Source: a virus. From it: a DNA stretch of 64,000 bases. Positions within the stretch are counted from its first letter, which is position 1, and every line of letters begins with the position of its first letter. The notes under the pieces are model-generated. The model did not search any database and was not told the origin of the DNA. It saw nothing but the letters and a program-made list of their open reading frames with translations. A program made the translations under genes and the position numbers. Positions 1 through 64,000 of this stretch are shown here, piece by piece. The stretch lies in IMG/VR virus record IMGVR_UViG_3300027704_000022, positions 1 through 64,000 of that record. One strand, 5' to 3'.

Positions 1-887
1 TAGTTCCATGTATGCGTCCACTTCGGACTATAATAAACTTTAGGTCTATTATAAACAGAAGGTATCTGATGCTTAAACCTTCTATATCCACCTTTACTTT
101 CTAAGAAATGGATCATAGTCTTTAACTGTTTATCGGGGATATTGTTAAAGCTGTAACTCATATCGAATGTTGCGATATTATCGTTAGTCTTAAACCTTTG
201 AGTGAAAGAGTTTTTATATTCTAATTTATCAGCTTTAATTTGCACATCATTTTGAGTTCCAATATCAGGCTCGAAAAAGAAATCTTGAGTCCACATTGAA
301 TTCGCTCCTGTAGGAGAATTCGACGCTGTCGAACTATGATCTCCAGTGCAGTAGTAGAAATTGTCTAGTTTGTTTTGGCTAATCCCTGTATATGCAATAT
401 CATATTCCTTATAAGAAGCGGAGTAACTATAATCATCAAAATCTAAGTTAGGGAAACACCCCATACCAGACCATTTAAGTAAAGTCGGAGCGTGGTCTAC
501 CGTCAAACTAGTCGCAACTTCGAAGTGCTGATTATTAATAAAATTAATTGCATAATTATCGCAAAACCCAGAGACTGTTTTATAGATCCCTGAGTTATCA
601 GGAGTAAACCCTATAGGCAAATACCCAGATTGAGCTTCAAAAAAGTTTGCTAGTTTTTTAGCATTTGTTTCATTAACCTCGTATTTTAAAGCAAACCTTG
701 CTATTAAACTATTAACCGAAAGAGGTATTAAATTATAATAAAAATCATCAGTAACATAACTATGATTTTTAGCCTGAAACTCTACCGTAGATCCATAAAC
801 TGGCGTGAGGTTAAGAGCAGACAACTCTGATGGCGAAGTTATGCCGCTAATATTCCGATCTCTGTTATAAAATAAGTCTTCACTCAT
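1..887 (-). CDS. Minor tail protein, C-terminus off the window
   Basis: An open frame of 295 codons runs off the left edge. Its ATG (885-887) overlaps the TGA of the upstream tail gene. The visible C-terminal part contains HFLESKGGYRRF followed by RPKVYYSPKWTHTW, which resembles the GG..RF and aromatic-rich ending of lambda-M-like minor tail proteins that cap or join the tail tip. It is the last gene visible in the minus-strand tape-measure operon, the position expected for such a protein. The family call rests on this short motif and on context. The missing C-terminus could change it. Confidence 0.6.
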   Translation of the reverse strand, partial: MSEDLFYNRDRNISGITSPSELSALNLTPVYGSTVEFQAKNHSYVTDDFYYNLIPLSVNSLIARFALKYEVNETNAKKLANFFEAQSGYLPIGFTPDNSGIYKTVSGFCDNYAINFINNQHFEVATSLTVDHAPTLLKWSGMGCFPNLDFDDYSYSASYKEYDIAYTGISQNKLDNFYYCTGDHSSTASNSPTGANSMWTQDFFFEPDIGTQNDVQIKADKLEYKNSFTQRFKTNDNIATFDMSYSFNNIPDKQLKTMIHFLESKGGYRRFKHQIPSVYNRPKVYYSPKWTHTWN

Positions 888-1699
888 GAGTGTCCAATAT
901 AGTTAAGGGTTAATCTTACAGATCCATCAGCAGAAGCGTTAAGCTGCTCAGACACTAAAGAAGCGTTTGGAACAGTCAACGTTTGTAGGGCAGTCCCGTC
1001 TCTTCCCTTTACAGAAAAAGATAGATTTTTATCAGATCGGCCTTCCTCGAAAAAACTAAATCCACTGGCCAAAAAGATATCGTCCACATCTATCTGAACG
1101 GCGGCTGTATAATCTATGGGGTTTATGTGTTTTACCTCGACAGGAGTTTCCGATCCTATGGTATAATATGGAATCTTTTTTATAGATAAAGAATAATCAA
1201 AACCCAACACTCTATTAGTTGTGCTATAATCGCATGTCGCGGTTATAGAACCTTGGCTTGGCACATCTATTGGTATAGGGAAAAATGTTCCAGATTTATT
1301 TACCCCACTTCTCATTTCGTCGTATATAACCAAAGAGGCATTAACTTTAGGGACTGACCCGACTGCACAATTAACAGAGTAAGAAGTTAGATAGCCGCTT
1401 TCGAAACCATAAGATGTATTATTATTATAATTAAAGCTAGCACTTACTACGCTAGATGATCCAGTCATCGATAAAAGAGGATCATTATAAATAAGAGATC
1501 TAGACAAAGATAAAGTCTGACTAGTAGCTCCTGCTACAGTAGTTACTCCACGAACAGAACCTAATGGTTTAGCCGTATTAGAAGAATTCTGATATCCTAT
1601 ATCTAAAGAGTTAATTCCAGAAAGCTCTTTTCTTCCTATATTTGGATTGACTCCAGATAAGAAGAAGTGAGATTCGTAATTTAGTGTTGTTCCGTACAT
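884..1699 (-). CDS. Tail-tube-like structural protein (paralogue B)
   Basis: 271 residues, rich in Ser, Thr, Asn and beta-branched residues, with no signal peptide or membrane segment. It shares motifs with the tube candidate at 12593-13750 and with the protein at 26780-27646: a central YSVNCAVGSVPKVNASL stretch matches YSVELAVGSLPTVNVTV in the former, and an LSLSRSL stretch recalls LPLSRSP. I infer a beta-sandwich tail-tube or tail-tip ring protein. The start ATG overlaps the tape measure stop (TAATG) and its own stop overlaps the next start, so translation is probably coupled. It could instead be a distal-tail (Dit-like) protein; sequence alone does not separate these. Confidence 0.55.
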   Translation of the reverse strand: MYGTTLNYESHFFLSGVNPNIGRKELSGINSLDIGYQNSSNTAKPLGSVRGVTTVAGATSQTLSLSRSLIYNDPLLSMTGSSSVVSASFNYNNNTSYGFESGYLTSYSVNCAVGSVPKVNASLVIYDEMRSGVNKSGTFFPIPIDVPSQGSITATCDYSTTNRVLGFDYSLSIKKIPYYTIGSETPVEVKHINPIDYTAAVQIDVDDIFLASGFSFFEEGRSDKNLSFSVKGRDGTALQTLTVPNASLVSEQLNASADGSVRLTLNYIGHS

Positions 1700-4600
1700 T
1701 ATGCTCTAACTTGTCTTAGTGATCCTCCTAGTCTTTTCTCGTCATCTATCACTTGTTTAACTACATCTTTTATTCTAGTCGCTAATGATGTCTGCTGGTC
1801 GTCCCCGCCACCTTGAGTGTCGGATGACCCATCAGAGTTAACGGTGATATTAATAATGGTCTCTCCAGAATTATCAGAAACAGAAATTAGCTCATCTAGT
1901 TTGCTAACTATATCTCCAGACCCTCCATCAGCTCCTGAATTTAAAGCGTTTAGACTGCCTCTCCCTATCTTCTGGGTTGCAGCGGCGTTCATAACAAACT
2001 CACCCCCAGACAACATAGAAGGAACGGTATCTACTCCAGCTGCATTAGGAATTGAGCCTCCTGTAGCGAGGTTTGGCGGCAAGGCTCCTGTCCCGAAAAT
2101 CTCCCCAGAAGTTAGACCATCAAGATTATGAAAGACTCCATTCTGAAATATCCCTACCCCAGATGATTGACCACGACCTCCATTAACTTTAATCGCGTTT
2201 GGTGGGTTAACTGCTTCCGCAAGTGGCGCTTTACCAAATTTAGTTGCAAGGCTACTAAACCCAGCAGAAGCAACAGCTGCAAAAATAGAATTTTTCAACC
2301 CTTTTTTAGCTTGCCTCTTTTCTTCTCTAGCTTGTTGTTCTTTTTGTATTTGCTGCGTAAATAATCCAAATGCATCCTTCTTGGAGTCTTGCTCTCTTTG
2401 AAACGCTGGGCTATTCCTTCTGCCAAACATAGTAAGAGCTGCACTTTGAGGTTCTAAATTAACAGATGCAGATCCTGTCCCCGATCCGAATCTATCAGAA
2501 GCTCCAGTAGTAAAAGATTGTGTAGCGAAATCAATTAAATTGCTTTTCCCTTTTATCTCTTCTTGTCCGTAAGTTCCTGGGGTAAATAAACCTCCTCTAG
2601 CCATAGCTGGAATCGACCCAGCATTCAAAGACTCCATGAAAGAAGAGCCGTATTTACTAACAGAGCTTTTCTTCATTACGAATTCACCACCAGTAAGTAA
2701 AGCAGGAACATCATCGCGGTTTCCAGAACCGCCTGTTACTTTCCCCCCAGAGGCGAATTTACCAATAACGCTATCAACAGCTCTTGTCATGTAAGCTTTA
2801 GATAAAGTCGTGAAGAAACTGGTGGCTGTTCCTATAAGTATATCGCCAAGGCTCTTTCCTTGGATTATTGCTTCGGTCATAGCATCTCCTATATTCTGGG
2901 CGAATTGAGCTGAAGCGTCTATTAATTTACCATTAAACTGATCTTCCTCGACGAGCCTTCTGAATTCTTTAAAGTCTTGATTATCTATAGCAGCGTCTCT
3001 ATCGGCTTGACTTCTTTCGTTTCTACGGTTTTTAATCCTTTCGACAGGATTTATATTCATGTTATTATCTATTTCCCTAAACTTCGCTTCGTCAGATCTT
3101 AGAATCCTTCTAATTTCTGCGGGGTCTTGTGAAGCCTTAGCTCTTTCCATTCTACTGTCTTCTGATATTTGAGCTTTTAAACGCGCAGCAGGGTCTGAGA
3201 TCCTGTCAGTATCGAATTGTCCTTGAATAGCTCCTCGTTCTAATACAGTAGCTAAATTTTCAGATAATTGAGCAGAACTCTCTTGAAAGAAACCTGCCGC
3301 TTTTAGATTAGCTTCAGCGTTTTCTATAGCAGATTTACTTTGGGCATCTAATGCGGTGCTAGATTCAATTAATCCTTTTCTAAAATTTATAAGCTCCTTT
3401 TGCTTTACCTCATCTTTCCCCTCAAGGCTAGAAATTGCTAAATCCAACGCTTTTAAAGGGCTTTCCTGACTAACCAAATCTGCGGCTGACGGTTTAAGCT
3501 CCGCTTCAGTGAGTTTATCATAATCCTTCAATTCGAGTTTATCAAGAGTCTTGGTTAAATTACCCCCTACTGAATTATCCGCTAATAATTTATCTAAATT
3601 CCCCTTTCCTATACCACCTATTTTCTCTATAATAGATTTCTTTTCATTTTGCTCTAAGTTATTTCTAGCTTTTTGAGCTTCAGCTCTAGCGTTTAACACA
3701 GAGTCATTAGCTGCTTGTTTCGTTAGACTTTCTTGCTCTAATGTAGTTTTTGCTCCTCGACCTCTATTAATTGCATTTAACTGTCTAGATTTTATCGCTT
3801 CTTCCAAAGTCTGATTTTTATTAAAAGTATTTGATTGTATATTTCCGATAGCTTTCAGATTAGAGGCTTTTCTAATCTGATTAATCTGCGCAGCTACAAC
3901 CTTAATGTCCCCAAGATGTCCTTTTTGCTTAATTAATTCTCCAGTTTTCTTTTCCTCTACAGATAAAGAGTTTATTTCTCCACGTAGTGCAGCTTGAATA
4001 CTCGTATCGCTTTCTTCTAGTAACTTATTAATTTTTAATACTAACTCTTCCCTTTCTTTAACTGTAAAGTTTTCTTTTTTAGAGGATTCGTTTATCAATT
4101 TTAAAAGTTCTTGTTCAGAATCCTTTATGAAAGTAAGCTCCTTGCTTGCTTGAAGCATTGCCCCTAAAGAATCAAGAGTTTTATTTCTCAAATTGAAATT
4201 AGCTTGGAGTATGCTTTGCTCTGTCTTTAGAGCTATCATTTCATCTTCATTGAGAGATTTTGATAATTCCGCCTTTAATATCTTCTCGTCCATTACGTCT
4301 AAAACAGTTCTATCTGCTTTAGCTAAATCGATAGCCAATTGTATTTTTTGTTTCGCGAGACCAGCTAGAACCCTATCACCTTTTGCGGCTTCATCCGTAG
4401 CGCTTTGCTCTATTGTTTTTAATGTTGCTGGGGCTTTTTCGGCTTCTTGGTTTAAAATGAGATCTTGAGCTTTTCTTTCCGTCATACCCGTCTCTGCCAT
4501 ACCTTCCCTGAATCCAGCAATACTCGGCGCTCTTTCTTTCGCCGCTCGGGCGCGTTGGAAGGGGTCACGCTCAACAAAACCTTCCTCCTTGCCTTTCTTA

Positions 4601-7600
4601 CCAAAACTTATTAGAGCTTCAAGTTCCTCTTTATTAAGTTCTTCAAAGATTTTACTTACATCTTGAGTTTGAGCTTTCATTTTAATTACCGCATCAATAA
4701 GTTTATCAAACTCTGCGTTATCTAACTTATCGATCTTAGTAATCTGAGTACTCTCAGCATCACCGAATGTCTGTACAACTTGCTTTTTGCCTCCTATGGC
4801 TGATTTTCTTATCAATTTATCTATTGCCTCTGGATCTACGCCTGTTGCGAGAGACTGATCTATAGATTCTGTTAATTTGACAACAAAAGCATCGGTTATA
4901 CTTATATCTGCAACAGTATTATCTTTCGCTACTGATCCATCTGCTTTTTTATTGAAAATATCAGCGAGTATGTTATCTCTTTGTTTTTCAAGAGCCGCTT
5001 TATCTACTTCTCCTATACTATCCAATCTTATAGCCGCTTTATCTGCCGCATCAGCTAATTTTCTTAGCGCCATATTATTGGTGTCTGTTATTCCTGTGGC
5101 ATCTTCATAAAGCCTATTTAAACCTTCATATAGGGCAGCGCCTATACCTATAGCCGCACCAATCTGGCCTATACTTTCTATAACTTTTCCCTTTACTCCT
5201 TCCATAGACTCACCAAAATCTTTTATAGCGCTACCCGCAAAAACAGCTGTTGTAATTGAACTACCCATAGTCGTTAGTCTATTGGCGACTCGGCCAAAAC
5301 CCTCTTCTGCGTCAGAAGTAGCTCCAGCTAAAGCGGAAAATGCGATCTGAGTTGCGAATATACCGCCAAGCATATCTCTAGAGCCTTTCGTGGTTTTAGC
5401 CTCTACATTTAATCGCTCTTTTGCTACATTATTTACTTTGTTTCTAACCTCTCCGTTGGTTTTTATTCCTTGGGTAAATTTCTTTAATGATTTTTCTGCA
5501 CCGTCTTGAGTGATTGTGCCTTCTTTTATTTCTTTGTTAAGTGAATCAACAAGGCTATTCAATTTCCCTAATGATTTTGCTGCTGCTGTGCTGGCATTTT
5601 TTATGCCTATATCACCCATACCTATATTAGACTTAGCGAAGTTAGGTATAGCGCCAGTAGGCTCATCCCTAGTATTAGTGACGGCTAACCCCATTGGGTT
5701 ACCAGCGTTTCTAAGCTTCGGGCTTTGGTTTACGCGAATTTGATTTATTGGTAGACCAGCATCTTGTTCTCTCCCTATAGCATCTTGAAGAGGATTAGCG
5801 AAATTGGGTATATAACCTCTAGAAGCATTTGTTATGTCAACAAACCCACTAAACACACCGTCATTTTTTCTGAACGTTGGCCGCTGCCCTTTAGGTGTAT
5901 TTTTTATAAATGTCTCACGATCCTGTTCTCTTATAACATGAGTACCCTTTGTAGTAATACCAAGATACCGTTTCGCATCGTATTTAGAGAGTTTTTTACC
6001 TTTTAATTTGGAGGTTTGAGCATCTTGCTTTTTGCCTAACACCCTATGTATTTTCGCGGCGGCAGAGGCTACATTCTTGGGGTTTAGTCGGCCTTTCACT
6101 TCTCCAAACTTAGGTTTGGTTTGTATGTTAAATAAACCCAATAATTTGTCCTGACCTGTCAGATTTAAATCAAAATTAGAATTCTCAGCTTGATCAGCAT
6201 AATTCTTAAATTCCTTATCCGTAAGCATAGTAGCCAATGCTAGCTCATATATACTTCCAGCAAACCCAGCCACAGCGCCACTATTGACCTTAGCTTTGAT
6301 CTTTTGGTTATGCACGGGTTTAGGCATCCCGCCTGATAATTCTTGTGATTTTTTTATACCCTGATTTATAGAATAATCTTCTAATTCTTTTATATACTCA
6401 TCAACTGTTTTGCCTTCATGCTTATCATCTAAACCGTACGTGGGGACTCTTATAGGTAAAGCTCCAGGTCGTTTTGTGACATTATACTTATTCTCTTCTG
6501 GGTGATAATATGCTAGGTTTTCAGGTTCACTTTTCCCTGTTTGACCATATAGCAATACATGACGACCTTGCGAGTTTAGAACTTTTTGTTCTTTAGCGAA
6601 ATTAGGTATATAACCTCCAGCAGCCCCAATCTTCCTAGCTCCTGCTGGCATTCCCATAGAGGAAACCATATCTTGATTAAATATAGCAGATCCACCACTT
6701 CCAGCATAATTAGGCACTACGTATTCGCTACTGTTAGCGACCATAGTCCCTTTTTGTCCACCTCCAAAATTGAAGTTGGGTATAGTAACAGGTTTCGCGG
6801 AAGTTGGAGCGCCCCCTACGCCCTTGCTGATATCAGAGCTTTCTGATCCATAACCAGCAATAGCATTGTAGTTAGGGATAAACCCTCCAGCGGCACGACC
6901 TTTACCTCCTCTACGTGAAACTGGTCTAGTGCCAGCCCTAACTCCAGGAGCTATTGTGCTAGCTATACCCTGCATTTCCTGCATCACACCTAATTGCTCC
7001 CTTATAGCTGTGGTGAAAAACTTAGTTTGAGCGACTTTTTTCTTTTCTGCGCTAAGAGAGCTATTTTCTATAGCTAAGATACTTTCTTGAATTCCTTTGT
7101 TGCCTAACAAAGTAGAAGCGATCTGTCCCTGAAGAGTAGCTTGTTCTTTTGCTGCTCTATTTAAACCAAAAAATGTTTTTAAAGATCCAAGCCCAAATCT
7201 AGCAAGATCGACACCCAGTTTTATTATAATAGCTCCAAAGATAGCTAACCCAGGTCCACTAATAACAGCGCCTATACCTTTTACTATGCCTCTTGCAAAA
7301 TCTCCACCTGCGCCTTCTCCATCTAATATCCCTTTGACATCTTCGACTAAAGTGTTAAAGAACCCTAATAGATTTTGAAGATTATCTGTTACACCTATCC
7401 TGCCTAGAGTATCAGCTAATTCTTTTAAATTCAGTGTGGCTACATTTATAGCGGCAGATAAAGCTTCATTTAAAGCTACATTCCGTTCATAAGCTTCTTT
7501 TGTCGCATTTTGAGAAACTTTAGTTAAATCTATTGCTATAGAGGTCTTAGAATTATAATCATCTAGTAAAGCTAAGAATGGGGCAATCTGGAATTTCCCC

Positions 7601-8535
7601 ACTAGCCCTTCCGCTATTTGAAGCCGTTTAGCTTCAGGTAATTCGCCTAAAACTTTAGACAAATTTTGAATTAATTTAGTAGCCCCTAAGACTTTGCCGC
7701 TAGTATCGGTGACTTGGACCCCTAAATTCTGCATTGTTTCTAACTTCTCTATACTCTGAATACGAGTGAAGATAGTTTTGAATGAGTTGCCAATAACAGA
7801 TCCACCTCGCGCAGTTTTAACTTGCACGGCTGTAATCACACCGACTAATTCATCAAATGATACACCAGCAAGGTTAGCAACTGATCCTGCGCGTTTAATA
7901 CCTTCGATCAAATCTCTCTCAGAAACAGCTGCCGCCACAGCTGCTGCTGACAATTTATTAAGTATTACGCTACTTGAGAGTCCAGACTTATTAAAAGAGT
8001 TTATAGCTGCAGTCAAACCTGAAACAGCTTCAGTAGCTCCCAGACCAGACACGCGGGTTAATATCATAGAATCAGCTAATCTTTTTTGTACTTCAGTTGC
8101 ATCTAAACCTTGACGGCTTAATTCTAAAGCGGCAGTAGCTACTGTATTAAACGATTGCTCAGTATTCCTAGCAACATTAAAAATAGTTTTACTAAAAGCC
8201 TCTAATTCTTTTGCATTAGTCCCCAAAATAGAATTGATACTTATAAGAGACTTTTCTACTTCTATAGTAGTCAAAACTAACTCTTTGAAGCCTCTAGTCA
8301 CAGCGGCGAGTATACCAACAGAAGCTCCAAATGCCAAAACACGGGCATTAGCAGCCTCCATAGACTTAGTAAATTGATCGGCTTTACCAGTAATCCTACC
8401 TAAAGGCTGAGATAAGCCCTCAATACTTTTGGCGTTGCCGCCCATATTGATCTTAAGATTTCTGCCTGCTTTTTTAGCAGCGGACTGAATGCTCGCTTCT
8501 AATCCTGTTTGAACTGTTGGTATTTTTATTGGCAT
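1699..8535 (-). CDS. Tape measure protein with nuclease-like insert
   Basis: 2278 residues, the longest gene here. Residues about 70-300 form a TP901-type tape measure core (EVEKSLISINSIL through ISFDELVGVITAVQVKTARGG). Hydrophobic segments lie near 415-450. Seven IPNF-type motifs occur at about residues 550, 584, 606, 641, 907, 960 and 2159, and two DDVPALLTGGEFVM/DTVPSMLSGGEFVM repeats lie near the C-terminus, typical of phage tape measures. Residues 1000-2000 are mostly charged helix. Between IPNF copies four and five, about 646-905, is a non-helical insert with E764, D789 and E812-V-K814, the spacing of a PD-(D/E)XK nuclease core. The protein sets tail length and is ejected on infection. 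AAAGG lies upstream of the ATG. The tape measure call is firm; the nuclease reading of the insert is inference. Confidence 0.95.
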   Translation of the reverse strand: MPIKIPTVQTGLEASIQSAAKKAGRNLKINMGGNAKSIEGLSQPLGRITGKADQFTKSMEAANARVLAFGASVGILAAVTRGFKELVLTTIEVEKSLISINSILGTNAKELEAFSKTIFNVARNTEQSFNTVATAALELSRQGLDATEVQKRLADSMILTRVSGLGATEAVSGLTAAINSFNKSGLSSSVILNKLSAAAVAAAVSERDLIEGIKRAGSVANLAGVSFDELVGVITAVQVKTARGGSVIGNSFKTIFTRIQSIEKLETMQNLGVQVTDTSGKVLGATKLIQNLSKVLGELPEAKRLQIAEGLVGKFQIAPFLALLDDYNSKTSIAIDLTKVSQNATKEAYERNVALNEALSAAINVATLNLKELADTLGRIGVTDNLQNLLGFFNTLVEDVKGILDGEGAGGDFARGIVKGIGAVISGPGLAIFGAIIIKLGVDLARFGLGSLKTFFGLNRAAKEQATLQGQIASTLLGNKGIQESILAIENSSLSAEKKKVAQTKFFTTAIREQLGVMQEMQGIASTIAPGVRAGTRPVSRRGGKGRAAGGFIPNYNAIAGYGSESSDISKGVGGAPTSAKPVTIPNFNFGGGQKGTMVANSSEYVVPNYAGSGGSAIFNQDMVSSMGMPAGARKIGAAGGYIPNFAKEQKVLNSQGRHVLLYGQTGKSEPENLAYYHPEENKYNVTKRPGALPIRVPTYGLDDKHEGKTVDEYIKELEDYSINQGIKKSQELSGGMPKPVHNQKIKAKVNSGAVAGFAGSIYELALATMLTDKEFKNYADQAENSNFDLNLTGQDKLLGLFNIQTKPKFGEVKGRLNPKNVASAAAKIHRVLGKKQDAQTSKLKGKKLSKYDAKRYLGITTKGTHVIREQDRETFIKNTPKGQRPTFRKNDGVFSGFVDITNASRGYIPNFANPLQDAIGREQDAGLPINQIRVNQSPKLRNAGNPMGLAVTNTRDEPTGAIPNFAKSNIGMGDIGIKNASTAAAKSLGKLNSLVDSLNKEIKEGTITQDGAEKSLKKFTQGIKTNGEVRNKVNNVAKERLNVEAKTTKGSRDMLGGIFATQIAFSALAGATSDAEEGFGRVANRLTTMGSSITTAVFAGSAIKDFGESMEGVKGKVIESIGQIGAAIGIGAALYEGLNRLYEDATGITDTNNMALRKLADAADKAAIRLDSIGEVDKAALEKQRDNILADIFNKKADGSVAKDNTVADISITDAFVVKLTESIDQSLATGVDPEAIDKLIRKSAIGGKKQVVQTFGDAESTQITKIDKLDNAEFDKLIDAVIKMKAQTQDVSKIFEELNKEELEALISFGKKGKEEGFVERDPFQRARAAKERAPSIAGFREGMAETGMTERKAQDLILNQEAEKAPATLKTIEQSATDEAAKGDRVLAGLAKQKIQLAIDLAKADRTVLDVMDEKILKAELSKSLNEDEMIALKTEQSILQANFNLRNKTLDSLGAMLQASKELTFIKDSEQELLKLINESSKKENFTVKEREELVLKINKLLEESDTSIQAALRGEINSLSVEEKKTGELIKQKGHLGDIKVVAAQINQIRKASNLKAIGNIQSNTFNKNQTLEEAIKSRQLNAINRGRGAKTTLEQESLTKQAANDSVLNARAEAQKARNNLEQNEKKSIIEKIGGIGKGNLDKLLADNSVGGNLTKTLDKLELKDYDKLTEAELKPSAADLVSQESPLKALDLAISSLEGKDEVKQKELINFRKGLIESSTALDAQSKSAIENAEANLKAAGFFQESSAQLSENLATVLERGAIQGQFDTDRISDPAARLKAQISEDSRMERAKASQDPAEIRRILRSDEAKFREIDNNMNINPVERIKNRRNERSQADRDAAIDNQDFKEFRRLVEEDQFNGKLIDASAQFAQNIGDAMTEAIIQGKSLGDILIGTATSFFTTLSKAYMTRAVDSVIGKFASGGKVTGGSGNRDDVPALLTGGEFVMKKSSVSKYGSSFMESLNAGSIPAMARGGLFTPGTYGQEEIKGKSNLIDFATQSFTTGASDRFGSGTGSASVNLEPQSAALTMFGRRNSPAFQREQDSKKDAFGLFTQQIQKEQQAREEKRQAKKGLKNSIFAAVASAGFSSLATKFGKAPLAEAVNPPNAIKVNGGRGQSSGVGIFQNGVFHNLDGLTSGEIFGTGALPPNLATGGSIPNAAGVDTVPSMLSGGEFVMNAAATQKIGRGSLNALNSGADGGSGDIVSKLDELISVSDNSGETIINITVNSDGSSDTQGGGDDQQTSLATRIKDVVKQVIDDEKRLGGSLRQVRA

Positions 8536-8568
8536 ATCCGTAAACCTTTAATGTATTTACACAAAGAT

Positions 8569-9546
8569 TTACACATCATGTCCAGCTAATCGCATCATTT
8601 GTGTCATATCAAGTTGACCACCATGTTTTTTAGCCTCCTCTGCTAAAGAAACGCTTTGGACTCCACCTATATCTTCGACATCATCTTTTGTGGCTCCAAA
8701 AAGTATCGATCCTGAAGCATCATCTTTAATGCCGCTTGATTTTGTTCTCTCATTCTTAGAAGCAGAAAAAGAAATCAACTTTTCTGGATCTTGACGATAA
8801 TCATCTGGGATATCTTCGGTATGCTGGAAAATATTATGGAACATCCTACCGAATAAAGCTACTCTCAATTGATAAACAGTTAACTCAGTTATAGCTTTTC
8901 GGTAAAACCCTCCACAATCTTCGCAAAGCGAAAGATACATACTAAAAAAAGGTCTCAATACAGCCTTTTGAATATTATCATCCGAAAGTCGTTCTGTTAT
9001 ACCGTTTTGAAGTTTTGTAAGCTCTATAATCTCCCACGTTTCTAATTCTCCAAAATCCTCTTCGGAATATAAGTGTTCAGTAAGTTCTTTATTTTTAAAA
9101 ATTAAAAATCTTAATATTTCATCCCCGCTTCTCGATGAGGCGTAGTCTTCAGCAGTCTGACCTACAACTTCACTACGGTCAGATTTTAACTTATACAATT
9201 CTTCAGCTCTCTGTAAAATTGTTTTTTGTAATTGCTCTTTTTGGGATCTTAAATTTAAGTTCTGTATAGTTCTTTTTAAATTACCTATCTCAGTTTCCAA
9301 AGAAGCTATTTTTAAATCACTCTCTTGATCCCATATCCCTTCATCTAATACATAAGAGATTCGATCTTTTTCTAAATCTAACCCTTTAGATACGGCTATA
9401 TTTTTATATTTTTCATAATATTTATGCAAATATCTTTGATCACGAATACTTATATGTTTGATATAAATATCACGGTCATGAAATAAAGCTTCAGTATAAC
9501 CATCGAAAGCTTCACCAACTAAAGAGATATAGAACTCCTCTTTCAA
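8569..9546 (-). CDS. Probable tail assembly protein, TTG start
   Basis: 325 residues, acidic, with a predicted coiled coil at about 76-120. It lies directly before the tape measure and overlaps the preceding gene, the usual place of tail assembly chaperones. There is no early ATG. The frame opens with TTG inside TTGA, immediately after AAAGGTGAGG, one of the best Shine-Dalgarno sequences in the window, so I accept TTG. The frame is -1 relative to the preceding gene, as in lambda G/GT, but a TGA just upstream in this frame and the lack of a classical slippery heptamer argue against programmed frameshifting. No motif identifies the function; the chaperone role is positional. Confidence 0.6.
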   Translation of the reverse strand: MKEEFYISLVGEAFDGYTEALFHDRDIYIKHISIRDQRYLHKYYEKYKNIAVSKGLDLEKDRISYVLDEGIWDQESDLKIASLETEIGNLKRTIQNLNLRSQKEQLQKTILQRAEELYKLKSDRSEVVGQTAEDYASSRSGDEILRFLIFKNKELTEHLYSEEDFGELETWEIIELTKLQNGITERLSDDNIQKAVLRPFFSMYLSLCEDCGGFYRKAITELTVYQLRVALFGRMFHNIFQHTEDIPDDYRQDPEKLISFSASKNERTKSSGIKDDASGSILFGATKDDVEDIGGVQSVSLAEEAKKHGGQLDMTQMMRLAGHDV

Positions 9547-10298
9547 ACCTCACCTTTTTCAACGTCTTCAATAAGTTTGTTAAATTCTTCAGGGGTAGAC
9601 GCTTGGTTAAAGAACCAAAACGCTAAGATAGTGGAGACTTTTTGCACTAGCAATCCATAAAAATCAGAATTTTCATCTTCTTTAGCATAATAATCATCTA
9701 TCCTTTTATCGAAATCATCGCCAATGAAATAAGGCTTAGGATCTTCATCGTCTTCACGTTGAATATTGGTCAACATAAGAGTATACCATAAAAGCAAACG
9801 GTTTTGGGCTTTAGTATCCGCAGTATGATCAAACAAAGACTGCATAGAAGTCTCTGAATCAATGATCTTTCTCTTTTTTATAGACAACTCTTCTTTTAAA
9901 GACTCAATCTTCTCTTTCTGTTTGTCTGTCTTTTCATCAACAGTCTCTAACCTTACAAATTCAGTCTGGATGTCAAAGATTTCTTTATATAGTCTACCGT
10001 AGTCTTTAGCGTCATCCTCACTCCAAACGCCACCTGTATCACTATATTTCTTATATAGCATAGCCTTAGTTAGAATACCTTTTTTGACGCAGCGACTCAT
10101 CTCAACAGAATATTCGAGTTCAGCTTCTTCGAGATCTCTACGAGAAGGACGTTTGATTTTTACTTGAACAGGGACTTTCTCCTTCGCTTTTTTTGTAACG
10201 GTAGTCTCTTCTCCAGTCTTTTTGTTTTTCCTCTTAGATACCTTTTCGACTTCTTTTTCTTCGTCGATAGTGAATGAATATAATTCTTTAAATGCCAT
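9543..10298 (-). CDS. Probable tail assembly chaperone
   Basis: 251 residues. A Lys/Glu-rich N-terminus (residues 12-45) is followed by a helical domain with KRPSRRDLEEAELEYSVEM, which resembles the N-terminal strand-then-helix pattern of phage tail assembly chaperones. It is two genes upstream of the tape measure on the same strand and overlaps the next frame by 4 nt. The start follows AAGGAAAAAGG, a usable ribosome binding site. I infer that it escorts the tape measure during tail assembly. A general structural or scaffold role cannot be excluded. Confidence 0.55.
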   Translation of the reverse strand: MAFKELYSFTIDEEKEVEKVSKRKNKKTGEETTVTKKAKEKVPVQVKIKRPSRRDLEEAELEYSVEMSRCVKKGILTKAMLYKKYSDTGGVWSEDDAKDYGRLYKEIFDIQTEFVRLETVDEKTDKQKEKIESLKEELSIKKRKIIDSETSMQSLFDHTADTKAQNRLLLWYTLMLTNIQREDDEDPKPYFIGDDFDKRIDDYYAKEDENSDFYGLLVQKVSTILAFWFFNQASTPEEFNKLIEDVEKGEV

Positions 10299-10309
10299 AA
10301 CCTTTTTCC

Positions 10310-10597
10310 TTATTTAAATATAAAACTTACTTGGTAATTATCGATCCTAGAACACAAATTTCTAATAGATTCGTTACCACAATCTAAAATTCTTTTACGA
10401 ATCCAGTTAACCTTATCAGGGGTAAAGTGATCTGCGGTATCAATAATTGGATGATACTTCTTTGGGATATTTTCATAAAGCTTATCATAATGAAAATCGT
10501 GATCTTTTTTCATATCTTCGACCATGATTAACATCATTTTGAAAAGCCTAGAAATTTCGTCATTAGACATTTCCTCCAAATTTTTTTTAGCGTTCAT
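10310..10597 (-). CDS. Hypothetical protein, first gene of the tape measure operon
   Basis: 95 residues, charged and helical at the N-terminus (MNAKKNLEEMSNDEISRLF), with two cysteines near the C-terminus. No family recognised. The start is preceded by GGTTTAAGG. The 44-bp gap to the divergent gene at 10642 holds a TATAAT-like box for this direction. As first gene of the tail operon it may be an assembly factor, but nothing in the sequence proves that. Confidence 0.6.
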   Translation of the reverse strand: MNAKKNLEEMSNDEISRLFKMMLIMVEDMKKDHDFHYDKLYENIPKKYHPIIDTADHFTPDKVNWIRKRILDCGNESIRNLCSRIDNYQVSFIFK

Positions 10598-10626
10598 CCT
10601 TAAACCTATCTTATTATATAAATAAT

Positions 10627-10641
10627 AGTGTAAAAATCAAC
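10627..10641 (+). promoter_or_regulatory. Candidate late promoter box AGTGTAA
   Basis: AGTGTAA at 10627-10633 lies 8 nt before the ATG of the first plus-strand neck gene. The same heptamer, or AGTGTAW/GGTGTAA variants, lies 8-10 nt before the starts at 14473, 14933, 26758, 27646, 48449, 49532, 51841 and 53215. Function is inferred from this conservation. Confidence 0.55.
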
Positions 10642-11109
10642 ATGGCAGGTTTTTTATCAAGCGATCAAATAACAAAAGTTCAGAATTTAGCTGACACTTT
10701 GCATACTACATTTGCACGGACCATAACGGTTTATAAGAATGCTAAGAAAACCCTTATAGCTTCTAGTGGTTCATGGAACTCTTTATATGGGAGAACAAAC
10801 ACTGGTTCTGACAGCTCTGTAGCATATACTACAGAATCCCAAACGTTTGAAGCCCGTGTCTATTATGATGATATGGACACTTCATATTTTACAGATGATG
10901 GCCCAGCAGATCAAGCTGGGACTCAAAACAAAGTGGTGGTATCTAATGGCACAGTTAGGATAGTAGTTAAAGTCGATGGCTACAACTACCTTAGTGAAGC
11001 GCGGAGAGTAGAGTTTGATGGAACTATGTTTATAATAGAAAGCGATGGTACGCCTAGCGGTTTTACTTCTAACCAGTTCTACACTTTCGTTCTAAGCCCA
11101 ACAGAATAA
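10642..11109 (+). CDS. Neck protein, probable head-closure or adaptor
   Basis: 155 residues, soluble, beta-rich (TFEARVYYDD, TVRIVVKVDG, RRVEFDGTMFIIES). It is the first of four tightly packed plus-strand genes leading to the tail tube gene, the usual order head closure, neck, tail completion, tail tube in siphoviruses. The RVEFDGTMFIIESDGTPSG stretch resembles the beta-barrel of head-closure proteins. The ATG has no Shine-Dalgarno, but an AGTGTAA box sits 8 nt upstream, so the mRNA may be nearly leaderless. The role is from position and fold-like pattern only. Confidence 0.5.
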   Translation: MAGFLSSDQITKVQNLADTLHTTFARTITVYKNAKKTLIASSGSWNSLYGRTNTGSDSSVAYTTESQTFEARVYYDDMDTSYFTDDGPADQAGTQNKVVVSNGTVRIVVKVDGYNYLSEARRVEFDGTMFIIESDGTPSGFTSNQFYTFVLSPTE

Positions 11110-11694
11110 ATGGCTAACTTACCTATAGATGTCCAAAATGCTTTAAAAAGGCAAGCCCCCAAAGCTCTAAGAAGAGACTTTGAAAAAGAGGCGCGTAAGA
11201 GGTTTAAGAAGCTTAAGCAAGAAATGATTAAAGACTTCCTAACTGACTCTGTGACTTTAGAGATTTTGGAGGGTGCTGGAGCAACAAATATTAGTGGAAC
11301 TTTGGGCGGGGTCAGTAATTTATTCGCATTTATCGGGTTTGATTCTGGGGATCAACCAATAACGCCCATCTTGCAATTATTAGAAGGAACCCAAATAACT
11401 TATAAACAAGAAATCAAACAAAGAGGTATAGGGGTAGAGTTCGAAGTATCTTTACCTACCGCACAAGATATATTCGCCATTACACCTCTACCTTGGGCTG
11501 CTGGGCGAAGCTGGTCAGAAGGTATAGAAAGAGGACTCTCTGGTTTAGGTTACTTATTAAGGAAAAATAAAGGAAGATCGGGAGCTGCTATACAAAGCCG
11601 TGTAAATAAAGTAAGAAGCGGTAAATTTCAGAACAGACCTTATATATCTGCTTTGATTAAAAAATACAAAAAACTATTTGAAGACTTGAAATGA
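11110..11694 (+). CDS. Probable tail completion or neck protein
   Basis: 194 residues, strongly basic at both ends (KRQAPKALRRDFEKEARKRFKKLKQ, KNKGRSG, KKYKKLFEDLK). The basic helical N-terminus and the C-terminal RPYISALIKKYKK segment resemble the HK97 gp10-like tail-completion family, where the C-terminus is commonly an NRPYI..A motif. It begins directly after the previous stop and overlaps the next ATG by 4 nt. I infer that it joins head-tail connector and tail terminator. Moderate confidence; no catalytic motif is expected or seen. Confidence 0.5.
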   Translation: MANLPIDVQNALKRQAPKALRRDFEKEARKRFKKLKQEMIKDFLTDSVTLEILEGAGATNISGTLGGVSNLFAFIGFDSGDQPITPILQLLEGTQITYKQEIKQRGIGVEFEVSLPTAQDIFAITPLPWAAGRSWSEGIERGLSGLGYLLRKNKGRSGAAIQSRVNKVRSGKFQNRPYISALIKKYKKLFEDLK

Positions 11695-12542
11695 TTGAGC
11701 AATTCCAACACAAACTAACCTCATCTTTCTTTTTGTGGTTTGACAATTTCCTACTTAAAAAAGGAGAAGCTTATAGCAATAAGACTGGAGAGTTATTTAA
11801 TTATGCTGACCCCAGATTAGATTCTAGATATGTAGCTTATGGAAGCCCTTATAAACAATGGGTCACAGATTCATCAATCTCTGGAGCTGTTATACCTACG
11901 GGGGTTTCAGTGGTAGGCGCGGGGACATCAGGGAGAGATGACGGAGTAGTCTTCGATTTCGAGAACGGTCGAGCCTTATTCTCTGGCAGTGATACAAGCA
12001 TGACGGTCACAGGGGAATTCGCGGTAAAAGATTTTAGTGTTTATCTTACTAACGACACAGAAGACGACCTAATCGTAGAAAACAAATATACTGTTAATTC
12101 AAGGATTCCATCTGGCCCATTAACTTATATAGAGCCTTATGATGACGTAGTCCCTGCTATTTTCCTATCTATTTCCCAAGCGGAGAATAGTGCTTTCGCT
12201 TTAGGTGGTATGCAAGAAACAAAAGTCCAAGCTAAAGCTGTTATCCTCGCAGAGGATACATATCAATTAGATGGAGTCATGTCTATTTTTATGGATTCCG
12301 TCAATGAAGTCATCGCAGCTATACCAATGTCGGGTTACCCAATTACAGAATTAGGAGATCTAAAAGATGGGAACTTCAATTACACTGGTCTAGCCAACGA
12401 TTATGGAGGGGAAACTAAATTCTGCGTAGAAAAAGTTAAGACCTCGAAACTCACAGATAGGACTAGAAACGTCCTCGCAAATGAACTTTATGTCGGTTTC
12501 GTGGATTTTGACATAGAACAATATCGATATCGCTTCCAATAA
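11691..12542 (+). CDS. Structural neck/tail protein, possible tail terminator
   Basis: 283 residues, acidic, no membrane segment. The N-terminus (FQHKLTSSFFLWFDNFLLKKGEAY) is followed by beta-rich sequence with many Asp and Gly. It starts in an ATGA overlap with the preceding gene and ends 50 bp before the tail tube gene. That slot usually holds the tail terminator, but at 283 residues it is longer than typical terminators (about 130-200), so it may carry an extra domain or be another structural protein. No specific family recognised. Confidence 0.45.
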   Translation: MIEQFQHKLTSSFFLWFDNFLLKKGEAYSNKTGELFNYADPRLDSRYVAYGSPYKQWVTDSSISGAVIPTGVSVVGAGTSGRDDGVVFDFENGRALFSGSDTSMTVTGEFAVKDFSVYLTNDTEDDLIVENKYTVNSRIPSGPLTYIEPYDDVVPAIFLSISQAENSAFALGGMQETKVQAKAVILAEDTYQLDGVMSIFMDSVNEVIAAIPMSGYPITELGDLKDGNFNYTGLANDYGGETKFCVEKVKTSKLTDRTRNVLANELYVGFVDFDIEQYRYRFQ

Positions 12543-12592
12543 ATTTCATATTTTAATTTTAAAACTGTAAACAAAATAAAGAATCTTTAATT

Positions 12593-13750
12593 ATGGCAAG
12601 AAACAGAGTAATTTACCAATCAGAAGGCTTATATGTTAGTGAAAACGCTAGTCTTACAGGCGCAGATGACCACGAACAGTTAAACCGCCTTCAAAGTGCG
12701 AACTATAGCTTCACTATTAATCGTCAAGATGTTAACCAATTTGGTGATTTAGCAAGGATTGATTCCTTAGTGCTAGAACCCCCCACTGTCAGCCTTGACT
12801 TCAGTTATTATCTTACAGACGGTTTTAATGAAAGATCTTTAGGGTTTTTCGTTGAAACGACTGGCTCAGGGATGAATAGAGGGATTAGTGAAGGTGTTGG
12901 TAGCAAAGGCAATTTCGCCTCTGGACACTTGACTTCTAGTTCTGGAGTGAACTTCTATATAGTAACTTCTCCAGATGGTGTTGATTTAAATCTAGAGCCA
13001 TCAGTCGCTCTTGACCTTAACGATAGAGCCATCGGCGTAGGTAATTGCTATGTAAGTGATTATAGTGTGGAGTTGGCGGTCGGTTCTTTACCTACTGTGA
13101 ATGTCACGGTCGAAGGAGCTAATATGAACTCCGCTACATTTGATTCTGCTAAGGCGATACCAAGCCCAGCAGTAGAACAGACTGCTGGGACGATCTATAA
13201 CCACAAAGTAAAACTGCCAAACCCAACTAAAGATGGAGGTATCACTGGCTCTTTAGGCTCAGGAACTATTACGGCTTTACGTCCAGGAGATGTGACTCTC
13301 ACTCTAAACAATTTAAATGGATTCTCTCTAGTAGCGCTTACTGGTGATGACTCAGCGCATGTCCAAAGCGCTTCAATCTCGTTACCTCTCTCAAGATCTC
13401 CTATTGATAGACTTGGTAGCCGTTTCCCGTTCGCTAGAGAAGTAGACTTCCCAGTGACAGCAACGATGAACATCAGCGCAATTGTCGCAGATTCACAAGC
13501 AGCTAACTTAGCAAATCTATTAAACTCTGGAGTCCAAGAAGCAAGTATTATGATTAAAGATACAGCTGGAACGGATGCTATCCAATACAAGATGAAAGGT
13601 TTAAAAATAGATAGCCAATCTTTCTCTTCAAGCATCGGATCTAACAAGACTGTCGATCTTACATTCTCGACTCAAATTGGCGGACCTAATGATGTGCTTA
13701 ATGGAGTATTCATGAGCGGAATAAATGGAGCGGTCACAGTCTTTGCATAA
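12593..13750 (+). CDS. Major tail (tube) protein candidate
   Basis: 385 residues, nearly all predicted beta strand, repeating Ser/Thr/Gly/Asn. It contains QDVNQFGDLARIDSL and YSVELAVGSLPTVNVTV near residue 155, and SFSSSIGSNKTVDLTF near the C-terminus, the pattern of siphovirus tail tube proteins. It is followed only by a tiny gene and a strong terminator. Two shorter relatives lie at 884-1699 and 26780-27646; this one, in the neck-to-tail position, is most likely the abundant tube subunit. The gap before it (12543-12592) is AT-rich without an obvious Shine-Dalgarno. Confidence 0.7.
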   Translation: MARNRVIYQSEGLYVSENASLTGADDHEQLNRLQSANYSFTINRQDVNQFGDLARIDSLVLEPPTVSLDFSYYLTDGFNERSLGFFVETTGSGMNRGISEGVGSKGNFASGHLTSSSGVNFYIVTSPDGVDLNLEPSVALDLNDRAIGVGNCYVSDYSVELAVGSLPTVNVTVEGANMNSATFDSAKAIPSPAVEQTAGTIYNHKVKLPNPTKDGGITGSLGSGTITALRPGDVTLTLNNLNGFSLVALTGDDSAHVQSASISLPLSRSPIDRLGSRFPFAREVDFPVTATMNISAIVADSQAANLANLLNSGVQEASIMIKDTAGTDAIQYKMKGLKIDSQSFSSSIGSNKTVDLTFSTQIGGPNDVLNGVFMSGINGAVTVFA

Positions 13751-13751
13751 T

Positions 13752-13916
13752 ATGTCTGATCAAAAAGAAAATCAAGAAAGCAAATTTTTCTCTCCAAAAT
13801 GGGAGCCTAAATCTGAGCAGCCCAAAGAAGAGAAGACTAAATCTTCAGGCGGCTATCAAGGACGTAGGCGAAATAAAATTTGCAACGATGGTAAAGACTG
13901 GAAAGATTTCCACTAA
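13752..13916 (+). CDS. Small basic hydrophilic protein
   Basis: 54 residues, extremely hydrophilic, Lys/Glu/Ser/Gln rich, with GGYQGRRRNK near residue 33. An in-frame ATG at 13725 also exists but lies inside the tail tube gene; ATG 13752, one base after that gene's stop, gives a compact coupled start. It ends just before a strong terminator, so it is cotranscribed with the tail tube. Function unknown; disordered and possibly RNA- or protein-binding. Confidence 0.6.
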   Translation: MSDQKENQESKFFSPKWEPKSEQPKEEKTKSSGGYQGRRRNKICNDGKDWKDFH

Positions 13917-13940
13917 AAGCTATCTTCTCCTTTAAAAAAG

Positions 13941-13965
13941 AAAGCGCCCCTAAAAAGGGCGCTTT
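13941..13965. terminator. Bidirectional terminator between convergent operons
   Basis: Perfect 9-bp stem, AAAGCGCCC (13941-13949) with GGGCGCTTT (13957-13965), and a 7-nt loop. A-tract before and T-tract after serve both strands. It separates the plus-strand tail tube operon from the minus-strand head operon. Confidence 0.85.
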
Positions 13966-13987
13966 TCTAGTTTACTATATAAGTGAT

Positions 13988-14473
13988 CTAGGTATAAACT
14001 ATACCTATCCCGCTAGCATCTATTCCACCCAACTGTCGAGGTTGGGCTTGGTATATGTTGTATTGAGCTGCCATCTGAGTGACCTTGCCCATACAGTCAT
14101 TAGCTAATCCTCGATACACCTTCGAGACCTCATTGCGATTAACGAACGTCACAGCGCTCTCACCGTCCTTTAGAGACAAAACGTTGTCTCCACTCACAGA
14201 TGACTTAGTAATGCCTCTGAGGGCGTTCCTAGCCTCCTTACTGTAGTAATTAGAAAGGTACAACTCTTTAAGGACGTTCTGAGCCTCGATATCCATGAAC
14301 CCATAAGTCCCCGAAGCGTCATCTCCACTAAAATTTGTATATAGATAAGTGTTAACTTGTCCTAAGTTCTCATAAAGCCACCCGCTAACACTGGCAACTG
14401 TAGCTATCCCTGTGTCACTATCGAATTCTGTAGTGACAATACCTGAAGCGAGGCTCTCTAATACATTTGGCAT
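13988..14473 (-). CDS. Probable head-tail connector protein
   Basis: 161 residues, mostly helical, no membrane segment. It contains QNVLKELYLSNYYSKEARNAL and a DCMGKVTQMAAQYNIYQ helix. It is the last gene of the head operon, two genes after the major capsid protein, where HK97-like phages carry the connector that docks under the portal. A GGTGTAA box lies 8 nt before the ATG, a variant of the proposed late promoter, suggesting additional expression from its own start. The connector role is positional inference. Confidence 0.5.
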   Translation of the reverse strand: MPNVLESLASGIVTTEFDSDTGIATVASVSGWLYENLGQVNTYLYTNFSGDDASGTYGFMDIEAQNVLKELYLSNYYSKEARNALRGITKSSVSGDNVLSLKDGESAVTFVNRNEVSKVYRGLANDCMGKVTQMAAQYNIYQAQPRQLGGIDASGIGIVYT

Positions 14474-14492
14474 ACAGTTTATTACACCTTCT

Positions 14493-14933
14493 TTATCGAT
14501 TTAACCAATCATGAAGTTCTTTATGTTTAGGATTATTAAGGTCTAACTCCATAGTTGGAATAGGTTGTGGTGCTGTAGCTATATTGCCTCTACTGCTATA
14601 CCTATTAAACTCTTTAATAATATTGTCATGAACTGCGTTCTTTTCATAGTAAGGGTTTACGCCGACCTTACGGGAGAAAGCTTGTAAATCAGCTTTACTC
14701 ATTTTGTTCAGCTTCTCTTTGAGAATATTGATATCATTGGTTCCAAAACTATTGGTTTCTCCTGTGCCGAAGATTACCTCAACTTCTTTTAGTACCTCTC
14801 TGTATCTAGCTGTGCTAGTCTGCCCAGCTTGCTTAAGCTCTTCTAGCTCTTCGAGTAAACCTTTTTTCGGGGGAGTCTCCTGCCCATTAGTGACCTCTTT
14901 GAAAGGCATCTTCTTTTCTTTTTTGTTAGCCAT
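14493..14933 (-). CDS. Hypothetical protein with HeH/SAP-like helical domain
   Basis: 146 residues. The N-terminus is Lys-rich, then a helix (LLEELEELKQAGQTSTARY), then residues about 68-110 (INILKEKLNKMSKADLQAFSRKVGVNPY), which resemble the helix-extended loop-helix of SAP/HeH/LEM-type domains common in small phage proteins. The start follows AGTGTATATAATATTGT, close to the AGTGTAA late box. It lies after the capsid gene, beyond a terminator, so it may be expressed at a different level. Possibly nucleic-acid binding; not proven. Confidence 0.55.
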   Translation of the reverse strand: MANKKEKKMPFKEVTNGQETPPKKGLLEELEELKQAGQTSTARYREVLKEVEVIFGTGETNSFGTNDINILKEKLNKMSKADLQAFSRKVGVNPYYEKNAVHDNIIKEFNRYSSRGNIATAPQPIPTMELDLNNPKHKELHDWLNR

Positions 14934-14971
14934 ACAATATTATATACACTAAATTAAAAAATTACAAAAAA

Positions 14972-14995
14972 AAGCCACTCCCGAAGGAGTGACTT
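14972..14995 (-). terminator. Terminator after the capsid gene, UUCG loop
   Basis: Read on the minus strand: a stem of nine pairs with one mismatch, a CUUCGG-closed tetraloop, then a run of eight Ts. It lies 20 bp after the major capsid stop and before the next minus-strand gene. It should cap or reduce transcription downstream of capsid. Confidence 0.8.
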
Positions 14996-15016
14996 TCTTT
15001 ATAGGTTAATGTTAGC

Positions 15017-16174
15017 TTAGACGATAACTCCAAGAAGAACACGGTTGTCAAGGACAACTCGGCCTTCTTCGATTTGACCGTAGTAACCAATCTTGTTCTG
15101 ACGAACACTGTATTGGTCATCTGCAATCAAGTTCATCTCGCTATTGCTATCTGGATCAGTAGCAACGACACGAATGAGGGAATCGCGAGTGCGATCAACT
15201 CCGACAACAATCTCCGAAGTGGCTCCGTTGAATTGAGCGCCACCAGTTCCATCGAACTTAGCATAACTAGTATTACCTGCTGCAGTGTCAAAGATAGTAT
15301 TGAACTTCTGTGTTTTGCCCATCTCATTGAATTCCAAAAGGTTAAGACCCATGAAACTGTCAAGGCCAGCATTTTGGAAAAGCTCTTGACGAAGTGATTC
15401 TGGGGCAGCAATTGGGTTAGCAGTCGCAGCTGTTCCAGCTCCGTCGAATCCGTTACCACCGCGAGTGTTAACAGGGTTATAAGCCATAGCGCGAATACTT
15501 CCAATAATTTCTGGAGAAACAATCAGATCAGTAATACCACGATTACGAGAGGTGGGAGTTCCACCAATCCATGAAGTATTGATACGCTTAGCAAGAATCA
15601 TAAGCTTGTTGAGGTCATCAAGAAGGAACGATCCAGCGAGAGCTGAACGGAATACCTGAGTATCACCAGTAAGTGGAGATCCCGTATTGGTAGCGTTAGC
15701 AAGCGAAGTCATAACAAGAGAAGCGGAAGTCCGCTCCTGTTTGAGAAGAATCTCTTGTGCAACACGCGAGAACGTCTTACCGATAACATCCATGCGGCTT
15801 TTAGCGGCATAACGACGATCAAAGTCAACAGCAGAATCAAGAGTGTAAGTAGCCAACTTCAGCTCGGAAGATGTAGGAAGTACTTGGTTACTCGGAAGTC
15901 CACCAGCGTGGCTTTGACTCCAAACTCTGACATAATCTTCATCAGAGATGTCATAGTAAAGATCAAGCGGAATGCTAGGATTATCGTCAGCGTCAAATTG
16001 AAGCGACTGGAAGAGAGTGCTAATAGTAGGAGCATTGTTGAGAACCTCGGCCAAAACTGGTCCGATGAAATCAGCAAGAGCTACTTGAGCCTCATGTGCG
16101 ACAGTACGATTGCGAGAAGCCATAGCCTTCACAAGCTCGATCTGTTCTGGGGTACGTTTTAAAGTAATTTTCAT
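15017..16174 (-). CDS. Major capsid protein (HK97-like)
   Basis: 385 residues. It follows protease-scaffold and decoration-like genes in the standard head operon order. The N-terminal helix (EQIELVKAMASRNRTVAHEAQVALADF) is followed by beta/alpha sequence with FDRRYAAKSRMDVIGKTFSRVAQEILLKQE, typical of the HK97 spine helix region, and a C-terminal RDSLIRVVATDP to QIEEGRVVLDNRVLLGV strand pair typical of capsid P-domains. There is no long N-terminal delta domain, consistent with a separate scaffold. The upstream region is A/T-rich with no Shine-Dalgarno. A UUCG terminator follows. The call is mainly from context and fold pattern. Confidence 0.85.
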   Translation of the reverse strand: MKITLKRTPEQIELVKAMASRNRTVAHEAQVALADFIGPVLAEVLNNAPTISTLFQSLQFDADDNPSIPLDLYYDISDEDYVRVWSQSHAGGLPSNQVLPTSSELKLATYTLDSAVDFDRRYAAKSRMDVIGKTFSRVAQEILLKQERTSASLVMTSLANATNTGSPLTGDTQVFRSALAGSFLLDDLNKLMILAKRINTSWIGGTPTSRNRGITDLIVSPEIIGSIRAMAYNPVNTRGGNGFDGAGTAATANPIAAPESLRQELFQNAGLDSFMGLNLLEFNEMGKTQKFNTIFDTAAGNTSYAKFDGTGGAQFNGATSEIVVGVDRTRDSLIRVVATDPDSNSEMNLIADDQYSVRQNKIGYYGQIEEGRVVLDNRVLLGVIV

Positions 16175-16194
16175 AATAATATAATTTTTTTTAA

Positions 16195-16830
16195 TTATCC
16201 GTTACAATCAAAAGATACAACGATGTAATCGCCAACAAACTGATCGGTGGTAGGTCCAACACTTGTGCGGGTTCCCGTTCCAAGAACGTGACCGAAAGTT
16301 TTAGCAGCGCCACGAAGAGCGCCAGTAACTTTTCCAGCATTGGCATTAGAAGCAATGATAGCTTTTCCTGGAGCGTAACCAGCGACACCACCATCAAAGG
16401 CGGAAGCGGCTAAAGTGAAGATTCCTTTGGTAGCGACTGGGACAGCTTGTCCTGGGAGCATAGCTTGGAGTTCTTCTTGCTTTTGGGGATTGTAGAGCAG
16501 CTTTTCGCCGTTCTCATCATTTTTTGCAGTTTGATACAAAGTCATGCCCAAGGGGATTTCTCCCGAAGTGGAACCTGTAATCTTGAGATTAACTTCAGGA
16601 TACATATCCGTAGTACCAACGAAAGGATAATCGGTTTTACCCAAGTAGCTATTCGTTTTGTACGTTACAGGATCGTTATCAAAGTTACCGTCTGATACCT
16701 TCACGAAAACGCCAGCATCGCCAGCTCCCGTGTCGGTAGTGCTAGTGAGAACATCAGCGCTGATAACAGCGTACATGTTCACAACATCGTGGTCAGAGTA
16801 TTGTCTGAATGGTAGAATTCTTAATGCCAT
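16195..16830 (-). CDS. Probable capsid decoration protein
   Basis: 211 residues, beta-rich and Gly/Ala/Thr-rich, no membrane segment. It starts MALRILPFRQYSDHDVVNMYA and contains PVATKGIFTLAASAF and a C-terminal IVVSFDCNG strand. This matches the usual pattern of phage head-decoration proteins: small, beta-rich, immediately before the capsid gene and after the protease. I infer that it binds the outside of the expanded head. No cell-binding or enzyme motif is visible. Confidence 0.65.
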   Translation of the reverse strand: MALRILPFRQYSDHDVVNMYAVISADVLTSTTDTGAGDAGVFVKVSDGNFDNDPVTYKTNSYLGKTDYPFVGTTDMYPEVNLKITGSTSGEIPLGMTLYQTAKNDENGEKLLYNPQKQEELQAMLPGQAVPVATKGIFTLAASAFDGGVAGYAPGKAIIASNANAGKVTGALRGAAKTFGHVLGTGTRTSVGPTTDQFVGDYIVVSFDCNG

Positions 16831-16850
16831 AATCTATTTTTTGTTTTTTT

Positions 16851-18341
16851 TTAAGAAATTTGAATGTTTTCGCGAGAGAAAGCTGATTTGAACTTGTCTC
16901 GCAATGAAGGCTCTTGAGATGCAACAGCCTCATTAGTATTAGAGACTTCCGCGTCTACTGTTTCAGCAGCGTCAAGAGCTTCTTCAATTCCAACTTCTCC
17001 AGTAGAAGCGGTTGAAAGCCTTTTCGCCACTTCATCATCAATGCGGGTTTGGATTTGAGAGTTGAACTCTTCTTGGACCTCTTTATTTTTGGCCTTCCAA
17101 AGGATATTGAGTTTTGAAGCGAATGCCTCATAAGAGGATTCATCTCCAAGACCTTTAAGCTCAGAAGCGAGGAATTCACGATCTTGGTCATCAAGTTCGA
17201 ATTTCTCGTCGATCTGATCCATGCGAGTGTTAAACGAAGCGATAGCTTCTTCGGCTTTCTTTTCGTTTTCAAAAGAACCGATTTGCTCACTAGCTGTGCC
17301 AAGTTTAGCTTCTAGTTCTGCAACAGAAGCTTTGAGGTCTTCGTATTCTTTCGTTTTAGCTTCTTTAGCCAATCGCTCTGCTTCAATATCCTTACGGTAT
17401 TGCTCGTCCCGTTGGCGGATCGCATCAGCAAAGGTATCAGTCATAGAAGCTACAGCTTCTTTTGAGAATTTCTTCTCATTGAGAAGATCCTTTAGTTCAT
17501 TTAGAGTATTTTCAAGTTCCATATCGATAATGTTCTTTTGGTTGTTTACATTTAAATTATTGTTTTGTGAAATTTTATCCCGTTTATCAGAGATAAAAAC
17601 TTCCGTAGCGTCTTCGGAAGGAGAGTATAGACCTTTTACATTAGCTGCTGGGTTTAAAGTATAAGCTATACCTAATGGGTAAATATCGCCTTTTATTAAT
17701 CTATAAATAGTTTCTCCTTTGTCTGTTTTCCCGTTGCCTCCATAGCTCCGTAAAAAACCTCGCATCTCTAATATCTCTTCAGGGTCAGAAATAATTTGCG
17801 CCTCACTTAATAAGTTACTACCTACTGCTAAAACATAATCATTAAAACCCACCTCCCAACTGGCAGAGACTTTCTGATATTGATTACTATCTGGATCTAA
17901 GGATTTCTCGACTAAGTCAGTAAAATTAGAATTGATAGTCTTATATAAAACAGCTCCCAAAGCTATATTAAAAGGCTCTTTCATAGAAGAAGCTTGATTC
18001 TCTTCTATAAGCTCACTAGTTTTATAATTGCTATAACCAGCAGAGACTATATGCCCTACAACTTTTTGTTTATCATGTTCGATATTAGTAGGTTTATGAA
18101 TAAAATTGTTAGCATATTTAACAGCGGTAGCTGAATCCATGCCGTCACCATTCTTATTGAATTGGTTTATAACGGCAGCGTTGAAAGCTACACCCATAAG
18201 ATCTACATTTTCATTATAATCTATATCTTTTGGGATAAGAGACTCTAAGTTCTTTAAAGAAGCCTTAGAGATTAACGAAGCTGAATTTATCTTACAAGAT
18301 GACAGTGGGGCTTCAAAAGTCGCGGTGTATTTGTAATCCAT
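16851..18341 (-). CDS. Prohead protease fused to scaffold
   Basis: 496 residues. Residues about 1-250 look like a phage prohead serine protease: NIEHDKQKVVGHI supplies a candidate catalytic His, and YQKVSASWEV a candidate Ser in a strand, as in S78/U35-type proteases. Residues about 275-450 are long charged helix (coiled coil), as in scaffold proteins, with many Glu, Lys and Ala. The C-terminus ends EPSLRDKFKSAFSR, a probable capsid-binding tail. The GTG three bases earlier is possible, but the ATG overlapping the previous TGA (TGATG) is better. It would chaperone capsid assembly, then digest itself. The fusion is seen in many HK97-like phages. Confidence 0.75.
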   Translation of the reverse strand: MDYKYTATFEAPLSSCKINSASLISKASLKNLESLIPKDIDYNENVDLMGVAFNAAVINQFNKNGDGMDSATAVKYANNFIHKPTNIEHDKQKVVGHIVSAGYSNYKTSELIEENQASSMKEPFNIALGAVLYKTINSNFTDLVEKSLDPDSNQYQKVSASWEVGFNDYVLAVGSNLLSEAQIISDPEEILEMRGFLRSYGGNGKTDKGETIYRLIKGDIYPLGIAYTLNPAANVKGLYSPSEDATEVFISDKRDKISQNNNLNVNNQKNIIDMELENTLNELKDLLNEKKFSKEAVASMTDTFADAIRQRDEQYRKDIEAERLAKEAKTKEYEDLKASVAELEAKLGTASEQIGSFENEKKAEEAIASFNTRMDQIDEKFELDDQDREFLASELKGLGDESSYEAFASKLNILWKAKNKEVQEEFNSQIQTRIDDEVAKRLSTASTGEVGIEEALDAAETVDAEVSNTNEAVASQEPSLRDKFKSAFSRENIQIS

Positions 18342-19111
18342 CACTTTTTTTCTGCCCAGCTTTTAGGGAGGGCGTTTTCAGCCCCAATTTTTTTTGCTCT
18401 ACGGATTAGTTTAGCTTTGAATTGATCAAAGCTCATCGACCCCTTATATCTTCCCCAGCTACTTACTGCATCTTTTACATCTTGTGCAGACATAACTGGA
18501 AACGAACGCCTTTCGGGATCAAGAAAATCGCTGTCTTTTAATGCACCTCGTTTTTTTCCTCCAAATCTCTCTGCGGCGATATCCATCAACAGTTGAGCAT
18601 AACTCTTCGCGGACTTCTTGTCGTATTTAATATCTTTTTTAAGATCTTTTTTCTCAGAGTCTTTCTTTTCAGATGGAGCGCCTTTTTTTAGTTTTTTAAT
18701 TTTGCTCTTGTCATCTTCGATAGCATCTTTTTCATGCTGGGCCTTTTCTTTTTTAGAGTCTTGCTTGAGTTCTTTTTTATCGATCTTATCGTATTGTTTT
18801 TTATCCATACTTTCTGATTTCTTATTCACCTCTTTATGTTTTTTCATAAACGATGCGTGATCGGGACCAGCCATATATACGACTTTGCCATCTTCATCTT
18901 TATGAGAGTGGACACCAGAAAGACCCATTCTCTTAGCATCTGCTATCGCATCGTCCTTAGACTTAAAGTAGTGTTTAGATATCTCTGGGGAGCCATAACT
19001 AGAATATTCTTTCTTTTTAGATTGACTTTCTTTGTTTTTATCTTCGCAATGCATTGCTTCAGATATATCGACTTCAATACCGTTTTCTGTATAATTAAAA
19101 TTATTTTTCAT
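18341..19111 (-). CDS. Lysine-rich head protein with phage DUF6582-like C-terminus
   Basis: 256 residues. The middle (about 90-165) is almost all Lys, Asp, Glu and Ser and must be disordered or coiled. The C-terminal 80 residues (FLDPERRSFPVMSAQDVKDAVSSW to KLIRRAKKIGAENALPKSW) match a domain widely found beside phage prohead proteases, which I recall as DUF6582. It overlaps the portal stop by 11 nt and the protease start by one. It is probably a minor capsid or internal protein or assembly partner. Confidence 0.55.
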   Translation of the reverse strand: MKNNFNYTENGIEVDISEAMHCEDKNKESQSKKKEYSSYGSPEISKHYFKSKDDAIADAKRMGLSGVHSHKDEDGKVVYMAGPDHASFMKKHKEVNKKSESMDKKQYDKIDKKELKQDSKKEKAQHEKDAIEDDKSKIKKLKKGAPSEKKDSEKKDLKKDIKYDKKSAKSYAQLLMDIAAERFGGKKRGALKDSDFLDPERRSFPVMSAQDVKDAVSSWGRYKGSMSFDQFKAKLIRRAKKIGAENALPKSWAEKK

Positions 19112-21071
19112 GGCTATGATATAGGATTGCTGCTGGATAAGTTTCTAATGAATGTTCAGATGATATATTTAAAACTTGCCTTAAAGTGCCTAAATCTTCA
19201 ATTTCGTTAAAATCTTTTACACATGATTCAAGAGTTTTATCCCAAGATTCTTTATCCCGTGAGCAAATGATAGATTCACACAGAGTAGCGAGCATTACCT
19301 CTTGCGCTTCGCTGAGTTCTTTTACTTTTAAATGAGAGGTCATTTTTTCTTTAGAATCATTAATAAAACTATCTATAGAATATATGGTTTTTTGTATATT
19401 AGCTCTAGAGTAAGTGGCGTTAGCTAAAGGTATACCAGTAGTCCCTTCTGGCCTACCGCCTTCTTTTTTTGGCCCTGCTGCTGGGGCATCTAAAGGAGAA
19501 AATACAGGCACTCCACCAACTAAGGGGTTAAAGTGTCCTTTTTCTCTCTCCTTAAGTAATTCTTTCTGAGCCGACTCTAATTGATCAGGATTTGGGAATT
19601 TTCCATTTTCAAACATTTCCATCCCTTGCTTCGGGGTAATGATACCTAATTCCATAAGTCGAGTAGAAGCTCTCATAAGCTGGACCTCATCTCTCATGTC
19701 CATATCCTTCATCTTAGCTTCGGGCCAAGATCGGAACCCCAAACTTTTTGCCACTCTTTTTATTTCCTTGTTTAAGAAATCATTCAAGAACCCATGACGG
19801 GACTCTTTAAGTCTATCAATGAAGATTTGGGCTTTGACTTGAGTTGAGTTAAATTTCTCTTCCCCAACTATTACATTTTGTAATCCTTGTTTAATATCTT
19901 CGTTAAGCACCTGATACTTTTCTGGTCCAAGAACCAAATTCAATTCAGGCATAATGAATTCCGCCTTAGTCGTATAGTCGGAAACAAGAACGCGACCTAC
20001 GCTTTCATTTTTGAAAAGGTTTTGCATAGCAGCCATGTTATTGGGGTTAACTCCACCTTTTTCAGGGTCTGCGCCCATAGTGATAAGCAATATTACATTT
20101 TCTACTGTGCGGGTAATGGATTGATCCATTTTTTTCAATTCAAGCTTAGCATTGATATCGTCCAACACTGGGAAACCAAATGGTATAGCGAAAGGCTCGT
20201 AATCTTGTTTTTTATAAAAAGAATAAGAAAGTCTTTTTGGATCTAAGTCAATACTGATTCCTTCATTAGAAAAAGTCCCTCCTAATATAGATTTTTTAAT
20301 TTCGTCATCTAAAGCTTCGAATATAGCTATGTCCTCTTCTGTTTGCGGGTTAGATAGTCGAGCTAACTCATATTCAGATAAAACTTTTTGATAAACCGAA
20401 CCATAGTTAAAAGTGGTGGTTCTTTTAGCTACGACATCATAAGGGTTAAGTAGGATATACTTAAGAGGAATTTTATTAGCAGAAGCGCCAATAGTCCCCA
20501 CTTGGTTCATAAGCTTGGCATAATCATCTACTTTAAATTTGCCATCAATCCTATAAAGAAAGACGTTCCCGCTGCGGTAATACTCTCTGAAGTATTGATC
20601 TTTTAAAGATGTAATATTAACTCTTTTAAACCATTCGTAAAAAAATTCTTTACTCTTTTTTGAGCCGCCTTCTAAATAGACATCAGTATTTGTAAACTCT
20701 GACATAATATCTATAGCATTCCTAAATACGGCGACATTGCAATAAGCCTTCTGGCATAATTCAATAGCGTCCCGACAGGTTATACCTTCTGATGAATATT
20801 CATATGGCAACAGACCCGAACTTATACTGGAGTAACGATTATGAAGAGTCGTATAAGCAGCGCGGTTCGTGCGAGATCCAGAAAACCCGCTGGTCGATGC
20901 CCCCTGCCTCCTAGCTTCGGATACCCCACTATAGGATGCTTCAGAAGTATAAAAAGGTTCTCCCAGTAATTCTGGAGAGGTTTCCTCGTTATCGCGAGTA
21001 TGTGATGGGTGATCTGAAGTATTGAATTTCTTCCAATATTCAGCACTTTTAGTATATTTCCTTTTCGACAT
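19101..21071 (-). CDS. Portal protein
   Basis: 656 residues from the ATG at 21071; a TTG three codons upstream also opens the frame, but the ATG is preferred. It has typical portal features: N-terminal YSSISSGLLPYEYSSEGITCRDAIELCQKAY, a clip/stem region with LDPKRLSYSFYKKQDYEPFAIPF, then long helices (ITRTVENVILLITMG, RLKESRHGFLNDFLNKEIKRVAKSLGF) and a C-terminal MRDEVQLMRASTRLMELGIITPKQGMEMF. It lies directly after the terminase. It forms the 12-subunit ring for DNA entry. GGTGTAA lies 15 nt upstream of the ATG. Confidence 0.9.
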   Translation of the reverse strand: MSKRKYTKSAEYWKKFNTSDHPSHTRDNEETSPELLGEPFYTSEASYSGVSEARRQGASTSGFSGSRTNRAAYTTLHNRYSSISSGLLPYEYSSEGITCRDAIELCQKAYCNVAVFRNAIDIMSEFTNTDVYLEGGSKKSKEFFYEWFKRVNITSLKDQYFREYYRSGNVFLYRIDGKFKVDDYAKLMNQVGTIGASANKIPLKYILLNPYDVVAKRTTTFNYGSVYQKVLSEYELARLSNPQTEEDIAIFEALDDEIKKSILGGTFSNEGISIDLDPKRLSYSFYKKQDYEPFAIPFGFPVLDDINAKLELKKMDQSITRTVENVILLITMGADPEKGGVNPNNMAAMQNLFKNESVGRVLVSDYTTKAEFIMPELNLVLGPEKYQVLNEDIKQGLQNVIVGEEKFNSTQVKAQIFIDRLKESRHGFLNDFLNKEIKRVAKSLGFRSWPEAKMKDMDMRDEVQLMRASTRLMELGIITPKQGMEMFENGKFPNPDQLESAQKELLKEREKGHFNPLVGGVPVFSPLDAPAAGPKKEGGRPEGTTGIPLANATYSRANIQKTIYSIDSFINDSKEKMTSHLKVKELSEAQEVMLATLCESIICSRDKESWDKTLESCVKDFNEIEDLGTLRQVLNISSEHSLETYPAAILYHSHEK

Positions 21072-21120
21072 AAGATACAAATTATCTTACACCTCAAAGT
21101 TAACTTTCAACTTTTAAAAG

Positions 21121-22986
21121 TCAAGAAATGAACATTGGTACAAAAGTGTTTTGCCTATCTGATATGTCATCTGACTCCATATCATAGAATACGTTCATCA
21201 TCCAATTACCTAAGACCAAGGCTGAATAAGAATCTTTACGAGCTTTGTTAGCTCCGCTTTGCCTTCTTAAGTTACGCGGTAGATCAAAACTTTGAGTTCC
21301 TTGAGAAGATGTCGTAATTTGAACCATAGCGCATTGGACTTTAATAAGATCCATCATGTCTTTTTGGTGTTCGACGAAATCAATCATCCTCGCACCTTTT
21401 GCTCCTTTTTCATCAGTATCATTCTTTAAGAACTTCAACTCTTCTATAGGGACTCTAGATTTTCTTTGATTGTTATAATCATCATTCATAGCGGCTCCCG
21501 CAAAAAATATACGCTTATGGTCAAAAGAAGATTGTAAAGACTCGTTAGCTAGCCTAATCCAAGACGAAGTAGGCTTTCTAAGGAAAACGAATTTTCTTTC
21601 TGATTTATTGTATTGATTTTTAAGCCTACTCAAGTTTCTATCGTAATCTTTAGATTTGTCTAAATCAGCTTCAATTACTCCTAGATTTAAATTTTTACTT
21701 TTGAATATCTCACTCTCATTACAGGAGCTGATGAATTGAACGCCTCCATTATAATCCCCTACTACAGCTGATATATTAAAGTGGGTAAGAATGTAAGCCA
21801 TATACTTAATATGTGTTTTTAAGTTGGCTCCCGATAAAGCATAACTATGCACTATTGTCCCCTTCTTAGATTCTCTGTTGATTTTGATTAACAGCATAGC
21901 GAAATCGTCAGAACTCTCACTCTCAGACCAAGACGGGTCAAAAGATAAGATGTATTCGTCTTTACGGTTTCCTACGACTTCAACAGATTGCCCTTCTCCA
22001 TCTGGTATGGTGCAAGCTGCCATTTTACTCACCTTAAAGTATCCAGAGCTATCATCGGTGAAGATTGCTCCAAATTCCCTATTGAACTGGGCATCGCTCA
22101 TAGTAGAGCGCGATTGATTAATCAAGTTCTGATCATATAGTTGCTGTGGGGCGCAATCGTAACTAAAATGCATAATTGTCCTGTGCGCTCCATCCTGTTT
22201 ATTCTCATTTAGAATCAAAGCCTCATATTGTTGATATATTTTGTAGAGGTATTCGAATTTATAAGATGCGGATGATAAACCAATAATTTTGTTGTTTGGC
22301 CATCGCTTACGATCTTCTTTTTTCATTTTACCCTGCTCGATCATCTTGGTTTCTAAATCATAAACCTCTTGCCTCTCAGTGGGGTTTTCAACTACAGACA
22401 GGAAAGGCATCAACACCTCATTATAAATTTTTTCAGGCATTAACAATAATTCATCAACGATTATTCTTTGGAATCGGAAACCTCGCAATTTTTCACCATC
22501 ACCCAAGGGTAAAGCTCTGATGCTACTCCTGCCTATCTCCATTACCCATTCATCATTCATTTTCGATGTGCGGGTAATACATTGAGCAAAAAATTCTGCT
22601 TTAGGGCTTTTAGCGATATCTTCTATCTTTTTGAAAATCATTTTAGACTGTCGAAATGACTTAGAGATGATGCCTATCTGTACACCCTGATTTAAAATAG
22701 CGTCTAATAGCGCGAAAATGCCCGTAGAGAAGCTTTTGGACATTCCACGACTCCAGATCCCCAAAAAGTAATCGGACTCCATCATGGACTTAATAGCCAT
22801 ATGTTGGAAAGGGAATAATTTTACCCCTGTAAACAATTCACAAGCAAAAGAAGGATTTTCTCTTAGAAATTTATAAAGAAGAATCTTAGCTTCTGTTTCT
22901 TCTAAATACCCCTCTTTTTCGAGAATGAGTTTGTTTATATCCTTGTACTCTCTGTGGAGTTTCTGTTTTCCTGTTTCCCAAGCCAT
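21121..22986 (-). CDS. terL: Terminase large subunit
   Basis: 621 residues. Walker A-like loop at 76-87 (GIWSRGMSKSFS), Walker B at 175-179 (IIVDE), and an RNase H-like nuclease domain with D350 (ILSFDPSWS) and D411 (VVGDYNGG). Packages DNA into the prohead through the portal, and cuts concatemers. The Walker A has Arg-Gly-Met-Ser-Lys-Ser, a variant also seen in other terminases. The start lies 101 bp inside the upstream nuclease gene in another frame; the next Met is at residue 63, too close to the ATPase motif, so the long overlap is probably real. Confidence 0.95.
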   Translation of the reverse strand: MAWETGKQKLHREYKDINKLILEKEGYLEETEAKILLYKFLRENPSFACELFTGVKLFPFQHMAIKSMMESDYFLGIWSRGMSKSFSTGIFALLDAILNQGVQIGIISKSFRQSKMIFKKIEDIAKSPKAEFFAQCITRTSKMNDEWVMEIGRSSIRALPLGDGEKLRGFRFQRIIVDELLLMPEKIYNEVLMPFLSVVENPTERQEVYDLETKMIEQGKMKKEDRKRWPNNKIIGLSSASYKFEYLYKIYQQYEALILNENKQDGAHRTIMHFSYDCAPQQLYDQNLINQSRSTMSDAQFNREFGAIFTDDSSGYFKVSKMAACTIPDGEGQSVEVVGNRKDEYILSFDPSWSESESSDDFAMLLIKINRESKKGTIVHSYALSGANLKTHIKYMAYILTHFNISAVVGDYNGGVQFISSCNESEIFKSKNLNLGVIEADLDKSKDYDRNLSRLKNQYNKSERKFVFLRKPTSSWIRLANESLQSSFDHKRIFFAGAAMNDDYNNQRKSRVPIEELKFLKNDTDEKGAKGARMIDFVEHQKDMMDLIKVQCAMVQITTSSQGTQSFDLPRNLRRQSGANKARKDSYSALVLGNWMMNVFYDMESDDISDRQNTFVPMFIS

Positions 22987-23902
22987 CTTTTTTAATTTGT
23001 TCGTCCCAAAAATATTGCAAGTCTACTTCCCAAAGCTTCTTACCTAAAACGAGGATTTTGGGGATAAGCTCCTCGCTCTTCTCTCTAGAGCCACTAAACA
23101 CAAACTGACAACAATCAGTATACTCAGATTGTATAGACCGCATCTGATGATAAACATAATCTAGCCTAAATTTCTTGAACCCCCTTTTATTGGTCGCCCA
23201 CATATCATCAAAAGCTGTTTCTATGACTATATAAAGATAACACCCCAATGACCTGCACCTCTCAAGCTCTTTTATAAAACGTGAGTAGCCATTGGTTATA
23301 GTAGAGCAAAAATCCTGGTAAGACTTCCTATCCACAAATGTATAGTCGTATAGATCCCCGCCTACGGCGTAGTCGCCCACATCCAATTTTAATAATTCAG
23401 AATTAGTAAAAGATAATGGTTGCTGTTCCCTAGTATCAATTAGTATAGGCGTATTAGAATAATCTTTTTTAAAATCTTTGTGTAAAGACGCGGATAGCAT
23501 AGGGAGCATACCAAGATGCTCGCAGGTTTCACGGTAGCTCCCAAAAACCTGTTTGCAGATGTCGATGTCGGGTAAACCGCTCGTTTGTAGGTAAGTCGAA
23601 GGTGGCCCCGCCTTAATGCCCTTGGCCCCTAATTTTTCTTTGAAAGATTTCCCTATAAATTCCTTGACCTCTTCACGCGGAGCCTGACCGCACCACTTTT
23701 TCATATTCCCCTTATTAGTAAAGTCAGCAGCGAAATACTGATCGTAATTTTTAAAAGGTATGAGTTCTTCAGTAAGTTTGTCTTTCCTATTGTAATTCTT
23801 AACGTAATACTCCCCCAAGAACATATCGTGAGCTTTTACATGGGTATGTAAACTCCTTCTGCTCTTAAACTCCTTTTCGCACTCTTTACATTTAAATGGC
23901 AT
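22886..23902 (-). CDS. C2H2 zinc finger plus ERCC4-type nuclease
   Basis: 338 residues. Residues 5-25 form a classical C2H2 finger (C5, C8, H21, H25). Residues about 150-300 form an XPF/ERCC4 nuclease: IDTREQQPL (D156, R158, E159), LDVGDYAVGG (G176, D177) and VDRKSYQDF (D191-R-K193). In the canonical ERKxxxD motif the first residue is Glu; here it is Asp. It likely cuts branched or flapped DNA. Being just upstream of the terminase and overlapping it, it may act in resolving DNA before packaging. The C-terminal 33 residues are very basic and are encoded in the overlap with the terminase start. Confidence 0.85.
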   Translation of the reverse strand: MPFKCKECEKEFKSRRSLHTHVKAHDMFLGEYYVKNYNRKDKLTEELIPFKNYDQYFAADFTNKGNMKKWCGQAPREEVKEFIGKSFKEKLGAKGIKAGPPSTYLQTSGLPDIDICKQVFGSYRETCEHLGMLPMLSASLHKDFKKDYSNTPILIDTREQQPLSFTNSELLKLDVGDYAVGGDLYDYTFVDRKSYQDFCSTITNGYSRFIKELERCRSLGCYLYIVIETAFDDMWATNKRGFKKFRLDYVYHQMRSIQSEYTDCCQFVFSGSREKSEELIPKILVLGKKLWEVDLQYFWDEQIKKDGLGNRKTETPQRVQGYKQTHSRKRGVFRRNRS

Positions 23903-24941
23903 CGTCTTGACTTATTCCTAAAACTCTGGCTTTCCATTCGGACATACCCTCTAGCCTCTCAGCTTCCTCCTTGATAGATTCTTTTTGCATCTCCGCGATG
24001 TGGACCATTGTTTCTCTTTCTTGTTGTTCTTGGAAAAGTTGGACGATAGCGAGAAATGAGGCATTTTCTTTATGCATTTTTTTCATCCTATCTCCCCTGT
24101 CTCCCTGTAGCTTCTTGGTTAGATTCTCAATGCGAGTTTCGCACTGGTGATACTCCCCACTCTTAGCTTTAATAATCTCAGCTAGCCTTATAGACATCTC
24201 TTGTTGTTCATCGGCATCGTCGAACATGCTGTTCAATTTGTTTAGATGTGCGCTTATTACTTCTAAGTTAATAACTTCTTTGCAAACATTCAGGTAAAGA
24301 TTTAATTCGTCCGCTGTTAGATCGGGTTTGTCCCATGTCAGCCGAATAAATTCATGCTCAAACAACACTCTGTCTTCTGAATTTAATAAATTATTAATAA
24401 TTTTAAGAAATCTAGAATTAGAAAGGTTGATTCCTAGCCTTTCTACACAAATCTGCTTTTGTCTATTAATCCTTTGTTCATTTAATGTCTGTCCAGTAGC
24501 ATCATTTATCTTTTTTATGATTCTAGAGGGGGATCTTGGCGCAAGATATGAGTTTAAAGCCCCCGAATCTTGAGACGGCAACATATCTGGGTTAACTTCC
24601 CTGATTTTTTCTAAAACTACACGCTGCTCCGAACTCAAAGGCTTTACATTCCTAGACGGGAAAACAATTTTAGCTATTTCCAATGAGGACAACCCCTCTT
24701 GGGCTTGTTGTAAAATGAACGTACCCTGTTCACTAGTCAGATTTATAACTTCTGCTGGGATTCTACAAGTAGTATTGAATTTTATAGAGTTCTCCACCAA
24801 GAACTTTCTAACAGCCCTCCCCTCTTTAGACCTTCCATCTAAAAGTTCATCGCCAAAACATTTCTTAGTCAGATCAATGAGATCTGGCATTTCATTAGCA
24901 TGAACCCTTAAGAATTCTTTTTGTTCTTTATTAAGATCCAT
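23892..24941 (-). CDS. Unknown helical protein, possible small terminase
   Basis: 349 residues, nearly all alpha-helical, no membrane segment. Residues about 75-125 contain two helix-turn-helix-like stretches (LTSEQGTFILQQAQEGLSSLEIAKIVF, LSSEQRVVLEKIREVN). Residues about 240-330 look like a coiled coil (EQQEMSIRLAEIIKAKSGEYHQCETRIENLTKKLQ). DNA-binding helices plus oligomerisation helices upstream of the terminase fit a small terminase subunit, but it is larger than usual and I recognise no specific family. ATG 24941 is chosen over the GTG three bases earlier. Overlaps the sigma-like gene by 11 nt. Confidence 0.45.
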   Translation of the reverse strand: MDLNKEQKEFLRVHANEMPDLIDLTKKCFGDELLDGRSKEGRAVRKFLVENSIKFNTTCRIPAEVINLTSEQGTFILQQAQEGLSSLEIAKIVFPSRNVKPLSSEQRVVLEKIREVNPDMLPSQDSGALNSYLAPRSPSRIIKKINDATGQTLNEQRINRQKQICVERLGINLSNSRFLKIINNLLNSEDRVLFEHEFIRLTWDKPDLTADELNLYLNVCKEVINLEVISAHLNKLNSMFDDADEQQEMSIRLAEIIKAKSGEYHQCETRIENLTKKLQGDRGDRMKKMHKENASFLAIVQLFQEQQERETMVHIAEMQKESIKEEAERLEGMSEWKARVLGISQDDAI

Positions 24942-25602
24942 CACCTATAATATCTTGGTCTTTGAGAATATCTATAGCTACTTGAAGAAATTTTTTCTTT
25001 AAGTTCTTAACTTGTCTATAACCAAGCTTCTTTTTTTGAGGGGAAATCTTATAACCCATGAATTTAGCGACATCTTCTTCACTGCTACTTTCAAAGTATA
25101 ACATTTGATAAGCTATGTAGTGGTTGGCGCTCAAACGCGCCTCCATTTCAATATTTAACTTTCCCACAGACAATGGGAAATCAAAATCCAAATATTCTTT
25201 ATTAGAGACTTCTTTTATAAAATCTTCAGTAGAAAGCGGGATCTTTAATTCTAATCCTGCTTTTTTTGACTTTTCCCATTTACTGCATATAGAACAGTGG
25301 GCGTGAGAGTGATCGGGTAATTGGTAATCGGGGCAGGGATTGACATAATTGCCGTAATGATTTCTCACTAGGTTTCTTATTTGATTAGATATGATCCTAC
25401 CTATCCACGGCTCAAGAGGACGACTCTGATCCCACATGTGCCATTTTTTAGCAATATGTATTTTTATGATTTGCTGAACATCCTCGAAATCAAACCACTT
25501 AACAGCGTAAAGCCGCCATTTATATTGTTGTTTGCTTACCGCTTCGTCTATTACTTCAGAGAAGTCTTCATATGTATAATCACTTCTCTCTTTTCTTTTC
25601 AT
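24931..25602 (-). CDS. Sigma-70-family-like transcription factor
   Basis: 223 residues from the ATG at 25602; upstream ATGs at 25614 and 25665 lie deeper inside the zinc ribbon gene. FDFEDVQQIIKIHIAKKWHMWDQSRPLEPWIGRIISNQIRNLVRNHYGNY matches sigma region 2: a helix, a loop with Pro-Trp, then the W..RII.N.IRN.IR recognition helix. The middle has a Cys/His cluster (CPDYQLPDHSHAHCSICSK) that could bind zinc, unusual for sigma factors. The C-terminus (EEDVAKFMGYKISPQKKKLGYRQVKNLKKKF) looks like an HTH, as in region 4. It likely directs host polymerase to late phage promoters; the AGTGTAA boxes are natural candidates. Confidence 0.65.
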   Translation of the reverse strand: MKRKERSDYTYEDFSEVIDEAVSKQQYKWRLYAVKWFDFEDVQQIIKIHIAKKWHMWDQSRPLEPWIGRIISNQIRNLVRNHYGNYVNPCPDYQLPDHSHAHCSICSKWEKSKKAGLELKIPLSTEDFIKEVSNKEYLDFDFPLSVGKLNIEMEARLSANHYIAYQMLYFESSSEEDVAKFMGYKISPQKKKLGYRQVKNLKKKFLQVAIDILKDQDIIGDGS

Positions 25603-25921
25603 TAATAAAATCATTAACAGATTGAGTATTATCCCTTCGATTTGTTTCGATTGGGGTTGGCTCACCTAATAACGACCCTATTGTTCGATTAGAAATATCA
25701 GAGCTTTCAAATTCTACTTGAAAATTACTGATTTCAGGAACGAATTCAGCATCCGTCTCATCTGACGAAATAACCGAAGATTTTCTTTCTATAGCAGAAG
25801 TCTTTGCAGAAACAGCAGCAACTGTAGAATTTAAAGGTTGTCCGCACTTATTACAGAAATTGGGTTTTGCGTTTGCAAAAGAAATTTTAGAGCCGCAACT
25901 CTGACAGAATAAATGAGCCAT
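25580..25921 (-). CDS. Zinc ribbon protein
   Basis: 113 residues. C6-x2-C9 (FCQSCG) and C23-x2-C26 (FCNKCGQPL) form a zinc ribbon, followed by a long Ser/Glu/Asn-rich, disordered tail ending in NDFINEKKREK. The gene overlaps the sigma-like gene that follows, so the two products may act together, for instance as a transcription factor and its partner. No enzyme motif. The start is preceded by AGTAGAATATATAGT, close to the late-box pattern. Confidence 0.7.
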   Translation of the reverse strand: MAHLFCQSCGSKISFANAKPNFCNKCGQPLNSTVAAVSAKTSAIERKSSVISSDETDAEFVPEISNFQVEFESSDISNRTIGSLLGEPTPIETNRRDNTQSVNDFINEKKREK

Positions 25922-26041
25922 ACTATATATTCTACTAGTTATATATTAATTTTCAAAAAAAACAAGGTTTGATGCGTTCTTTTATGTATAAGCTGTTCGC
26001 CGCTTCCGCGTTAACGCATTTCTTGTCTATAACATATGTTA

Positions 26042-26758
26042 TTACACCTTTCCCCAGTTTTGTAACTTAGAAATGATGAATTTTAAAATTTTACTTCTAA
26101 CAATGTCTTTATTGGTGAACTTAAAGGTCGTAATGCCATTTTCGATAGAATCATCAGTAGAAAAGACATCAACCATCTTTTTGAACCCCGTTTTCCCATC
26201 AATATCACTTTGCATAAAGTCTCCACATATGACTAGCTTAGTATTTTCACCAATACGAGTAATCAAAGTCGTCAATTCCTTAAATGTGAAGTTTTGAGCT
26301 TCATCCGCAACTATAAGTTTGTTTTCCCAGTTCGCGCCCCTCAAAAAGTTTATAGGTATAGCGTTCACCCTTTCTTTTTGCTTTAAGTAAGCCGTATCGC
26401 CCTCATGTATTATTTCTTCCAGCTTATCATAAAGAGGCAGCGTGAAAAGGTTGAATTTCTCCGACATATCTCCAGGAAGGCTACCTAGACCTTTATCTGC
26501 ACTTTCTACGATACTTCGGACATAAAGGAGGTCTTTGTCTGAATCTTCAGACATTAACCTCAAACATCCGTATAAAGACATGTAGGTTTTACTCGAACCC
26601 GCAGGTCCAGATACAAACATTATTTTTACATCTGGGTTTAATAGCATATCTAGGAATTTATGCTGATTCGGGGTAAATTTAAATTTCCTCTTCTTGAATT
26701 TTATTGAAAAAAAACTGTGAGGCTCCAACTGAATATCAGAAAGCTTCTTTGATCCCAT
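26042..26758 (-). CDS. phoH: PhoH-like ATPase
   Basis: 238 residues, a compact PhoH domain: NQHKFLDML, Walker A GPAGSSKT (51-58), SLPGDMSEK (about 93-101) and Walker B LIVADEAQN (148-156) followed by LTTLITRIG and the GD motif in VICGDFMQSD. PhoH proteins are common in marine phages; the biochemical role is RNA- or nucleotide-linked ATPase, and the role in infection is unknown. AGTGTAA lies 10 nt before the ATG, so expression may be late. The 120-bp gap after it (25922-26041) has no gene. Confidence 0.9.
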   Translation of the reverse strand: MGSKKLSDIQLEPHSFFSIKFKKRKFKFTPNQHKFLDMLLNPDVKIMFVSGPAGSSKTYMSLYGCLRLMSEDSDKDLLYVRSIVESADKGLGSLPGDMSEKFNLFTLPLYDKLEEIIHEGDTAYLKQKERVNAIPINFLRGANWENKLIVADEAQNFTFKELTTLITRIGENTKLVICGDFMQSDIDGKTGFKKMVDVFSTDDSIENGITTFKFTNKDIVRSKILKFIISKLQNWGKV

Positions 26759-26775
26759 ATGTTATATATTACACT
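26759..26775 (-). promoter_or_regulatory. Candidate late promoter box AGTGTAA, phoH
   Basis: Minus-strand AGTGTAA (26769-26775), 10 nt before the phoH ATG. Confidence 0.5.
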
Positions 26776-26779
26776 GAAT

Positions 26780-27646
26780 TTACAGTTTTACCTGTTTAAT
26801 TGTAGCTGTAGTCTTAATTGTCTCCCCTCCTTGAGCCGAATACGATTCGGTCAAAACTCTCGCGCCAGCAGGGAATTTAATCAAATCATCAATAGGACTT
26901 GATACCCCTACGCCAACACTCCCCTGCATGTTTAATTTAACCTGTAAAGTATTGGTCAATGCTTCCCCACTAAATCCTATCAAGCTATTTAAACCTGTAG
27001 ACGATACAGATATCTCCTCCTCCACTCCATCCAATAACATAGAAGACGCATTAACCGAACCTAACCCGTAAATTGGGGTGCGGGTGTATGCTCTGCTGAA
27101 ATTTATTTGAGATTGAACTTGTCCCAACACAGCCTCGCTATCAATAATAGAACACGTATGACCATAAACAATCAAATCAGTATCTAATTTAGGACTTGAA
27201 CTACCTATACCTACAAAATTAGTATTCCCACTTATAGTCCCACCCACAGCAGGATCTAATGAAACAAAATTAGCACTCAAAATCACTGGCTCAAATGGAC
27301 TCACACTCAACGACACATCTTTAGCGTAACACTTGTTATATATCCCACTACCCAACTTCATCGTTACAAAATTATCCTGATTAGCATCCAATAAAAAATC
27401 CAACCCCGATACCATCCCAGATTGCAATAAACAACTAATAGAGATATCCGCAGATAATGCACTATTGAAGGTAAACTGATCAGCCGCATCAACTGTCTTA
27501 CCCAATTTACGCCTCACACTAGACGCAGTATTGTAGCTCACGCTCGCTTGGGTGGCTGGTAGATAATCGTTAACCTCATTCGGCGGACTCGACCCGACCC
27601 CGACTTGACCTATGTAGACTGGGAATTCACTGTATGGTAGACTCAT
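26780..27646 (-). CDS. Tail-tube-like protein (paralogue C)
   Basis: 288 residues, beta-rich, Ser/Gly/Asn-rich. NKCYAKDVSLSVSPFEPVILSANF corresponds to the YSV...AVGSLPTVNV region of the tail tube candidate, and INFSRAYTRTPIYGLGS to its LPLSRSPIDRLGSR. I infer the same beta-sandwich fold. Unlike the other two it sits far from the tail genes, at the head of the phoH-to-capsid operon, with AGTGTAA 9 nt before its ATG. It may be a decoration or second tube protein, or a diverged duplicate kept for another purpose. Confidence 0.55.
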   Translation of the reverse strand: MSLPYSEFPVYIGQVGVGSSPPNEVNDYLPATQASVSYNTASSVRRKLGKTVDAADQFTFNSALSADISISCLLQSGMVSGLDFLLDANQDNFVTMKLGSGIYNKCYAKDVSLSVSPFEPVILSANFVSLDPAVGGTISGNTNFVGIGSSSPKLDTDLIVYGHTCSIIDSEAVLGQVQSQINFSRAYTRTPIYGLGSVNASSMLLDGVEEEISVSSTGLNSLIGFSGEALTNTLQVKLNMQGSVGVGVSSPIDDLIKFPAGARVLTESYSAQGGETIKTTATIKQVKL

Positions 27647-27662
27647 TTGTTGTTATTACACT
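27647..27662 (-). promoter_or_regulatory. Candidate late promoter box AGTGTAA, head operon
   Basis: Minus-strand AGTGTAA (27656-27662), 9 nt before the ATG at 27646, with TATAATTAATAACTAATT upstream. Confidence 0.55.
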
Positions 27663-27768
27663 AATTAGTTATTAATTATAGGGGGGCGTGTTTTTTTTTA
27701 AACAAACAATCTAAATCATAACCCCGTCAGCGATTGGCCCAAGAATGGGTGGGGGTATGGCTGTTGAG

Positions 27769-27925
27769 AAATTGAAGTTAGACTCCCCCCCCGCGTATGC
27801 TACGCAAAACCCAACTAAATTTTTCAGAAATGGGGGAGGGTGTCAAGTATTAAGTGAAAATATATTTAGAAAATTAATAGTAAAAAAAGCTTTTTGTTTG
27901 TTCTGTTCTGTGATAAAATATCCCC
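27769..27925 (+). promoter_or_regulatory. Leaderless promoter 1
   Basis: Palindrome AAAAAGCTTTTT (27884-27895) and -10 TAAAAT (27914-27919) with 25 bp from its G to the first base of the -10. Six bp then separate the -10 from the ATG at 27926. The rest of the gap from 27647 holds only C- and G-runs. Confidence 0.6.
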
Positions 27926-28162
27926 ATGACAACGCAAGAGGAATACAAGCAAGAACTAAAGAAGCAAGCTCGCAAATTACTCGCTTACCGTTTCGGCGGT
28001 GGCATCCCAGTAAAGCGGTCTCGCATCTTCTTTGCCGAAGTAAATAAGACCGCCAAATTAATCATTAAATCTTCAAGTCACTGCGAAACCTGCAACGGCA
28101 CTGGCTGGATTCCTGAAGTATATCAGGGCGAGAGGGAGTGGAGCTGCTGCCAAGATTGCTAA
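27926..28162 (+). CDS. Small zinc-binding protein with DnaJ-like CxxCxGxG
   Basis: 78 residues. The C-terminus carries CETCNGTGW and CCQDC, paired cysteine motifs as in DnaJ-type zinc fingers and in many phage small proteins. The N-terminus is a basic helix (YKQELKKQARKLLAYRF). First gene of the plus-strand accessory array. It has a leaderless-type promoter and no Shine-Dalgarno. Function unknown; nucleic-acid or protein contact through the zinc knuckle is likely. Confidence 0.7.
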   Translation: MTTQEEYKQELKKQARKLLAYRFGGGIPVKRSRIFFAEVNKTAKLIIKSSSHCETCNGTGWIPEVYQGEREWSCCQDC

Positions 28163-28198
28163 GATTGCACAGGATTTTAAGCCGTCAAATAATAGTAG

Positions 28199-28240
28199 AA
28201 AAAGCTTTTCTTAAATCAAAAATTACACTATAATACCGAC
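28199..28240 (+). promoter_or_regulatory. Leaderless promoter 2
   Basis: AAAAAGCTTTT (28199-28209), -10 TATAAT (28229-28234), 25 bp from the palindrome G to the -10, and 6 bp (ACCGAC) to the ATG at 28241. The -35 position falls in the palindrome's T-run. Confidence 0.7.
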
Positions 28241-28435
28241 ATGACCGCAACACTAGAGCAAGTCCAAAGCACCTACAAAAATCTTGGCGTAATGAATAGC
28301 TGGGACGAAAACCCTGAAGAGTTTCAGAATATGATCTCTCAAAAGTGGCAACGTCGTACCGTCTATACGGGCGCGACTTACGAGACTCAAGCTTGTCACG
28401 AAAATAAAACCTTCTGGAAAGTCTACACCTCCTAA
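28241..28435 (+). CDS. Hypothetical small protein
   Basis: 64 residues, soluble, with WDENPEEFQNMISQKWQRRTVY. No family recognised. It has its own leaderless-type promoter and is followed directly by the hairpin promoter of the next gene. Codon use and the tight promoter support it as a true early gene. Likely a host-interaction protein, but this is only inference from its place in the array. Confidence 0.65.
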   Translation: MTATLEQVQSTYKNLGVMNSWDENPEEFQNMISQKWQRRTVYTGATYETQACHENKTFWKVYTS

Positions 28436-28448
28436 AAAAACATTTAAA

Positions 28449-28491
28449 AGGGGGGTTGACAATCCCCCCGCCTTTCAACTATAATCTCACC
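28449..28491 (+). promoter_or_regulatory. Promoter with -35 inside a G6/C6 hairpin
   Basis: Consensus TTGACA (28456-28461), an 18-bp spacer, TATAAT (28480-28485), then 6 bp to the ATG at 28492. The -35 sits between G6 and C6 runs that can pair. The same arrangement recurs at 30497-30537, suggesting duplication of the gene with its promoter. Confidence 0.8.
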
Positions 28492-28623
28492 ATGACCATG
28501 ACACAAGAAACGAAAGAAGCATTAGCAGCAATGGCCCAAGCCGAAGACTCTTGGAATAAGATGATTGACGAAGTTGTCGAAGCCTCCGAAAAAGCCCAAG
28601 AAGAGCCAACAGAAACACAATAG
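28492..28623 (+). CDS. Small acidic peptide, copy A of a paralogous pair
   Basis: 43 residues, acidic helix. EALAAMAQAEDSWNKMIDE matches EALAAMAKAEDSWNKMIDE in the peptide at 30538, including neighbouring positions, and both have the same hairpin-type promoter. A shared promoter and shared protein imply duplication. It starts directly at the predicted transcription start. Too short for an enzyme; perhaps an inhibitor or adaptor of a host protein. Confidence 0.7.
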   Translation: MTMTQETKEALAAMAQAEDSWNKMIDEVVEASEKAQEEPTETQ

Positions 28624-28628
28624 AAACT

Positions 28629-28853
28629 ATGAACATACACAATTTCAAAGACCAATCCAACAAGGGCAAAGCCCTTCTTCTTCTTACTTATCCTCTCGCC
28701 ATCGGTGTGCATTACATGGAATGGCATAGGATGCGAAAGCTTCAGCGCATGATCAGAAAGTGGATCAGTGCCGCTTGCAAGAACCCGAACGGGCATGAGG
28801 CTGAGATGGTTAAGGAGTGGAGCTATGAGCTTAACGACATCTATGGCAAGTAA
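28629..28853 (+). CDS. Small basic protein
   Basis: 74 residues: a hydrophobic stretch (ALLLLTYPLAIGVHYM, about 15-30) followed by basic helix (RMRKLQRMIRKWIS). It may associate with membrane. It starts 5 bp after the preceding stop, without its own promoter, so it is cotranscribed. It ends before the terminator at 28951. Function unknown. Confidence 0.55.
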   Translation: MNIHNFKDQSNKGKALLLLTYPLAIGVHYMEWHRMRKLQRMIRKWISAACKNPNGHEAEMVKEWSYELNDIYGK

Positions 28854-28950
28854 TGCTTTCGTCAAGTGAGTATAAACACGGTTAAGCGATCTACAAGACG
28901 TAAAATAAATAGTGATCGTGGGTTTAGCTAGCCCTCTAAGAAATAGCTAG

Positions 28951-28974
28951 CCCGTCCCCTGAGTGGGGGGCGGG
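28951..28974 (+). terminator. Rho-independent terminator
   Basis: CCCGTCCCC pairs with GGGGGCGGG around a 6-nt loop, followed by TTTTCTTTTT. Closes the 28492-28853 unit. Near twin of the terminator at 32673. Confidence 0.85.
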
Positions 28975-29084
28975 TTTTCTTTTTCGGGTGGTTGCTTGAT
29001 ATCAGGGTGTCACCTCATTTTAAATCAGAACGGTGAGAACGTCAAGCCTTTTAGGGTGAAAAAAGTAAATAAAAACATTTAAAT

Positions 29085-29179
29085 AAAAACGCTGTAACTC
29101 ACTGAGCGATAGGGAGTTAGCGCGGTCGCCCCGCCCGATCCGCCTAACTCGTTGATACTCAACGAGTTACGAGGGTTTT
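29085..29179. repeat. Double-hairpin element R1
   Basis: Two ~25-bp palindromes, each based on arms TAACTCGTTGA and TCAACGAGTTA with a 3-nt loop, separated by a GC-rich spacer with CGGTCGCCCCGCC. Outer ends are AAAACGCTG and a GGGTTTT-type run. Its spacer and next palindrome start are identical to R6 over about 36 bp. Confidence 0.85.
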
Positions 29180-29273
29180 CCCCATATAGGAAACTCAAGC
29201 CGATGTCAAGACTTTCCTCAAAGAAAAAGATGTCAAGCCTTTAAACAAGAAAAAGAATTTGTTTTCTATGTAG

Positions 29274-29315
29274 AAAAAGCTTTTAATTTCTGCGTTTCTA
29301 GAGTAGAATATGGGC
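29274..29315 (+). promoter_or_regulatory. Leaderless promoter 3
   Basis: AAAAAGCTTTT (29274-29284), -10 TAGAAT (29304-29309), 25 bp G-to-10, and 6 bp to the ATG at 29316. Shares TTTCTGCGTTTCTAGA with promoter 4. Confidence 0.7.
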
Positions 29316-29561
29316 ATGTCCAACATTACCAACTCGTTCAACGTCGTTAACCTAATCAATAAGCGTGTCACTTATACCACATCCAACAGCGGCAACACCC
29401 GCAAGTATATCCTCAAAAGCATCGACCGCATCGGTGACGGATTCGCAGTCTGTAAAGTTATCGATAAGAGCGACGATAAGAAGAGCGAAAAGCAAGTCTG
29501 GAAGACTCTGCGCTTCGACGGCATCTCGTCCCTTTCCCACTGCGGTGCGCTTGTTCGATAA
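29316..29561 (+). CDS. Small KOW/Tudor-like protein, unknown
   Basis: 81 residues, basic, beta-rich: NLINKRVTYTTSNSGNTRKYILKSIDRIGDGFAVCKVIDKSD. The strand pattern resembles a small SH3/Tudor barrel, but I do not recognise a family. ATGs occur at 29310 and 29316; the latter keeps the exact 6-bp spacing to the -10 shared by its neighbours, so it is chosen. A terminator follows at 29579. Likely an early host-interaction protein. Confidence 0.65.
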   Translation: MSNITNSFNVVNLINKRVTYTTSNSGNTRKYILKSIDRIGDGFAVCKVIDKSDDKKSEKQVWKTLRFDGISSLSHCGALVR

Positions 29562-29578
29562 TGCTAACTAGCTTCAAA

Positions 29579-29596
29579 GCCTCCCGAAAGGGAGGC
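29579..29596 (+). terminator. Rho-independent terminator, GAAA loop
   Basis: Stem GCCTCCC/GGGAGGC with a GAAA tetraloop and TTTTTT. Ends the 29316 gene. Confidence 0.9.
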
Positions 29597-29638
29597 TTTT
29601 TTGCTTCCATGCCAAAAAAAAGATTAAAATACATACAG

Positions 29639-29680
29639 AAAAAGCTTTTGATTTCTGCGTTTCTAGATTAGAATATGCGC
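29639..29680 (+). promoter_or_regulatory. Leaderless promoter 4
   Basis: AAAAAGCTTTT (29639-29649), -10 TAGAAT (29669-29674), 25 bp G-to-10, 6 bp to the ATG at 29681. The AAAAAAAAGATTAAAATACAT stretch upstream is shared with promoter 5. Confidence 0.7.
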
Positions 29681-29977
29681 ATGTCCGATACTACTACCGC
29701 ACAACGCTACTTCGTCATCACCGTTCAGTCCTGCTCTGGCCCCGACATGGGGAAAACCCTTCTCCTTGGCTTTGGCAAATCCGAAAAAGACGCTTGGAGG
29801 GACGCGGCTGGCGATTGGTATCCACGACACTGTCATGAGTGCGATGCCGATTTCTACGAATACAGGGGGACGGCGGGAAAGATGCTGTCATTCACGGCTA
29901 CTCCCGCTTTTTACGACACCGACCCAACCCCAATAGATCTCCTGACCGTATATCGGCAGTCGCGACTGGATCAGTGA
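29681..29977 (+). CDS. Small protein with CxxC, paralogue of the 30282 gene
   Basis: 98 residues. YFVITVQSCS, LLLGFGKSEKDAWRDAAGDW and CHECDADFYEY align with YYVIVGQSSI, LYLGYGKSKSEAWDDATGG and CRECDATMYH of the protein at 30282. Beta strands then a CxxC knuckle, possibly zinc-binding through pairing with other residues or a partner. ATG 29681 is preferred to 29675 because it keeps the 6-bp rule. Its own promoter and terminator make it a monocistronic unit. Function unknown. Confidence 0.7.
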   Translation: MSDTTTAQRYFVITVQSCSGPDMGKTLLLGFGKSEKDAWRDAAGDWYPRHCHECDADFYEYRGTAGKMLSFTATPAFYDTDPTPIDLLTVYRQSRLDQ

Positions 29978-29993
29978 TCAGCCCCTGTGATCG

Positions 29994-30009
29994 GCTCCCG
30001 AAAGGGAGC
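29994..30009 (+). terminator. Rho-independent terminator, GAAA loop
   Basis: Stem GCTCCC/GGGAGC with a GAAA loop and TTTTTT. Ends the 29681 gene. Confidence 0.85.
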
Positions 30010-30019
30010 TTTTTTGCTT

Positions 30020-30092
30020 GTAAAGAAAAAAAGAATTTCTTTTTTGCTTGACGCTTGAGCGGGAAACACTAAGGGGGAAAACGCTGTAACTC
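30020..30092. repeat. 73-bp direct repeat, copy 1
   Basis: Differs from 31271-31343 at only two positions by my count. It contains an AAAAAAGAATTTCTTTTTT inverted repeat, CTTGAGCGGGAAACACTAAG, and runs into the left end of a double-hairpin element. Very recent duplication or gene conversion. Confidence 0.85.
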
Positions 30093-30171
30093 ACTGAGTA
30101 GTAGGGAGTTAGCGCGGGGCGGGGGGGCGTTCGCCCTAACTCGTTGAGTATCAACGAGTTACGAAGGTTTT
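30078..30171. repeat. Double-hairpin element R2
   Basis: Same design as R1: AAAACGCTGTAACTC left end, imperfect palindrome, G-rich spacer, then a perfect 11-bp-arm palindrome ending GAGTTAC. Lies between the 29994 terminator and the 30240 promoter. Confidence 0.85.
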
Positions 30172-30239
30172 CCCCGTAAAGAAAACTGACGCTCATGTCA
30201 AGCATTTAAATCAGAAAAAAAAGATTAAAATACATGCAG

Positions 30240-30281
30240 AAAAAGCTTTTAAAAAATCAATTTTTAAGGTAAAATCTGCCC
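30240..30281 (+). promoter_or_regulatory. Leaderless promoter 5
   Basis: AAAAAGCTTTT (30240-30250), -10 TAAAAT (30270-30275), 25 bp G-to-10, 6 bp (CTGCCC) to the ATG at 30282. Confidence 0.7.
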
Positions 30282-30482
30282 ATGCCTAGCACTACCAAAT
30301 ACTACGTGATCGTCGGTCAGTCCTCCATCAATTTCGGGAACTTGTATCTCGGATATGGAAAATCAAAATCAGAGGCGTGGGATGACGCTACGGGCGGCGG
30401 TCGCAGAAATCGCGACTGGGATTGTCGCGAATGCGACGCGACGATGTATCATTCTCACGGCGAACAGGGGTCGCTCATCTAA
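30282..30482 (+). CDS. Small protein with CxxC, paralogue of the 29681 gene
   Basis: 66 residues. Shorter relative of the 29681 protein; the matching part covers the N-terminal strands, GYGKSKSEAWDDAT and CRECDATMY, but it lacks the final 30 residues. No enzyme motif. Same promoter class, including the upstream AGATTAAAATACAT box. No terminator follows; the next hairpin promoter starts immediately. Confidence 0.7.
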   Translation: MPSTTKYYVIVGQSSINFGNLYLGYGKSKSEAWDDATGGGRRNRDWDCRECDATMYHSHGEQGSLI

Positions 30483-30496
30483 AAAAACATTTAAAA

Positions 30497-30537
30497 GGGG
30501 GGTTGACTCCCCCCTCATTTTCAACTAAAATACCGAC
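30497..30537 (+). promoter_or_regulatory. Promoter with -35 inside a G6/C6 hairpin, copy 2
   Basis: TTGACT (30503-30508) lies between G6 and C6 runs; 17-bp spacer; TAAAAT (30526-30531); 6 bp (ACCGAC) to the ATG at 30538. The preceding AAAAAAACATTTAAAAG also matches the copy at 28437. Confidence 0.75.
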
Positions 30538-30705
30538 ATGACAACGACAGAGGAAGCACTCGCAGCGATGGCCAAGGCAGAAGATTCTTGGAATAAAATG
30601 ATTGATGAGACCGTTCAGATTTCTGGCCAGTTCCAAAAAGACTGTGAAGAGATTTTCGCAGACGCTCCAGAGAAGCCAGAGCAAGACGCAAGATTCCTCG
30701 CTTAA
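30538..30705 (+). CDS. Small acidic peptide, copy B of a paralogous pair
   Basis: 55 residues, acidic helix; the first half matches the peptide at 28492 and the second half is different (FQKDCEEIFADAPEKPEQD). Its own hairpin promoter, leaderless. Conservation of the protein and promoter in two copies suggests a selected role rather than chance reading. Function unknown; perhaps a host-protein inhibitor. Confidence 0.7.
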   Translation: MTTTEEALAAMAKAEDSWNKMIDETVQISGQFQKDCEEIFADAPEKPEQDARFLA

Positions 30706-30715
30706 AAATAACAAT

Positions 30716-30859
30716 ATGAAAACACTAGCATTCTTCACCGCAATCTCTCTGTTCGTGGCGCTCATTGGAAATCTTGAGCTTCGCGACTGGGAAGCAGACC
30801 AGAAAATTAAATTAGAAAATCGTCAAAATATCTTTGACAAACTCTCCGAAAAACTTTAA
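30716..30859 (+). CDS. Small membrane or secreted peptide
   Basis: 47 residues: hydrophobic segment TLAFFTAISLFVALIG near the start, then a charged helix LRDWEADQKIKLENRQNIFDKLSEKL. A single transmembrane anchor or uncleaved signal. Begins 10 bp after the preceding stop. The -35 of the next promoter is inside its end. A longer reading frame that starts at 30602 overlaps the 30538 gene and is less likely. Confidence 0.55.
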   Translation: MKTLAFFTAISLFVALIGNLELRDWEADQKIKLENRQNIFDKLSEKL

Positions 30860-30871
30860 AATATCCTCGTT
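30834..30871 (+). promoter_or_regulatory. Near-consensus promoter, almost leaderless
   Basis: TTGACA (30834-30839), 17-bp spacer, TAAAAT (30857-30862), then 9 bp to the ATG at 30872. No AAAAGCTTTT palindrome. Confidence 0.8.
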
Positions 30872-31174
30872 ATGAAAAACACATACTACCAAATGACCCC
30901 CAGCCAACTCGCCAAAAAGATCACCAATCGCGTGATCGAGTATCACAATGAAGGCGAGTCTTCCATCAAGAAAGATGGCATTCGCAAGTTCCTTGTGGAA
31001 GAAGTGCAAGCCGATGCTTTCTCCTCCGTCGAGAATCGTCGCTACCTCAAAGTGAAGACCCGCGATCTAGATGATGGCGGCAAGTCTAAATTCCGCACAA
31101 TTCACGTTGCGGGGATTTCCAAGGTGGACGGGAAAATCAAGACGGCTGCTCGGATGGTCAAATCAGTTTTTTAA
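30872..31174 (+). CDS. Hypothetical basic protein
   Basis: 100 residues, basic: QLAKKITNRVIEYHNEGESSIKKDGIRKFLVEEVQADAF, then strands RRYLKVKTRDLDDG and RTIHVAGISKVDGKIKTA. No family recognised. Near-consensus promoter and a strong terminator at 31219, so probably strongly expressed early. May bind nucleic acid, given its charge; not shown. Confidence 0.65.
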   Translation: MKNTYYQMTPSQLAKKITNRVIEYHNEGESSIKKDGIRKFLVEEVQADAFSSVENRRYLKVKTRDLDDGGKSKFRTIHVAGISKVDGKIKTAARMVKSVF

Positions 31175-31218
31175 TGTGTGTGTGTTGCTAGCCTCCTTTG
31201 GTCGGGAGGTTGGCTTTT

Positions 31219-31258
31219 CCCCTCGTTTTCGGTCTTGATTACTTCCGAAAGCGAGGGG
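31219..31258 (+). terminator. Rho-independent terminator, long stem
   Basis: 14-bp stem (31219-31232 with 31245-31258), 12-nt loop, then eight Ts. Ends the 30872 gene. Confidence 0.9.
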
Positions 31259-31270
31259 TTTTTTTTGCCT

Positions 31271-31343
31271 GTAAAGAAAAAAAGAATTTCTTTTTTGCTT
31301 GACTCTTGAGCGGGAAACACTAAGGGGAAAAACGCTGTAACTC
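31271..31343. repeat. 73-bp direct repeat, copy 2
   Basis: Second copy of 30020-30092 with two differences. It leads directly into R3, as copy 1 leads into R2, so the repeat and the left end of the element are one unit. Confidence 0.85.
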
Positions 31344-31424
31344 GTTGAGTATCAGTGAGTTAGGCGGGGCGGCGGGGCGGATCGCGCTAACTCGTTGAGT
31401 ATCAGTGACTTAGAGCGTTTTTTT
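31328..31424. repeat. Double-hairpin element R3
   Basis: AAAACGCTG at left and AGAGCGTTTTTTT at right mirror each other, so the whole element can fold as one long structure as well as two hairpins. Both palindromes read TAACTCGTTGAGTATCAGTGA; spacer is GGCGGGGCGGCGGGGCGG. Confidence 0.85.
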
Positions 31425-31460
31425 GAGGCCCGTAAAGTGTTGGCGCTCAGGGGGTTATAT

Positions 31461-31515
31461 CTATTTGCTTCGAAATGTTCTGACCTACGTATTAAGGAGA
31501 AATGTCCTGACCTGC
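31461..31515. promoter_or_regulatory. Dispersed motif YTATTT-N14/15-GAYCTRSG, two copies
   Basis: CTATTT, 15 bp, GACCTACG at 31461-31489, then a weaker GTATTA, 14 bp, GACCTGCA ending at 31515. The intervening AAATGTYCT is also shared with copies at 33539 and 33568. Function unknown. Confidence 0.55.
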
Positions 31516-31647
31516 ATTTAAAATAAAAAAAAAGCAAAAAAAAGGCAGAAAGATGTTGCACACAAGTGAGATCCTGTTACACTGTGCATGTCGCTGATGA
31601 ACAACTGATTCGGGGGCATCAAACCAATAACAGCAAATAATATAGTT

Positions 31648-32658
31648 ATGAACACGAAGAAAACAAAGACAGAGTTCTATAAGGACTCCCACAAAGCAGT
31701 GCCAGAGTATAACCTCATGGCGAAACCTCTATCCAAGGCTCCACAGGTCCAAAAGGTAGGGATCTATAATATAATGCAGATAAACAAGGAAAACATCGGA
31801 ATCGATGATGGCTTCCAAAGGGCATTAAACAGAAAACAAATCAAAAATATCTCAGACAATTGGGATAATGATGATTGTGATTTGCCTAACGTTTATCTGC
31901 ACGAATATAAAGGTAAATACTATCCTCAAATCACTGATGGTCAGCATAGAATTTGCGCCTCTCCTCATAAGGTCATTGATTGCAGAGTAGTTAATACACT
32001 AGCATCAATCACAAGGTGCTTGCGAGCTAATGACCCAAGGACGAAAAGTCAATGGGAAGTAAACGCTAGATTCTGGGGTAAGGCTGAAGCGATTACTAGG
32101 CTTAAAGAAGATGATCCTGAGAACATTCATGGGGCAATCAAACTTTTTAAAGAGCTTGGTTATAATCCATTGAACCCGACAAAGCAGAAAGCTCTTGATC
32201 TTGGATCTAGTGTCGCAGCACTACACGGCCAAACCTTAGCTGCTATTAACACTATGTTAAAAAACAGATTGTTGGAATCGAAAGAGAAAGTCGCCATTAC
32301 TAAAAAAGTCATGGAAGACACTATCAAGATAATTGATTATGTTTTCCGAGATGAGATCGAAGGTGAAAAGAAGTTCGGAATGCAAATGTGGTCTGGATTA
32401 CCTCAATTCCTGTTAGACTCTATAGAAGATAGAGGTTTAGGGGGATCGTATGATATCGATACAGTTAAAGACGCTATCAAAAATGGTGTTTGGGGTATAG
32501 GTGGTAGTCACCCAAGAAAAGACAAGCTAAAAAAGTGGATTGAATTTGAATCCGCCACTGTTGCTTATCAAGCTAGTAATATGGTAGGAATCTCTAAAAG
32601 GAAAGCTAACTGCTGGCAGAGACTTTTCTTTGATATGCACAAACTCCATAGCAAGTAA
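31648..32658 (+). CDS. ParB/DUF6551-like protein
   Basis: 336 residues. FQRALNRKQIKNISDNWDNDDCDLPNVYLH followed by ITDGQHRICAS is the ParB/sulfiredoxin-like nuclease-fold signature of the DUF6551-type phage proteins (DGQHR-type loop). Residues about 120-330 are helical with a C-terminal HTH-like stretch (VAYQASNMVGISKRKANCWQRL). May bind DNA or modify a host target. A strong terminator follows at 32673. No Shine-Dalgarno; AATAATATAGTT precedes the ATG. The family call is fairly good, the role is open. Confidence 0.7.
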   Translation: MNTKKTKTEFYKDSHKAVPEYNLMAKPLSKAPQVQKVGIYNIMQINKENIGIDDGFQRALNRKQIKNISDNWDNDDCDLPNVYLHEYKGKYYPQITDGQHRICASPHKVIDCRVVNTLASITRCLRANDPRTKSQWEVNARFWGKAEAITRLKEDDPENIHGAIKLFKELGYNPLNPTKQKALDLGSSVAALHGQTLAAINTMLKNRLLESKEKVAITKKVMEDTIKIIDYVFRDEIEGEKKFGMQMWSGLPQFLLDSIEDRGLGGSYDIDTVKDAIKNGVWGIGGSHPRKDKLKKWIEFESATVAYQASNMVGISKRKANCWQRLFFDMHKLHSK

Positions 32659-32672
32659 AGTATTAAACTCAG

Positions 32673-32694
32673 CCCGTCCCCGAAAGGGGGCGGG
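32673..32694 (+). terminator. Rho-independent terminator, GAAA loop
   Basis: CCCGTCCCC pairs with GGGGGCGGG around GAAA, then TTTTTCTTTTT. Ends the 31648 gene. Confidence 0.9.
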
Positions 32695-32706
32695 TTTTTC
32701 TTTTTA

Positions 32707-32803
32707 ATAAAACCTTCCTAACTCGTTGATTAGCAGCGACTTAGGGCGGTCGCCCCCGCGCCTCGCCGTAACTCGTTGAGTAGTAGTGACTTACAGCGTT
32801 TTT
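32707..32803. repeat. Double-hairpin element R4
   Basis: Left end AAAACCTTCC, right end CAGCGTTTTT. Spacer GGGCGGTCGCCCCCGCG is nearly identical to R5, so R4 and R5 form a subfamily. Palindrome arms have a few changes, most of them paired. Confidence 0.85.
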
Positions 32804-32810
32804 CTGAATG

Positions 32811-32828
32811 ATCGGTCAAATGACCGAT
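32811..32828. repeat. Perfect 8-bp-arm inverted repeat, operator-like
   Basis: ATCGGTCA, AA, TGACCGAT. It lies 100 bp upstream of the 32929 gene, between R4 and a copy of the dispersed motif (32844-32872: CTATTT, 15 bp, GACCTACA). The symmetry suggests binding of a dimeric regulator. No partner is identified. Confidence 0.45.
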
Positions 32829-32892
32829 TATCACAGTCACTCTCTATTTGCTCTAAAATATACTGACCTACAAAAAAACAATTAAAAAAGTA

Positions 32893-32928
32893 TTGCCCAA
32901 AGGAGATTTATTGTTTATATTCCCCCTG
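32893..32928 (+). promoter_or_regulatory. Leaderless promoter, 7-bp spacing
   Basis: TTGCCC (32893-32898), 17-bp spacer, TATATT (32916-32921), then CCCCCTG and the ATG at 32929. Confidence 0.65.
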
Positions 32929-33363
32929 ATGAAACACATTGAGACCAACGAAGAGATAGAGCAAATGATGAATGAGAAGAATATGTCTTGCGGCGAGGTA
33001 ATAACACTTGCTGACTTTGCTTATGATATCTCCCAATTTGAACAAGACAATGATATATTCCCTTTGGAGGATCGCGTATTACTACGTGCATGGCATTCAG
33101 CTGCAGACTCGTTCGTGGATTCAATGACAGAGAATGCTCGCGACATGCCCCTGAGTGATTTTTACATCAGAGAAGGCGAGACAGCACTAGAAGCACAAGA
33201 GGCTCAGATAGCGTATTTTGAGGCGATGCGCCCAAGAACGAAACGCATCAATCATATCGCCAATATCTCAACTGCCAATAATTACGGTGTGTGGCTTAGT
33301 GATGGCAGCAACTCCCTTCTCGCAAAGCGGAAGGCGGAGCCGCCGAAATTGCCGAGAGCCTAG
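32929..33363 (+). CDS. Hypothetical acidic protein
   Basis: 144 residues from ATG 32929; a TTG at 32893 in frame would overlap the promoter, so is rejected. The N-terminal half is acidic helix (ETNEEIEQMMNEKNMSCGEVITLADFAYDI), and the C-terminus has KRINHIANISTANNYGVWLSDGSN. No family recognised. Leaderless-type promoter. No clear terminator before R5. Likely early, unknown role. Confidence 0.6.
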   Translation: MKHIETNEEIEQMMNEKNMSCGEVITLADFAYDISQFEQDNDIFPLEDRVLLRAWHSAADSFVDSMTENARDMPLSDFYIREGETALEAQEAQIAYFEAMRPRTKRINHIANISTANNYGVWLSDGSNSLLAKRKAEPPKLPRA

Positions 33364-33399
33364 AAATAGCTCATGCCGCCTCGACTCACTCCTGAAACT

Positions 33400-33497
33400 T
33401 AAAAAGACCTCCTAACTCATTGATTGACAGTGAGTTAGGGCGGTCGCCCCCGCGCCCCGCCGTAACTCGTTGAGTATCAGTGACTTACAGCGTTTTT
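33400..33497. repeat. Double-hairpin element R5
   Basis: Nearly the same spacer as R4 (GGGCGGTCGCCCCCGCG), right end CAGCGTTTTT. First palindrome is diverged (TTGATTGACAG) but keeps TAACTC and GAGTTA ends. Confidence 0.85.
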
Positions 33498-33538
33498 CTC
33501 TCTACTCTATAAATCGGGGCAAGTAAAGCTTTTTCTTT

Positions 33539-33596
33539 CTATTTGGCGCGAAATGACCTGACCTGCGCTATTTGGCTCAAAATGTCCTGACCTACA
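33539..33596. promoter_or_regulatory. Dispersed motif, tandem pair
   Basis: CTATTT, 15 bp, GACCTGCG followed without gap by CTATTT, 15 bp, GACCTACA. Both N15 contain AAATG.CCT. The tandem spacing of 29 bp suggests repeated protein binding on nearby faces. Confidence 0.6.
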
Positions 33597-33627
33597 AAAA
33601 AAAGATTAAAAAACATTAAAAAAGCCC

Positions 33628-33704
33628 TTGTCCACAAATCATTTTCTGCTATAATCTCCCCAGTTGAGAGACAAACTCTCACAAACAAAAAAACCATTAC
33701 TACT
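33628..33704 (+). promoter_or_regulatory. Promoter with a hairpin leader
   Basis: TTGTCC (33628-33633), 16-bp spacer, TATAAT (33650-33655). The ATG is 49 bp past the -10, so unlike its neighbours this mRNA has a leader, and the leader contains GAGAGACAAACTCTC, a 5-bp stem. Confidence 0.65.
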
Positions 33705-34469
33705 ATGCTTATCTACGCAAAAAACAAAGTCAATTCGGAACAACTCGCTGGCGTTCAAACTCCAGAAGGAACTAGATCCCACACCCCTATCCCTCATCAC
33801 AACTTAGTGAAGATGACTCGCGAAGCTCTTAACATCGCAGGTCTTGAAGTGACTGAAGAGGAACATGCTCTTGCCCGTGGTGGTTTGCGCTACTTCGGAG
33901 GATTCGCCCTTAAAGGGAAAGACGTTACTGGAACTGATCGTCAGATCGTGTTAGGTCTTCGGAATGCTCATGACAAGTCTTTCGCCGCTTCAATTGCGGT
34001 AGGAAACAAAATGATGGTTTGTGATAACCTTTGTTTCTCTTCTGACATCAAGCTCGCTCGCCGTCACACGACTCACATTCTAGGCGACTTGCCTCGCGTT
34101 TTATCTTCTGCGGTCGCTCGCGTGACTTCCCACTGGCAAGATATGAGCAAGCGCATTTCAGCTTATCAAGAAACAGCTGTCGAAGATGCCGCTTCAATGA
34201 TTGTTCAACTTGTAGATTCTAAGGCTTTCCCCGCCCGTGACATTTACAAAGCTGTTGAAGAATTCCGCAATCCTCGCCACGAAGAGTTTAAAGGGGGTTC
34301 TCTTTGGAGTCTTTATAATTCCGTCACTGAAAACCTGAAAGGTAGCGACTTGACAAAGCTTGCTGATCGCACGATGCGTATGCAATCCGTCTTCGATAAG
34401 TTCGCGAATCACTCTCCAGAGATCATCACTCAGGAGGATAAAGAATCCGCTTTAGTCTTACCCGCCTGA
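33705..34469 (+). CDS. DUF932 family protein
   Basis: 254 residues. LAGVQTPEGTRSHTPIPHHNLVKMTREAL, ALARGGLRYFGGFAL, LGLRNAHDKSFAASIAVGNKMMVCDNLCF and the C-terminal helices match the DUF932/phage-plasmid-like family, found widely on plasmids and phages with unknown function. It is GC-richer and likely highly expressed. Leadered promoter with a hairpin; terminator at 34488. The best-known family in the array, though no role is established. Confidence 0.85.
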   Translation: MLIYAKNKVNSEQLAGVQTPEGTRSHTPIPHHNLVKMTREALNIAGLEVTEEEHALARGGLRYFGGFALKGKDVTGTDRQIVLGLRNAHDKSFAASIAVGNKMMVCDNLCFSSDIKLARRHTTHILGDLPRVLSSAVARVTSHWQDMSKRISAYQETAVEDAASMIVQLVDSKAFPARDIYKAVEEFRNPRHEEFKGGSLWSLYNSVTENLKGSDLTKLADRTMRMQSVFDKFANHSPEIITQEDKESALVLPA

Positions 34470-34487
34470 TTGTCAAGAAAATAAACA

Positions 34488-34516
34488 GCCTCGCTTTCCT
34501 TAATCGGAAGCGAGGC
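34488..34516 (+). terminator. Rho-independent terminator
   Basis: GCCTCGCTTTCC pairs with GGAAGCGAGGC around a 6-nt loop, then TTTTGTTT. Ends the DUF932 gene. Confidence 0.9.
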
Positions 34517-34535
34517 TTTTGTTTGCCTAGGTTAC

Positions 34536-34635
34536 AATAAAAACTCTCTAAGTCGTTGAGTATCAGGGAGTTAGCGCGGTCGCCCCGCCCGATCCGCCTA
34601 ACTCGTTGTCGCTCAGTGAGTTACGCAGCTTTTTT
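34536..34635. repeat. Double-hairpin element R6
   Basis: Spacer AGCGCGGTCGCCCCGCCC and following bases are identical to R1. The first palindrome begins TAAGTC instead of TAACTC, and the loop of the second is TCG. Right end AGCTTTTTTCC. Confidence 0.85.
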
Positions 34636-34697
34636 CCTTAGTGTTTAATCTGCGGAAGTCAAGCACTAAAAAATAATTAAAAACAATTAAAATAGGC

Positions 34698-34734
34698 TTG
34701 AGCCTAGGCCAAAACCTGCCAGAATACTTTTGTT
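34698..34734 (+). promoter_or_regulatory. Promoter, almost leaderless
   Basis: TTGAGC (34698-34703), 16-bp spacer, CAGAAT (34720-34725), 9 bp to the ATG at 34735. Weaker -10. Confidence 0.55.
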
Positions 34735-35088
34735 ATGGGATTAGATCAAAACGCTTATGCGATAGAAAAAAAAGGCTTAAAGGAACACTTTGTGGATCTT
34801 GCTTATTGGAGAAAACACAATGCTCTTCAAGGATGGATGGAAAACCTTTTTCGCCTTCGCGGTGGTAAAGGAACGTTCAACTGTCAAGATATTCATCTCT
34901 CTGCCGTAGATATCGACCTTTTGGAATCTGTCGTTAAATCTGACAGCTTGCCACAGACAGAAGGTTTCTTCTTTGGCGAAGACTCAAGCCTAGATAAACA
35001 TAAAAAAGAAATCACTTTGCAATTCATAAAAGATGCGAGAATCCATCTTGAACTTGGAAAAGAAATTTGCTATTCTTCAAATTGGTAA
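34735..35088 (+). CDS. Conserved phage protein, MGLDQxAY family
   Basis: 117 residues. MGLDQNAYAIEKK, then WRKHNALQGWMENLF, FNCQDIHLSAVDIDLLES, TEGFFFG and a final YSSNW are hallmarks of a small phage family, sometimes labelled phosphoglycerate kinase in annotations, though no kinase motif is present. Broadly conserved in phages of diverse hosts. Starts a run of six genes through 36634. Role unknown. Confidence 0.75.
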   Translation: MGLDQNAYAIEKKGLKEHFVDLAYWRKHNALQGWMENLFRLRGGKGTFNCQDIHLSAVDIDLLESVVKSDSLPQTEGFFFGEDSSLDKHKKEITLQFIKDARIHLELGKEICYSSNW

Positions 35089-35100
35089 CACAAAAAAAAG

Positions 35101-35802
35101 ATGAAATTACTAAATCAAGGCAATGCCAAAACACTCAAGGGTGAAAAGGTTGGATTCCGAACTTTCGGTCTCCATCTCTCCCCTGCTAACAAATCAGGAT
35201 TCAACGTCTGCCAATGGTCAAGTGCGGGATGCCGTGCCGCTTGCTTGGATACTGCGGGACGCGGTTGCATGTCTAACGTGCAAAGTTCTAGAATCGCAAA
35301 GACTCAAAGGTTCTTTAAGGATAACTTCGGTTTTATGTCTGATCTTAGAATTGAAATCGGCAAAGCAATCATCAGCGCAGGAAAGAAAAACCTCACTCCC
35401 TGCTTTCGTCTTAACCTCACCTCGGATATTCCTTGGGAGAATGTCCGCAAGGCTAGCAAAACAAATATGATTGAAGAGTTCCCCAATGTAAATTTTTATG
35501 ATTACACAAAGGGTTTCTATAGAATGAGGGCTTGGCTTGATGGCAAAATGCCTGACAACTATCATCTCACCTTCTCTCGTAGCGAAGAGACTAGCGACAA
35601 CAGAGTAAAAAAGATTCTTTCGTTAGGTGGGAACGTCGCGGTTGTTTTCCGTGGTTCACTCCCCAAAACTTACCTTGGATATCCCGTTGTAAATGGAGAT
35701 GAGAACGATCTACGCTTTAAAGATCCTAAAGGCGTAGTCGTTGGATTGATTGAAAAAGGTCTTGCGAAGAAAGACGAAACGGGCTTTGTAGTTGAACCTT
35801 AA
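35101..35802 (+). CDS. Conserved phage protein with Cys cluster (DUF7227-like)
   Basis: 233 residues. FNVCQWSSAGCRAACLDTAGRG places three cysteines at C-x6-C-x3-C, followed by RIAKTQRFFKD, CFRLNLTSDIPWE, and a C-terminal VNGDENDLRFKDPKGVVVGL. I recall this as a phage family labelled DUF7227; it often lies beside the MGLDQ gene. The cysteines suggest metal or Fe-S binding. A role in nucleic acid or cofactor chemistry is possible but not shown. Confidence 0.7.
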   Translation: MKLLNQGNAKTLKGEKVGFRTFGLHLSPANKSGFNVCQWSSAGCRAACLDTAGRGCMSNVQSSRIAKTQRFFKDNFGFMSDLRIEIGKAIISAGKKNLTPCFRLNLTSDIPWENVRKASKTNMIEEFPNVNFYDYTKGFYRMRAWLDGKMPDNYHLTFSRSEETSDNRVKKILSLGGNVAVVFRGSLPKTYLGYPVVNGDENDLRFKDPKGVVVGLIEKGLAKKDETGFVVEP

Positions 35803-35805
35803 GAC

Positions 35806-35868
35806 ATGACAGAATTTTTTATAACTTTGATCGCTTGTTTAATACTCATCCTAGATAGAGATAGATAA
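35806..35868 (+). CDS. Membrane micropeptide
   Basis: 20 codons: MTEFF then ITLIACLILIL and a charged end DRDR. It fills exactly the gap between the 35802 stop and the 35870 start, 3 and 1 nt from its neighbours. Short length means chance cannot be excluded, but the spacing and single hydrophobic segment support a real micropeptide. Confidence 0.4.
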   Translation: MTEFFITLIACLILILDRDR

Positions 35869-35869
35869 T

Positions 35870-36145
35870 ATGAAAAGAACAAATTCGGTTAGACAGGCCA
35901 AAATAGAACACGACTCATTGCTCGAAAAAGCGATAGAGAGAAAAGAAATAATACAACAATCGTCCGAAGGAAACTTCGGCATGTATGATGTCATTCCCTC
36001 AAATACAGGGCGCATCGTTGGCGATGCTTGCGATAGATTCTTTGAATCTAGAAATATAAAGTATGGTTCCTCTTGGTTCCACGAACAGAAAGACAGAAAG
36101 AAAGAATTACAAAAATTAAAAGATGAACAAAATAAAGACAATTAA
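35870..36145 (+). CDS. Hypothetical protein
   Basis: 91 residues, charged helices at both ends around a small core MYDVIPSNTGRIVGDACDRFFESRNIKYGSSWFHEQ. No family recognised. Cotranscribed with its neighbours; overlaps the next start by 23 nt. Not a shadow: it lies in a compact operon with A-rich starts of the same style. Confidence 0.55.
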   Translation: MKRTNSVRQAKIEHDSLLEKAIERKEIIQQSSEGNFGMYDVIPSNTGRIVGDACDRFFESRNIKYGSSWFHEQKDRKKELQKLKDEQNKDN

Positions 36146-36338
36146 ACTAACAGGACACTTCGACAAGACCTTTAGTGTTCAAAGGGAGGAGCCTGAATTT
36201 AGCTATAAAGGCTTAGAATATTCCATTGAATGGGATTTTGATAAGAAGAAAACTCGTATTCCTTTATCGTTACACGGTGCAAAGGAGCTGACCGAAGTTT
36301 TTGAAAAGTTCGGCTTCACGCAAATTCACAGAAAATAA
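36123..36338 (+). CDS. Hypothetical small protein
   Basis: 71 residues, basic, beta-rich N-terminus (IKTIKLTGHFDKTFSVQ) and a helix HGAKELTEVFEKFGF at the end. No family recognised. The start (AAATTAAAAGATG) is A-rich, with no Shine-Dalgarno, like its neighbours. Two bases before the next start. Confidence 0.55.
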   Translation: MNKIKTIKLTGHFDKTFSVQREEPEFSYKGLEYSIEWDFDKKKTRIPLSLHGAKELTEVFEKFGFTQIHRK

Positions 36339-36340
36339 TT

Positions 36341-36634
36341 ATGAATAAAGAAATAACATTCCCGATGGTCCATCTAAACGGCACGGGAGAGACAACGCTG
36401 AGAAGAGAATACTATGATTTCTATAAGGCATTATGCAAAGCACAGTCGGCCATGAAGGAACTCACTTTTCATGCGAGAGACTACTATCCTTTAGGAGAAA
36501 ACGCTTTCTCCGATGCTATAGACGAAAGAAGAGAAATGATGGATTCTTTAGTTGAATTTCGACAATATATTCGAAGGCATGTCTATGAACTAAACAAGGG
36601 TAAAGAACGACCTTTACTTGAAGAAGAAGAATGA
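36341..36634 (+). CDS. Hypothetical protein, last of the array operon
   Basis: 97 residues, helical: REYYDFYKALCKAQSAMKELTFHARDYYPLG then ERREMMDSLVEFRQYIRRHVYEL, ending in EEEE. No family recognised. R7 follows directly and no classic terminator precedes it, so R7's hairpins may end this transcript. Confidence 0.55.
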   Translation: MNKEITFPMVHLNGTGETTLRREYYDFYKALCKAQSAMKELTFHARDYYPLGENAFSDAIDERREMMDSLVEFRQYIRRHVYELNKGKERPLLEEEE

Positions 36635-36649
36635 AATAACTTGACAACA

Positions 36650-36746
36650 TAAAACCCTCCTAACTCGTTGAGTATCAACGGGTTACGGCGGACGGGCGGG
36701 GCGACCCCCGTAACTCACTACTAATCAACGACTTACAGCGTTTTTT
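36650..36746. repeat. Double-hairpin element R7
   Basis: First palindrome TAACTCGTTGAGTATCAACGG is nearly perfect; spacer GGCGGACGGGCGGGGCGACC; right end CAGCGTTTTTT. Directly follows the last array gene, so it could terminate that transcript. Confidence 0.85.
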
Positions 36747-36794
36747 CGGAGGTTACTGTTAAAGTGAAATAAAATCTGCGGTTATGCGTTATGC

Positions 36795-37132
36795 TTATTT
36801 ATTGGGGTTTGTTTAGATCTGGGCTAATCGCTTATTTAGAATGTTTCGGTTGACCTGCGTTTATTTAGGGTTTTTCTCTTGACCTGCGAAAAACACGAAA
36901 AGATTCTGGTGCTTCGGCGTATCGTTTATTTGCGGCTTTTCGCTTGACCTGCAGAAACGCGGCTAATCGCTTATTTACGCTCTTTCGGTTGACCTGCAGT
37001 TATTGGCTGTTATTGGGTGTTATTGGATGGCCTATTAATCGTGCCACGTAATCGCGCCAAAAGGTTTAATCGTGCCACGCAATCGTGCCATTGGGGTATT
37101 GTGTTTATTTGGGGTCTTTCAGTTGACCTGCG
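36795..37132. promoter_or_regulatory. Cluster of six dispersed motifs
   Basis: TTATTT to GACCTGC or GATCTGG at 36795-36823 (N15), 36832-36859, 36861-36888, 36926-36953, 36971-36998 and 37105-37132 (each N14). Five share CTTTC or TTTTC and TTGACCTGC. Densest cluster of the motif. Confidence 0.6.
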
Positions 37133-37143
37133 GTTATTTGCGG

Positions 37144-37296
37144 CTATTTGCGGCTAATCTCTTCCGATCTCTTCCGATCTCTTTCTTTGGGCTTTACATC
37201 TTGTTTCTTTCGCCATGCGCGATACCATTCACTGAACACTTCGTAGTCTGTCTTTTTGTCTCCCTTGAAATTGAACTCTCTTTGTTTCTCTTTCAT
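37144..37296 (-). CDS. Small basic protein
   Basis: 50 residues: MKEKQREFNF, then TDYEVFSEWYRAWRKKQD, then a very basic KERDRKRSEEISRK end. The central aromatic helix and A-rich start support a gene. The C-terminal repeat RDRKRSEE is coded by a tandem 10-bp repeat that matches the end of a common sequencing adapter; it may be natural or an assembly artefact. Confidence 0.45.
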   Translation of the reverse strand: MKEKQREFNFKGDKKTDYEVFSEWYRAWRKKQDVKPKERDRKRSEEISRK

Positions 37297-37357
37297 TTTG
37301 TTTTATTTGCTTGCTTAGATAAAATACACCGATTAGCGAATTGTGAGTCTTCCCTAT

Positions 37358-37426
37358 ATTCAACTCTCATTAGGGAGATCTCTACGCCGCCGAGCATCTC
37401 CCAGCAGCGCCTAATGAAAGCTGAAT
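37358..37426 (-). ncRNA. Candidate structured RNA or hairpin next to the tRNA
   Basis: Arms 37358-37374 and 37410-37426 pair at 15 of 17 positions; inner GGGAGAT and ATCTCCC can extend the fold. On the minus strand it begins 10 nt after the tRNA 3' end. No poly-T tract, so it is not a simple terminator. It could be a stability or processing element, or a small RNA. Confidence 0.45.
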
Positions 37427-37435
37427 GTAAAGAAG

Positions 37436-37509
37436 TAGATGCGGCGGGATTCGAACCCGCACTTGAGCGATTTTAAGTCGCTTGCCTCTACCAGTTGGGC
37501 TACGCATCC
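37436..37509 (-). tRNA. tRNA with anticodon UAA (Leu), short variable loop
   Basis: 74 nt, no encoded CCA. Acceptor GGATGCG pairs with CGCATCT (G1-U72), discriminator A. D-arm is a 3-bp stem (GCC/GGC); anticodon stem AGCGA/TCGCT around CTTAAAA gives anticodon UAA; T-arm GCGGG/CCCGC with TTCGAAT. The variable region is only 5 nt (CAAGT), whereas bacterial tRNA-Leu normally has a long arm. It decodes UUA, frequent in AT-rich genes. Confidence 0.85.
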
Positions 37510-37515
37510 TTTAAC

Positions 37516-37584
37516 TCATTCCATCAAATAAAGCAAGAATAAAAGGGATATTAAAATGACGACTGATGCTTGAACTTGGTCCAT
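37516..37584 (-). CDS. Membrane micropeptide
   Basis: 22 codons with a single hydrophobic segment SVVILISLLFLLYL. Lies just upstream of the tRNA on the same strand, separated by 6 bp. Short, so low confidence; the hydrophobic core and position next to expressed genes are the only support. Confidence 0.3.
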   Translation of the reverse strand: MDQVQASVVILISLLFLLYLME

Positions 37585-37778
37585 GATGGTTTTAAAATGT
37601 TTTAAATGATTAAAAAAGGTATTTAAATAATTAAAAAGGAGTAGTTGATCTAAAATCCTCAATTTCTTCTGTTTCCTGATACCTACAATGATTTCTTTGA
37701 TATAATCCCCTATGTATATCTATATGGTTATGGTATACAAAGAGTAAGGTAAATAAAGTAATAAGTAATTACAAATAG

Positions 37779-37961
37779 TTACTTAAATAAATCGTAAGGC
37801 TCATCAGTTGATTCTTCTTCGCTACGTGCATTGTGAATTATACGTTGATTCATCTGACGTAGTTTTTCTTTCACTTCGGGTTCTCTGTCCCCTAGTAGGC
37901 ATTCCACCTCAGACAAGGTATCTAAGATATCAAACAATAAGTTGTTATTATGCTGCTTCAT
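37779..37961 (-). CDS. Hypothetical small protein
   Basis: 60 residues, acidic, helical (LLFDILDTLSEVECLLGDREPEVKEKLRQMNQRI). No family recognised. Last gene of the 40320-37779 operon; the ATG overlaps the preceding stop by one base (TAATG). An AT-rich gap of 194 bp follows. Confidence 0.55.
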   Translation of the reverse strand: MKQHNNNLLFDILDTLSEVECLLGDREPEVKEKLRQMNQRIIHNARSEEESTDEPYDLFK

Positions 37962-38275
37962 TAATCTGTATCTGTCCAGTCTTCTATTGATCCTTCACCA
38001 TAGCCAGAGTGTCCACCTAAGTCTTCAAAGACAAATCCGTTCATCTCTGTGAATTCGGTGTTACCTCTCTTGTATGTGGTCTTATCGTGGGTTAACGTGG
38101 AGATGACGGGGTTTGTCCAAGGCCAAGGTGGAGATTCCTCACTATCAAGGTGTGCATCGATAGCTTTAAACTCTTCTGACCCAATTAAACCATCAAGACA
38201 GCCCAATACCTTTGTGTAAGCATCATCTACAGAATCAGCCTCAACTACCTTAGTAAAAGAAACTTTAATCTTCAT
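37961..38275 (-). CDS. Hypothetical acidic protein
   Basis: 104 residues. N-terminal strand-helix (MKIKVSFTKVVEADSVDDAYTKVLGCLDG) is followed by acidic WPWTNPVISTLTH and a HSGYGEGSIEDWTD end. Resembles a small alpha-beta domain without an obvious family. Overlaps the preceding gene by 11 nt; part of a tightly coupled operon with the RuvB-like gene. Confidence 0.55.
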   Translation of the reverse strand: MKIKVSFTKVVEADSVDDAYTKVLGCLDGLIGSEEFKAIDAHLDSEESPPWPWTNPVISTLTHDKTTYKRGNTEFTEMNGFVFEDLGGHSGYGEGSIEDWTDTD

Positions 38276-38570
38276 TGATCAGAATCTTTATGGCTCCTCT
38301 GAACCCCTTTAGTGTGACTACATCACCTGCTTGGGTCTGGTGCTTTAACTTAGTGATAGATATTCTTTTATCTCCCCTAGTCTTAGCCTTATAGAATGTA
38401 ACTTTAGCTTCGGTTCCATCAGGATACTTACCCGAAACCAAATGCTTTGTCCCGCATTCTGCTTCTGAATAATCAAAATCAAACTTCTTGGCCAATTCAC
38501 AAACCGATTTGTTTGCATCGATGATACTCTTATTGAGCATCGTTTCTGTTATATTTATTTTTGCTTTCAT
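38265..38570 (-). CDS. Hypothetical protein
   Basis: 101 residues: an N-terminal helix, then beta strands (TKHLVSGKYPDGTEAKVTFYKAKTRGDKRISI) and a C-terminal DVVTLKGFRGAIKILI. No family recognised. ATGA overlap with the preceding gene. Likely a DNA-metabolism accessory protein by association only. Confidence 0.5.
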   Translation of the reverse strand: MKAKINITETMLNKSIIDANKSVCELAKKFDFDYSEAECGTKHLVSGKYPDGTEAKVTFYKAKTRGDKRISITKLKHQTQAGDVVTLKGFRGAIKILINED

Positions 38571-38824
38571 TGAATTTCGTGGGTGAATGTAATTTCTTTG
38601 ATCTCTATACCGTCTACAAGCTTACCAATCAAATCATTTGCTTCTGTAAGCTCCTTCATTTCAAAGTATCTGGATACGGCTCCGTCTAATGACGCTAGGT
38701 CGAAGTCCGCAGGGTCTTCTGGGTTGAAGTGTTTAATATCTTCAGAGAATGTATCGTCCCCAAGCCAACACACGGTCTTAGTATCATCTCTTTTATCTTT
38801 TACTACTAGTATTTTACTCTTCAT
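38567..38824 (-). CDS. Hypothetical acidic protein
   Basis: 85 residues, acidic (FSEDIKHFNPEDPADFDLASLDG), with a start strand KSKILVVKDKRDDTKTVCW. No family recognised. Overlaps its upstream neighbour by 4 nt. The acidic surface could mimic DNA, but this is speculation. Confidence 0.5.
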   Translation of the reverse strand: MKSKILVVKDKRDDTKTVCWLGDDTFSEDIKHFNPEDPADFDLASLDGAVSRYFEMKELTEANDLIGKLVDGIEIKEITFTHEIQ

Positions 38825-39141
38825 TTTCTTTTAATGAACTTTTTATATTCTTCCTTTATGATTGGAACGACCATATGTTCTACTAGCCTAACTAATGCTT
38901 CTTCTAGATTATCATCATTAAGGACGTTGCATACGCCGCTGACGCTAAGGGCCGCGTGATGAACTTCATGCAGAAGAGTATCTAGCTGCTCCTCCTTTGT
39001 CAAGGACTTTCTAATACAGATAATTCTTGCATCAAAATCCATCACACCGAAGTCTTCGATCTCTTTTAAAATGATTTTAAATTCCATACCCCCAATCAAA
39101 ATCTTGGAAGGGAGCTTATATTGTTTTTTATTTTGTGCCAT
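38821..39141 (-). CDS. Small HExxH metallopeptidase-like protein
   Basis: 106 residues. L-L-H58-E59-V-H-H62 is the HExxH zinc motif, in a helix, with E80/E81 or E88 in the next helix as possible third ligand. Size and pattern match small phage zinc peptidases of the SprT or ImmA/IrrE kind. Lies directly after the RuvB-like gene with an overlap of 1 nt. It could cleave a host regulator or repair protein; substrate unknown. Confidence 0.7.
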   Translation of the reverse strand: MAQNKKQYKLPSKILIGGMEFKIILKEIEDFGVMDFDARIICIRKSLTKEEQLDTLLHEVHHAALSVSGVCNVLNDDNLEEALVRLVEHMVVPIIKEEYKKFIKRK

Positions 39142-40058
39142 TAACTTATTCTTTCTAATACTTTTATACCTTTACCAGTGATTTCTCTCTTACCGTCTAT
39201 CTTCATGAATCCATTCTTCAATAGGTGAATCTCAGCATCTTTCTGAACGGCAGTTCTTGACATTCCAGTAACAGCGCAAAGCATCTGTAGGGTGCAAGCG
39301 CCCCTCTCCTTGAGAATCCTCATTACTTGAAGCTCTGTAGCATTGACACCGAATGGCATGATGCCTAGTAGATCACGTAATTTGTTCCAGTCTTTTCTAG
39401 AGAACGTAGATTTATTATTGATTTCTGCATACGCCTTGACTTCCAAAGCTCTTTTGATTGCAGATCTAGCATTGCCACGGACAGTCTCAGATATATCCTC
39501 GATCAAGCCGTCTTCGAATGTCACCCAACTAAGTTTCTTTTTAATGATTGCACCAAGCTCAGCGCCACTGTATGGTTCAAAGTCTAACTGGGTTAGACGG
39601 TCCTTAAAAGGAGCAAACAATTTATCTGATTCCGTAGTTGCGAACAAGAAGGTCTGCCTAGAGAAATCAAACAAGAAACTAGACTCACCGAATTCAAATC
39701 GTTTGGTCTTAGTATCCTCCACATTAAAGATAGTCAGAAAAGCATTCTCCAAATCTTTAGGTAGCGCATGAGCCTCATCCAAAAGAACAGTAACATCTCT
39801 ATCTAGAATAGCTGGGATGAATACTTGATCAAAAAACTGCTCAGCATTTCGAATTGTGGAACAATTGATCTCTATACATGGCTTACCTAGCGACTTAGCA
39901 AATGACTTGGCGAATTCTGTCTTACCTAATCCCTTTGCTCCATTGAACAAAAGAAAAGGGAGTGTCCCTGTAGCCTTTTGAGCCTCTGTATAAAACCCTA
40001 AACGAGTTTTAATTGCTTTCTGCCCGACCAAACCTTCAAACATTTTAATTTTGCTCAT
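39141..40058 (-). CDS. RuvB-like AAA+ ATPase
   Basis: 305 residues. Walker A FNGAKGLGKT (38-47), Walker B VLLDEAHAL (91-99), sensor FLFATTESD, candidate arginine finger R154 (FKDRL), sensor-2-like VRGNARSAIKRAL near 200, then a C-terminal winged helix (LQVMRILKERGACTLQMLCAVTGMSRTAVQ). This domain order is that of RuvB, the Holliday junction branch-migration motor. No RuvA or RuvC is visible nearby. Could also act as a clamp loader-like factor; the winged helix favours RuvB. Confidence 0.8.
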   Translation of the reverse strand: MSKIKMFEGLVGQKAIKTRLGFYTEAQKATGTLPFLLFNGAKGLGKTEFAKSFAKSLGKPCIEINCSTIRNAEQFFDQVFIPAILDRDVTVLLDEAHALPKDLENAFLTIFNVEDTKTKRFEFGESSFLFDFSRQTFLFATTESDKLFAPFKDRLTQLDFEPYSGAELGAIIKKKLSWVTFEDGLIEDISETVRGNARSAIKRALEVKAYAEINNKSTFSRKDWNKLRDLLGIMPFGVNATELQVMRILKERGACTLQMLCAVTGMSRTAVQKDAEIHLLKNGFMKIDGKREITGKGIKVLERIS

Positions 40059-40062
40059 AAGA

Positions 40063-40320
40063 TTAATCTTCGAATCGGTTAATAGAGAACTGGATTTTAG
40101 CTTCAGGCTCTTCTAGAGCTGGAGTCGGCATAGCAGTAATCTTGACTGGGTTATTACTAGGCTCATTCCATAGACCAAGCTCTGTAAGACCATCGATCCA
40201 CTTCTTAGAGACTACAATAGCTGTCTCTTTACCTAGCTGGCTGACCAAGTGGTTAAGGTTAACTTTGACAAATGATGTCGAGCCTTGGGGCCGACCTCTT
40301 CTTTTGGGTGTTTCGTTCAT
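40063..40320 (-). CDS. AT-hook-like small protein
   Basis: 85 residues. Begins MNETPKRRGRPQGSTSF, an RGRP core as in AT-hook DNA-binding motifs, then a helix and an acidic end. It heads the RuvB-like operon with a near-consensus promoter. An in-frame TTG two codons upstream is not needed. Probably a DNA-binding accessory protein. Confidence 0.6.
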   Translation of the reverse strand: MNETPKRRGRPQGSTSFVKVNLNHLVSQLGKETAIVVSKKWIDGLTELGLWNEPSNNPVKITAMPTPALEEPEAKIQFSINRFED

Positions 40321-40356
40321 ACGCAAGCATTATATCAACGATCCGACCCCGTGCAA
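40321..40356 (-). promoter_or_regulatory. Near-leaderless promoter of the RuvB-like operon
   Basis: On the minus strand TTGCAC (40351-40356), 16-bp spacer, consensus TATAAT (40329-40334), 8 bp to the ATG at 40320. Confidence 0.8.
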
Positions 40357-40391
40357 GCCTTTTTTTGCCTTTTTTTGAATTTAAATTCTTA

Positions 40392-41084
40392 TTATAGGGT
40401 TAGTTCTTGTCGGATAGGAGCCTTAATTACATTCTTATAGGCCAAATCATACATCTTTGGCCCCAAATTCCCCCCCCAAATAGTAAGCAAAGACTCTTCT
40501 AGTATTATATTATATACTAATGCCGCTTCTTCTTCTGTTTTAAGGTTTTTTGACAAGCCAAAAGCTTTTCCATTTTGATCTATTGTATTCCTTGTAAATA
40601 TTCTAGCCTTAAAACTTCCCTTATCAATTGTTACTCCCTTGTATGAACTATCGCATTCTCTTTTGTGTGGTCTTTTCTTCAGATTATTCTCTGTTTGAGT
40701 AACAATCATTAGATTGCTATGGTGATTATTGCTTGGGTCGTCATCGATATGATCGGGACATACTTGATTACAGATGAAAGTAAACTCTGTCGGAGTCTTT
40801 AAAATATGTTTGTTTCTGCCTACTAGCAAGCCATAGTAAGATACTAAAGGCGATTTAGGTAAAAGGTCATAAAATGTTTCTGCCATTAATGAATGAACCC
40901 CGATATATGTCGGTTTATAATTTAAATAAGGGATTACACTCAAGTAACTACTAAACGGCCTTGATGTGGTCTTCAAAACCTTATCATTATACCTAACGCT
41001 GTAAACTTGTGAGGTATAAAAATCTATTTCATACTCAGGATAAGTAACACCCCGATAAACTGCTGGTCTTCTAAGTGATTTCAT
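40392..41084 (-). CDS. HNH-AP2 homing endonuclease-like protein
   Basis: 230 residues. VCPDHIDDDPSNNHHSNLMIVTQTENNLKK contains the HNH-type signature (D-H...N..NL). Residues about 145-190, SSYKGVTIDKGSFKARIFTRN to EEEAALVYN, are an AP2 DNA-binding domain. This HNH-AP2 pairing is typical of free-standing phage homing endonucleases, which cut a target site and spread by repair. It overlaps the next upstream gene by 4 nt. Confidence 0.85.
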   Translation of the reverse strand: MKSLRRPAVYRGVTYPEYEIDFYTSQVYSVRYNDKVLKTTSRPFSSYLSVIPYLNYKPTYIGVHSLMAETFYDLLPKSPLVSYYGLLVGRNKHILKTPTEFTFICNQVCPDHIDDDPSNNHHSNLMIVTQTENNLKKRPHKRECDSSYKGVTIDKGSFKARIFTRNTIDQNGKAFGLSKNLKTEEEAALVYNIILEESLLTIWGGNLGPKMYDLAYKNVIKAPIRQELTL

Positions 41085-41302
41085 CTGTATTTTTTCTCTC
41101 TTTGGTATTTAGACATTTGCCCTCTTCTTCCACCAATAGTGCCACGAATTAAATTGAATTCTTTTATACTTAAGTCTTCGATAGTATCTAAAATCCATTG
41201 CAAGTAGTGAGTCGGGACATTTTTCAGGCACTCTTCTTTATACTTACCAAAAATTATAACCCATTTCCCAGATTCTCTTTTTAATATTATATTTTTACTC
41301 AT
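41081..41302 (-). CDS. DUF3820-like protein
   Basis: 73 residues. IIFGKYKEECLKNVPTHYLQWIL matches the FGKYKG...VP..YL.W pattern of DUF3820, a small family often fused to or beside exonucleases. The C-terminus is basic (IGGRRGQMSKYQREKKYR). Related in pattern to the gene at 41433. Followed by the HNH-AP2 gene. Confidence 0.6.
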   Translation of the reverse strand: MSKNIILKRESGKWVIIFGKYKEECLKNVPTHYLQWILDTIEDLSIKEFNLIRGTIGGRRGQMSKYQREKKYR

Positions 41303-41392
41303 GATCGCAGAAAAATAAACTTTTTATTAAATTAAAAATCTTTTTAAAACTTTTTTATTAATTTTTTTCTTTTTTTATTAATTTATCATGCC

Positions 41393-41421
41393 TTATTTGG
41401 CAAAATGTCACTCGATCTGGG
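41393..41421. promoter_or_regulatory. Dispersed motif copy, GATCTGGG type
   Basis: TTATTT, 15 bp, GATCTGGG in the 130-bp AT-rich gap between minus-strand genes 41433 and 41302. Confidence 0.5.
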
Positions 41422-41432
41422 GGTTTTTGACT

Positions 41433-41678
41433 TTAATCTTCCTCTAAATGTCCTTTCCCATATGTTTTAGTCTGTATACTATCTATACAGCTAGTAAGAA
41501 TATTTAATTGAGCGTTATGTCTGGGGTAATATTTTTTTTCCCTCTCTAAATAAAGCAAATACTCTAAAGGTGTGTCGCTAACAGCCATGCCTTCATAGGG
41601 ACCATTATCAAATTGGACTTTAGTTCCTTTATTATTCGCTTTACTAAAAGCTACTACTACATCCCAGTCTTCTCTCAT
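41433..41678 (-). CDS. Small protein, DUF3820-like pattern
   Basis: 81 residues. VQFDNGPYEGMAVSDTPLEYLLYLEREKKYYP resembles the YKG..L.D.P..YL..L core of the 41081 gene but is more diverged. I infer the same fold. No catalytic motif is expected. Separated from the next gene by 6 bp. Confidence 0.5.
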   Translation of the reverse strand: MREDWDVVVAFSKANNKGTKVQFDNGPYEGMAVSDTPLEYLLYLEREKKYYPRHNAQLNILTSCIDSIQTKTYGKGHLEED

Positions 41679-41684
41679 AATAAA

Positions 41685-41969
41685 TTAATCAGTATGCTCG
41701 ATCAACTTCGTCAAAACTCCTTCAATCCAATTATTAAAACTTAAACCTGCTTCATGGGCGTGTTTCATGTATGTAAATAATTTTTCATCGTCAAAATTGA
41801 CCTCAATGCTTTCATATTTAACTTTCTTAAGTAGAAACCCTCCATCTTGTTCGATGAATTTTATCTGATCGCCTTCTTCCCAATCCAATTTGTTTAAAAG
41901 ATCATCAGGTAAATCAAAATACAATTCCCCATTAACATGTTCTTTGACTTCTATTTCTGAAATTTTCAT
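41685..41969 (-). CDS. AbrB/MazE-like DNA-binding protein
   Basis: 94 residues from the ATGA-overlap start at 41969. VKEHVNGELYFDLPDDLLNKLDWEEGDQIKFIEQDGGFLLKKV is an AbrB/SpoVT swapped-hairpin domain, common in antitoxins and regulators. The C-terminal half (DDEKLFTYMKHAHEAGLSFNNWIEGVLTKLI) resembles a ribbon-helix-helix-like or partner-binding helix pair. No toxin gene is next to it, so a stand-alone regulator or anti-defence factor is possible. Confidence 0.7.
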   Translation of the reverse strand: MKISEIEVKEHVNGELYFDLPDDLLNKLDWEEGDQIKFIEQDGGFLLKKVKYESIEVNFDDEKLFTYMKHAHEAGLSFNNWIEGVLTKLIEHTD

Positions 41970-42223
41970 ATCTTTATCCATTCTGCACTGCAATACTCAC
42001 TAAATAACTGAGTGCCATCTGTATTGAAGCAATAATCAAACAGCCAATCCCTTGCTTCATCTACGCCGTCCTTATCGACTCCAAAGCCTTTAAACCAACC
42101 CTTCATTTGAGCTTCTTTATAAAGCTCTTCAAAATGATCGTCTTGAACCTTGCTTAGTTTTTGGATAAACTCCGCACAAGCGTAAGCTTTATCGTCTAGT
42201 TCCGCTGCCACTTCTTTGTCCAT
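41966..42223 (-). CDS. Hypothetical acidic protein
   Basis: 85 residues, acidic, helical (VAAELDDKAYACAEFIQKL, VDEARDWLFDYCFNTDG). No family recognised. Overlaps the AbrB-like gene by 4 nt, so the two are probably translated together. Lies 18 bp after the tRNA-Met on the same strand. Confidence 0.5.
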   Translation of the reverse strand: MDKEVAAELDDKAYACAEFIQKLSKVQDDHFEELYKEAQMKGWFKGFGVDKDGVDEARDWLFDYCFNTDGTQLFSEYCSAEWIKI

Positions 42224-42240
42224 GTTTTCTATATGATTGG

Positions 42241-42313
42241 TGCGCCCGACTGGATTTGAACCAGTGACAAAGGGTTTATGAGACCCCTGCTCTAACCACT
42301 GAGCTACAAGCGC
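42241..42313 (-). tRNA. tRNA with anticodon CAU (elongator Met or Ile2)
   Basis: 73 nt without CCA. Acceptor GCGCTTG/CGGGCGC with two G-U pairs, D-stem GCTC/GAGC, anticodon stem GGGGT/ACCCT around CTCATAA, T-stem ACTGG/CCAGT, discriminator A. G1-C72 pairing and lack of the initiator stem features rule out fMet. Elongator Met and Ile2 cannot be separated by eye. Confidence 0.9.
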
Positions 42314-42321
42314 ATTGAAAA

Positions 42322-43587
42322 TTAAAGTCCGTTATCTAAGTATTTACTCATAGACGAAAAGAACCCAGTCCATTTTAAAATAAACAAGAGGATTACAGCT
42401 CCTGCGGCTAGAAGATAAATTTCTTTTTTCTCTAAACTCATATTCAACTGTTCTGGAGTAGGCTCCACCTCCTTATCGATATAAATTTCTTCTTCGCTGA
42501 AATCAAGGATCTCAAACCCCACTGGTTCGGGAGTAGTCGTCCCAACCCCGACTGGTTCGGGAGTAGTCGTCCCAACCCCGACTGGTTCAGGGGTAGTCGT
42601 CCCAACCCCGACTGGTTCAGGGGTAGTCGTCCCAACACCGACTGGTTCAGGACTGGTCGTCCCGACACCGACTGGCTTAAGGACAATCTCTTCTTTAGGA
42701 AAGGGGCTGTAGTCAGTATAATAAGAGAAGTCAGCTTCAGTGACTGTATACCCAGTATTAATCGATTCCCCTAACCTAAGACTAGCGTCAGCATCAGCTC
42801 CAGCAATCGCAGAATTCAAAAGAGAGATACTACTAGCTAGTGAACTCCCTGATCCTGACCCGCCAAATGTGAGAACATAGTTAAGAACTAACTGTGAGCT
42901 GACATTAGAATCTTCAGGATTTGGATCAACAATAAAAAAGGCAGGATTTCCTGAGTCACCGCCAATAAGAGGTTCAGAAAGAATTTGGCGGTTAGTGTCA
43001 ATAGGGTAAGCTCCATAAGAGAGCTTAGTATCAACCCTTCTTAAATCAGCGACAAGAGCTTTTTCTTCTTGATCTAAAACTAACTGTGGAGGGCGAGTAT
43101 CATTAAGGTCGGGTAAGTAATTCTTCCAATTCGATGGAAGAATCTTACACGGCTTGATTGAATCAGGAAGATCCGAATCTAAAGTATAAATTCTGAAATC
43201 AGATAAGTTTCTTCTGGCCCAATCGTCAGATGTCTTAGATCCAATAATTGTTCTAGTGTGGACATTACTATCGGCATCTACAAATCTAACGATTAGAGGG
43301 ACAGAAGATATAGATAAAGCTGCATGAGCAGACGTTATAATATGTCTTTTGGTGATTAACGTTCCTCCTACTCTATTTTTATGTTCAGAGTTCCAAGGGC
43401 TTATAGCAGTCAACTCACTAACTACGTCCGCACACCATAGCGAGGGGTTTCGAAGGTAAGTCGCAGTCTTATGATCTTGAATTGTATAGACTCCTCCATT
43501 GACGGCCTTACTCATGCCTCTAATAAATCGCCCGTCCCATTCAGAACTTAAAGTTTCTGCTAATGATGAATATGTATTTTGTTTCAT
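42322..43587 (-). CDS. Membrane-anchored trypsin-like serine protease
   Basis: 421 residues from ATG 43587; an upstream ATG (43614) lies in the preceding gene. Catalytic triad in chymotrypsin order: H88 (IITSAHAAL), D130 (LSDFRIYTL), S212 (IGGDSGNPAF). Residues 305-354 are five tandem 10-residue PVGVGTTTPE repeats, a likely stalk, and 389-407 is a hydrophobic anchor (YLLAAGAVILLFILKWTGF). No signal peptide is seen, so the side of the membrane is uncertain. Phage-borne trypsin-like proteases are uncommon; the target could be a host membrane or defence protein, or a virion protein. Confidence 0.85.
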   Translation of the reverse strand: MKQNTYSSLAETLSSEWDGRFIRGMSKAVNGGVYTIQDHKTATYLRNPSLWCADVVSELTAISPWNSEHKNRVGGTLITKRHIITSAHAALSISSVPLIVRFVDADSNVHTRTIIGSKTSDDWARRNLSDFRIYTLDSDLPDSIKPCKILPSNWKNYLPDLNDTRPPQLVLDQEEKALVADLRRVDTKLSYGAYPIDTNRQILSEPLIGGDSGNPAFFIVDPNPEDSNVSSQLVLNYVLTFGGSGSGSSLASSISLLNSAIAGADADASLRLGESINTGYTVTEADFSYYTDYSPFPKEEIVLKPVGVGTTSPEPVGVGTTTPEPVGVGTTTPEPVGVGTTTPEPVGVGTTTPEPVGFEILDFSEEEIYIDKEVEPTPEQLNMSLEKKEIYLLAAGAVILLFILKWTGFFSSMSKYLDNGL

Positions 43588-43591
43588 TTTT

Positions 43592-43822
43592 TTAATTGTT
43601 TGTTTTAAAATCATTATTGTATTTGTCTACCCAAGACACATTTTCTACTGGCCCTTCGGCCTTCACAAGGCTTTCATACTCTCTATCTATCTTTGCATTG
43701 TTTATCTGCTTCTCTCTCCATGTGGGAGGGTTAAGAATTTCAGGTCGAAAAGTAGATTTCTCACGCACAGCCCATTGTGTCGGGTGAAATATTTTAAATT
43801 TTAAAATCTTTTTAATTTTCAT
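43592..43822 (-). CDS. Hypothetical basic protein
   Basis: 76 residues, basic: MKIKKILKFKIFHPTQWAVREKSTFRPEIL then WREKQINNAKIDREYESLV and WVDKYNNDF. No family recognised. It ends 5 bp before the protease start and may be translated with it. No membrane segment. Confidence 0.5.
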   Translation of the reverse strand: MKIKKILKFKIFHPTQWAVREKSTFRPEILNPPTWREKQINNAKIDREYESLVKAEGPVENVSWVDKYNNDFKTNN

Positions 43823-43832
43823 AAGCGTATTT

Positions 43833-44270
43833 CTAATCTAACACCATTTCACCAGAGAATACTTTACGCCCTAACTCCTTACCATCTCCTTCGATTCTGT
43901 CTCCATTAGAGCGGTAAGCTCTAAACCTACGGAACTTCTCACCATTTATCCAAATGAGAGATATTTGCTTCTCACCATTCTCATACCAGCTATCGAAAGG
44001 GCCATGAAGTTTACCTTCATAAATCCCTGCTTTAGCTGAAATTTCTCCATTGATATGATATCGGATAGAAGTGCCAGAAAATAAATTGTTTTTTATAATA
44101 TCAGGGGCGCTGTAGAAGGTATTCGTCTTGATATCAACGAACAACTCTTCGCCGTTTACAGTCGGACCTTCGGGGTAATCGGCCCCTCTATTCACATACA
44201 TCTTTACCCCGAATTTAAATAGGAGGCTGATAATTAAAAGGGCGAATGATATTTTTAATATTTTGTTCAT
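43833..44270 (-). CDS. Membrane-tethered MORN-like protein
   Basis: 145 residues. N-terminal hydrophobic anchor (ILKISFALLIISLLFKFGV), then beta-rich sequence with YEGKLHGPFDSWYENGEKQISLIWINGEK, a MORN-like repeat as in YwqK-type proteins. The MORN part would face the periplasm or cell surface. It neighbours the membrane protease, so the two may act at the envelope. Function unknown. Confidence 0.6.
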   Translation of the reverse strand: MNKILKISFALLIISLLFKFGVKMYVNRGADYPEGPTVNGEELFVDIKTNTFYSAPDIIKNNLFSGTSIRYHINGEISAKAGIYEGKLHGPFDSWYENGEKQISLIWINGEKFRRFRAYRSNGDRIEGDGKELGRKVFSGEMVLD

Positions 44271-44340
44271 TAGTTTTTTTGGTTAGCCCTCGACTATTGA
44301 GAACGTTCTATTCGTAGAATTCACTATGTCCTTGAACAAG

Positions 44341-44526
44341 TCAAGAATTATTTTTAATATTTCTACGATTTCTTTTCGAACGGAAAGTTCTGATGCTCAA
44401 GTAAATAAGTGCGACTGGCACTACCGCAATCAATAAAGATAACTTGGCTCCTCTTATAAGAGGTTCTGTGTCCATAGCTCCGAAGCATGTCGATGAGCTT
44501 CGGAATTCTCTTTTTCTTTTCTTCAT
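44341..44526 (-). CDS. Small membrane protein
   Basis: 61 residues: basic N-terminus, one hydrophobic segment (AKLSLLIAVVPVALIYLSI), then very basic RTFRSKRNRRNIKN. Positive charges on both sides. No family recognised. Lies between the MORN-like gene and an HTH-like gene in the same operon. Confidence 0.5.
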   Translation of the reverse strand: MKKRKREFRSSSTCFGAMDTEPLIRGAKLSLLIAVVPVALIYLSIRTFRSKRNRRNIKNNS

Positions 44527-44561
44527 TTAAGTTTTGTTAGAACATCGACTCCGTAACCAAA

Positions 44562-44981
44562 TCATCCTAATTCTAATGTTGGTTTGTGCTGTTGAAGAGC
44601 CGCCTCCATGCCTTGCTCTTTTATGTCTTTGGTTATTTGCCAAGTTGGGCAACTAAAGTGATTAGTCGATTCAACACCATATTGTATCTTAAACCAAGCA
44701 CCTTGCAAGTCTCTTACAACATATTTACTAAGACCAAGTGATTCCTTGGCTTCGCAGAGCGACATCCCGCCGACAACCAAATGAATTATTTTAATAGATT
44801 GCTCTGCTTTTAATTTCTTTCGTTCATCTCTAACGTCCTTCTCCCGTTGTCGAGAGAGAGTTCTTAGCTTCTCTGTAATAGGTCTTTTAATATCTCGCAG
44901 CTTCTTTAGCTCTGCGAGCATTGGGCGCATAAGCACATTGATCTCTTCGATTTCTATTTTGCACTGTTGTTCTTTATCCAT
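44562..44981 (-). CDS. Coiled-coil protein with HTH-like motif
   Basis: 139 residues from ATG 44981, after AAACAAAAATAAAAAC. The first 75 residues are coiled coil (CKIEIEEINVLMRPMLAELKKLRDIKRPI to DERKKLKAEQ). Residues about 90-115 (GMSLCEAKESLGLSKYVVRDLQGAW) look like a helix-turn-helix. An ATG farther upstream (45032) is possible but less likely. A DNA-binding regulator is plausible. Confidence 0.5.
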   Translation of the reverse strand: MDKEQQCKIEIEEINVLMRPMLAELKKLRDIKRPITEKLRTLSRQREKDVRDERKKLKAEQSIKIIHLVVGGMSLCEAKESLGLSKYVVRDLQGAWFKIQYGVESTNHFSCPTWQITKDIKEQGMEAALQQHKPTLELG

Positions 44982-45045
44982 GTTTTTATTTTTGTTTAAA
45001 AAAGACACCAAGTCAAGAGGAAACTCCCTCACATTGCTTAGAGAT

Positions 45046-45753
45046 CTATATATTATGTCCTACACTACGGAGTTTATCAAGATATCCTTTTGATTCTTTT
45101 AGTCTAAATTTATGCTCACCAGCTAAATGAAAAATATATGGAGTCTTTTTAAGTCTGGCAAAAAAATTCCTTTCTGACACATTATAGTGCTGTAGCTCTA
45201 GATAGGGCATAAGTTTTGATATTTCGTTTATATTATCAACATTATCTTTAACAAACCCCCTGACAATAGCTTGATCTTCTACCCAATTCATTCTTGGACA
45301 TAGATAACCATCTACTAATTTATGGCCGCAATACTTATCTTTTAATTCCTCTGAATAAGCCCACTTTTCTATTATATTTATGACTCGTTCTGTATTTTTA
45401 AGGATTAAAACTCCTGAATTTACTGCTGGAGGGTTTAAAGGGTTATCATCTTCGCTAAATAAAATTTCTTTTTTATATTTATTAATTAAATCAATTATCG
45501 GGGGAGATATATTATAAAAGAATGCATCAGCGTCGATCCAAATGACGTAATCATAGTCTTTTATGTGTTTAAGTATAAGGGGGTATCTCTCCCAGTGAGG
45601 TTTTCTAAAAGGTAAGGTAGATCCATAAACTCTTTCTGATGATTTGATTAAATCATAACCGTGCTTTTTGCAATAAACTTTATTTATCTTATAACAGTTA
45701 TCTCCATAAGACTCTATATCGCTGTCATACCACATTAAAACCCCTATTTTCAT
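45046..45753 (-). CDS. Glycosyltransferase, GT34-like (galactosyltransferase fold)
   Basis: 235 residues from ATG 45753. YVIWIDADAFFYN supplies a DxD metal/nucleotide-sugar motif; SGVLILKNTERVINIIEKW and the C-terminal IFHLAGEHKFR fit GT-A enzymes of the GMA12/MNN10 (GT34) type. It could modify the host surface to block superinfection, or phage DNA or proteins. No membrane segment. An earlier ATG (45807) would overlap the next gene. Confidence 0.75.
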   Translation of the reverse strand: MKIGVLMWYDSDIESYGDNCYKINKVYCKKHGYDLIKSSERVYGSTLPFRKPHWERYPLILKHIKDYDYVIWIDADAFFYNISPPIIDLINKYKKEILFSEDDNPLNPPAVNSGVLILKNTERVINIIEKWAYSEELKDKYCGHKLVDGYLCPRMNWVEDQAIVRGFVKDNVDNINEISKLMPYLELQHYNVSERNFFARLKKTPYIFHLAGEHKFRLKESKGYLDKLRSVGHNI

Positions 45754-45778
45754 TGTGTTATCTTGATGATCAGATTTT

Positions 45779-46306
45779 TTACATTGGAGAATACCAATTC
45801 GGGGCATCTCTTTTCGTCCACTTAGCGAAGTAAGACTTATCGTAGTTATAATACTCCCTATATTTTTCTACAACAGAAAGATTTTCAAAGTTAGGGTGCG
45901 TCCTGCATTTTTGATTTTCGTTAATAGCCACGGCAAATTCCGTAAGAGACCCAGCTACGACAGTAGATCGATGCGTATTCGACATACACCACAGAATAAA
46001 CCTCTCAGAAAAATGCTCCTTCTCAGTGCGGAACTTTTTCTCTTTAGCCATAGACATACCATGACGAATTAGCCACATCATGTTAGATTTGTTCTTCATC
46101 GCCCAGATAGTGCATGGGTGTTTGGCGTAGGAGTGTTTGCGAGAATTGCCTTTTTGAGTCCTTGGGCAATCGCAGCCAGCCAAGACCTCAAGGGAGAAAC
46201 AATTAGCTAACATTTGAGCAGTTTCTACCACCATCTTAGAAACATGCTTATCGCAAAGGTTTTTCGCTGCTTGGTATGGGTCTTTATCTGTAACAAATAT
46301 ATTCAT
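45779..46306 (-). CDS. Phage pyrimidine-dimer glycosylase-like protein
   Basis: 175 residues. MNIFVTDKDPYQAAKNLCDKHVSKMVVETAQMLANC matches the family of phage proteins often annotated as pyrimidine-dimer DNA glycosylase (T4 DenV-like N-terminus), with conserved DKH-V-KM and NK..M-WL.RH.M. DenV itself cuts UV lesions. Repair of sunlight damage would fit a marine or surface phage, but activity is not proven from the motif. Confidence 0.6.
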   Translation of the reverse strand: MNIFVTDKDPYQAAKNLCDKHVSKMVVETAQMLANCFSLEVLAGCDCPRTQKGNSRKHSYAKHPCTIWAMKNKSNMMWLIRHGMSMAKEKKFRTEKEHFSERFILWCMSNTHRSTVVAGSLTEFAVAINENQKCRTHPNFENLSVVEKYREYYNYDKSYFAKWTKRDAPNWYSPM

Positions 46307-46328
46307 ATCCGCAAGAATCCTACATCAA

Positions 46329-46580
46329 TTAATCGTTACTGTCAAGATCTTCTTTCAATATTTTCTCGATACTATATTCGTAAGATCTTAAACCAAGCAT
46401 GACATACTCCCACAAATACGTCTCTATCAAGATGACTTTGGATGGAGATTTTACCTCGACATTTAATTGTTTTTTAATGTCGGTGTAGACTCTCATCTTC
46501 TCGCGATTTCTATCTATGTCGATCTGGCGGATTGTTTCTGCCGCTTTTTTAATTAAAAAAAGCTTTTCTTCAGCGTTCAT
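46329..46580 (-). CDS. Hypothetical helical protein
   Basis: 83 residues, charged helices (EEKLFLIKKAAETIRQIDIDRNREKMRVYTDIKKQLNV, YVMLGLRSYEYSIEKIL). No family recognised. Overlaps the upstream gene by 11 nt. Cotranscribed with the glycosylase-like gene. Confidence 0.5.
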   Translation of the reverse strand: MNAEEKLFLIKKAAETIRQIDIDRNREKMRVYTDIKKQLNVEVKSPSKVILIETYLWEYVMLGLRSYEYSIEKILKEDLDSND

Positions 46581-46749
46581 CCTGTTTTTTCTTTTTGAAT
46601 CTCTTTTTTAATCTAGAAAATAGAGACTCCTTCTCTGGCTTAGCTGTAAAATCAGCCCACTGTTTATTGTCTGGCGAGCCAAAGAGTTCCGTTAATCTTT
46701 CTCTTTGCTCAGGGTCGATATCGAAATCGAATTCGGGTTTTTGTTTCAT
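46570..46749 (-). CDS. Small basic-tailed protein
   Basis: 59 residues: acidic half (KPEFDFDIDPEQRERLTELFGS) then a basic tail RLKKRFKKKKQDER. Its ATG has an A-rich upstream region, and its end overlaps the next gene by 11 nt. The bipolar charge suggests an adaptor or RNA-binding tail. Confidence 0.5.
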   Translation of the reverse strand: MKQKPEFDFDIDPEQRERLTELFGSPDNKQWADFTAKPEKESLFSRLKKRFKKKKQDER

Positions 46750-46757
46750 TTCTTTAT

Positions 46758-46868
46758 TTAAGTAAATAGTTCGAAAAGGAATTTCAACACATAGAATCCA
46801 GCGACACCAGAAGTAATCGCGGCTATGAATTGTATCGATGGTCTAACAGATGGTGGCGGGGGTTTCAT
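46758..46868 (-). CDS. Small single-pass membrane protein
   Basis: 36 residues: proline-rich start (KPPPPSVRPS), then a hydrophobic helix IQFIAAITSGVAGFYVLKFLF. Spaced 8 bp before the next gene. Its start codon abuts a copy of the dispersed motif. Confidence 0.5.
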   Translation of the reverse strand: MKPPPPSVRPSIQFIAAITSGVAGFYVLKFLFELFT

Positions 46869-46896
46869 TATTTGTTTCTATTTTGTTCGATCTGGG
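46868..46896. promoter_or_regulatory. Dispersed motif copy adjoining a start codon
   Basis: TTATTT (46868-46873), 15 bp, GATCTGGG (46889-46896). On the minus strand the AAATAA end touches the ATG of the 36-residue protein, exactly as at 47370. Confidence 0.55.
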
Positions 46897-46907
46897 TCTT
46901 TCGACGT

Positions 46908-47369
46908 TTATTTGAAACTTTTTAATTCGCTTTGGTCTAAGCAATACCCTTCCCCATGGCCAAGATCCTTGAGATTAGAGGTCTGGACCAACTCGCTCTT
47001 CATTGCATAACCTTTTATATCTACTTCAGAGTTGTTAACTATGCATAGGACATACATATCAACGTCAGCATTGAATTTTTTTGTAGCTAAAAGTCTACCA
47101 TTTTTGTAAGTTGTAGATTTTATATCGTAGGCATAACCTTTCAACTTACCATCTGCGCTTCCGCTACGAGGAGTTAACCCTAAGTCGGGGAAAGTATTAA
47201 ATTGTTTAGCAAATGCATACTCAGCCTTCATACCCATGACATCAGCTTCACTACCGTCATGATTACCGACCTTCGCATCTTTAACGCCAGAGCTTCGGGC
47301 GATGATCGACCTCATCCTACCTAATTGTTCGCATATTAAAACTTCGTCTGGATCTAGATTTACAATCAT
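46908..47369 (-). CDS. PD-(D/E)XK nuclease-like protein
   Basis: 153 residues. GMKAEYAFAKQFN supplies an acidic helix residue, then DLGLTPRSGSADGKLKGYAYDIKST gives a D...D-I-K core, the pattern of small phage restriction-like nucleases. The final region (VDIKGYAMKSELVQTSNL) fits added strands. Could process DNA branches or host DNA. Its ATG directly follows an AAATAA end of the dispersed motif. Confidence 0.6.
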   Translation of the reverse strand: MIVNLDPDEVLICEQLGRMRSIIARSSGVKDAKVGNHDGSEADVMGMKAEYAFAKQFNTFPDLGLTPRSGSADGKLKGYAYDIKSTTYKNGRLLATKKFNADVDMYVLCIVNNSEVDIKGYAMKSELVQTSNLKDLGHGEGYCLDQSELKSFK

Positions 47370-47398
47370 TTATTTAGTTTTCTTACGTTCGATCTGGG
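47370..47398. promoter_or_regulatory. Dispersed motif copy adjoining a start codon
   Basis: TTATTT (47370-47375), 15 bp, GATCTGGG (47391-47398). Lies at the end of the 47370 gene and next to the start at 47369. Confidence 0.55.
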
Positions 47399-47711
47399 AT
47401 CTTTCTTCCATCAGCATAGCCTTAGCTAAAATAGCGTAGTTAACGATGTCATCACATGCATCTTCTACTGATTCATTACTAACCTTTAGTTCTTTGTCGT
47501 TAGTAAAGCTACGGATTCGCTGGATCTTGTCTATCACCCGCAATAATAGCCCTTGAACGGGGTGAATATCGAGGATAGATGAAGCATTGAAATTGGCGAA
47601 AGGGTCTGTAGATGATTTGCCGCCAGTATAATCACTGTTTTTTTGTTCCATTATTGCTCGACACGATTTGCACGTATCCTCATGCAATTTTAATAATTGT
47701 TTTGTATTCAT
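47370..47711 (-). CDS. DUF1599-like nucleotide-modification protein
   Basis: 113 residues. KNSDYTGGKSSTDPFANFNASSILDIHPVQGLLLRVIDKIQRIRSF followed by VEDACDDIVNYAIL matches the DUF1599/nucleotide-modification-associated family (K..DY....PFANF...G...R..DK). It pairs with the MazG-like gene just upstream, suggesting nucleotide pool control. Function inferred from family. Confidence 0.7.
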   Translation of the reverse strand: MNTKQLLKLHEDTCKSCRAIMEQKNSDYTGGKSSTDPFANFNASSILDIHPVQGLLLRVIDKIQRIRSFTNDKELKVSNESVEDACDDIVNYAILAKAMLMEERSQIERKKTK

Positions 47712-47713
47712 CT

Positions 47714-48049
47714 TTATTGGTCTTTTATGAATTTACCGCCCACCATCTTACCCGTCCGATCTTTGATCTCGTCATATGCCACATTTAAACAATAAGTAGG
47801 ATCTAATCCCATCATCTTAGCCGCAATGATAATCGTCACCAACATATCTCCTATACCATCAACCACTTCTGGCTTTTCTAACCAATATTTCTCTGGGTTG
47901 TCAAATCCCGATTGCTTAACCGCCTCTATTGTTTCATCCAACTCCTCCTGAGTTTTATCCAACTGGGCCAAAGGATCAGCAGCATCAAAGATGCCACGCT
48001 CATCTGCCCAAACTACCACTTTCTCTACTAATGTTTCAAAGTTCTTCAT
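47714..48049 (-). CDS. MazG-like NTP pyrophosphohydrolase
   Basis: 111 residues. KTQEELDETIEAV gives the EExxE metal-binding helix and EVVDGIGDML the ExxD helix of the all-alpha NTP pyrophosphatase superfamily. In phages these may clean up dNTP pools or modulate the stringent response. Its end lies 2 bp before the DUF1599-like start. Confidence 0.8.
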   Translation of the reverse strand: MKNFETLVEKVVVWADERGIFDAADPLAQLDKTQEELDETIEAVKQSGFDNPEKYWLEKPEVVDGIGDMLVTIIIAAKMMGLDPTYCLNVAYDEIKDRTGKMVGGKFIKDQ

Positions 48050-48302
48050 TGTTTATTTCTGTTTTATTTTTTTCCATTCTCTGGATATGTCTATCCCAAA
48101 TATCATCTGGCTCCGCGTTTAACGCCTCCAATTGCTTCCGCATACGATCTTGCATTCTTATGTGATACAACTGAATTGGAAAAGCTACAAGGACTTTTAC
48201 AAAAACGCTCACGCAGCTAACCACGGCTAGCACAACACCAAACGTCAGACCAAACAAGGCGCTGAAAAATAAACATTCAATTTTCAATAGCGTAATTCTC
48301 AT
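48036..48302 (-). CDS. Small membrane protein
   Basis: 88 residues from ATG 48302; a TTG six codons upstream is an alternative. Hydrophobic segment IECLFFSALFGLTFGVVLAVVSCVSVFVKVLV, long enough for one or two helices, then a charged tail. First gene of this minus-strand run; the ATG is preceded by TATAAAATT. Function unknown. Confidence 0.55.
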   Translation of the reverse strand: MRITLLKIECLFFSALFGLTFGVVLAVVSCVSVFVKVLVAFPIQLYHIRMQDRMRKQLEALNAEPDDIWDRHIQRMEKNKTEINNEEL

Positions 48303-48433
48303 AATTTTATAAAAGCGCAAAGGGATAATGTGGCGTTACCCAGGCGATAGCAATGAATGTCCATAAGAGCTTGGAGCTAATCCTAGACGGTACTTAGCTA
48401 TGGTCAAGAGATTTTTTCAAGATTAATAAAAAA

Positions 48434-48448
48434 AGTGTAAATTTAAGT
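48434..48448 (+). promoter_or_regulatory. Candidate late promoter box AGTGTAA
   Basis: AGTGTAA (48434-48440), 8 nt before the ATG at 48449. The 146-bp divergent gap upstream (48303-48448) has no gene. Confidence 0.5.
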
Positions 48449-48727
48449 ATGCCTCAACAATTATTAAGTGAAATACACTCCAACGCATCAGTATCATCAG
48501 GAGACTGGGCGGACTTTAGAGCTGAAGTCACAGGCATGTACCTCTTGAGTGGCCAAGCTAACAAAGAATGGGACTCTCAACACTTAATTAGGGAATATAA
48601 CAAGAATATTAATGACAGATACGAAGGCTGGACTGGATCTTCTCCTGTAACAACTGGACTATTTATTGAACCTTACAATGACGGGCTGAGTTATATAGGC
48701 ACAGGTGATTTCCGCAATTACCCTTGA
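48449..48727 (+). CDS. Lone plus-strand gene, probably late
   Basis: 92 residues, soluble, no family recognised; contains DWADFRAEVTGMYLLSGQ and a Tyr/Gly-rich end. It is the only plus-strand gene between 37 and 53 kb, with its own AGTGTAA box, and overlaps the convergent gene by 10 nt. Probably a virion or late protein inserted separately. Confidence 0.55.
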   Translation: MPQQLLSEIHSNASVSSGDWADFRAEVTGMYLLSGQANKEWDSQHLIREYNKNINDRYEGWTGSSPVTTGLFIEPYNDGLSYIGTGDFRNYP

Positions 48728-49257
48728 ACCTTTTCAATAGGAAGGTCGTATTCTTGATAAGGCAAAAACCAATGGTTGCACTGCGATAAGACATCTGAGA
48801 GAAGAACCATTGACATCCAGTCTTTCCTGCCATTGCGCTGATAACCCTTGTATAAGCAGTCGCTTACTTTTGTAACTCTATCTTTTAAATCGCATTTTTC
48901 TTTAGCTAAGTTAAAAAGATCGATGTTTTTGACATGAAGGAAGAAAGCCCCGACATCAAAAGCTATCCAAACAGGAGTGCCTTTCTCGTTACACCATCCA
49001 GTCTTACCATTTACATTGGTGAATTCTAGCAGGACTCTACCTTCCCGCATAGAATTCTTTATTCCTTTTAGATCCACGGTCTCTCCATCGACGATAAAAT
49101 CGACATGGCCAATATCTTGCATTTTACCTGTCTTCTTTATGGTAAGTCCCGCTGATAAACATGAGTGGTGATAACGCTGCGTAGATTCGCACATAAGCTT
49201 TTTAGTATGCGCGACATGACTAGAACCTGAAAGACCTTTAGCTTTATTTGAAATCAT
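48718..49257 (-). CDS. Probable PD-(D/E)XK nuclease-like protein
   Basis: 179 residues. HVDFIVDGETVDLKGIKNSMREGRVLLEFTNVNGKTGW shows D...(V)D-L-K then beta strands, as in restriction-like nucleases, and a following WIAFDVGAFFLHV strand. The C-terminus contains SDCLYKGYQRNGRKDWMSMV. No exact family named. Resembles phage resolvase-like or virion-associated nucleases; moderate confidence. Confidence 0.5.
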   Translation of the reverse strand: MISNKAKGLSGSSHVAHTKKLMCESTQRYHHSCLSAGLTIKKTGKMQDIGHVDFIVDGETVDLKGIKNSMREGRVLLEFTNVNGKTGWCNEKGTPVWIAFDVGAFFLHVKNIDLFNLAKEKCDLKDRVTKVSDCLYKGYQRNGRKDWMSMVLLSDVLSQCNHWFLPYQEYDLPIEKVQG

Positions 49258-49309
49258 CTATACATATATTATAAAACTAATTAAAAATTGCAAGAAAAAA
49301 ATAAAAAAA

Positions 49310-49334
49310 CCCCCTACCCATGATAGGTAGGAGG
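49310..49334 (-). terminator. Terminator at the end of the lysis operon
   Basis: Minus strand: stem CCTACC/GGTAGG with outer CC/GG after one mismatch, 7-nt loop, then a run of seven Ts. Follows the 59-residue membrane protein gene. Confidence 0.8.
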
Positions 49335-49352
49335 TCTATCTAGAGAACTAGA

Positions 49353-49532
49353 CTATTTCTGCTTGGCTTTACCGATATTTAAAGCAGCCCAATCTACCAG
49401 TCGGTAGATTTTAGCTAAAGTGCCTGACTGCGGAGTCGGGGTCACGGCGGTAATGGCTGAAGCTAAAGCTATAGCAGCCGTAAGAACGCCAAACCAAGGG
49501 TTATCTTGAATAATTTGAATAATCAATTCCAT
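49353..49532 (-). CDS. Small membrane protein, holin-like
   Basis: 59 residues: N-terminal IIQIIQDNPWFGVLTAAIALASAITAVTPTP membrane segment, then LAKIYRLVDWAALNIGKAKQK. The final LD/VDWAALNIGKAK pattern is common in small phage proteins near lysis genes. AGTGTAA lies 8 nt before the ATG, and a terminator follows, so it is a separate late unit. May be a second holin or antiholin. Confidence 0.6.
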   Translation of the reverse strand: MELIIQIIQDNPWFGVLTAAIALASAITAVTPTPQSGTLAKIYRLVDWAALNIGKAKQK

Positions 49533-49547
49533 ATAACTATTTACACT
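49533..49547 (-). promoter_or_regulatory. Candidate late promoter box AGTGTAA
   Basis: Minus-strand AGTGTAA (49541-49547), 8 nt before the ATG at 49532. Confidence 0.5.
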
Positions 49548-49795
49548 GTTTTGTGTGATTGTGAAGCAATTTGTTTTGTTGCGTAACCTTGGTATTGATC
49601 AGCAGGATCTAATTCCCAGCCTTTAATGCCAAACTTATGCGCTCCGATCTCTCCACTTGTTAGGTCGTGAATTTCTGGAGAGTCTAACTTATGGCAACAG
49701 GAATCAATAAGATTATCCTGCTCATTCAAGACTACTATCATCAATTCTCTGTAGCCATTATTGCCAATGATTCTGCTATTATATCTACAATTCAT
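49541..49795 (-). CDS. Hypothetical protein
   Basis: 84 residues, no membrane segment; contains YRELMIVVLNEQDNLIDSCCHKLDSPEIHDLTSGE. No family recognised. Overlaps the upstream membrane-anchored gene (ATGA), so the pair is probably translated together. Its end overlaps the AGTGTAA box of the next gene. Confidence 0.5.
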   Translation of the reverse strand: MNCRYNSRIIGNNGYRELMIVVLNEQDNLIDSCCHKLDSPEIHDLTSGEIGAHKFGIKGWELDPADQYQGYATKQIASQSHKTV

Positions 49796-50217
49796 TCCGC
49801 ACTGATCACGATGTAATCGTGGAACTTTTTATAGCTATCTGCATACTCGACACAAGATTTAAAGTCGCCAGTGTAATCTATAGATGAAGGATTGACCACA
49901 AAGAACCTTCCTTGGGGCGTTAAGAATGGATCAGAGTCCTTAACTAAATGGGTAGAGGAGATTCTCCATTCAACGCCGTCTCTCTTAACAAGAGTCTTGA
50001 ATTTCAACATATCAGATGCATGAGCGTCCTCCTCATACTCGCTAAGCATCTTATCAAGCTGCCACTTAGTCAAAGAGACATGAGCCTCTAGCTTTTCTGG
50101 AGGAACCACCCTTACAATCTCTACTGTTTCAATAATTGGATTGCGATCATGCCATGCTGCTAGACCTAAGATTGAGGCGAATAAGACTAAGGTTGTTATT
50201 TTGAATATATTTTTCAT
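49792..50217 (-). CDS. Membrane-anchored periplasmic-type protein
   Basis: 141 residues. N-terminal hydrophobic segment (IFKITTLVLFASILGLAAW), no lipobox cysteine, then a soluble helical and beta domain (EKLEAHVSLTKWQLDKML, WRISSTHLV, FVVNPSS). Probably anchored and facing the periplasm. Its neighbours are lysis genes, so envelope action is plausible. No family recognised. Confidence 0.55.
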   Translation of the reverse strand: MKNIFKITTLVLFASILGLAAWHDRNPIIETVEIVRVVPPEKLEAHVSLTKWQLDKMLSEYEEDAHASDMLKFKTLVKRDGVEWRISSTHLVKDSDPFLTPQGRFFVVNPSSIDYTGDFKSCVEYADSYKKFHDYIVISAE

Positions 50218-50237
50218 AACTCCTTGAAGTTAGCAGC

Positions 50238-50447
50238 TTAAAATTGTTTGACAAGCACATTATGCACTTCTTTTCTAATTATTACGATAGGGTTATTATA
50301 AAAATTAGCTTCCTTAATTTTATTTTGGTTGTAGACCCAATAATCCAAAGCTTCTTTTTCATCGTGGAACTCTGGAGTATTTGGGATAGGTCCGTATGTG
50401 AAGCCCTTATCTTCTGCGATTATATGGACCTGCCTATAATTCTTCAT
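50238..50447 (-). CDS. Hypothetical protein
   Basis: 69 residues, soluble: strands RQVHIIAEDKGFTYGPI, helix DEKEALDYWVYNQNKIKEA, then NPIVIIRKEVHNVLV. Small alpha-beta fold, no family recognised. Overlaps the small basic gene upstream by 14 nt. Confidence 0.5.
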   Translation of the reverse strand: MKNYRQVHIIAEDKGFTYGPIPNTPEFHDEKEALDYWVYNQNKIKEANFYNNPIVIIRKEVHNVLVKQF

Positions 50448-50571
50448 TCTTTATCTGATTTTCCCCATCTTTACGGACTCTTTTATTCTGTCGGCGCTTC
50501 CCGAAGGGTCTCAAATGTTTCCACCATTCCACCGTTTTAACCGCACCCTTCCCCTTACTCGCGCTCGACAT
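50434..50571 (-). CDS. Very small basic protein
   Basis: 45 residues, strongly basic (ASKGKGAVKTVEWWKHLRPFGKRRQNKRVRK). Fits a 2-bp gap after the preceding stop and overlaps the next start. Could bind nucleic acid. No family recognised. Confidence 0.45.
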   Translation of the reverse strand: MSSASKGKGAVKTVEWWKHLRPFGKRRQNKRVRKDGENQIKNEEL

Positions 50572-50573
50572 GA

Positions 50574-50864
50574 TTATATTTCTACGTATTCAGGAGCAAT
50601 CTCAGCTATTTCAGCGCAAAGACTTTGGATTTCTTTTTGAGACATCTCTTTAGCCATCTTTTTTAATTTAGCCACCTCTGTATAGAATTTTTGATATTGC
50701 TCTCCTTGATTTAAATAATCTTGTGTTTTAAGATCAAGAATAAAAGAATCATAAACCTCGTATCTCGTAAAGTCTATGCACTTTTCTATAGGCTCGAACA
50801 TAGAGTTGCCTACTACATAAACGAAAATATCGTTAGGGTCTACTTTGATTTTTACTTCAGACAT
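50574..50864 (-). CDS. Hypothetical acidic protein
   Basis: 96 residues: strand IKVDPNDIFVYVVGNSMFEPIEKCIDF then helices LNQGEQYQKFYTEVAKLKKMAKEM and EIQSLCAEIAEIAPEYV. No family recognised. Lies directly downstream of the endolysin. Confidence 0.5.
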   Translation of the reverse strand: MSEVKIKVDPNDIFVYVVGNSMFEPIEKCIDFTRYEVYDSFILDLKTQDYLNQGEQYQKFYTEVAKLKKMAKEMSQKEIQSLCAEIAEIAPEYVEI

Positions 50865-50898
50865 TAACCGATCTTACCCTTGTCCTATTTTATGTCCA

Positions 50899-51519
50899 CT
50901 AAAAAATCCTGATTCTGCTCCTTATCTTAGAAACATGCCTACTTTTCTCTAAAACAGAGCCTCCTTCTCTGCTTCCTCCCCCATTTGTGTTACCCTCTAC
51001 AGTCTTGACATACCCTTTAGCGTCTACGTCTTCGACGGCCAAACCAATATGAGAGAACTCAAACACCACAATATCTCCCGCTTTTATATCCTCATTAGTT
51101 GGCTTACGAAGCTCTACACCTTTACCTGATTGCTGTTTAGCCCAGTTTTCAAAATCCCAAGCTGAAGCGGTTTTAGGGCGTTTACACTCTACATCTTTTT
51201 GCTCAATAGCTTCTCTGACTACCCAACAAATGAAAGCAGCGCACCAAGGCCAAGCTTCTTTTGGGTCTAACCAAGTAGCAGCTTTGTATTCGTTCACTCT
51301 AGGACCGCAATTTGTTCCGTCTACTTCTGAGACCCCTATCTCTCCTCTAGCTATAGAGACCATTATAGCGGCAATCCCACCTCCCACTACAGGCCCATGT
51401 TCTTTAGATAGCTCCGCGAGTATAGCATTCCAAGTAATTGGCCCATCTCGGCCATCATCAGAAACACCGATTAAGTTTTGGACGGCTTTAACCACTTGTC
51501 TTTTTCCTTTAAAATCCAT
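50899..51519 (-). CDS. CHAP-domain endolysin
   Basis: 206 residues from ATG 51519; longer frames overlap the holin. N-terminal AVQNLIGVSDDGRDGPITWNAIL resembles a peptidoglycan-binding repeat. The CHAP cysteine peptidase core has C93 (WPWCAAFICW), H157 (FSHIGLAVED) and a polar E175/N177 (VEGNTN). It cuts peptide bonds in peptidoglycan to release phage. No signal peptide, so it needs the holin upstream. Confidence 0.9.
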   Translation of the reverse strand: MDFKGKRQVVKAVQNLIGVSDDGRDGPITWNAILAELSKEHGPVVGGGIAAIMVSIARGEIGVSEVDGTNCGPRVNEYKAATWLDPKEAWPWCAAFICWVVREAIEQKDVECKRPKTASAWDFENWAKQQSGKGVELRKPTNEDIKAGDIVVFEFSHIGLAVEDVDAKGYVKTVEGNTNGGGSREGGSVLEKSRHVSKIRSRIRIF

Positions 51520-51523
51520 TTTA

Positions 51524-51841
51524 TTATTTTTTAATAAATTTATCGGGGTTTTTAGCGAATTTTTCCCCGATCCGAACAATACCAGTAATAACTTCTGGAC
51601 TAATGACCCCAATGATACCATAAGTAATAGCTTTAGTTAAAGATGAAACATCTGTTTGCTCTAGAACAAACCAAGCGATAGTAGCAGCTATAGCAGCTGT
51701 TATTATTTTCTTGAATTGTTCCACATAAGACATGTTTTTATTAGCGTGTAGTAATCTAGCGCACATAGCAACTGCACCTATAATAGAGACAACCCAGCCA
51801 CCACTTATAAACTCTTTAAGTATAGACTTCTCTGGCTCCAT
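51524..51841 (-). CDS. Holin
   Basis: 105 residues with three hydrophobic helices (about 15-31, 46-61, 72-90) and charged ends, as in class I holins. It starts the lysis unit with AGTGTAA 10 nt before the ATG and ends 4 bp before the endolysin. It forms the lesion that lets the CHAP lysin reach the wall. Confidence 0.8.
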   Translation of the reverse strand: MEPEKSILKEFISGGWVVSIIGAVAMCARLLHANKNMSYVEQFKKIITAAIAATIAWFVLEQTDVSSLTKAITYGIIGVISPEVITGIVRIGEKFAKNPDKFIKK

Positions 51842-51858
51842 GTTATACTAATTACACT
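51842..51858 (-). promoter_or_regulatory. Candidate late promoter box AGTGTAA, holin
   Basis: Minus-strand AGTGTAA (51852-51858), 10 nt before the holin ATG, followed by TTAGTATAAC. An AT-rich 64-bp gap lies upstream. Confidence 0.55.
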
Positions 51859-51905
51859 TTATAAAAAAAAAGCCCACTTTGTAATAGCGTTTTTTCAAAT
51901 ATTAA

Positions 51906-52160
51906 TTATTTAACTAAATAGACTTCCCGTTCAAGACGGCGGAACCTTGCATCTGAATGCCAGACCTCATCAGCATTAGGTGTATAAATACCTTCTTCAG
52001 TCAGAACCGACTTCCCTTTCTGCAGTTTCAGAGTGGAAGGTTGATAAATATTTAAATCTCGAACGTTCAGAGATGAGTCTTTCGCGCAAGAGGTCAGCCC
52101 AATCAGAGTCATTACTAGTGCCGCTTTGCCTGAGATTTTCAATTTCTTTAATAATTTCAT
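51906..52160 (-). CDS. Small lipoprotein, candidate outer spanin
   Basis: 84 residues. LKISGKAALVMTLIGLTSC has a basic N-region, a hydrophobic core and a lipobox ending in Cys, so the mature part (about 60 residues) should be membrane-linked. Over 160 bp it is encoded inside the preceding gene in another frame, like Rz1 inside Rz, and sits next to the holin. Spanin function is inferred; an outer membrane in the host is assumed. Confidence 0.6.
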   Translation of the reverse strand: MKLLKKLKISGKAALVMTLIGLTSCAKDSSLNVRDLNIYQPSTLKLQKGKSVLTEEGIYTPNADEVWHSDARFRRLEREVYLVK

Positions 52161-52266
52161 ATTCTTCTTTCTTATGTTCTTTTTCTAAATCATAATAAAA
52201 CCGTTTATTCTTTAGGATTAAGAATAGTTCTAAAGATTTTAAAAGAGATTTAATTAAATGTAGCAT
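51997..52266 (-). CDS. Coiled-coil protein, candidate inner spanin
   Basis: 89 residues: N-terminal amphipathic or hydrophobic LIKSLLKSLELFLILK, then a charged coiled coil (DLEKEHKKEEYEIIKEIENLRQ to LLRERLISERSRF). The embedded lipoprotein and position beside the holin suit an Rz-like inner spanin, but its anchor segment is weak. Alternative: a cytoplasmic coiled-coil protein that merely overlaps a lipoprotein gene. Confidence 0.5.
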   Translation of the reverse strand: MLHLIKSLLKSLELFLILKNKRFYYDLEKEHKKEEYEIIKEIENLRQSGTSNDSDWADLLRERLISERSRFKYLSTFHSETAEREVGSD

Positions 52267-52460
52267 TAGACTTCTACCCCGTTGGTATATATCTTCTTCT
52301 CTGTTTTTTCTAAATCATCAGCCACTTGAGTTACATAGCCATCCACTACTCTTGCACAAGAGATGGCCCATTCGCGAGACCCTTTGAGTTTAGCACTGTA
52401 AGCGTGATGATACTCTCCTTTTCGAGTATATACTTTGTAAAAAATAGTTTTTGTTTTCAT
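52266..52460 (-). CDS. Hypothetical small protein
   Basis: 64 residues, soluble, beta-rich start (TKTIFYKVYTRKGEYHHAYSAKL) then helix VVDGYVTQVADDLEKTEKK. No family recognised. One-base overlap with the next gene, ATGA overlap with the previous one. Confidence 0.5.
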   Translation of the reverse strand: MKTKTIFYKVYTRKGEYHHAYSAKLKGSREWAISCARVVDGYVTQVADDLEKTEKKIYTNGVEV

Positions 52461-53173
52461 TCGTTTGGTATAAATTCTAAAGAAATATTACCGACATTTT
52501 TTTTATTGTCCGATAGATGCCCGTGGATAATAACAGATTTAGATAAAAAATCAATACCTTTTTCGTCTAGAAGGTAAGTATTCTCTCCGTCAGAGAACTC
52601 TCTTAGCAGCCCATGCTTGATTTTTTTTGTCCCGCGCAATAGAAGATCTTTACCCATTAAATGGGTAGTGGTCTTATTTGCCCCCACAACTTTGAATTTA
52701 ATTGTCATTATGTCTCTATTACACCAAACGACAGTATTATTTTCGTCGTTAAATATTATGACTTTTTTATCATACCTTTCAATGAATTTTTTAAAGGAGT
52801 TTTTTTTGTGTTTTCTCCTTATATTGCTTTTGATATAATTTTTACCTAATTCTTTCATGGCGTGATCAAATATACCTCGCGCAGTAGCCATCAAATCAGG
52901 ACTGCTAAAACTTTTTGTGATCATAAATATGAACGTTAAATCTAAATAATCCCTAGCATCAAAGATAAAAACAGCCACTTTGAGTTTAGAGTCTTCTTCG
53001 ACAATATACACCTCAGAATTTCTACAATAACCAACAAATAAAGCCTCTATTTTCTGCCTCCTTAAATGAGGAGACCGTATATGATCTAGATCATAAGGCT
53101 TAGAGCTTAAAAAGAAATTATAAAATTCGAGCTTTAACTCCTCGCTGTAGTTTTTTAGATGTGTAATTTTCAC
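52457..53173 (-). CDS. Possible GNAT-like protein
   Basis: 238 residues. YIVEEDSKLKVAVFIFDARDYLDLTFIFMI then LMATARGIFDHAMKELGKNYIKSNIRRKHKKNSFKKFIERYDKKVIIFN follows the GNAT order: central strands, helix, then N..A...Y-like end. The A-loop (Q/RxxGxG/A) is weak. It could be an acyltransferase-fold structural protein. Lies at the end of the late minus-strand run, divergent from the tail tip genes. Confidence 0.4.
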   Translation of the reverse strand: MKITHLKNYSEELKLEFYNFFLSSKPYDLDHIRSPHLRRQKIEALFVGYCRNSEVYIVEEDSKLKVAVFIFDARDYLDLTFIFMITKSFSSPDLMATARGIFDHAMKELGKNYIKSNIRRKHKKNSFKKFIERYDKKVIIFNDENNTVVWCNRDIMTIKFKVVGANKTTTHLMGKDLLLRGTKKIKHGLLREFSDGENTYLLDEKGIDFLSKSVIIHGHLSDNKKNVGNISLEFIPNE

Positions 53174-53199
53174 TTCTTTTTAATATTATATACTAATAA

Positions 53200-53214
53200 A
53201 GTGTAAATTACATT
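53200..53214 (+). promoter_or_regulatory. Candidate late promoter box AGTGTAA
   Basis: AGTGTAA (53200-53206), 8 nt before the ATG at 53215, with TATTATATACTAATAA upstream. Heads the tail tip operon. Confidence 0.55.
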
Positions 53215-55356
53215 ATGGCGGAAGAAGGAAAAAACAAAGTAGCACGTAGTTTATTAGACCTACAGCCGACCGCATTATTAGAACTGTTTAGAGTTTACCC
53301 AGATAGGGTTAATAATCCAACCGTATGGTTAGGGTTTCATGGAGGAGCTGTCTATTCTGAATCTATCCAGTGGCAAGGTTTTAAATATTTGCCTTTAGCT
53401 ATGGAGAGCGAAGGGTTTGATATATTAGGAGATGGCAAATTAGCTAGACCCAAAATCCGTGTAGCCAATCAAAATAATATCATTACCCAACTCCTTCAGG
53501 TACATAAAGATTTTAAAAATGCCAGCTTTGTTAGAAAAAGAGTATCCGTAAAATTTATTGATGATGAAAACTTCGAGGGGGGTAATCCTTTTGGTGAAGC
53601 TGACCCTAAAGCAGAATTGACAGATGAAACTTGGTTGATGGGCAGGAAAACCCAAGAGTCTAGATTGTTCGTAGAATTCGAACTTAATTCTCCGTTAGAT
53701 CTTGAGGGGTTCAGCGTCAATTCTCGTAGCGTTGTTTCTAAATTCTGTTATTGGCAATACAGAGGAGAGGGGTGCAGGTATCAAGGTCTTCCTATAGAGA
53801 GAAGTGATGGCGAAAACTTCCAAGACCTCAGTGGAAGTGGGGTAGCGCCTAATTATACCCCAGTAGGTGGCGCAGGTTCATTTTTTAATAGCTCAGATTC
53901 TATATGGGCTGCGTCAAAGCCGTATAGTAAAGGCAATATAGTAATAACACAAAGTCCTACCATTTTCTTAGCTAACCCTGATCCCAATATACAGGGAGAG
54001 CCATTAAAAACAGCATACGTCTGCGTCCAAGATAATTCAGGACAATTGCCAGAAGACAACCCCAGCTTCTGGCAAAGAGATGGGTGTACTAAAAAACTTT
54101 CCGCATGTAAAAAAAGATTTAATGAGATCGATTTAGTAGGATTTGTCGAAGGACAAAATATCAATAGCGGTTTTAACGCTATCCATATTTCTGGCATGAC
54201 AGCTTCAGACGAAGCCGATAAATTAGTACAACCCAATGGTCGTTCAAATTTAATACCACTTCATACAGGACTATTCCATACTAACGCCTTAGAATTAACA
54301 GGTCAGCTAACTGGACAATTCACCATCATGGGTTGGGTTAATATCAATGATATTAGCCCAGCAGGAGCAGGAATATTAAGCACTTCAGCGAGAGACGGGT
54401 TAAACTGGCCTAATAATCAATTTTTGAATGTTAATGCTGATGTTACGCCTGTTGATCGTAATTGGAATAAGACTAAAGGCACTAAGACTAATCAGATCTC
54501 AGCTAATTATATGGGTTATCAGATAGATGATGATAGCGAAAGTCATAATACAAATGCCTATAGAACTATAAGTCTACACGAAGAACAAAACGCTGGAGAT
54601 TCTAGAGAATGGATGCAATACATAATAACAAATAGCACGGGAGATCCCGCTATTAATGGAATAGGAGAAGACGCAAACACATTGATTAAGTTTTATGTAA
54701 ACGGAGTAAATCAATCAACCAGCACAGTGACTTTAGGGGGGGGTAAAATTAATGAAAATCTAGGTAATTTTGCTAGCTTAACACAAAGAAAAGCTATGAC
54801 TTGGGGGCAGAACAGCGAAAAAGCCTTACCTCAAACTTTTATGTTAGGTGCTGTTGAATATTACCCAGGAAAAAAAGGATACAAGGCCCCCACTACATAC
54901 CCCTCCACGACCTCAATGAATGGAGCGCTTGGGCCTTGGGCTTTATGGAATAGACCTTTGAATGATGAAGAGATAAGCTACCTTTACAAAAGGATACCAA
55001 GTCCAAATAATGTTTCTAATAATTTAGATTTCGCACCGCGAAATTATAATGAATGCACTGGACGCTTTGGGACACTAACTGGTAGTGGTATCGGATCACT
55101 TTCTTACGGAGCGGACAGCTTAGTCGCTTGGTGGGATGCTTCAACTGGATTTATCCCTTCTACAAGTACTATCGGGATGTTAGATATCCACACAGGAGAT
55201 ATTCATTTGACGGGCAGTGGAGAATTTAAAGGCATTCTCCAAGATTATAAAGAAGCCCCATTAACTCTTATTCAAAACCCAACGCCGACATTCCCTAATT
55301 TTGGAGGTTTTCCTGGGACCGATGGATTCAGCTATGCAAGAAGTACACAAATGTAA
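53215..55356 (+). CDS. Tail tip protein, lambda L-like with LamG-like insert
   Basis: 713 residues. Residues about 1-190 follow lambda L: LLELFRVYPDRVNNPTVWLGFHGG and SVKFIDDENFEGGNPFG, then FCYWQYRGEGCRYQG and a later DGCTKKLSACKKRF, four cysteines where L carries an iron-sulfur cluster. Residues about 345-610 form a LamG/concanavalin-like sandwich (TGLFHTNALELTGQLTGQFTIMGWVNIND to GALGPWALWNRPLNDEEISYLYKR). That insert may bind sugars. First of a lambda-order L-K-I-J block. Confidence 0.8.
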   Translation: MAEEGKNKVARSLLDLQPTALLELFRVYPDRVNNPTVWLGFHGGAVYSESIQWQGFKYLPLAMESEGFDILGDGKLARPKIRVANQNNIITQLLQVHKDFKNASFVRKRVSVKFIDDENFEGGNPFGEADPKAELTDETWLMGRKTQESRLFVEFELNSPLDLEGFSVNSRSVVSKFCYWQYRGEGCRYQGLPIERSDGENFQDLSGSGVAPNYTPVGGAGSFFNSSDSIWAASKPYSKGNIVITQSPTIFLANPDPNIQGEPLKTAYVCVQDNSGQLPEDNPSFWQRDGCTKKLSACKKRFNEIDLVGFVEGQNINSGFNAIHISGMTASDEADKLVQPNGRSNLIPLHTGLFHTNALELTGQLTGQFTIMGWVNINDISPAGAGILSTSARDGLNWPNNQFLNVNADVTPVDRNWNKTKGTKTNQISANYMGYQIDDDSESHNTNAYRTISLHEEQNAGDSREWMQYIITNSTGDPAINGIGEDANTLIKFYVNGVNQSTSTVTLGGGKINENLGNFASLTQRKAMTWGQNSEKALPQTFMLGAVEYYPGKKGYKAPTTYPSTTSMNGALGPWALWNRPLNDEEISYLYKRIPSPNNVSNNLDFAPRNYNECTGRFGTLTGSGIGSLSYGADSLVAWWDASTGFIPSTSTIGMLDIHTGDIHLTGSGEFKGILQDYKEAPLTLIQNPTPTFPNFGGFPGTDGFSYARSTQM

Positions 55357-55741
55357 AGGGGAGGTTACGGCCCTACATAAAATAAAAGAAATGTCTCATA
55401 AACATTTTAAACAGGAAATCTGTGGATTTTTAGGTTATGATCATGAGAAAAAAGAATTTATAATTCAAAAAGAGGATAATATCGCGACAGACCCTCGATC
55501 ACATTTCTTAATAAACCCTCTAAGCTATTTACTATTTAAAGATTCTTATATTATGATAGCGGTTTTCCATAGTCATATCGTAGGGGATGAAACAGAATCT
55601 GAATTTGATGTCAAAATGTCAGACAATTGTTGCCAGCCATTTTTGATATATAGCCTTAACACAAAAAAAATAAATATTTATACGCCCGAAACTATAGAAT
55701 CAGATGTAAATATACTGGAAAGGATAAAGGCTGTAAAATGA
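55322..55741 (+). CDS. Tail tip assembly protein, lambda K-like JAMM peptidase
   Basis: 139 residues from ATG 55322 (ATG 55334 possible). JAMM/MPN+ signature: E32 (QEICGFLG), then H83-x-H85-x7-S93-x2-D96, all zinc-site residues present. Lambda K has this domain plus an NlpC/P60 domain; here only the JAMM is present. It probably processes a tail tip protein. Starts inside the preceding gene, with GGAGG about 14 nt before. Confidence 0.8.
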   Translation: MDSAMQEVHKCKGEVTALHKIKEMSHKHFKQEICGFLGYDHEKKEFIIQKEDNIATDPRSHFLINPLSYLLFKDSYIMIAVFHSHIVGDETESEFDVKMSDNCCQPFLIYSLNTKKINIYTPETIESDVNILERIKAVK

Positions 55742-56343
55742 CGATAGTAAATATACATGGAATTCTAGCAAGGGAGTTTGGAAACTCATTCTTATTAAGC
55801 CTACCTAACCCGAAAGATGTTTTAGAGGCTATAGATTGTAATAGGGGAGGTTTTTTGCAAAGATTAGTGGAACTACAAAGAGAAGGTTTTTGTTATGACC
55901 TTATAATAAATAAACGAAGAATTACTCATGGCCCAGATATGGATAACATATCGGACGCAGCCACGATAGATTTAGTTCCAGCTATAACAGGTAGTGGCGG
56001 CACTGAGATTCTAGCTATTATTAAATTTTTAGGATCAGGCAGTTTTTTTGCTAATGTAGCTAATGCCATCATTTTTGCAGCAATTACTTATGCATTAACA
56101 CCTAAACCAGAAAACGAAGCTCTAGAAATATCATCGAAAGCCTCAAAAAGCTCTTTAATTTTTAGTAATACCGCTAACTTAGCAGACCAAGGATCGCCAG
56201 TCCCCATAGGTTATGGGCGCTTAATAGTCGGCTCTCAAGTCATACAAGCCACTATAAAATCGTTCCCTCAACATCAAGCCCCCTCAAAAGCATTACAAGG
56301 TGACAGCAGTAACCCAGTCTTCATAGGAAATAGAACATCATGA
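55738..56343 (+). CDS. Tail assembly protein, lambda I-like
   Basis: 201 residues. NIHGILAREFGNSFLLSLPNPKDVLEAIDCNRGGF matches the ubiquitin-like N-terminus of lambda I; the middle has a hydrophobic segment SGSFFANVANAIIFAAITYALTP; the end IGYGRLIVGSQVIQATI matches the I C-terminus. It acts with J during tip assembly. ATGA overlap with both neighbours. Confidence 0.85.
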   Translation: MTIVNIHGILAREFGNSFLLSLPNPKDVLEAIDCNRGGFLQRLVELQREGFCYDLIINKRRITHGPDMDNISDAATIDLVPAITGSGGTEILAIIKFLGSGSFFANVANAIIFAAITYALTPKPENEALEISSKASKSSLIFSNTANLADQGSPVPIGYGRLIVGSQVIQATIKSFPQHQAPSKALQGDSSNPVFIGNRTS

Positions 56344-59300
56344 AACATATTCTTAAAAAGCTAAGTATTGCAGGAGCAGGAGGTAAAGGGGGTAAACCTA
56401 AGCCCCCTATTTATAAACCCCCCGTTATGGGGGAACTACAATATGGAGCCTCTCACAGTTACGCAGAGACATTAGATTTATTGAGCGATGGACCCATCGA
56501 AGGTATTGTCAACTCTCATGGAGAACTGGTTGATGGTTTAAATATATTGCAAGGCATTTATTTAGATAATACGCCCGTGGCTGTGACTAACCAATCTGAA
56601 ACAAAGTCTGATCAGCTAACGCCCCTAGAAACCGAAACTTTTAATTCTCTTAATTTAGAATTATCTAGCGGAGAAGGAGTCGCGTATTGTCGTGAATTTT
56701 TTCAAGAATTAGGAGAGGCCACCAATAGAAGTAGCGGCGGGAAAATAACATCTTTAAAATCTAGCACGGCTGGAGGATCAGATATTTTCGAGGCTGAATC
56801 ATGGCCTGATGTCGGAATGATGTTTTTAAGGACGAATACGAGGAGCGTAAACAGCCTCGCTTTCCTTAATCGGGAGCAAGCCTTACCGAAAAGGATAGAA
56901 AATTATGCTCTTTTTATCAGAGGTTTTATTAAATATAGAGGACTAGATGGAGCGCAAACATTTCCTTGGTATCTCAATGGAGATCTTCAAACGGTATATA
57001 ATGATAACAATGCAGCTTACAGAAACGACGCTCAACCGAAAGGGACAGTCCAAAACGGCAGCTTAATATGGGGAGATAGTACGCTCAGCGCATCTAAATT
57101 CTTATTTGCTTTTAACCCTGTTCTATCTTTTTCCAGATTGATCATTACACCACCTAATATAACGGGACGGGGTGGATCTATACGGCACGGTAACACAGAA
57201 TCTTCTAAAATATTCGCTAATAATACAGAAGTACTTAATAAGTTAATACTCCAAGATCTCAATCTTATTCTAAATTTGTATAATACAAATAATATAGTTG
57301 GAGGTAACTCATCACAAAGAGAACTAGCGAGCAGAGCTTTGAGTAGCATAGGGTGGACAGAAGGAAGCGTAAACGACCTTTTGTTTAATCATCTAGATAC
57401 GGAGTTAGGAGGAGTAGTTATATGTAAGGTCACTTCTTCAAATTCTAATTTAGAAGACAAACAAATACTAGATGGGAACGACTTAATGCAGATGCAGACT
57501 TTACCTCATGGGTCTACCCGTGGCGCAAATCTTATAGCCTACATGCAAGCCAATGGGATGATAGTCACTGATGTCACTTGCCCTGAAGTCTCTACTGATG
57601 GAGTTTTAACTGGAGTTATGAACGGGTTCTTGATTTTTCAATTTCCTATAGAAAATAAAACTTCAGATAATTTTGCTTACGATAATAAGAGCAATGGCAA
57701 CGTAGTATTTGGAAAGAATCACACATTCCAAATACCTTCGGAAATTATAACGGCATTAAAAGATTTAAATTCTTTTAAATACACAAAAAAGATCGGAAAC
57801 GGACCAAACTCTACGACACTATCTTTAGATCCTACAATTAATCCTATTCACACGAATAGCTTAAAATTTAATTATAGTAACGTCTTAGCTGAAATTCGCA
57901 AAGGCGAAGAAAATCAATCTCCTTTTAATAATTTTAAAAAGATTTTTATTGATCATCCATATGGCAAGGAGTTATTCGGACCTTTTGGGACGGCTAAATC
58001 TTTAGGAGACCCGAATACTTCAGAGGAACAAGAAAATGCACCGCAACGCATAACGCCTAATAGCTCCATGTTGTCAAGAGACAACGTAGTCGGGCAATTA
58101 GCAAATAACTTTAATACTTTATTGGATAATGGTTTACCTCCTTTTGAAGGGAGCGATGATGAAAGACTAGATGCTAGTAATAAGTCTAGAAATTATTCTT
58201 CTTGGGCAGAAAGTTCCCTAGCTAATTTCGATGAAGAAGCTATCTCAGTCATACATACGGTCTATAACCCTAATGTAGAAGAAGCTTTTATAACTTTAGA
58301 CGTTTCTTCTCTAAAAGATACTCTTATTAAAGAGGTCAAAAACGTAAGAGACGGTAGGTCAATCGATGATAAAGATTTGAGTATAGGCACTAGTTTCCCT
58401 ACCGTATTAAACATAAGGGTAGAAACTGGTAGGGATGGCTCTGAAGGGGAAATACCACATAAACAATATAACTTTAGAATAGTAGCTTTAATAGAAGGAG
58501 GTACTTTAATCGACATTGGCAACCCCGATTATAAAGGGGCTAGCGGTAGAGAGTTTGTCGTCGAGTTAAATGGAGCAGATGATAATTTAAATTATCTTTC
58601 TCGACCTTTCGAGTTGCCTCCTAATGAGACTCAAAAAAATGACTCTCTTACAGAAAGTGGAGAACAAGCTATACAAGCTGGCGTTATCAACAAAACGCAG
58701 ACACAAAACAGGTATATAAAAATAACAAAACTCTCTTATGAAAGTAATTCTGTTATGTTGGATAAAATCGTCTCGGTTAATAAAGTCACAGAAATTATAA
58801 ATGTTAATTTACCCTACCCATTCTCTGCTATAGTAGGAACTAAATTAGATTCTAGATCTTTTGGAAGCATCCCCAAAAGAACTTATGATTGCAAACTTAA
58901 AAAAGTAAAAATCCCCAGTAATTATTTCCCCACTGATAAAGGTATAGATAAAAGATATTATGATACCGAAGCGGAATTCGATAATGCTAGCCAAAAAAAT
59001 AAATTAATTTATAAAGGAGATTGGGATGGCTCATTCCATACCAGCCTACAATGGACAGATAATCCTGCATGGATATTGTATGATCTATTGACTAATGTCA
59101 GATATGGTATGGGTTCGCATATTAATATTAATCAAATTAATAAATGGCAACTATATAAAATAGGTAGATTTTGTGACAATGTAGATAACGAAGGTTATTT
59201 CTTAGGAGTCACAGACGGTAGAGGAGGAAAAGAACCCCGTTTTTCTTGTAATATAATCTTTGATCAAGGACAGAAAATATTTGACGCTATAAACACTATC

Positions 59301-60998
59301 GCCGCCCTCTTCAGAGGAAGGACTTTCTTTAGTAATTCTGAGATTAACTTTGTAGATGATAGACCTAGAAACGCAATTAATTTATTTACTAACGAAAGCG
59401 TTAAAGATGGTTTGTTTTACTATTCTAATAATAGAAGAGACGAACAATTTAATACTATAGAGATAGGGTATAAAGATAGATTTAATAACTATGAACCCAA
59501 AATAGAAGTTATTGAAGACGAAGAAGACATAAAAGAACGCGGAATCTTTAAGAAGCGCATAGATGGTATAGGAATAACCTCTAGAGCTATGGCTCGTAGA
59601 GCCGCTAAACATCAAATTTTTTCTAAAATAAAAGAAAACCAGCAAGTAGCTTTCACTGCAGGTTTAGAGACTCTCTTGTGTAAACCTGGAGATCTGGTTA
59701 TAATAGAAGACGAATTAAAAACAAATATAACTAATTTTGGAAAGGTTTTAGATGTCAATTTAGAAAATGAGACAATTAGACTTAGCAATAATTCCTCTTC
59801 CGCTATGACGACTGGCGTTCTCACTGTTTATAATCCTACAGGTGTAGATAGTATAGACGAATTAAATACTGCAGCTAATCAAATTAGGCAAAGATATGAC
59901 AGCTTTACTATAACAGGTCTAGCCACTGACTCTTGGCATCGTTTCACTGGAGATTATAGTTTCTCAGGTTACACTGAGGGGTATGAACTCAGCGGACTCG
60001 TCTCAGGAGATACTAGATATGTTGATTACGCTTCTTATACGGGGATCTCTGGTACAAACGTATATTTCGAAACAGGTGTAACTGGTTGGATTCTAGGTTC
60101 TGGAAATGCTATAGCTTTAGATTCTGGCGATTTTATTGCCAAAGAAACGGGCGCTCAAAGTCTCCTATCATTTAATACAGGAGAAATAGCAGTGCTAGAT
60201 ATGAACGCCGCTGCTGGTGATAAAAGAGGAGCCTCTGTCGTATTTTCTGGTTTTGATTTAGCTAGTTTCCAAAACTATAGCAGGGGTATAACTAATTCAG
60301 AGCTATCTAATGTGTCTCCCACACAAATAACAGAAATCGCTCTCACTGGTATAGTGACCAACCTAGACTATGGATGTCTACTCTCAGGCTTCGATAGGCC
60401 AGAGATATTGCCATTAGTTAAATTAGGTAGTGCTGCTAAATTCCAAATTAAAGACGCTAGCCCTTTCTTTTATAAAGTTATCTCTATGAAAGAAGAGAAC
60501 CCCAATGAGTATCTTGTGACTGCCACAAAATACGACACTGGTAAATTTAATTTGATTGACAAAAATATTAGTATAGAAAACAAAGCTAATACTTATAGTT
60601 ATCAAGTTGCTCAGACAATCAATGGAGTGACGTATCAGACTCTAGATCCACCTACGTTTGTAGGCGATGTGACAACTGGGATACCTAACGCCGCAGATCA
60701 GACCTTTAACATAACTGGAAATTGGACTGCGGTAACTGACAGCACTGGTTATGGAGTGAGGTTAACTTTACCAAATGGTCAAGTATTTGATACCGAAACT
60801 GCGACTACTGGCATAAGTATTTCTGGATTAAATCAAGTGGGAGTCTTTAATTTAGGTGTAAATGCATTAGGGAATATGGGAAGAAATGGCGGGGATGCAT
60901 ACTATAATTCTCCATATATAAACACTGGGATATTTGTCCTTTATGAAGAATCGCTCGTTTACTCTAAATCGTTTTTAAATAACATTACAATTCTATAA
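56340..60998 (+). CDS. Central tail tip/fibre protein, lambda J-like
   Basis: 1552 residues. ILKKLSIAGAGGKGGKPKPPIYKPPVMGELQYGASHSYAETLDLLSDGPIEG is the typical J start. QWTDNPAWILYDLLTNVRYGMG and the following INQINKWQLYKIGRFCDN match J hub domains. The C-terminus has an FNIII-like module (NWTAVTDSTGYGVRLTLPNG). It is the host-contacting tip. Starts in an ATGA overlap with the I-like gene after AGGAAAT. Confidence 0.9.
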   Translation: MKHILKKLSIAGAGGKGGKPKPPIYKPPVMGELQYGASHSYAETLDLLSDGPIEGIVNSHGELVDGLNILQGIYLDNTPVAVTNQSETKSDQLTPLETETFNSLNLELSSGEGVAYCREFFQELGEATNRSSGGKITSLKSSTAGGSDIFEAESWPDVGMMFLRTNTRSVNSLAFLNREQALPKRIENYALFIRGFIKYRGLDGAQTFPWYLNGDLQTVYNDNNAAYRNDAQPKGTVQNGSLIWGDSTLSASKFLFAFNPVLSFSRLIITPPNITGRGGSIRHGNTESSKIFANNTEVLNKLILQDLNLILNLYNTNNIVGGNSSQRELASRALSSIGWTEGSVNDLLFNHLDTELGGVVICKVTSSNSNLEDKQILDGNDLMQMQTLPHGSTRGANLIAYMQANGMIVTDVTCPEVSTDGVLTGVMNGFLIFQFPIENKTSDNFAYDNKSNGNVVFGKNHTFQIPSEIITALKDLNSFKYTKKIGNGPNSTTLSLDPTINPIHTNSLKFNYSNVLAEIRKGEENQSPFNNFKKIFIDHPYGKELFGPFGTAKSLGDPNTSEEQENAPQRITPNSSMLSRDNVVGQLANNFNTLLDNGLPPFEGSDDERLDASNKSRNYSSWAESSLANFDEEAISVIHTVYNPNVEEAFITLDVSSLKDTLIKEVKNVRDGRSIDDKDLSIGTSFPTVLNIRVETGRDGSEGEIPHKQYNFRIVALIEGGTLIDIGNPDYKGASGREFVVELNGADDNLNYLSRPFELPPNETQKNDSLTESGEQAIQAGVINKTQTQNRYIKITKLSYESNSVMLDKIVSVNKVTEIINVNLPYPFSAIVGTKLDSRSFGSIPKRTYDCKLKKVKIPSNYFPTDKGIDKRYYDTEAEFDNASQKNKLIYKGDWDGSFHTSLQWTDNPAWILYDLLTNVRYGMGSHININQINKWQLYKIGRFCDNVDNEGYFLGVTDGRGGKEPRFSCNIIFDQGQKIFDAINTIAALFRGRTFFSNSEINFVDDRPRNAINLFTNESVKDGLFYYSNNRRDEQFNTIEIGYKDRFNNYEPKIEVIEDEEDIKERGIFKKRIDGIGITSRAMARRAAKHQIFSKIKENQQVAFTAGLETLLCKPGDLVIIEDELKTNITNFGKVLDVNLENETIRLSNNSSSAMTTGVLTVYNPTGVDSIDELNTAANQIRQRYDSFTITGLATDSWHRFTGDYSFSGYTEGYELSGLVSGDTRYVDYASYTGISGTNVYFETGVTGWILGSGNAIALDSGDFIAKETGAQSLLSFNTGEIAVLDMNAAAGDKRGASVVFSGFDLASFQNYSRGITNSELSNVSPTQITEIALTGIVTNLDYGCLLSGFDRPEILPLVKLGSAAKFQIKDASPFFYKVISMKEENPNEYLVTATKYDTGKFNLIDKNISIENKANTYSYQVAQTINGVTYQTLDPPTFVGDVTTGIPNAADQTFNITGNWTAVTDSTGYGVRLTLPNGQVFDTETATTGISISGLNQVGVFNLGVNALGNMGRNGGDAYYNSPYINTGIFVLYEESLVYSKSFLNNITIL

Positions 60999-63900
60999 TG
61001 GACTACACAGGCTACACAGTATTAAAGACCCCCAAAATTGGCGCAGCCTTTGCATATGCAAAAGAAGCAAGGGAATTTGCGACTGGAGCTACAGGGGCAG
61101 GAGGATATTTAAATTCCGCCGCGACTGCTAGTGGTTGGACTGATGTTCATTTTGTAAGCGCAATTACAGAAGGATCTAGTCCTTTGCCTGTATCTATAGG
61201 AGCGACTTACACGCATATTTATACTGGTGTATCTACTGTCATTGGCGGCTCTACCCCTATAGGAGATTTAAGATCAGAAGATAGCCCATATGTTGGTGTA
61301 GGAACTAGTTCTGTTTATTACACTAAAAAAGGCCAAGAATATGGTGCAGCTTTTTACGCTACTTATATAGGAGGGACTAAATCATTACCAACAAAAATAG
61401 GTATTGGAACTTCCGCTGGAGATATTACTACAAGTGGATACTACGAAGGCGGTTTTACTACTCGCAGCATTTATGAATTTGAAACTTCATTTACCCCTGA
61501 TCTTGACGATTTAACAAAAATAACAACAGGTAGCGGAGTCTATAAAGACGGGGCTGATGTATCTTTACAGTTTAATATCTTAAACAGAAATGGAGAACTA
61601 CTCACTTCTGCGTCTCAAATAGCTGCTGACCCTTTTGTAGAAAAGCAAATTATCAGTATTTTAGATTCTGATTCTAATGTGGCATTTCCTAGCTACAGGA
61701 CAAATGGAGATTCCACCTTCACTTTCTCCCGATCTCAAAATATAGATGTTTTTGGCTCTTACAATAGGAACTTCGGAATAAGAAATGAGATTGTAAATGC
61801 GGACGGAGGAATATCCACTGGAGAGTTCTACCTTTACGCTAATACAGCGACTTTTGATAAAGTAATAGTCCAATCTTCTGGGGAAACTTCCTTAAACGAA
61901 AACCTTACTAATCATTCTCCACCAGATACTGGGAGTATAACCTCTGCCGCTGATAGAGCAGACGCAATTAAGTATTTTAATAACCAACCCATAAACACAT
62001 CTGGTTCTACTGGTTTTATAGAGTTAACGTTAGGTTTTAATGAAAGTCCGAACTTTACTAATTTAGGTGACCTCACTATATGGAAGGGAACATCTGGTGA
62101 TTTTACAACAAACAGAGGTAATTTAGTAAGTAATTATCCATTAAATTCAATTCAAGAAGGGCAGCGCATTAGAATTACTGCTAACGATGGTATAGAAGAA
62201 GCCACTCCTCTCTTTTTTAAATTAGCAGCAGACAGTGAAGTCGCGTTTGAATCAGAGTTGTTGACTATAGGACCATATACTCTTGAGCCTAATGTCGAAG
62301 GCCCAGATTTAAATCTTTATAACCAAGGAGACCAATCATTGATTGGAGACTTTACTATCCAAGGGGGGTTAGAAGGAGATGATGCTAACGGTGGTAATTT
62401 AAATGTTAGCGGGAACGCTCTAGGCACAGGTGACGGGGGTAGACTGACAGGTCCAGAAGGTAAACCTTACTTGCTCACGGGAGATGCAGGGACCGAATCA
62501 GATACTTTACAAAGTGTTACTAATCGAGGTAATACTACAACGAAGTCGATCATATCTACTGGGCCATACCTCTCAGGTACGAAGGGATACTTTGGTGACG
62601 TTGGTATTGGGACAACCAATTCAGACTCTAAATTAGAAGTAATAGGAAATAATGCCAGAGTACAAATAGCTACACCCGATGGGTATTCAATCAAAACTTC
62701 TACAAAAGCTGTAATAGCGGGAGTAGGGAGCCAAACCATTTCTTCACTAGGATCAATGATTGCTGGAGGATCAGGCCAGCACATTAGTGGAGATTATGAT
62801 ACTATTGCTGGAGGAGCGCTTAATAATATTTCAGGATGCGACTTCTCCTTTATCGGAGGCGGATATAACATCGATATTATCGAATCTGAATACTCTTCTA
62901 GTATAGGAGGTTATAACAATGACATATCTGGATCTAATTACTCTGTGATTGGAGGGGGTCTAAACAATTCTATAGAAGGTTCACCTTCTAATTATATAGG
63001 GGGTGGAGAAAATAATTTAATTACTGGAGCCAACTCTTTTATTGGAGGAGGAAACGCAAACAAAGTTTTAGCCGACTATTCTTTTGTCGGCGCAGGAGAA
63101 CAAAATACTGCTAGTGGAGACTTTTCCATAATTATAGGAGGAGAGAATAACAAGACATTTGGCAGTTATTCTATAGTTGCTGGAGGAGAAGGGAATATCG
63201 CTAGTGGATTACGCTCGTTCGTAGGAGGTGGCCTATCAAACGAAGCCAACTCAGAATTTTCTTACGCTTTCGGTAGACGAGCCAAGATAACAGAAAGCCA
63301 TAGTGGAGCAGCCCTCTTTACCGATGGCAATAACTCCGATGCTCTATCAAGTGGCGCACATACTGCGACTTTAAAATTCCAGAACGGAGTTTACGTCCAA
63401 ACAGATAGTGGTCTTTATGTAAATGGAAACCCTGTAGCGACTGGATCTACAGCAGAAACTGATACATTACAAAGTGTTACTAATAGAGGCGCTACAAGCA
63501 CAAATGCTATTAGCGTAACTAATACAATAACAGCTAATCAGGTACTTGGAACGGGAATAGGTAATCGTATCACAAATAACAATGTTCCGTATCTCCTTTC
63601 GGGAGACTCGCCAGCAGAAACTCAGACGCTGCAAGACGTTACTAATAACGGAAACTCGACCACAAAAGCTATAACTGTCGGAGCTTTCACGGCGACAGGC
63701 ACTGCGAACATAAGCGGTATTCTTTCTATCCCTAATGGACGAGCAGTCGCTTCTAATGATGTTTACTACATCGTTAAGCTCACTCAAGCGGAGTATGACG
63801 CGATTACTCCAGATGCGTCCACAATGTATATTATTACAGATGAAGATTTTAATTCTCCTGTAATTAACCCAATAAAAACTGTTGCGTCTAATTATACGAT

Positions 63901-64000
63901 AACAGATACAGACTATACAATTTTAGTTAGCGGAAGTTCTACAGTCAATATCGCTTTACCGTCAGCTACAATTAATAGTAATTATGTTTATAACATTAAA
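60998..64000 (+). CDS. Trimeric tail fibre, C-terminus off the window
   Basis: 1001 codons, open to the right edge. Start overlaps the J-like stop (TAATG). After beta-rich N-terminal modules, residues about 570-760 hold many YadA-head-like repeats, IGGGxNNxIxGxxS, forming a left-handed beta-roll as in trimeric adhesins. A module with TDTLQSVTNRG recurs three times (about 62493, 63457, 63623), flanking GIGT-rich segments. It is the likely receptor-binding fibre. The chaperone or tip domain is not visible. Confidence 0.85.
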   Translation, partial: MDYTGYTVLKTPKIGAAFAYAKEAREFATGATGAGGYLNSAATASGWTDVHFVSAITEGSSPLPVSIGATYTHIYTGVSTVIGGSTPIGDLRSEDSPYVGVGTSSVYYTKKGQEYGAAFYATYIGGTKSLPTKIGIGTSAGDITTSGYYEGGFTTRSIYEFETSFTPDLDDLTKITTGSGVYKDGADVSLQFNILNRNGELLTSASQIAADPFVEKQIISILDSDSNVAFPSYRTNGDSTFTFSRSQNIDVFGSYNRNFGIRNEIVNADGGISTGEFYLYANTATFDKVIVQSSGETSLNENLTNHSPPDTGSITSAADRADAIKYFNNQPINTSGSTGFIELTLGFNESPNFTNLGDLTIWKGTSGDFTTNRGNLVSNYPLNSIQEGQRIRITANDGIEEATPLFFKLAADSEVAFESELLTIGPYTLEPNVEGPDLNLYNQGDQSLIGDFTIQGGLEGDDANGGNLNVSGNALGTGDGGRLTGPEGKPYLLTGDAGTESDTLQSVTNRGNTTTKSIISTGPYLSGTKGYFGDVGIGTTNSDSKLEVIGNNARVQIATPDGYSIKTSTKAVIAGVGSQTISSLGSMIAGGSGQHISGDYDTIAGGALNNISGCDFSFIGGGYNIDIIESEYSSSIGGYNNDISGSNYSVIGGGLNNSIEGSPSNYIGGGENNLITGANSFIGGGNANKVLADYSFVGAGEQNTASGDFSIIIGGENNKTFGSYSIVAGGEGNIASGLRSFVGGGLSNEANSEFSYAFGRRAKITESHSGAALFTDGNNSDALSSGAHTATLKFQNGVYVQTDSGLYVNGNPVATGSTAETDTLQSVTNRGATSTNAISVTNTITANQVLGTGIGNRITNNNVPYLLSGDSPAETQTLQDVTNNGNSTTKAITVGAFTATGTANISGILSIPNGRAVASNDVYYIVKLTQAEYDAITPDASTMYIITDEDFNSPVINPIKTVASNYTITDTDYTILVSGSSTVNIALPSATINSNYVYNIK

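Follow-up and report, generated by a model that had tools for sequence, protein, structure and literature searches.

Predicted PD-(D/E)XK-like and other exchangeable enzyme-like domains between IPNF motifs in the tape measure proteins of a group of tailed phages

This study focused on a tape measure protein (TMP) that carries a separate, fast-evolving, non-coiled-coil domain with a conserved nuclease-type set of residues, which is the strongest result of the analysis. The domain lies between two copies of a short IPNF motif, and sequence comparison with related TMPs indicates that inserts at such sites are swapped while their flanks stay conserved. Phages with IPNF-bounded cargo form a large, mostly uncultured group of tailed phages. 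The explanation favoured here, with a probability of about 0.6, is that in this group the TMPs carry polymorphic enzyme cargo, which is set free when the genome is injected. Phages meet host defences before countermeasures can be expressed, and the TMP, a virion protein ejected by siphophages in any case, would offer an efficient means of carrying pre-made effectors.

The window, by which is meant the whole stretch of DNA analysed, comprises bases 1-64000 of a 66,790-base IMG/VR record. Its longest ORF lies within a tail gene cluster and specifies a protein that matches PhageMin_Tail and several PHROG tape measure families. The record also carries genes for a terminase, a minor tail protein and a J-like central fibre, so the virus is probably of the siphophage type.

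1699..8535, minus strand: tape measure protein (TMP), 2,278 aa (Pfam PhageMin_Tail, 4.9e-25; PHROGs TMPs, to 3.7e-42)
7597..8178, minus strand: PhageMin_Tail domain, aa 120-313 (Pfam, 4.9e-25)
21121-22986, minus strand: terminase
53215-55356, plus strand: minor tail protein
56340-60998, plus strand: J-like central fibre

Structural-type genes are found on both strands, with those at 10642-13916 and 53215-60998 on the plus strand and the TMP and terminase genes on the minus strand; the minor tail and J-like genes lie about 45 kb from the latter two. Among named phages, matches to the window TMP are limited to about its first 540 aa, at 24-28% identity, and IPNF motifs are absent from four named-phage TMPs that share its N-terminal domain.

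A reading of the sequence alone had proposed a PD-(D/E)XK-like domain between IPNF motifs, bounded by GGYIPNFA and RGYIPNFA, and had singled out residues E764, D789, E812 and K814. The insert (aa 648-905, about 258 aa) and both boundary motifs were confirmed, and the four residues are located as named. Starts of IPN[FY]/VPNY motifs occur in the window TMP at aa 553, 585, 607, 643, 909 and 963, and within the roughly 90 aa before the insert there are three copies that enclose no cargo. The features of the site, all on the minus strand, are as follows.

6868..6888, minus strand: GGFIPNY motif, aa 550-556 (motif listing)
6706..6789, minus strand: VTIPNF ... SSEYVVPNY pair, aa 583-610, the conserved N-side block of the cargo site
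6595..6618, minus strand: GGYIPNFA, aa 640-647, left boundary of the insert
5821..6594, minus strand: cargo domain, aa 648-905, PD-(D/E)XK-like (74-member alignment, conservation ranks, AF2 model)
6244-6246, minus strand: codon of E764
6169-6171, minus strand: codon of D789
6100-6102, minus strand: codon of E812
6094-6096, minus strand: codon of K814
6052-6054, minus strand: codon of K828
5797..5820, minus strand: RGYIPNFA, aa 906-913, right boundary of the insert
5635..5796, minus strand: conserved block of about 54 aa on the C-side of the cargo site, NPLQDAIGRE...NPMGLAVTNTRDEPTGAIPNFA, aa 914-967 (57-100% identity across relatives)

The insert family was drawn from 160 motif-bounded segments of at least 95 aa among the matches listed, which fell into 52 BLAST clusters. 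The largest holds 74 segments, the window's insert included, and the nuclease-like domain is the commonest cargo among these matches. One segment, L038_1311, aligned poorly and was excluded from later family alignments. Median pairwise identity within the family is 18% after redundancy removal. Across the 74 members, D789 is invariant and G760 equally conserved (74/74), the position of E764 holds E or D in 73, that of E812 holds D or E in all, K814 is conserved in 72, and the position of K828 is K or Q throughout. The order and spacing of E, D, (D/E)xK and K/Q is that of PD-(D/E)XK enzymes. The four residues named in advance occupy conservation ranks 1-4 among the 63 D/E/K residues of the insert, for which the chance is 1 in C(63,4), or about 1.7e-6. 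Outside the main cluster, the strict pattern G..[F/Y]E...D...[DE]xK was present in 37 of 131 segments compared to 8.5 in shuffles, although the 37 include some family members that came to light only in the second survey, described below.

Because the family diverges so fast, a search with a single sequence returns almost nothing: the insert alone, used as a protein query against IMG/VR, matched only one 100% copy, and the family was reached through the motif scan instead. Neither the insert nor two other family members matched any named phage in INPHARED, and DNA searches with L034 and L071 gave no match. In Pfam, PHROGs, PADLOC and PDB sequence searches no member of the family was recognised.

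Structure prediction with AlphaFold (AF2) gave confident models both for the window domain (pLDDT 92, pTM 0.84, from a 63-row alignment) and for a second family member, L016 (pLDDT 87, pTM 0.82). In the former, E764 lies in a helix, D789 directly precedes a short strand, E812 and K814 sit on a predicted strand (aa 810-814), and K828 is in the helix that follows. The order of predicted elements is compatible with an alpha-beta-beta-beta-alpha-beta core, while Foldseek found no significant match for either model in PDB or BFVD. Comparison of the family by hhalign with YraN and Mrr was not significant, using alignments of these two built from genomes of one bacterial family, with which the controls were not significant either. 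The proposal of a nuclease-like domain is therefore upheld in its conserved PD-(D/E)XK-type residues and lacks a matching fold, and the predicted structures are of good quality but have no relative in either database. Since neither Foldseek nor hhalign gave a significant match, the insert is described as PD-(D/E)XK-like, by its active-site residue set, and is not filed as a member of that superfamily. What had been observed in the sequence was thus confirmed and its interpretation partly supported; fold, activity, delivery and target are the weakest points, all being predictions.

The bounding motif has the consensus A-[AS]-x-G-[YF]-[IV]-P-N-F-A, and its occurrence exceeds chance: [IV]PNF is found 492 times in 112 related ORFs, which were selected in part by the motif itself, whereas the median for permuted tetrapeptides is 1. 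The expectation that IPNF-bounded inserts would be present in other TMPs proved correct. A back-translated GYIPNFA scan of viral contigs detected the motif in at least 119 stretches; most of the matches listed fall in TMP-like ORFs of very large size, each with 2-9 motifs, in which the motif stands at almost every domain boundary and the bounded segments measure from about 95 to more than 400 aa, some being far longer. A second survey used TMP aa 91-500 as query, a region chosen to avoid motif bias, and recovered 33 loci, some of them near-duplicates of one another or of the window. The motif is present in all 27 loci that continue past its position, and the six without it all end before or near that point. 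In 257 Gb of bacterial and archaeal genomes, a slightly longer motif pattern had only five matches, four of which are phage-like TMP ORFs in MAGs (two from Flavobacteriaceae and one each from Verrucomicrobiales and Woesebacteria). The fifth, in an FtsK-like protein of Micromonospora, was dismissed as a chance match.

Codon identity between motif copies of the same gene is just slightly above expectation (757 versus 677, counted over non-independent pairs), and for this reason the motif seems to be maintained mainly as protein. DNA-level recombination at the motif was considered and rejected on the same figures. By eye, the motif looks like the TMP's own C-terminal element of the GEFV...GSIPAMARGG type, which in the window runs from aa 1950 onwards (GGEFVM...LNAGSIPAMARGG), and it has the appearance of a TMP-derived structural or docking element, reused as a domain boundary, rather than of a cleavage site.

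The cleanest case of exchange is the pair L133 and L134, in which sequence is conserved on both sides of the cargo: identity is 82% on the N-side, 91% in the C-side block and 85% over the next 400 aa, but 24% in the cargo. Similar contrasts are seen between L048 and L052 (N-side 93%, cargo 25%), L021 and L058 (flank 87%, cargo 18%), and L016 and L079 (flank 84%, cargo 32%). Beyond the C-side block the sequence often diverges too. In many of these TMPs the last cargo is succeeded by the block itself, in the form PLQDAIxRE...NPxGLAVTNTRDEPTG, whose identity stays at 57-100% while the cargo varies.

The picture is broader than the sequence-only reading had proposed, with inserts that are exchanged and that include other enzyme-like families. 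Pfam recognised a staphylococcal nuclease (SNase) domain in a segment of L099 (1.9e-9) and a GNAT domain in one of L054 (7.2e-5, above the cut-off), with weaker GNAT matches in L049 and L159. A P-loop family of 15 segments, from the matches listed, has a PDB profile match to a phosphate-loop protein (8.1e-4). In one segment family D-x-D-x-T, T, K and D are invariant, a pattern known from HAD phosphatases, with no match in PDB. The segments L101:678-1334 (minus strand) and L150:11451-12098 (plus strand) are 56% identical and share invariant R, STS and E-x-E residues like those of R-S-E ADP-ribosyltransferases (ARTs); neither Pfam nor PDB gave a match for the segments searched. Many of these identities are weak or based on motifs only, and should be taken as candidate assignments.

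Some TMPs carry several such domains. In L019, L034 and L115, P-loop, PD-(D/E)XK-like and HAD-phosphatase-like domains occur together in single TMPs, between IPNF motifs, a combination that recalls polynucleotide kinase-phosphatase sets. A Woesebacteria MAG contig (L127:1-7455, plus strand) encodes a 2,485-aa ORF with IPNF motifs, where a P-loop, a TPPHKGH nucleotidyltransferase-like motif and a GNAT-like stretch can be discerned by eye, with no match in Pfam. An IPNF-bounded segment of L159 (10605-11186, plus strand) includes an HExxH motif (AHESSHRA), and could be a metallopeptidase. The by-eye calls of a protein-kinase-like domain in L005 and L053, a NadM-like domain in L127 and a zincin in L159 fell below Pfam significance and were kept as leads only.

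Hydrophobic stretches flank the cargo site of the window TMP, as follows.

7222..7278, minus strand: upstream hydrophobic segment, aa 420-438, putative transmembrane (Kyte-Doolittle 2.04)
5128..5373, minus strand: downstream hydrophobic segments, aa 1055-1073 and 1118-1136 (Kyte-Doolittle 1.38 and 1.42)

All 48 relatives out of 48 have a stretch with a Kyte-Doolittle (KD) value of at least 1.6 in the region 100-200 aa upstream of the cargo block, and its distance from the block is nearly constant (161-181 aa). Downstream, a KD peak of at least 1.3 is present in 88% of 43 relatives, compared to 7% of 40 for a control region in the tail of the protein; in the cargo region itself the figure is 29%, and only 2% exceed 1.6. 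With hydrophobic stretches on both sides, the cargo would lie in a loop between putative membrane segments, as judged from hydropathy. In other phages the TMP is reported to be ejected and, as the genome enters, to associate with the inner membrane (PMC13190303; PMC11126660).

Taken together, it is hypothesized that the TMP has a fixed site, with one hydrophobic segment about 160-180 aa upstream and others about 90-160 aa downstream, that would accept a single exchangeable cargo domain or several, with G[YF][IV]PNF[A] at the borders of each, the window's cargo being one member of a fast-evolving family of predicted PD-(D/E)XK-like phosphodiesterases. By analogy with other siphophages, the TMP would be packed in the tail tube and ejected on infection, its hydrophobic segments would enter the host inner membrane, and the loop between them could bring the cargo to the membrane or the cytoplasm. 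There the presumed enzyme may act on nucleic acid, whether host DNA or RNA or the nucleic acid or nucleotide of a defence system, within the first minutes and ahead of phage gene expression. In our estimate there is an even chance that the TMPs of this group form a polymorphic platform for effector delivery, in which a dedicated site delimited by IPNF would receive enzyme cassettes that are exchangeable and arranged in series (an undescribed PD-(D/E)XK-like family and P-loop, HAD-phosphatase-like, GNAT, SNase and ART-like domains). These would act in the host as the genome enters, for example to disarm defences or repair damage ahead of all phage gene expression. A point against the carrier reading is that the tail lumen has to accommodate folded domains of 200-400 aa from several copies of the TMP, unless these domains unfold there.

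Other explanations need to be weighed. In line with the cleavage that the sequence-only reading suggested, the TMP could be a polyprotein, with the IPNF motifs as protease sites that free the cargo as effectors in the virion or the cell, as might be expected from a motif of strong consensus (G-[YF]-[IV]-P-N-F-A) that recurs at nearly every domain boundary. Cleavage at the motif gained no support here and is improbable, given the cargo-free motif copies upstream of the insert, the likeness of the motif to the C-terminal element, and the finding of no protease among the few neighbouring genes checked. We regard it as similarly doubtful that the inserts are diversity decoys or structural spacers, their variation being selected by receptors in the host inner membrane and by defences that sense TMPs, SNIPE among them, with any catalysis vestigial. 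SNIPE does bind TMPs, and changes in the TMP give escape or alter dependence on ManYZ (PMC13190303). Divergence of the inserts also far outpaces that of the N-terminal side and the adjoining block, but it is the active-site residues that are the most conserved positions, and several enzyme-like families with no relation to one another are found repeatedly at sites of this kind.

Two further possibilities are very unlikely. Homing endonucleases of the PD-(D/E)XK type exist, and cassette-like exchange at conserved flanks would suit a homing endonuclease or intein-like element in the TMP gene. The insert, however, is always in frame as a protein domain, an empty site was found in none of the loci that extend far enough, non-nuclease cargos occupy the same kind of site, and the codon identity of motif copies is barely raised. 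Alternatively, the target of the enzyme might be the phage's own DNA end, during tail assembly or ejection of the genome, and not the host, since the leading DNA end is contacted by the TMP during ejection and the commonest cargo is nuclease-like; rapid exchange and the GNAT-, ART- and HAD-like cargos are a better fit to a role in conflict.

If the carrier reading is true, repeated G[YF][IV]PNFA in a TMP would be a simple signature giving access to a large store of still undescribed enzymes in phages from the environment, and the injection by phages of things besides DNA would become directly testable. No report of IPNF-bounded cargo in phage TMPs was found in the literature searched, subscription papers and preprints lying outside it. 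PD-(D/E)XK phosphodiesterases such as Mrr, YraN and the RecB type resemble the insert in how E, D, (D/E)xK and K/Q are ordered and placed, but the insert differs in having no detectable fold or profile match to known members. Polyvalent proteins, which occur in phages and conjugative elements (Iyer et al. 2017, cited in PMC7824862), are described as large multi-domain proteins thought to be injected together with DNA, and carry ART, GNAT and other enzyme domains. Several enzyme-like domains per TMP are seen in relatives of the window, in a protein that may be injected. Compared with the polyvalent proteins as outlined there, the carrier in the present case is the TMP itself, which has its own boundary motif and a site reserved for cargo, an arrangement for which the literature searched gave no report, and Pfam matched no polyvalent hallmark domain (MuF, ArdC and similar) in the window TMP.

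The closest precedents are Tme and Sle1, TMP-related effectors of contractile injection systems. Tme, from Streptomyces davawensis, is a tapemeasure-related effector with endonuclease activity (PMC11126660). It shares with the window protein a relationship to TMPs, predicted transmembrane helices and a nuclease domain, active in Tme and predicted to be nuclease-like here. Tme belongs to a bacterial injection system and has a C-terminal EndA-like nuclease (DRGH and H-N-N motifs) and DUF4157, whereas the window TMP is a phage protein with an internal, IPNF-bounded PD-(D/E)XK-like cargo, and a Pfam search of this TMP found no DUF4157. Sle1 represents actinobacterial contractile-injection effectors with reconfigurable functional domains (PMC13277306). 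In the accessible text of that report, these too are TMP-related carriers with interchangeable functional domains, but the cargo is C-terminal, the nanomachines are bacterial, and IPNF motifs or serial multi-domain arrays are not mentioned. Should the carrier reading hold, phage TMPs would be linked with the TMP-derived effectors of bacterial contractile injection systems.
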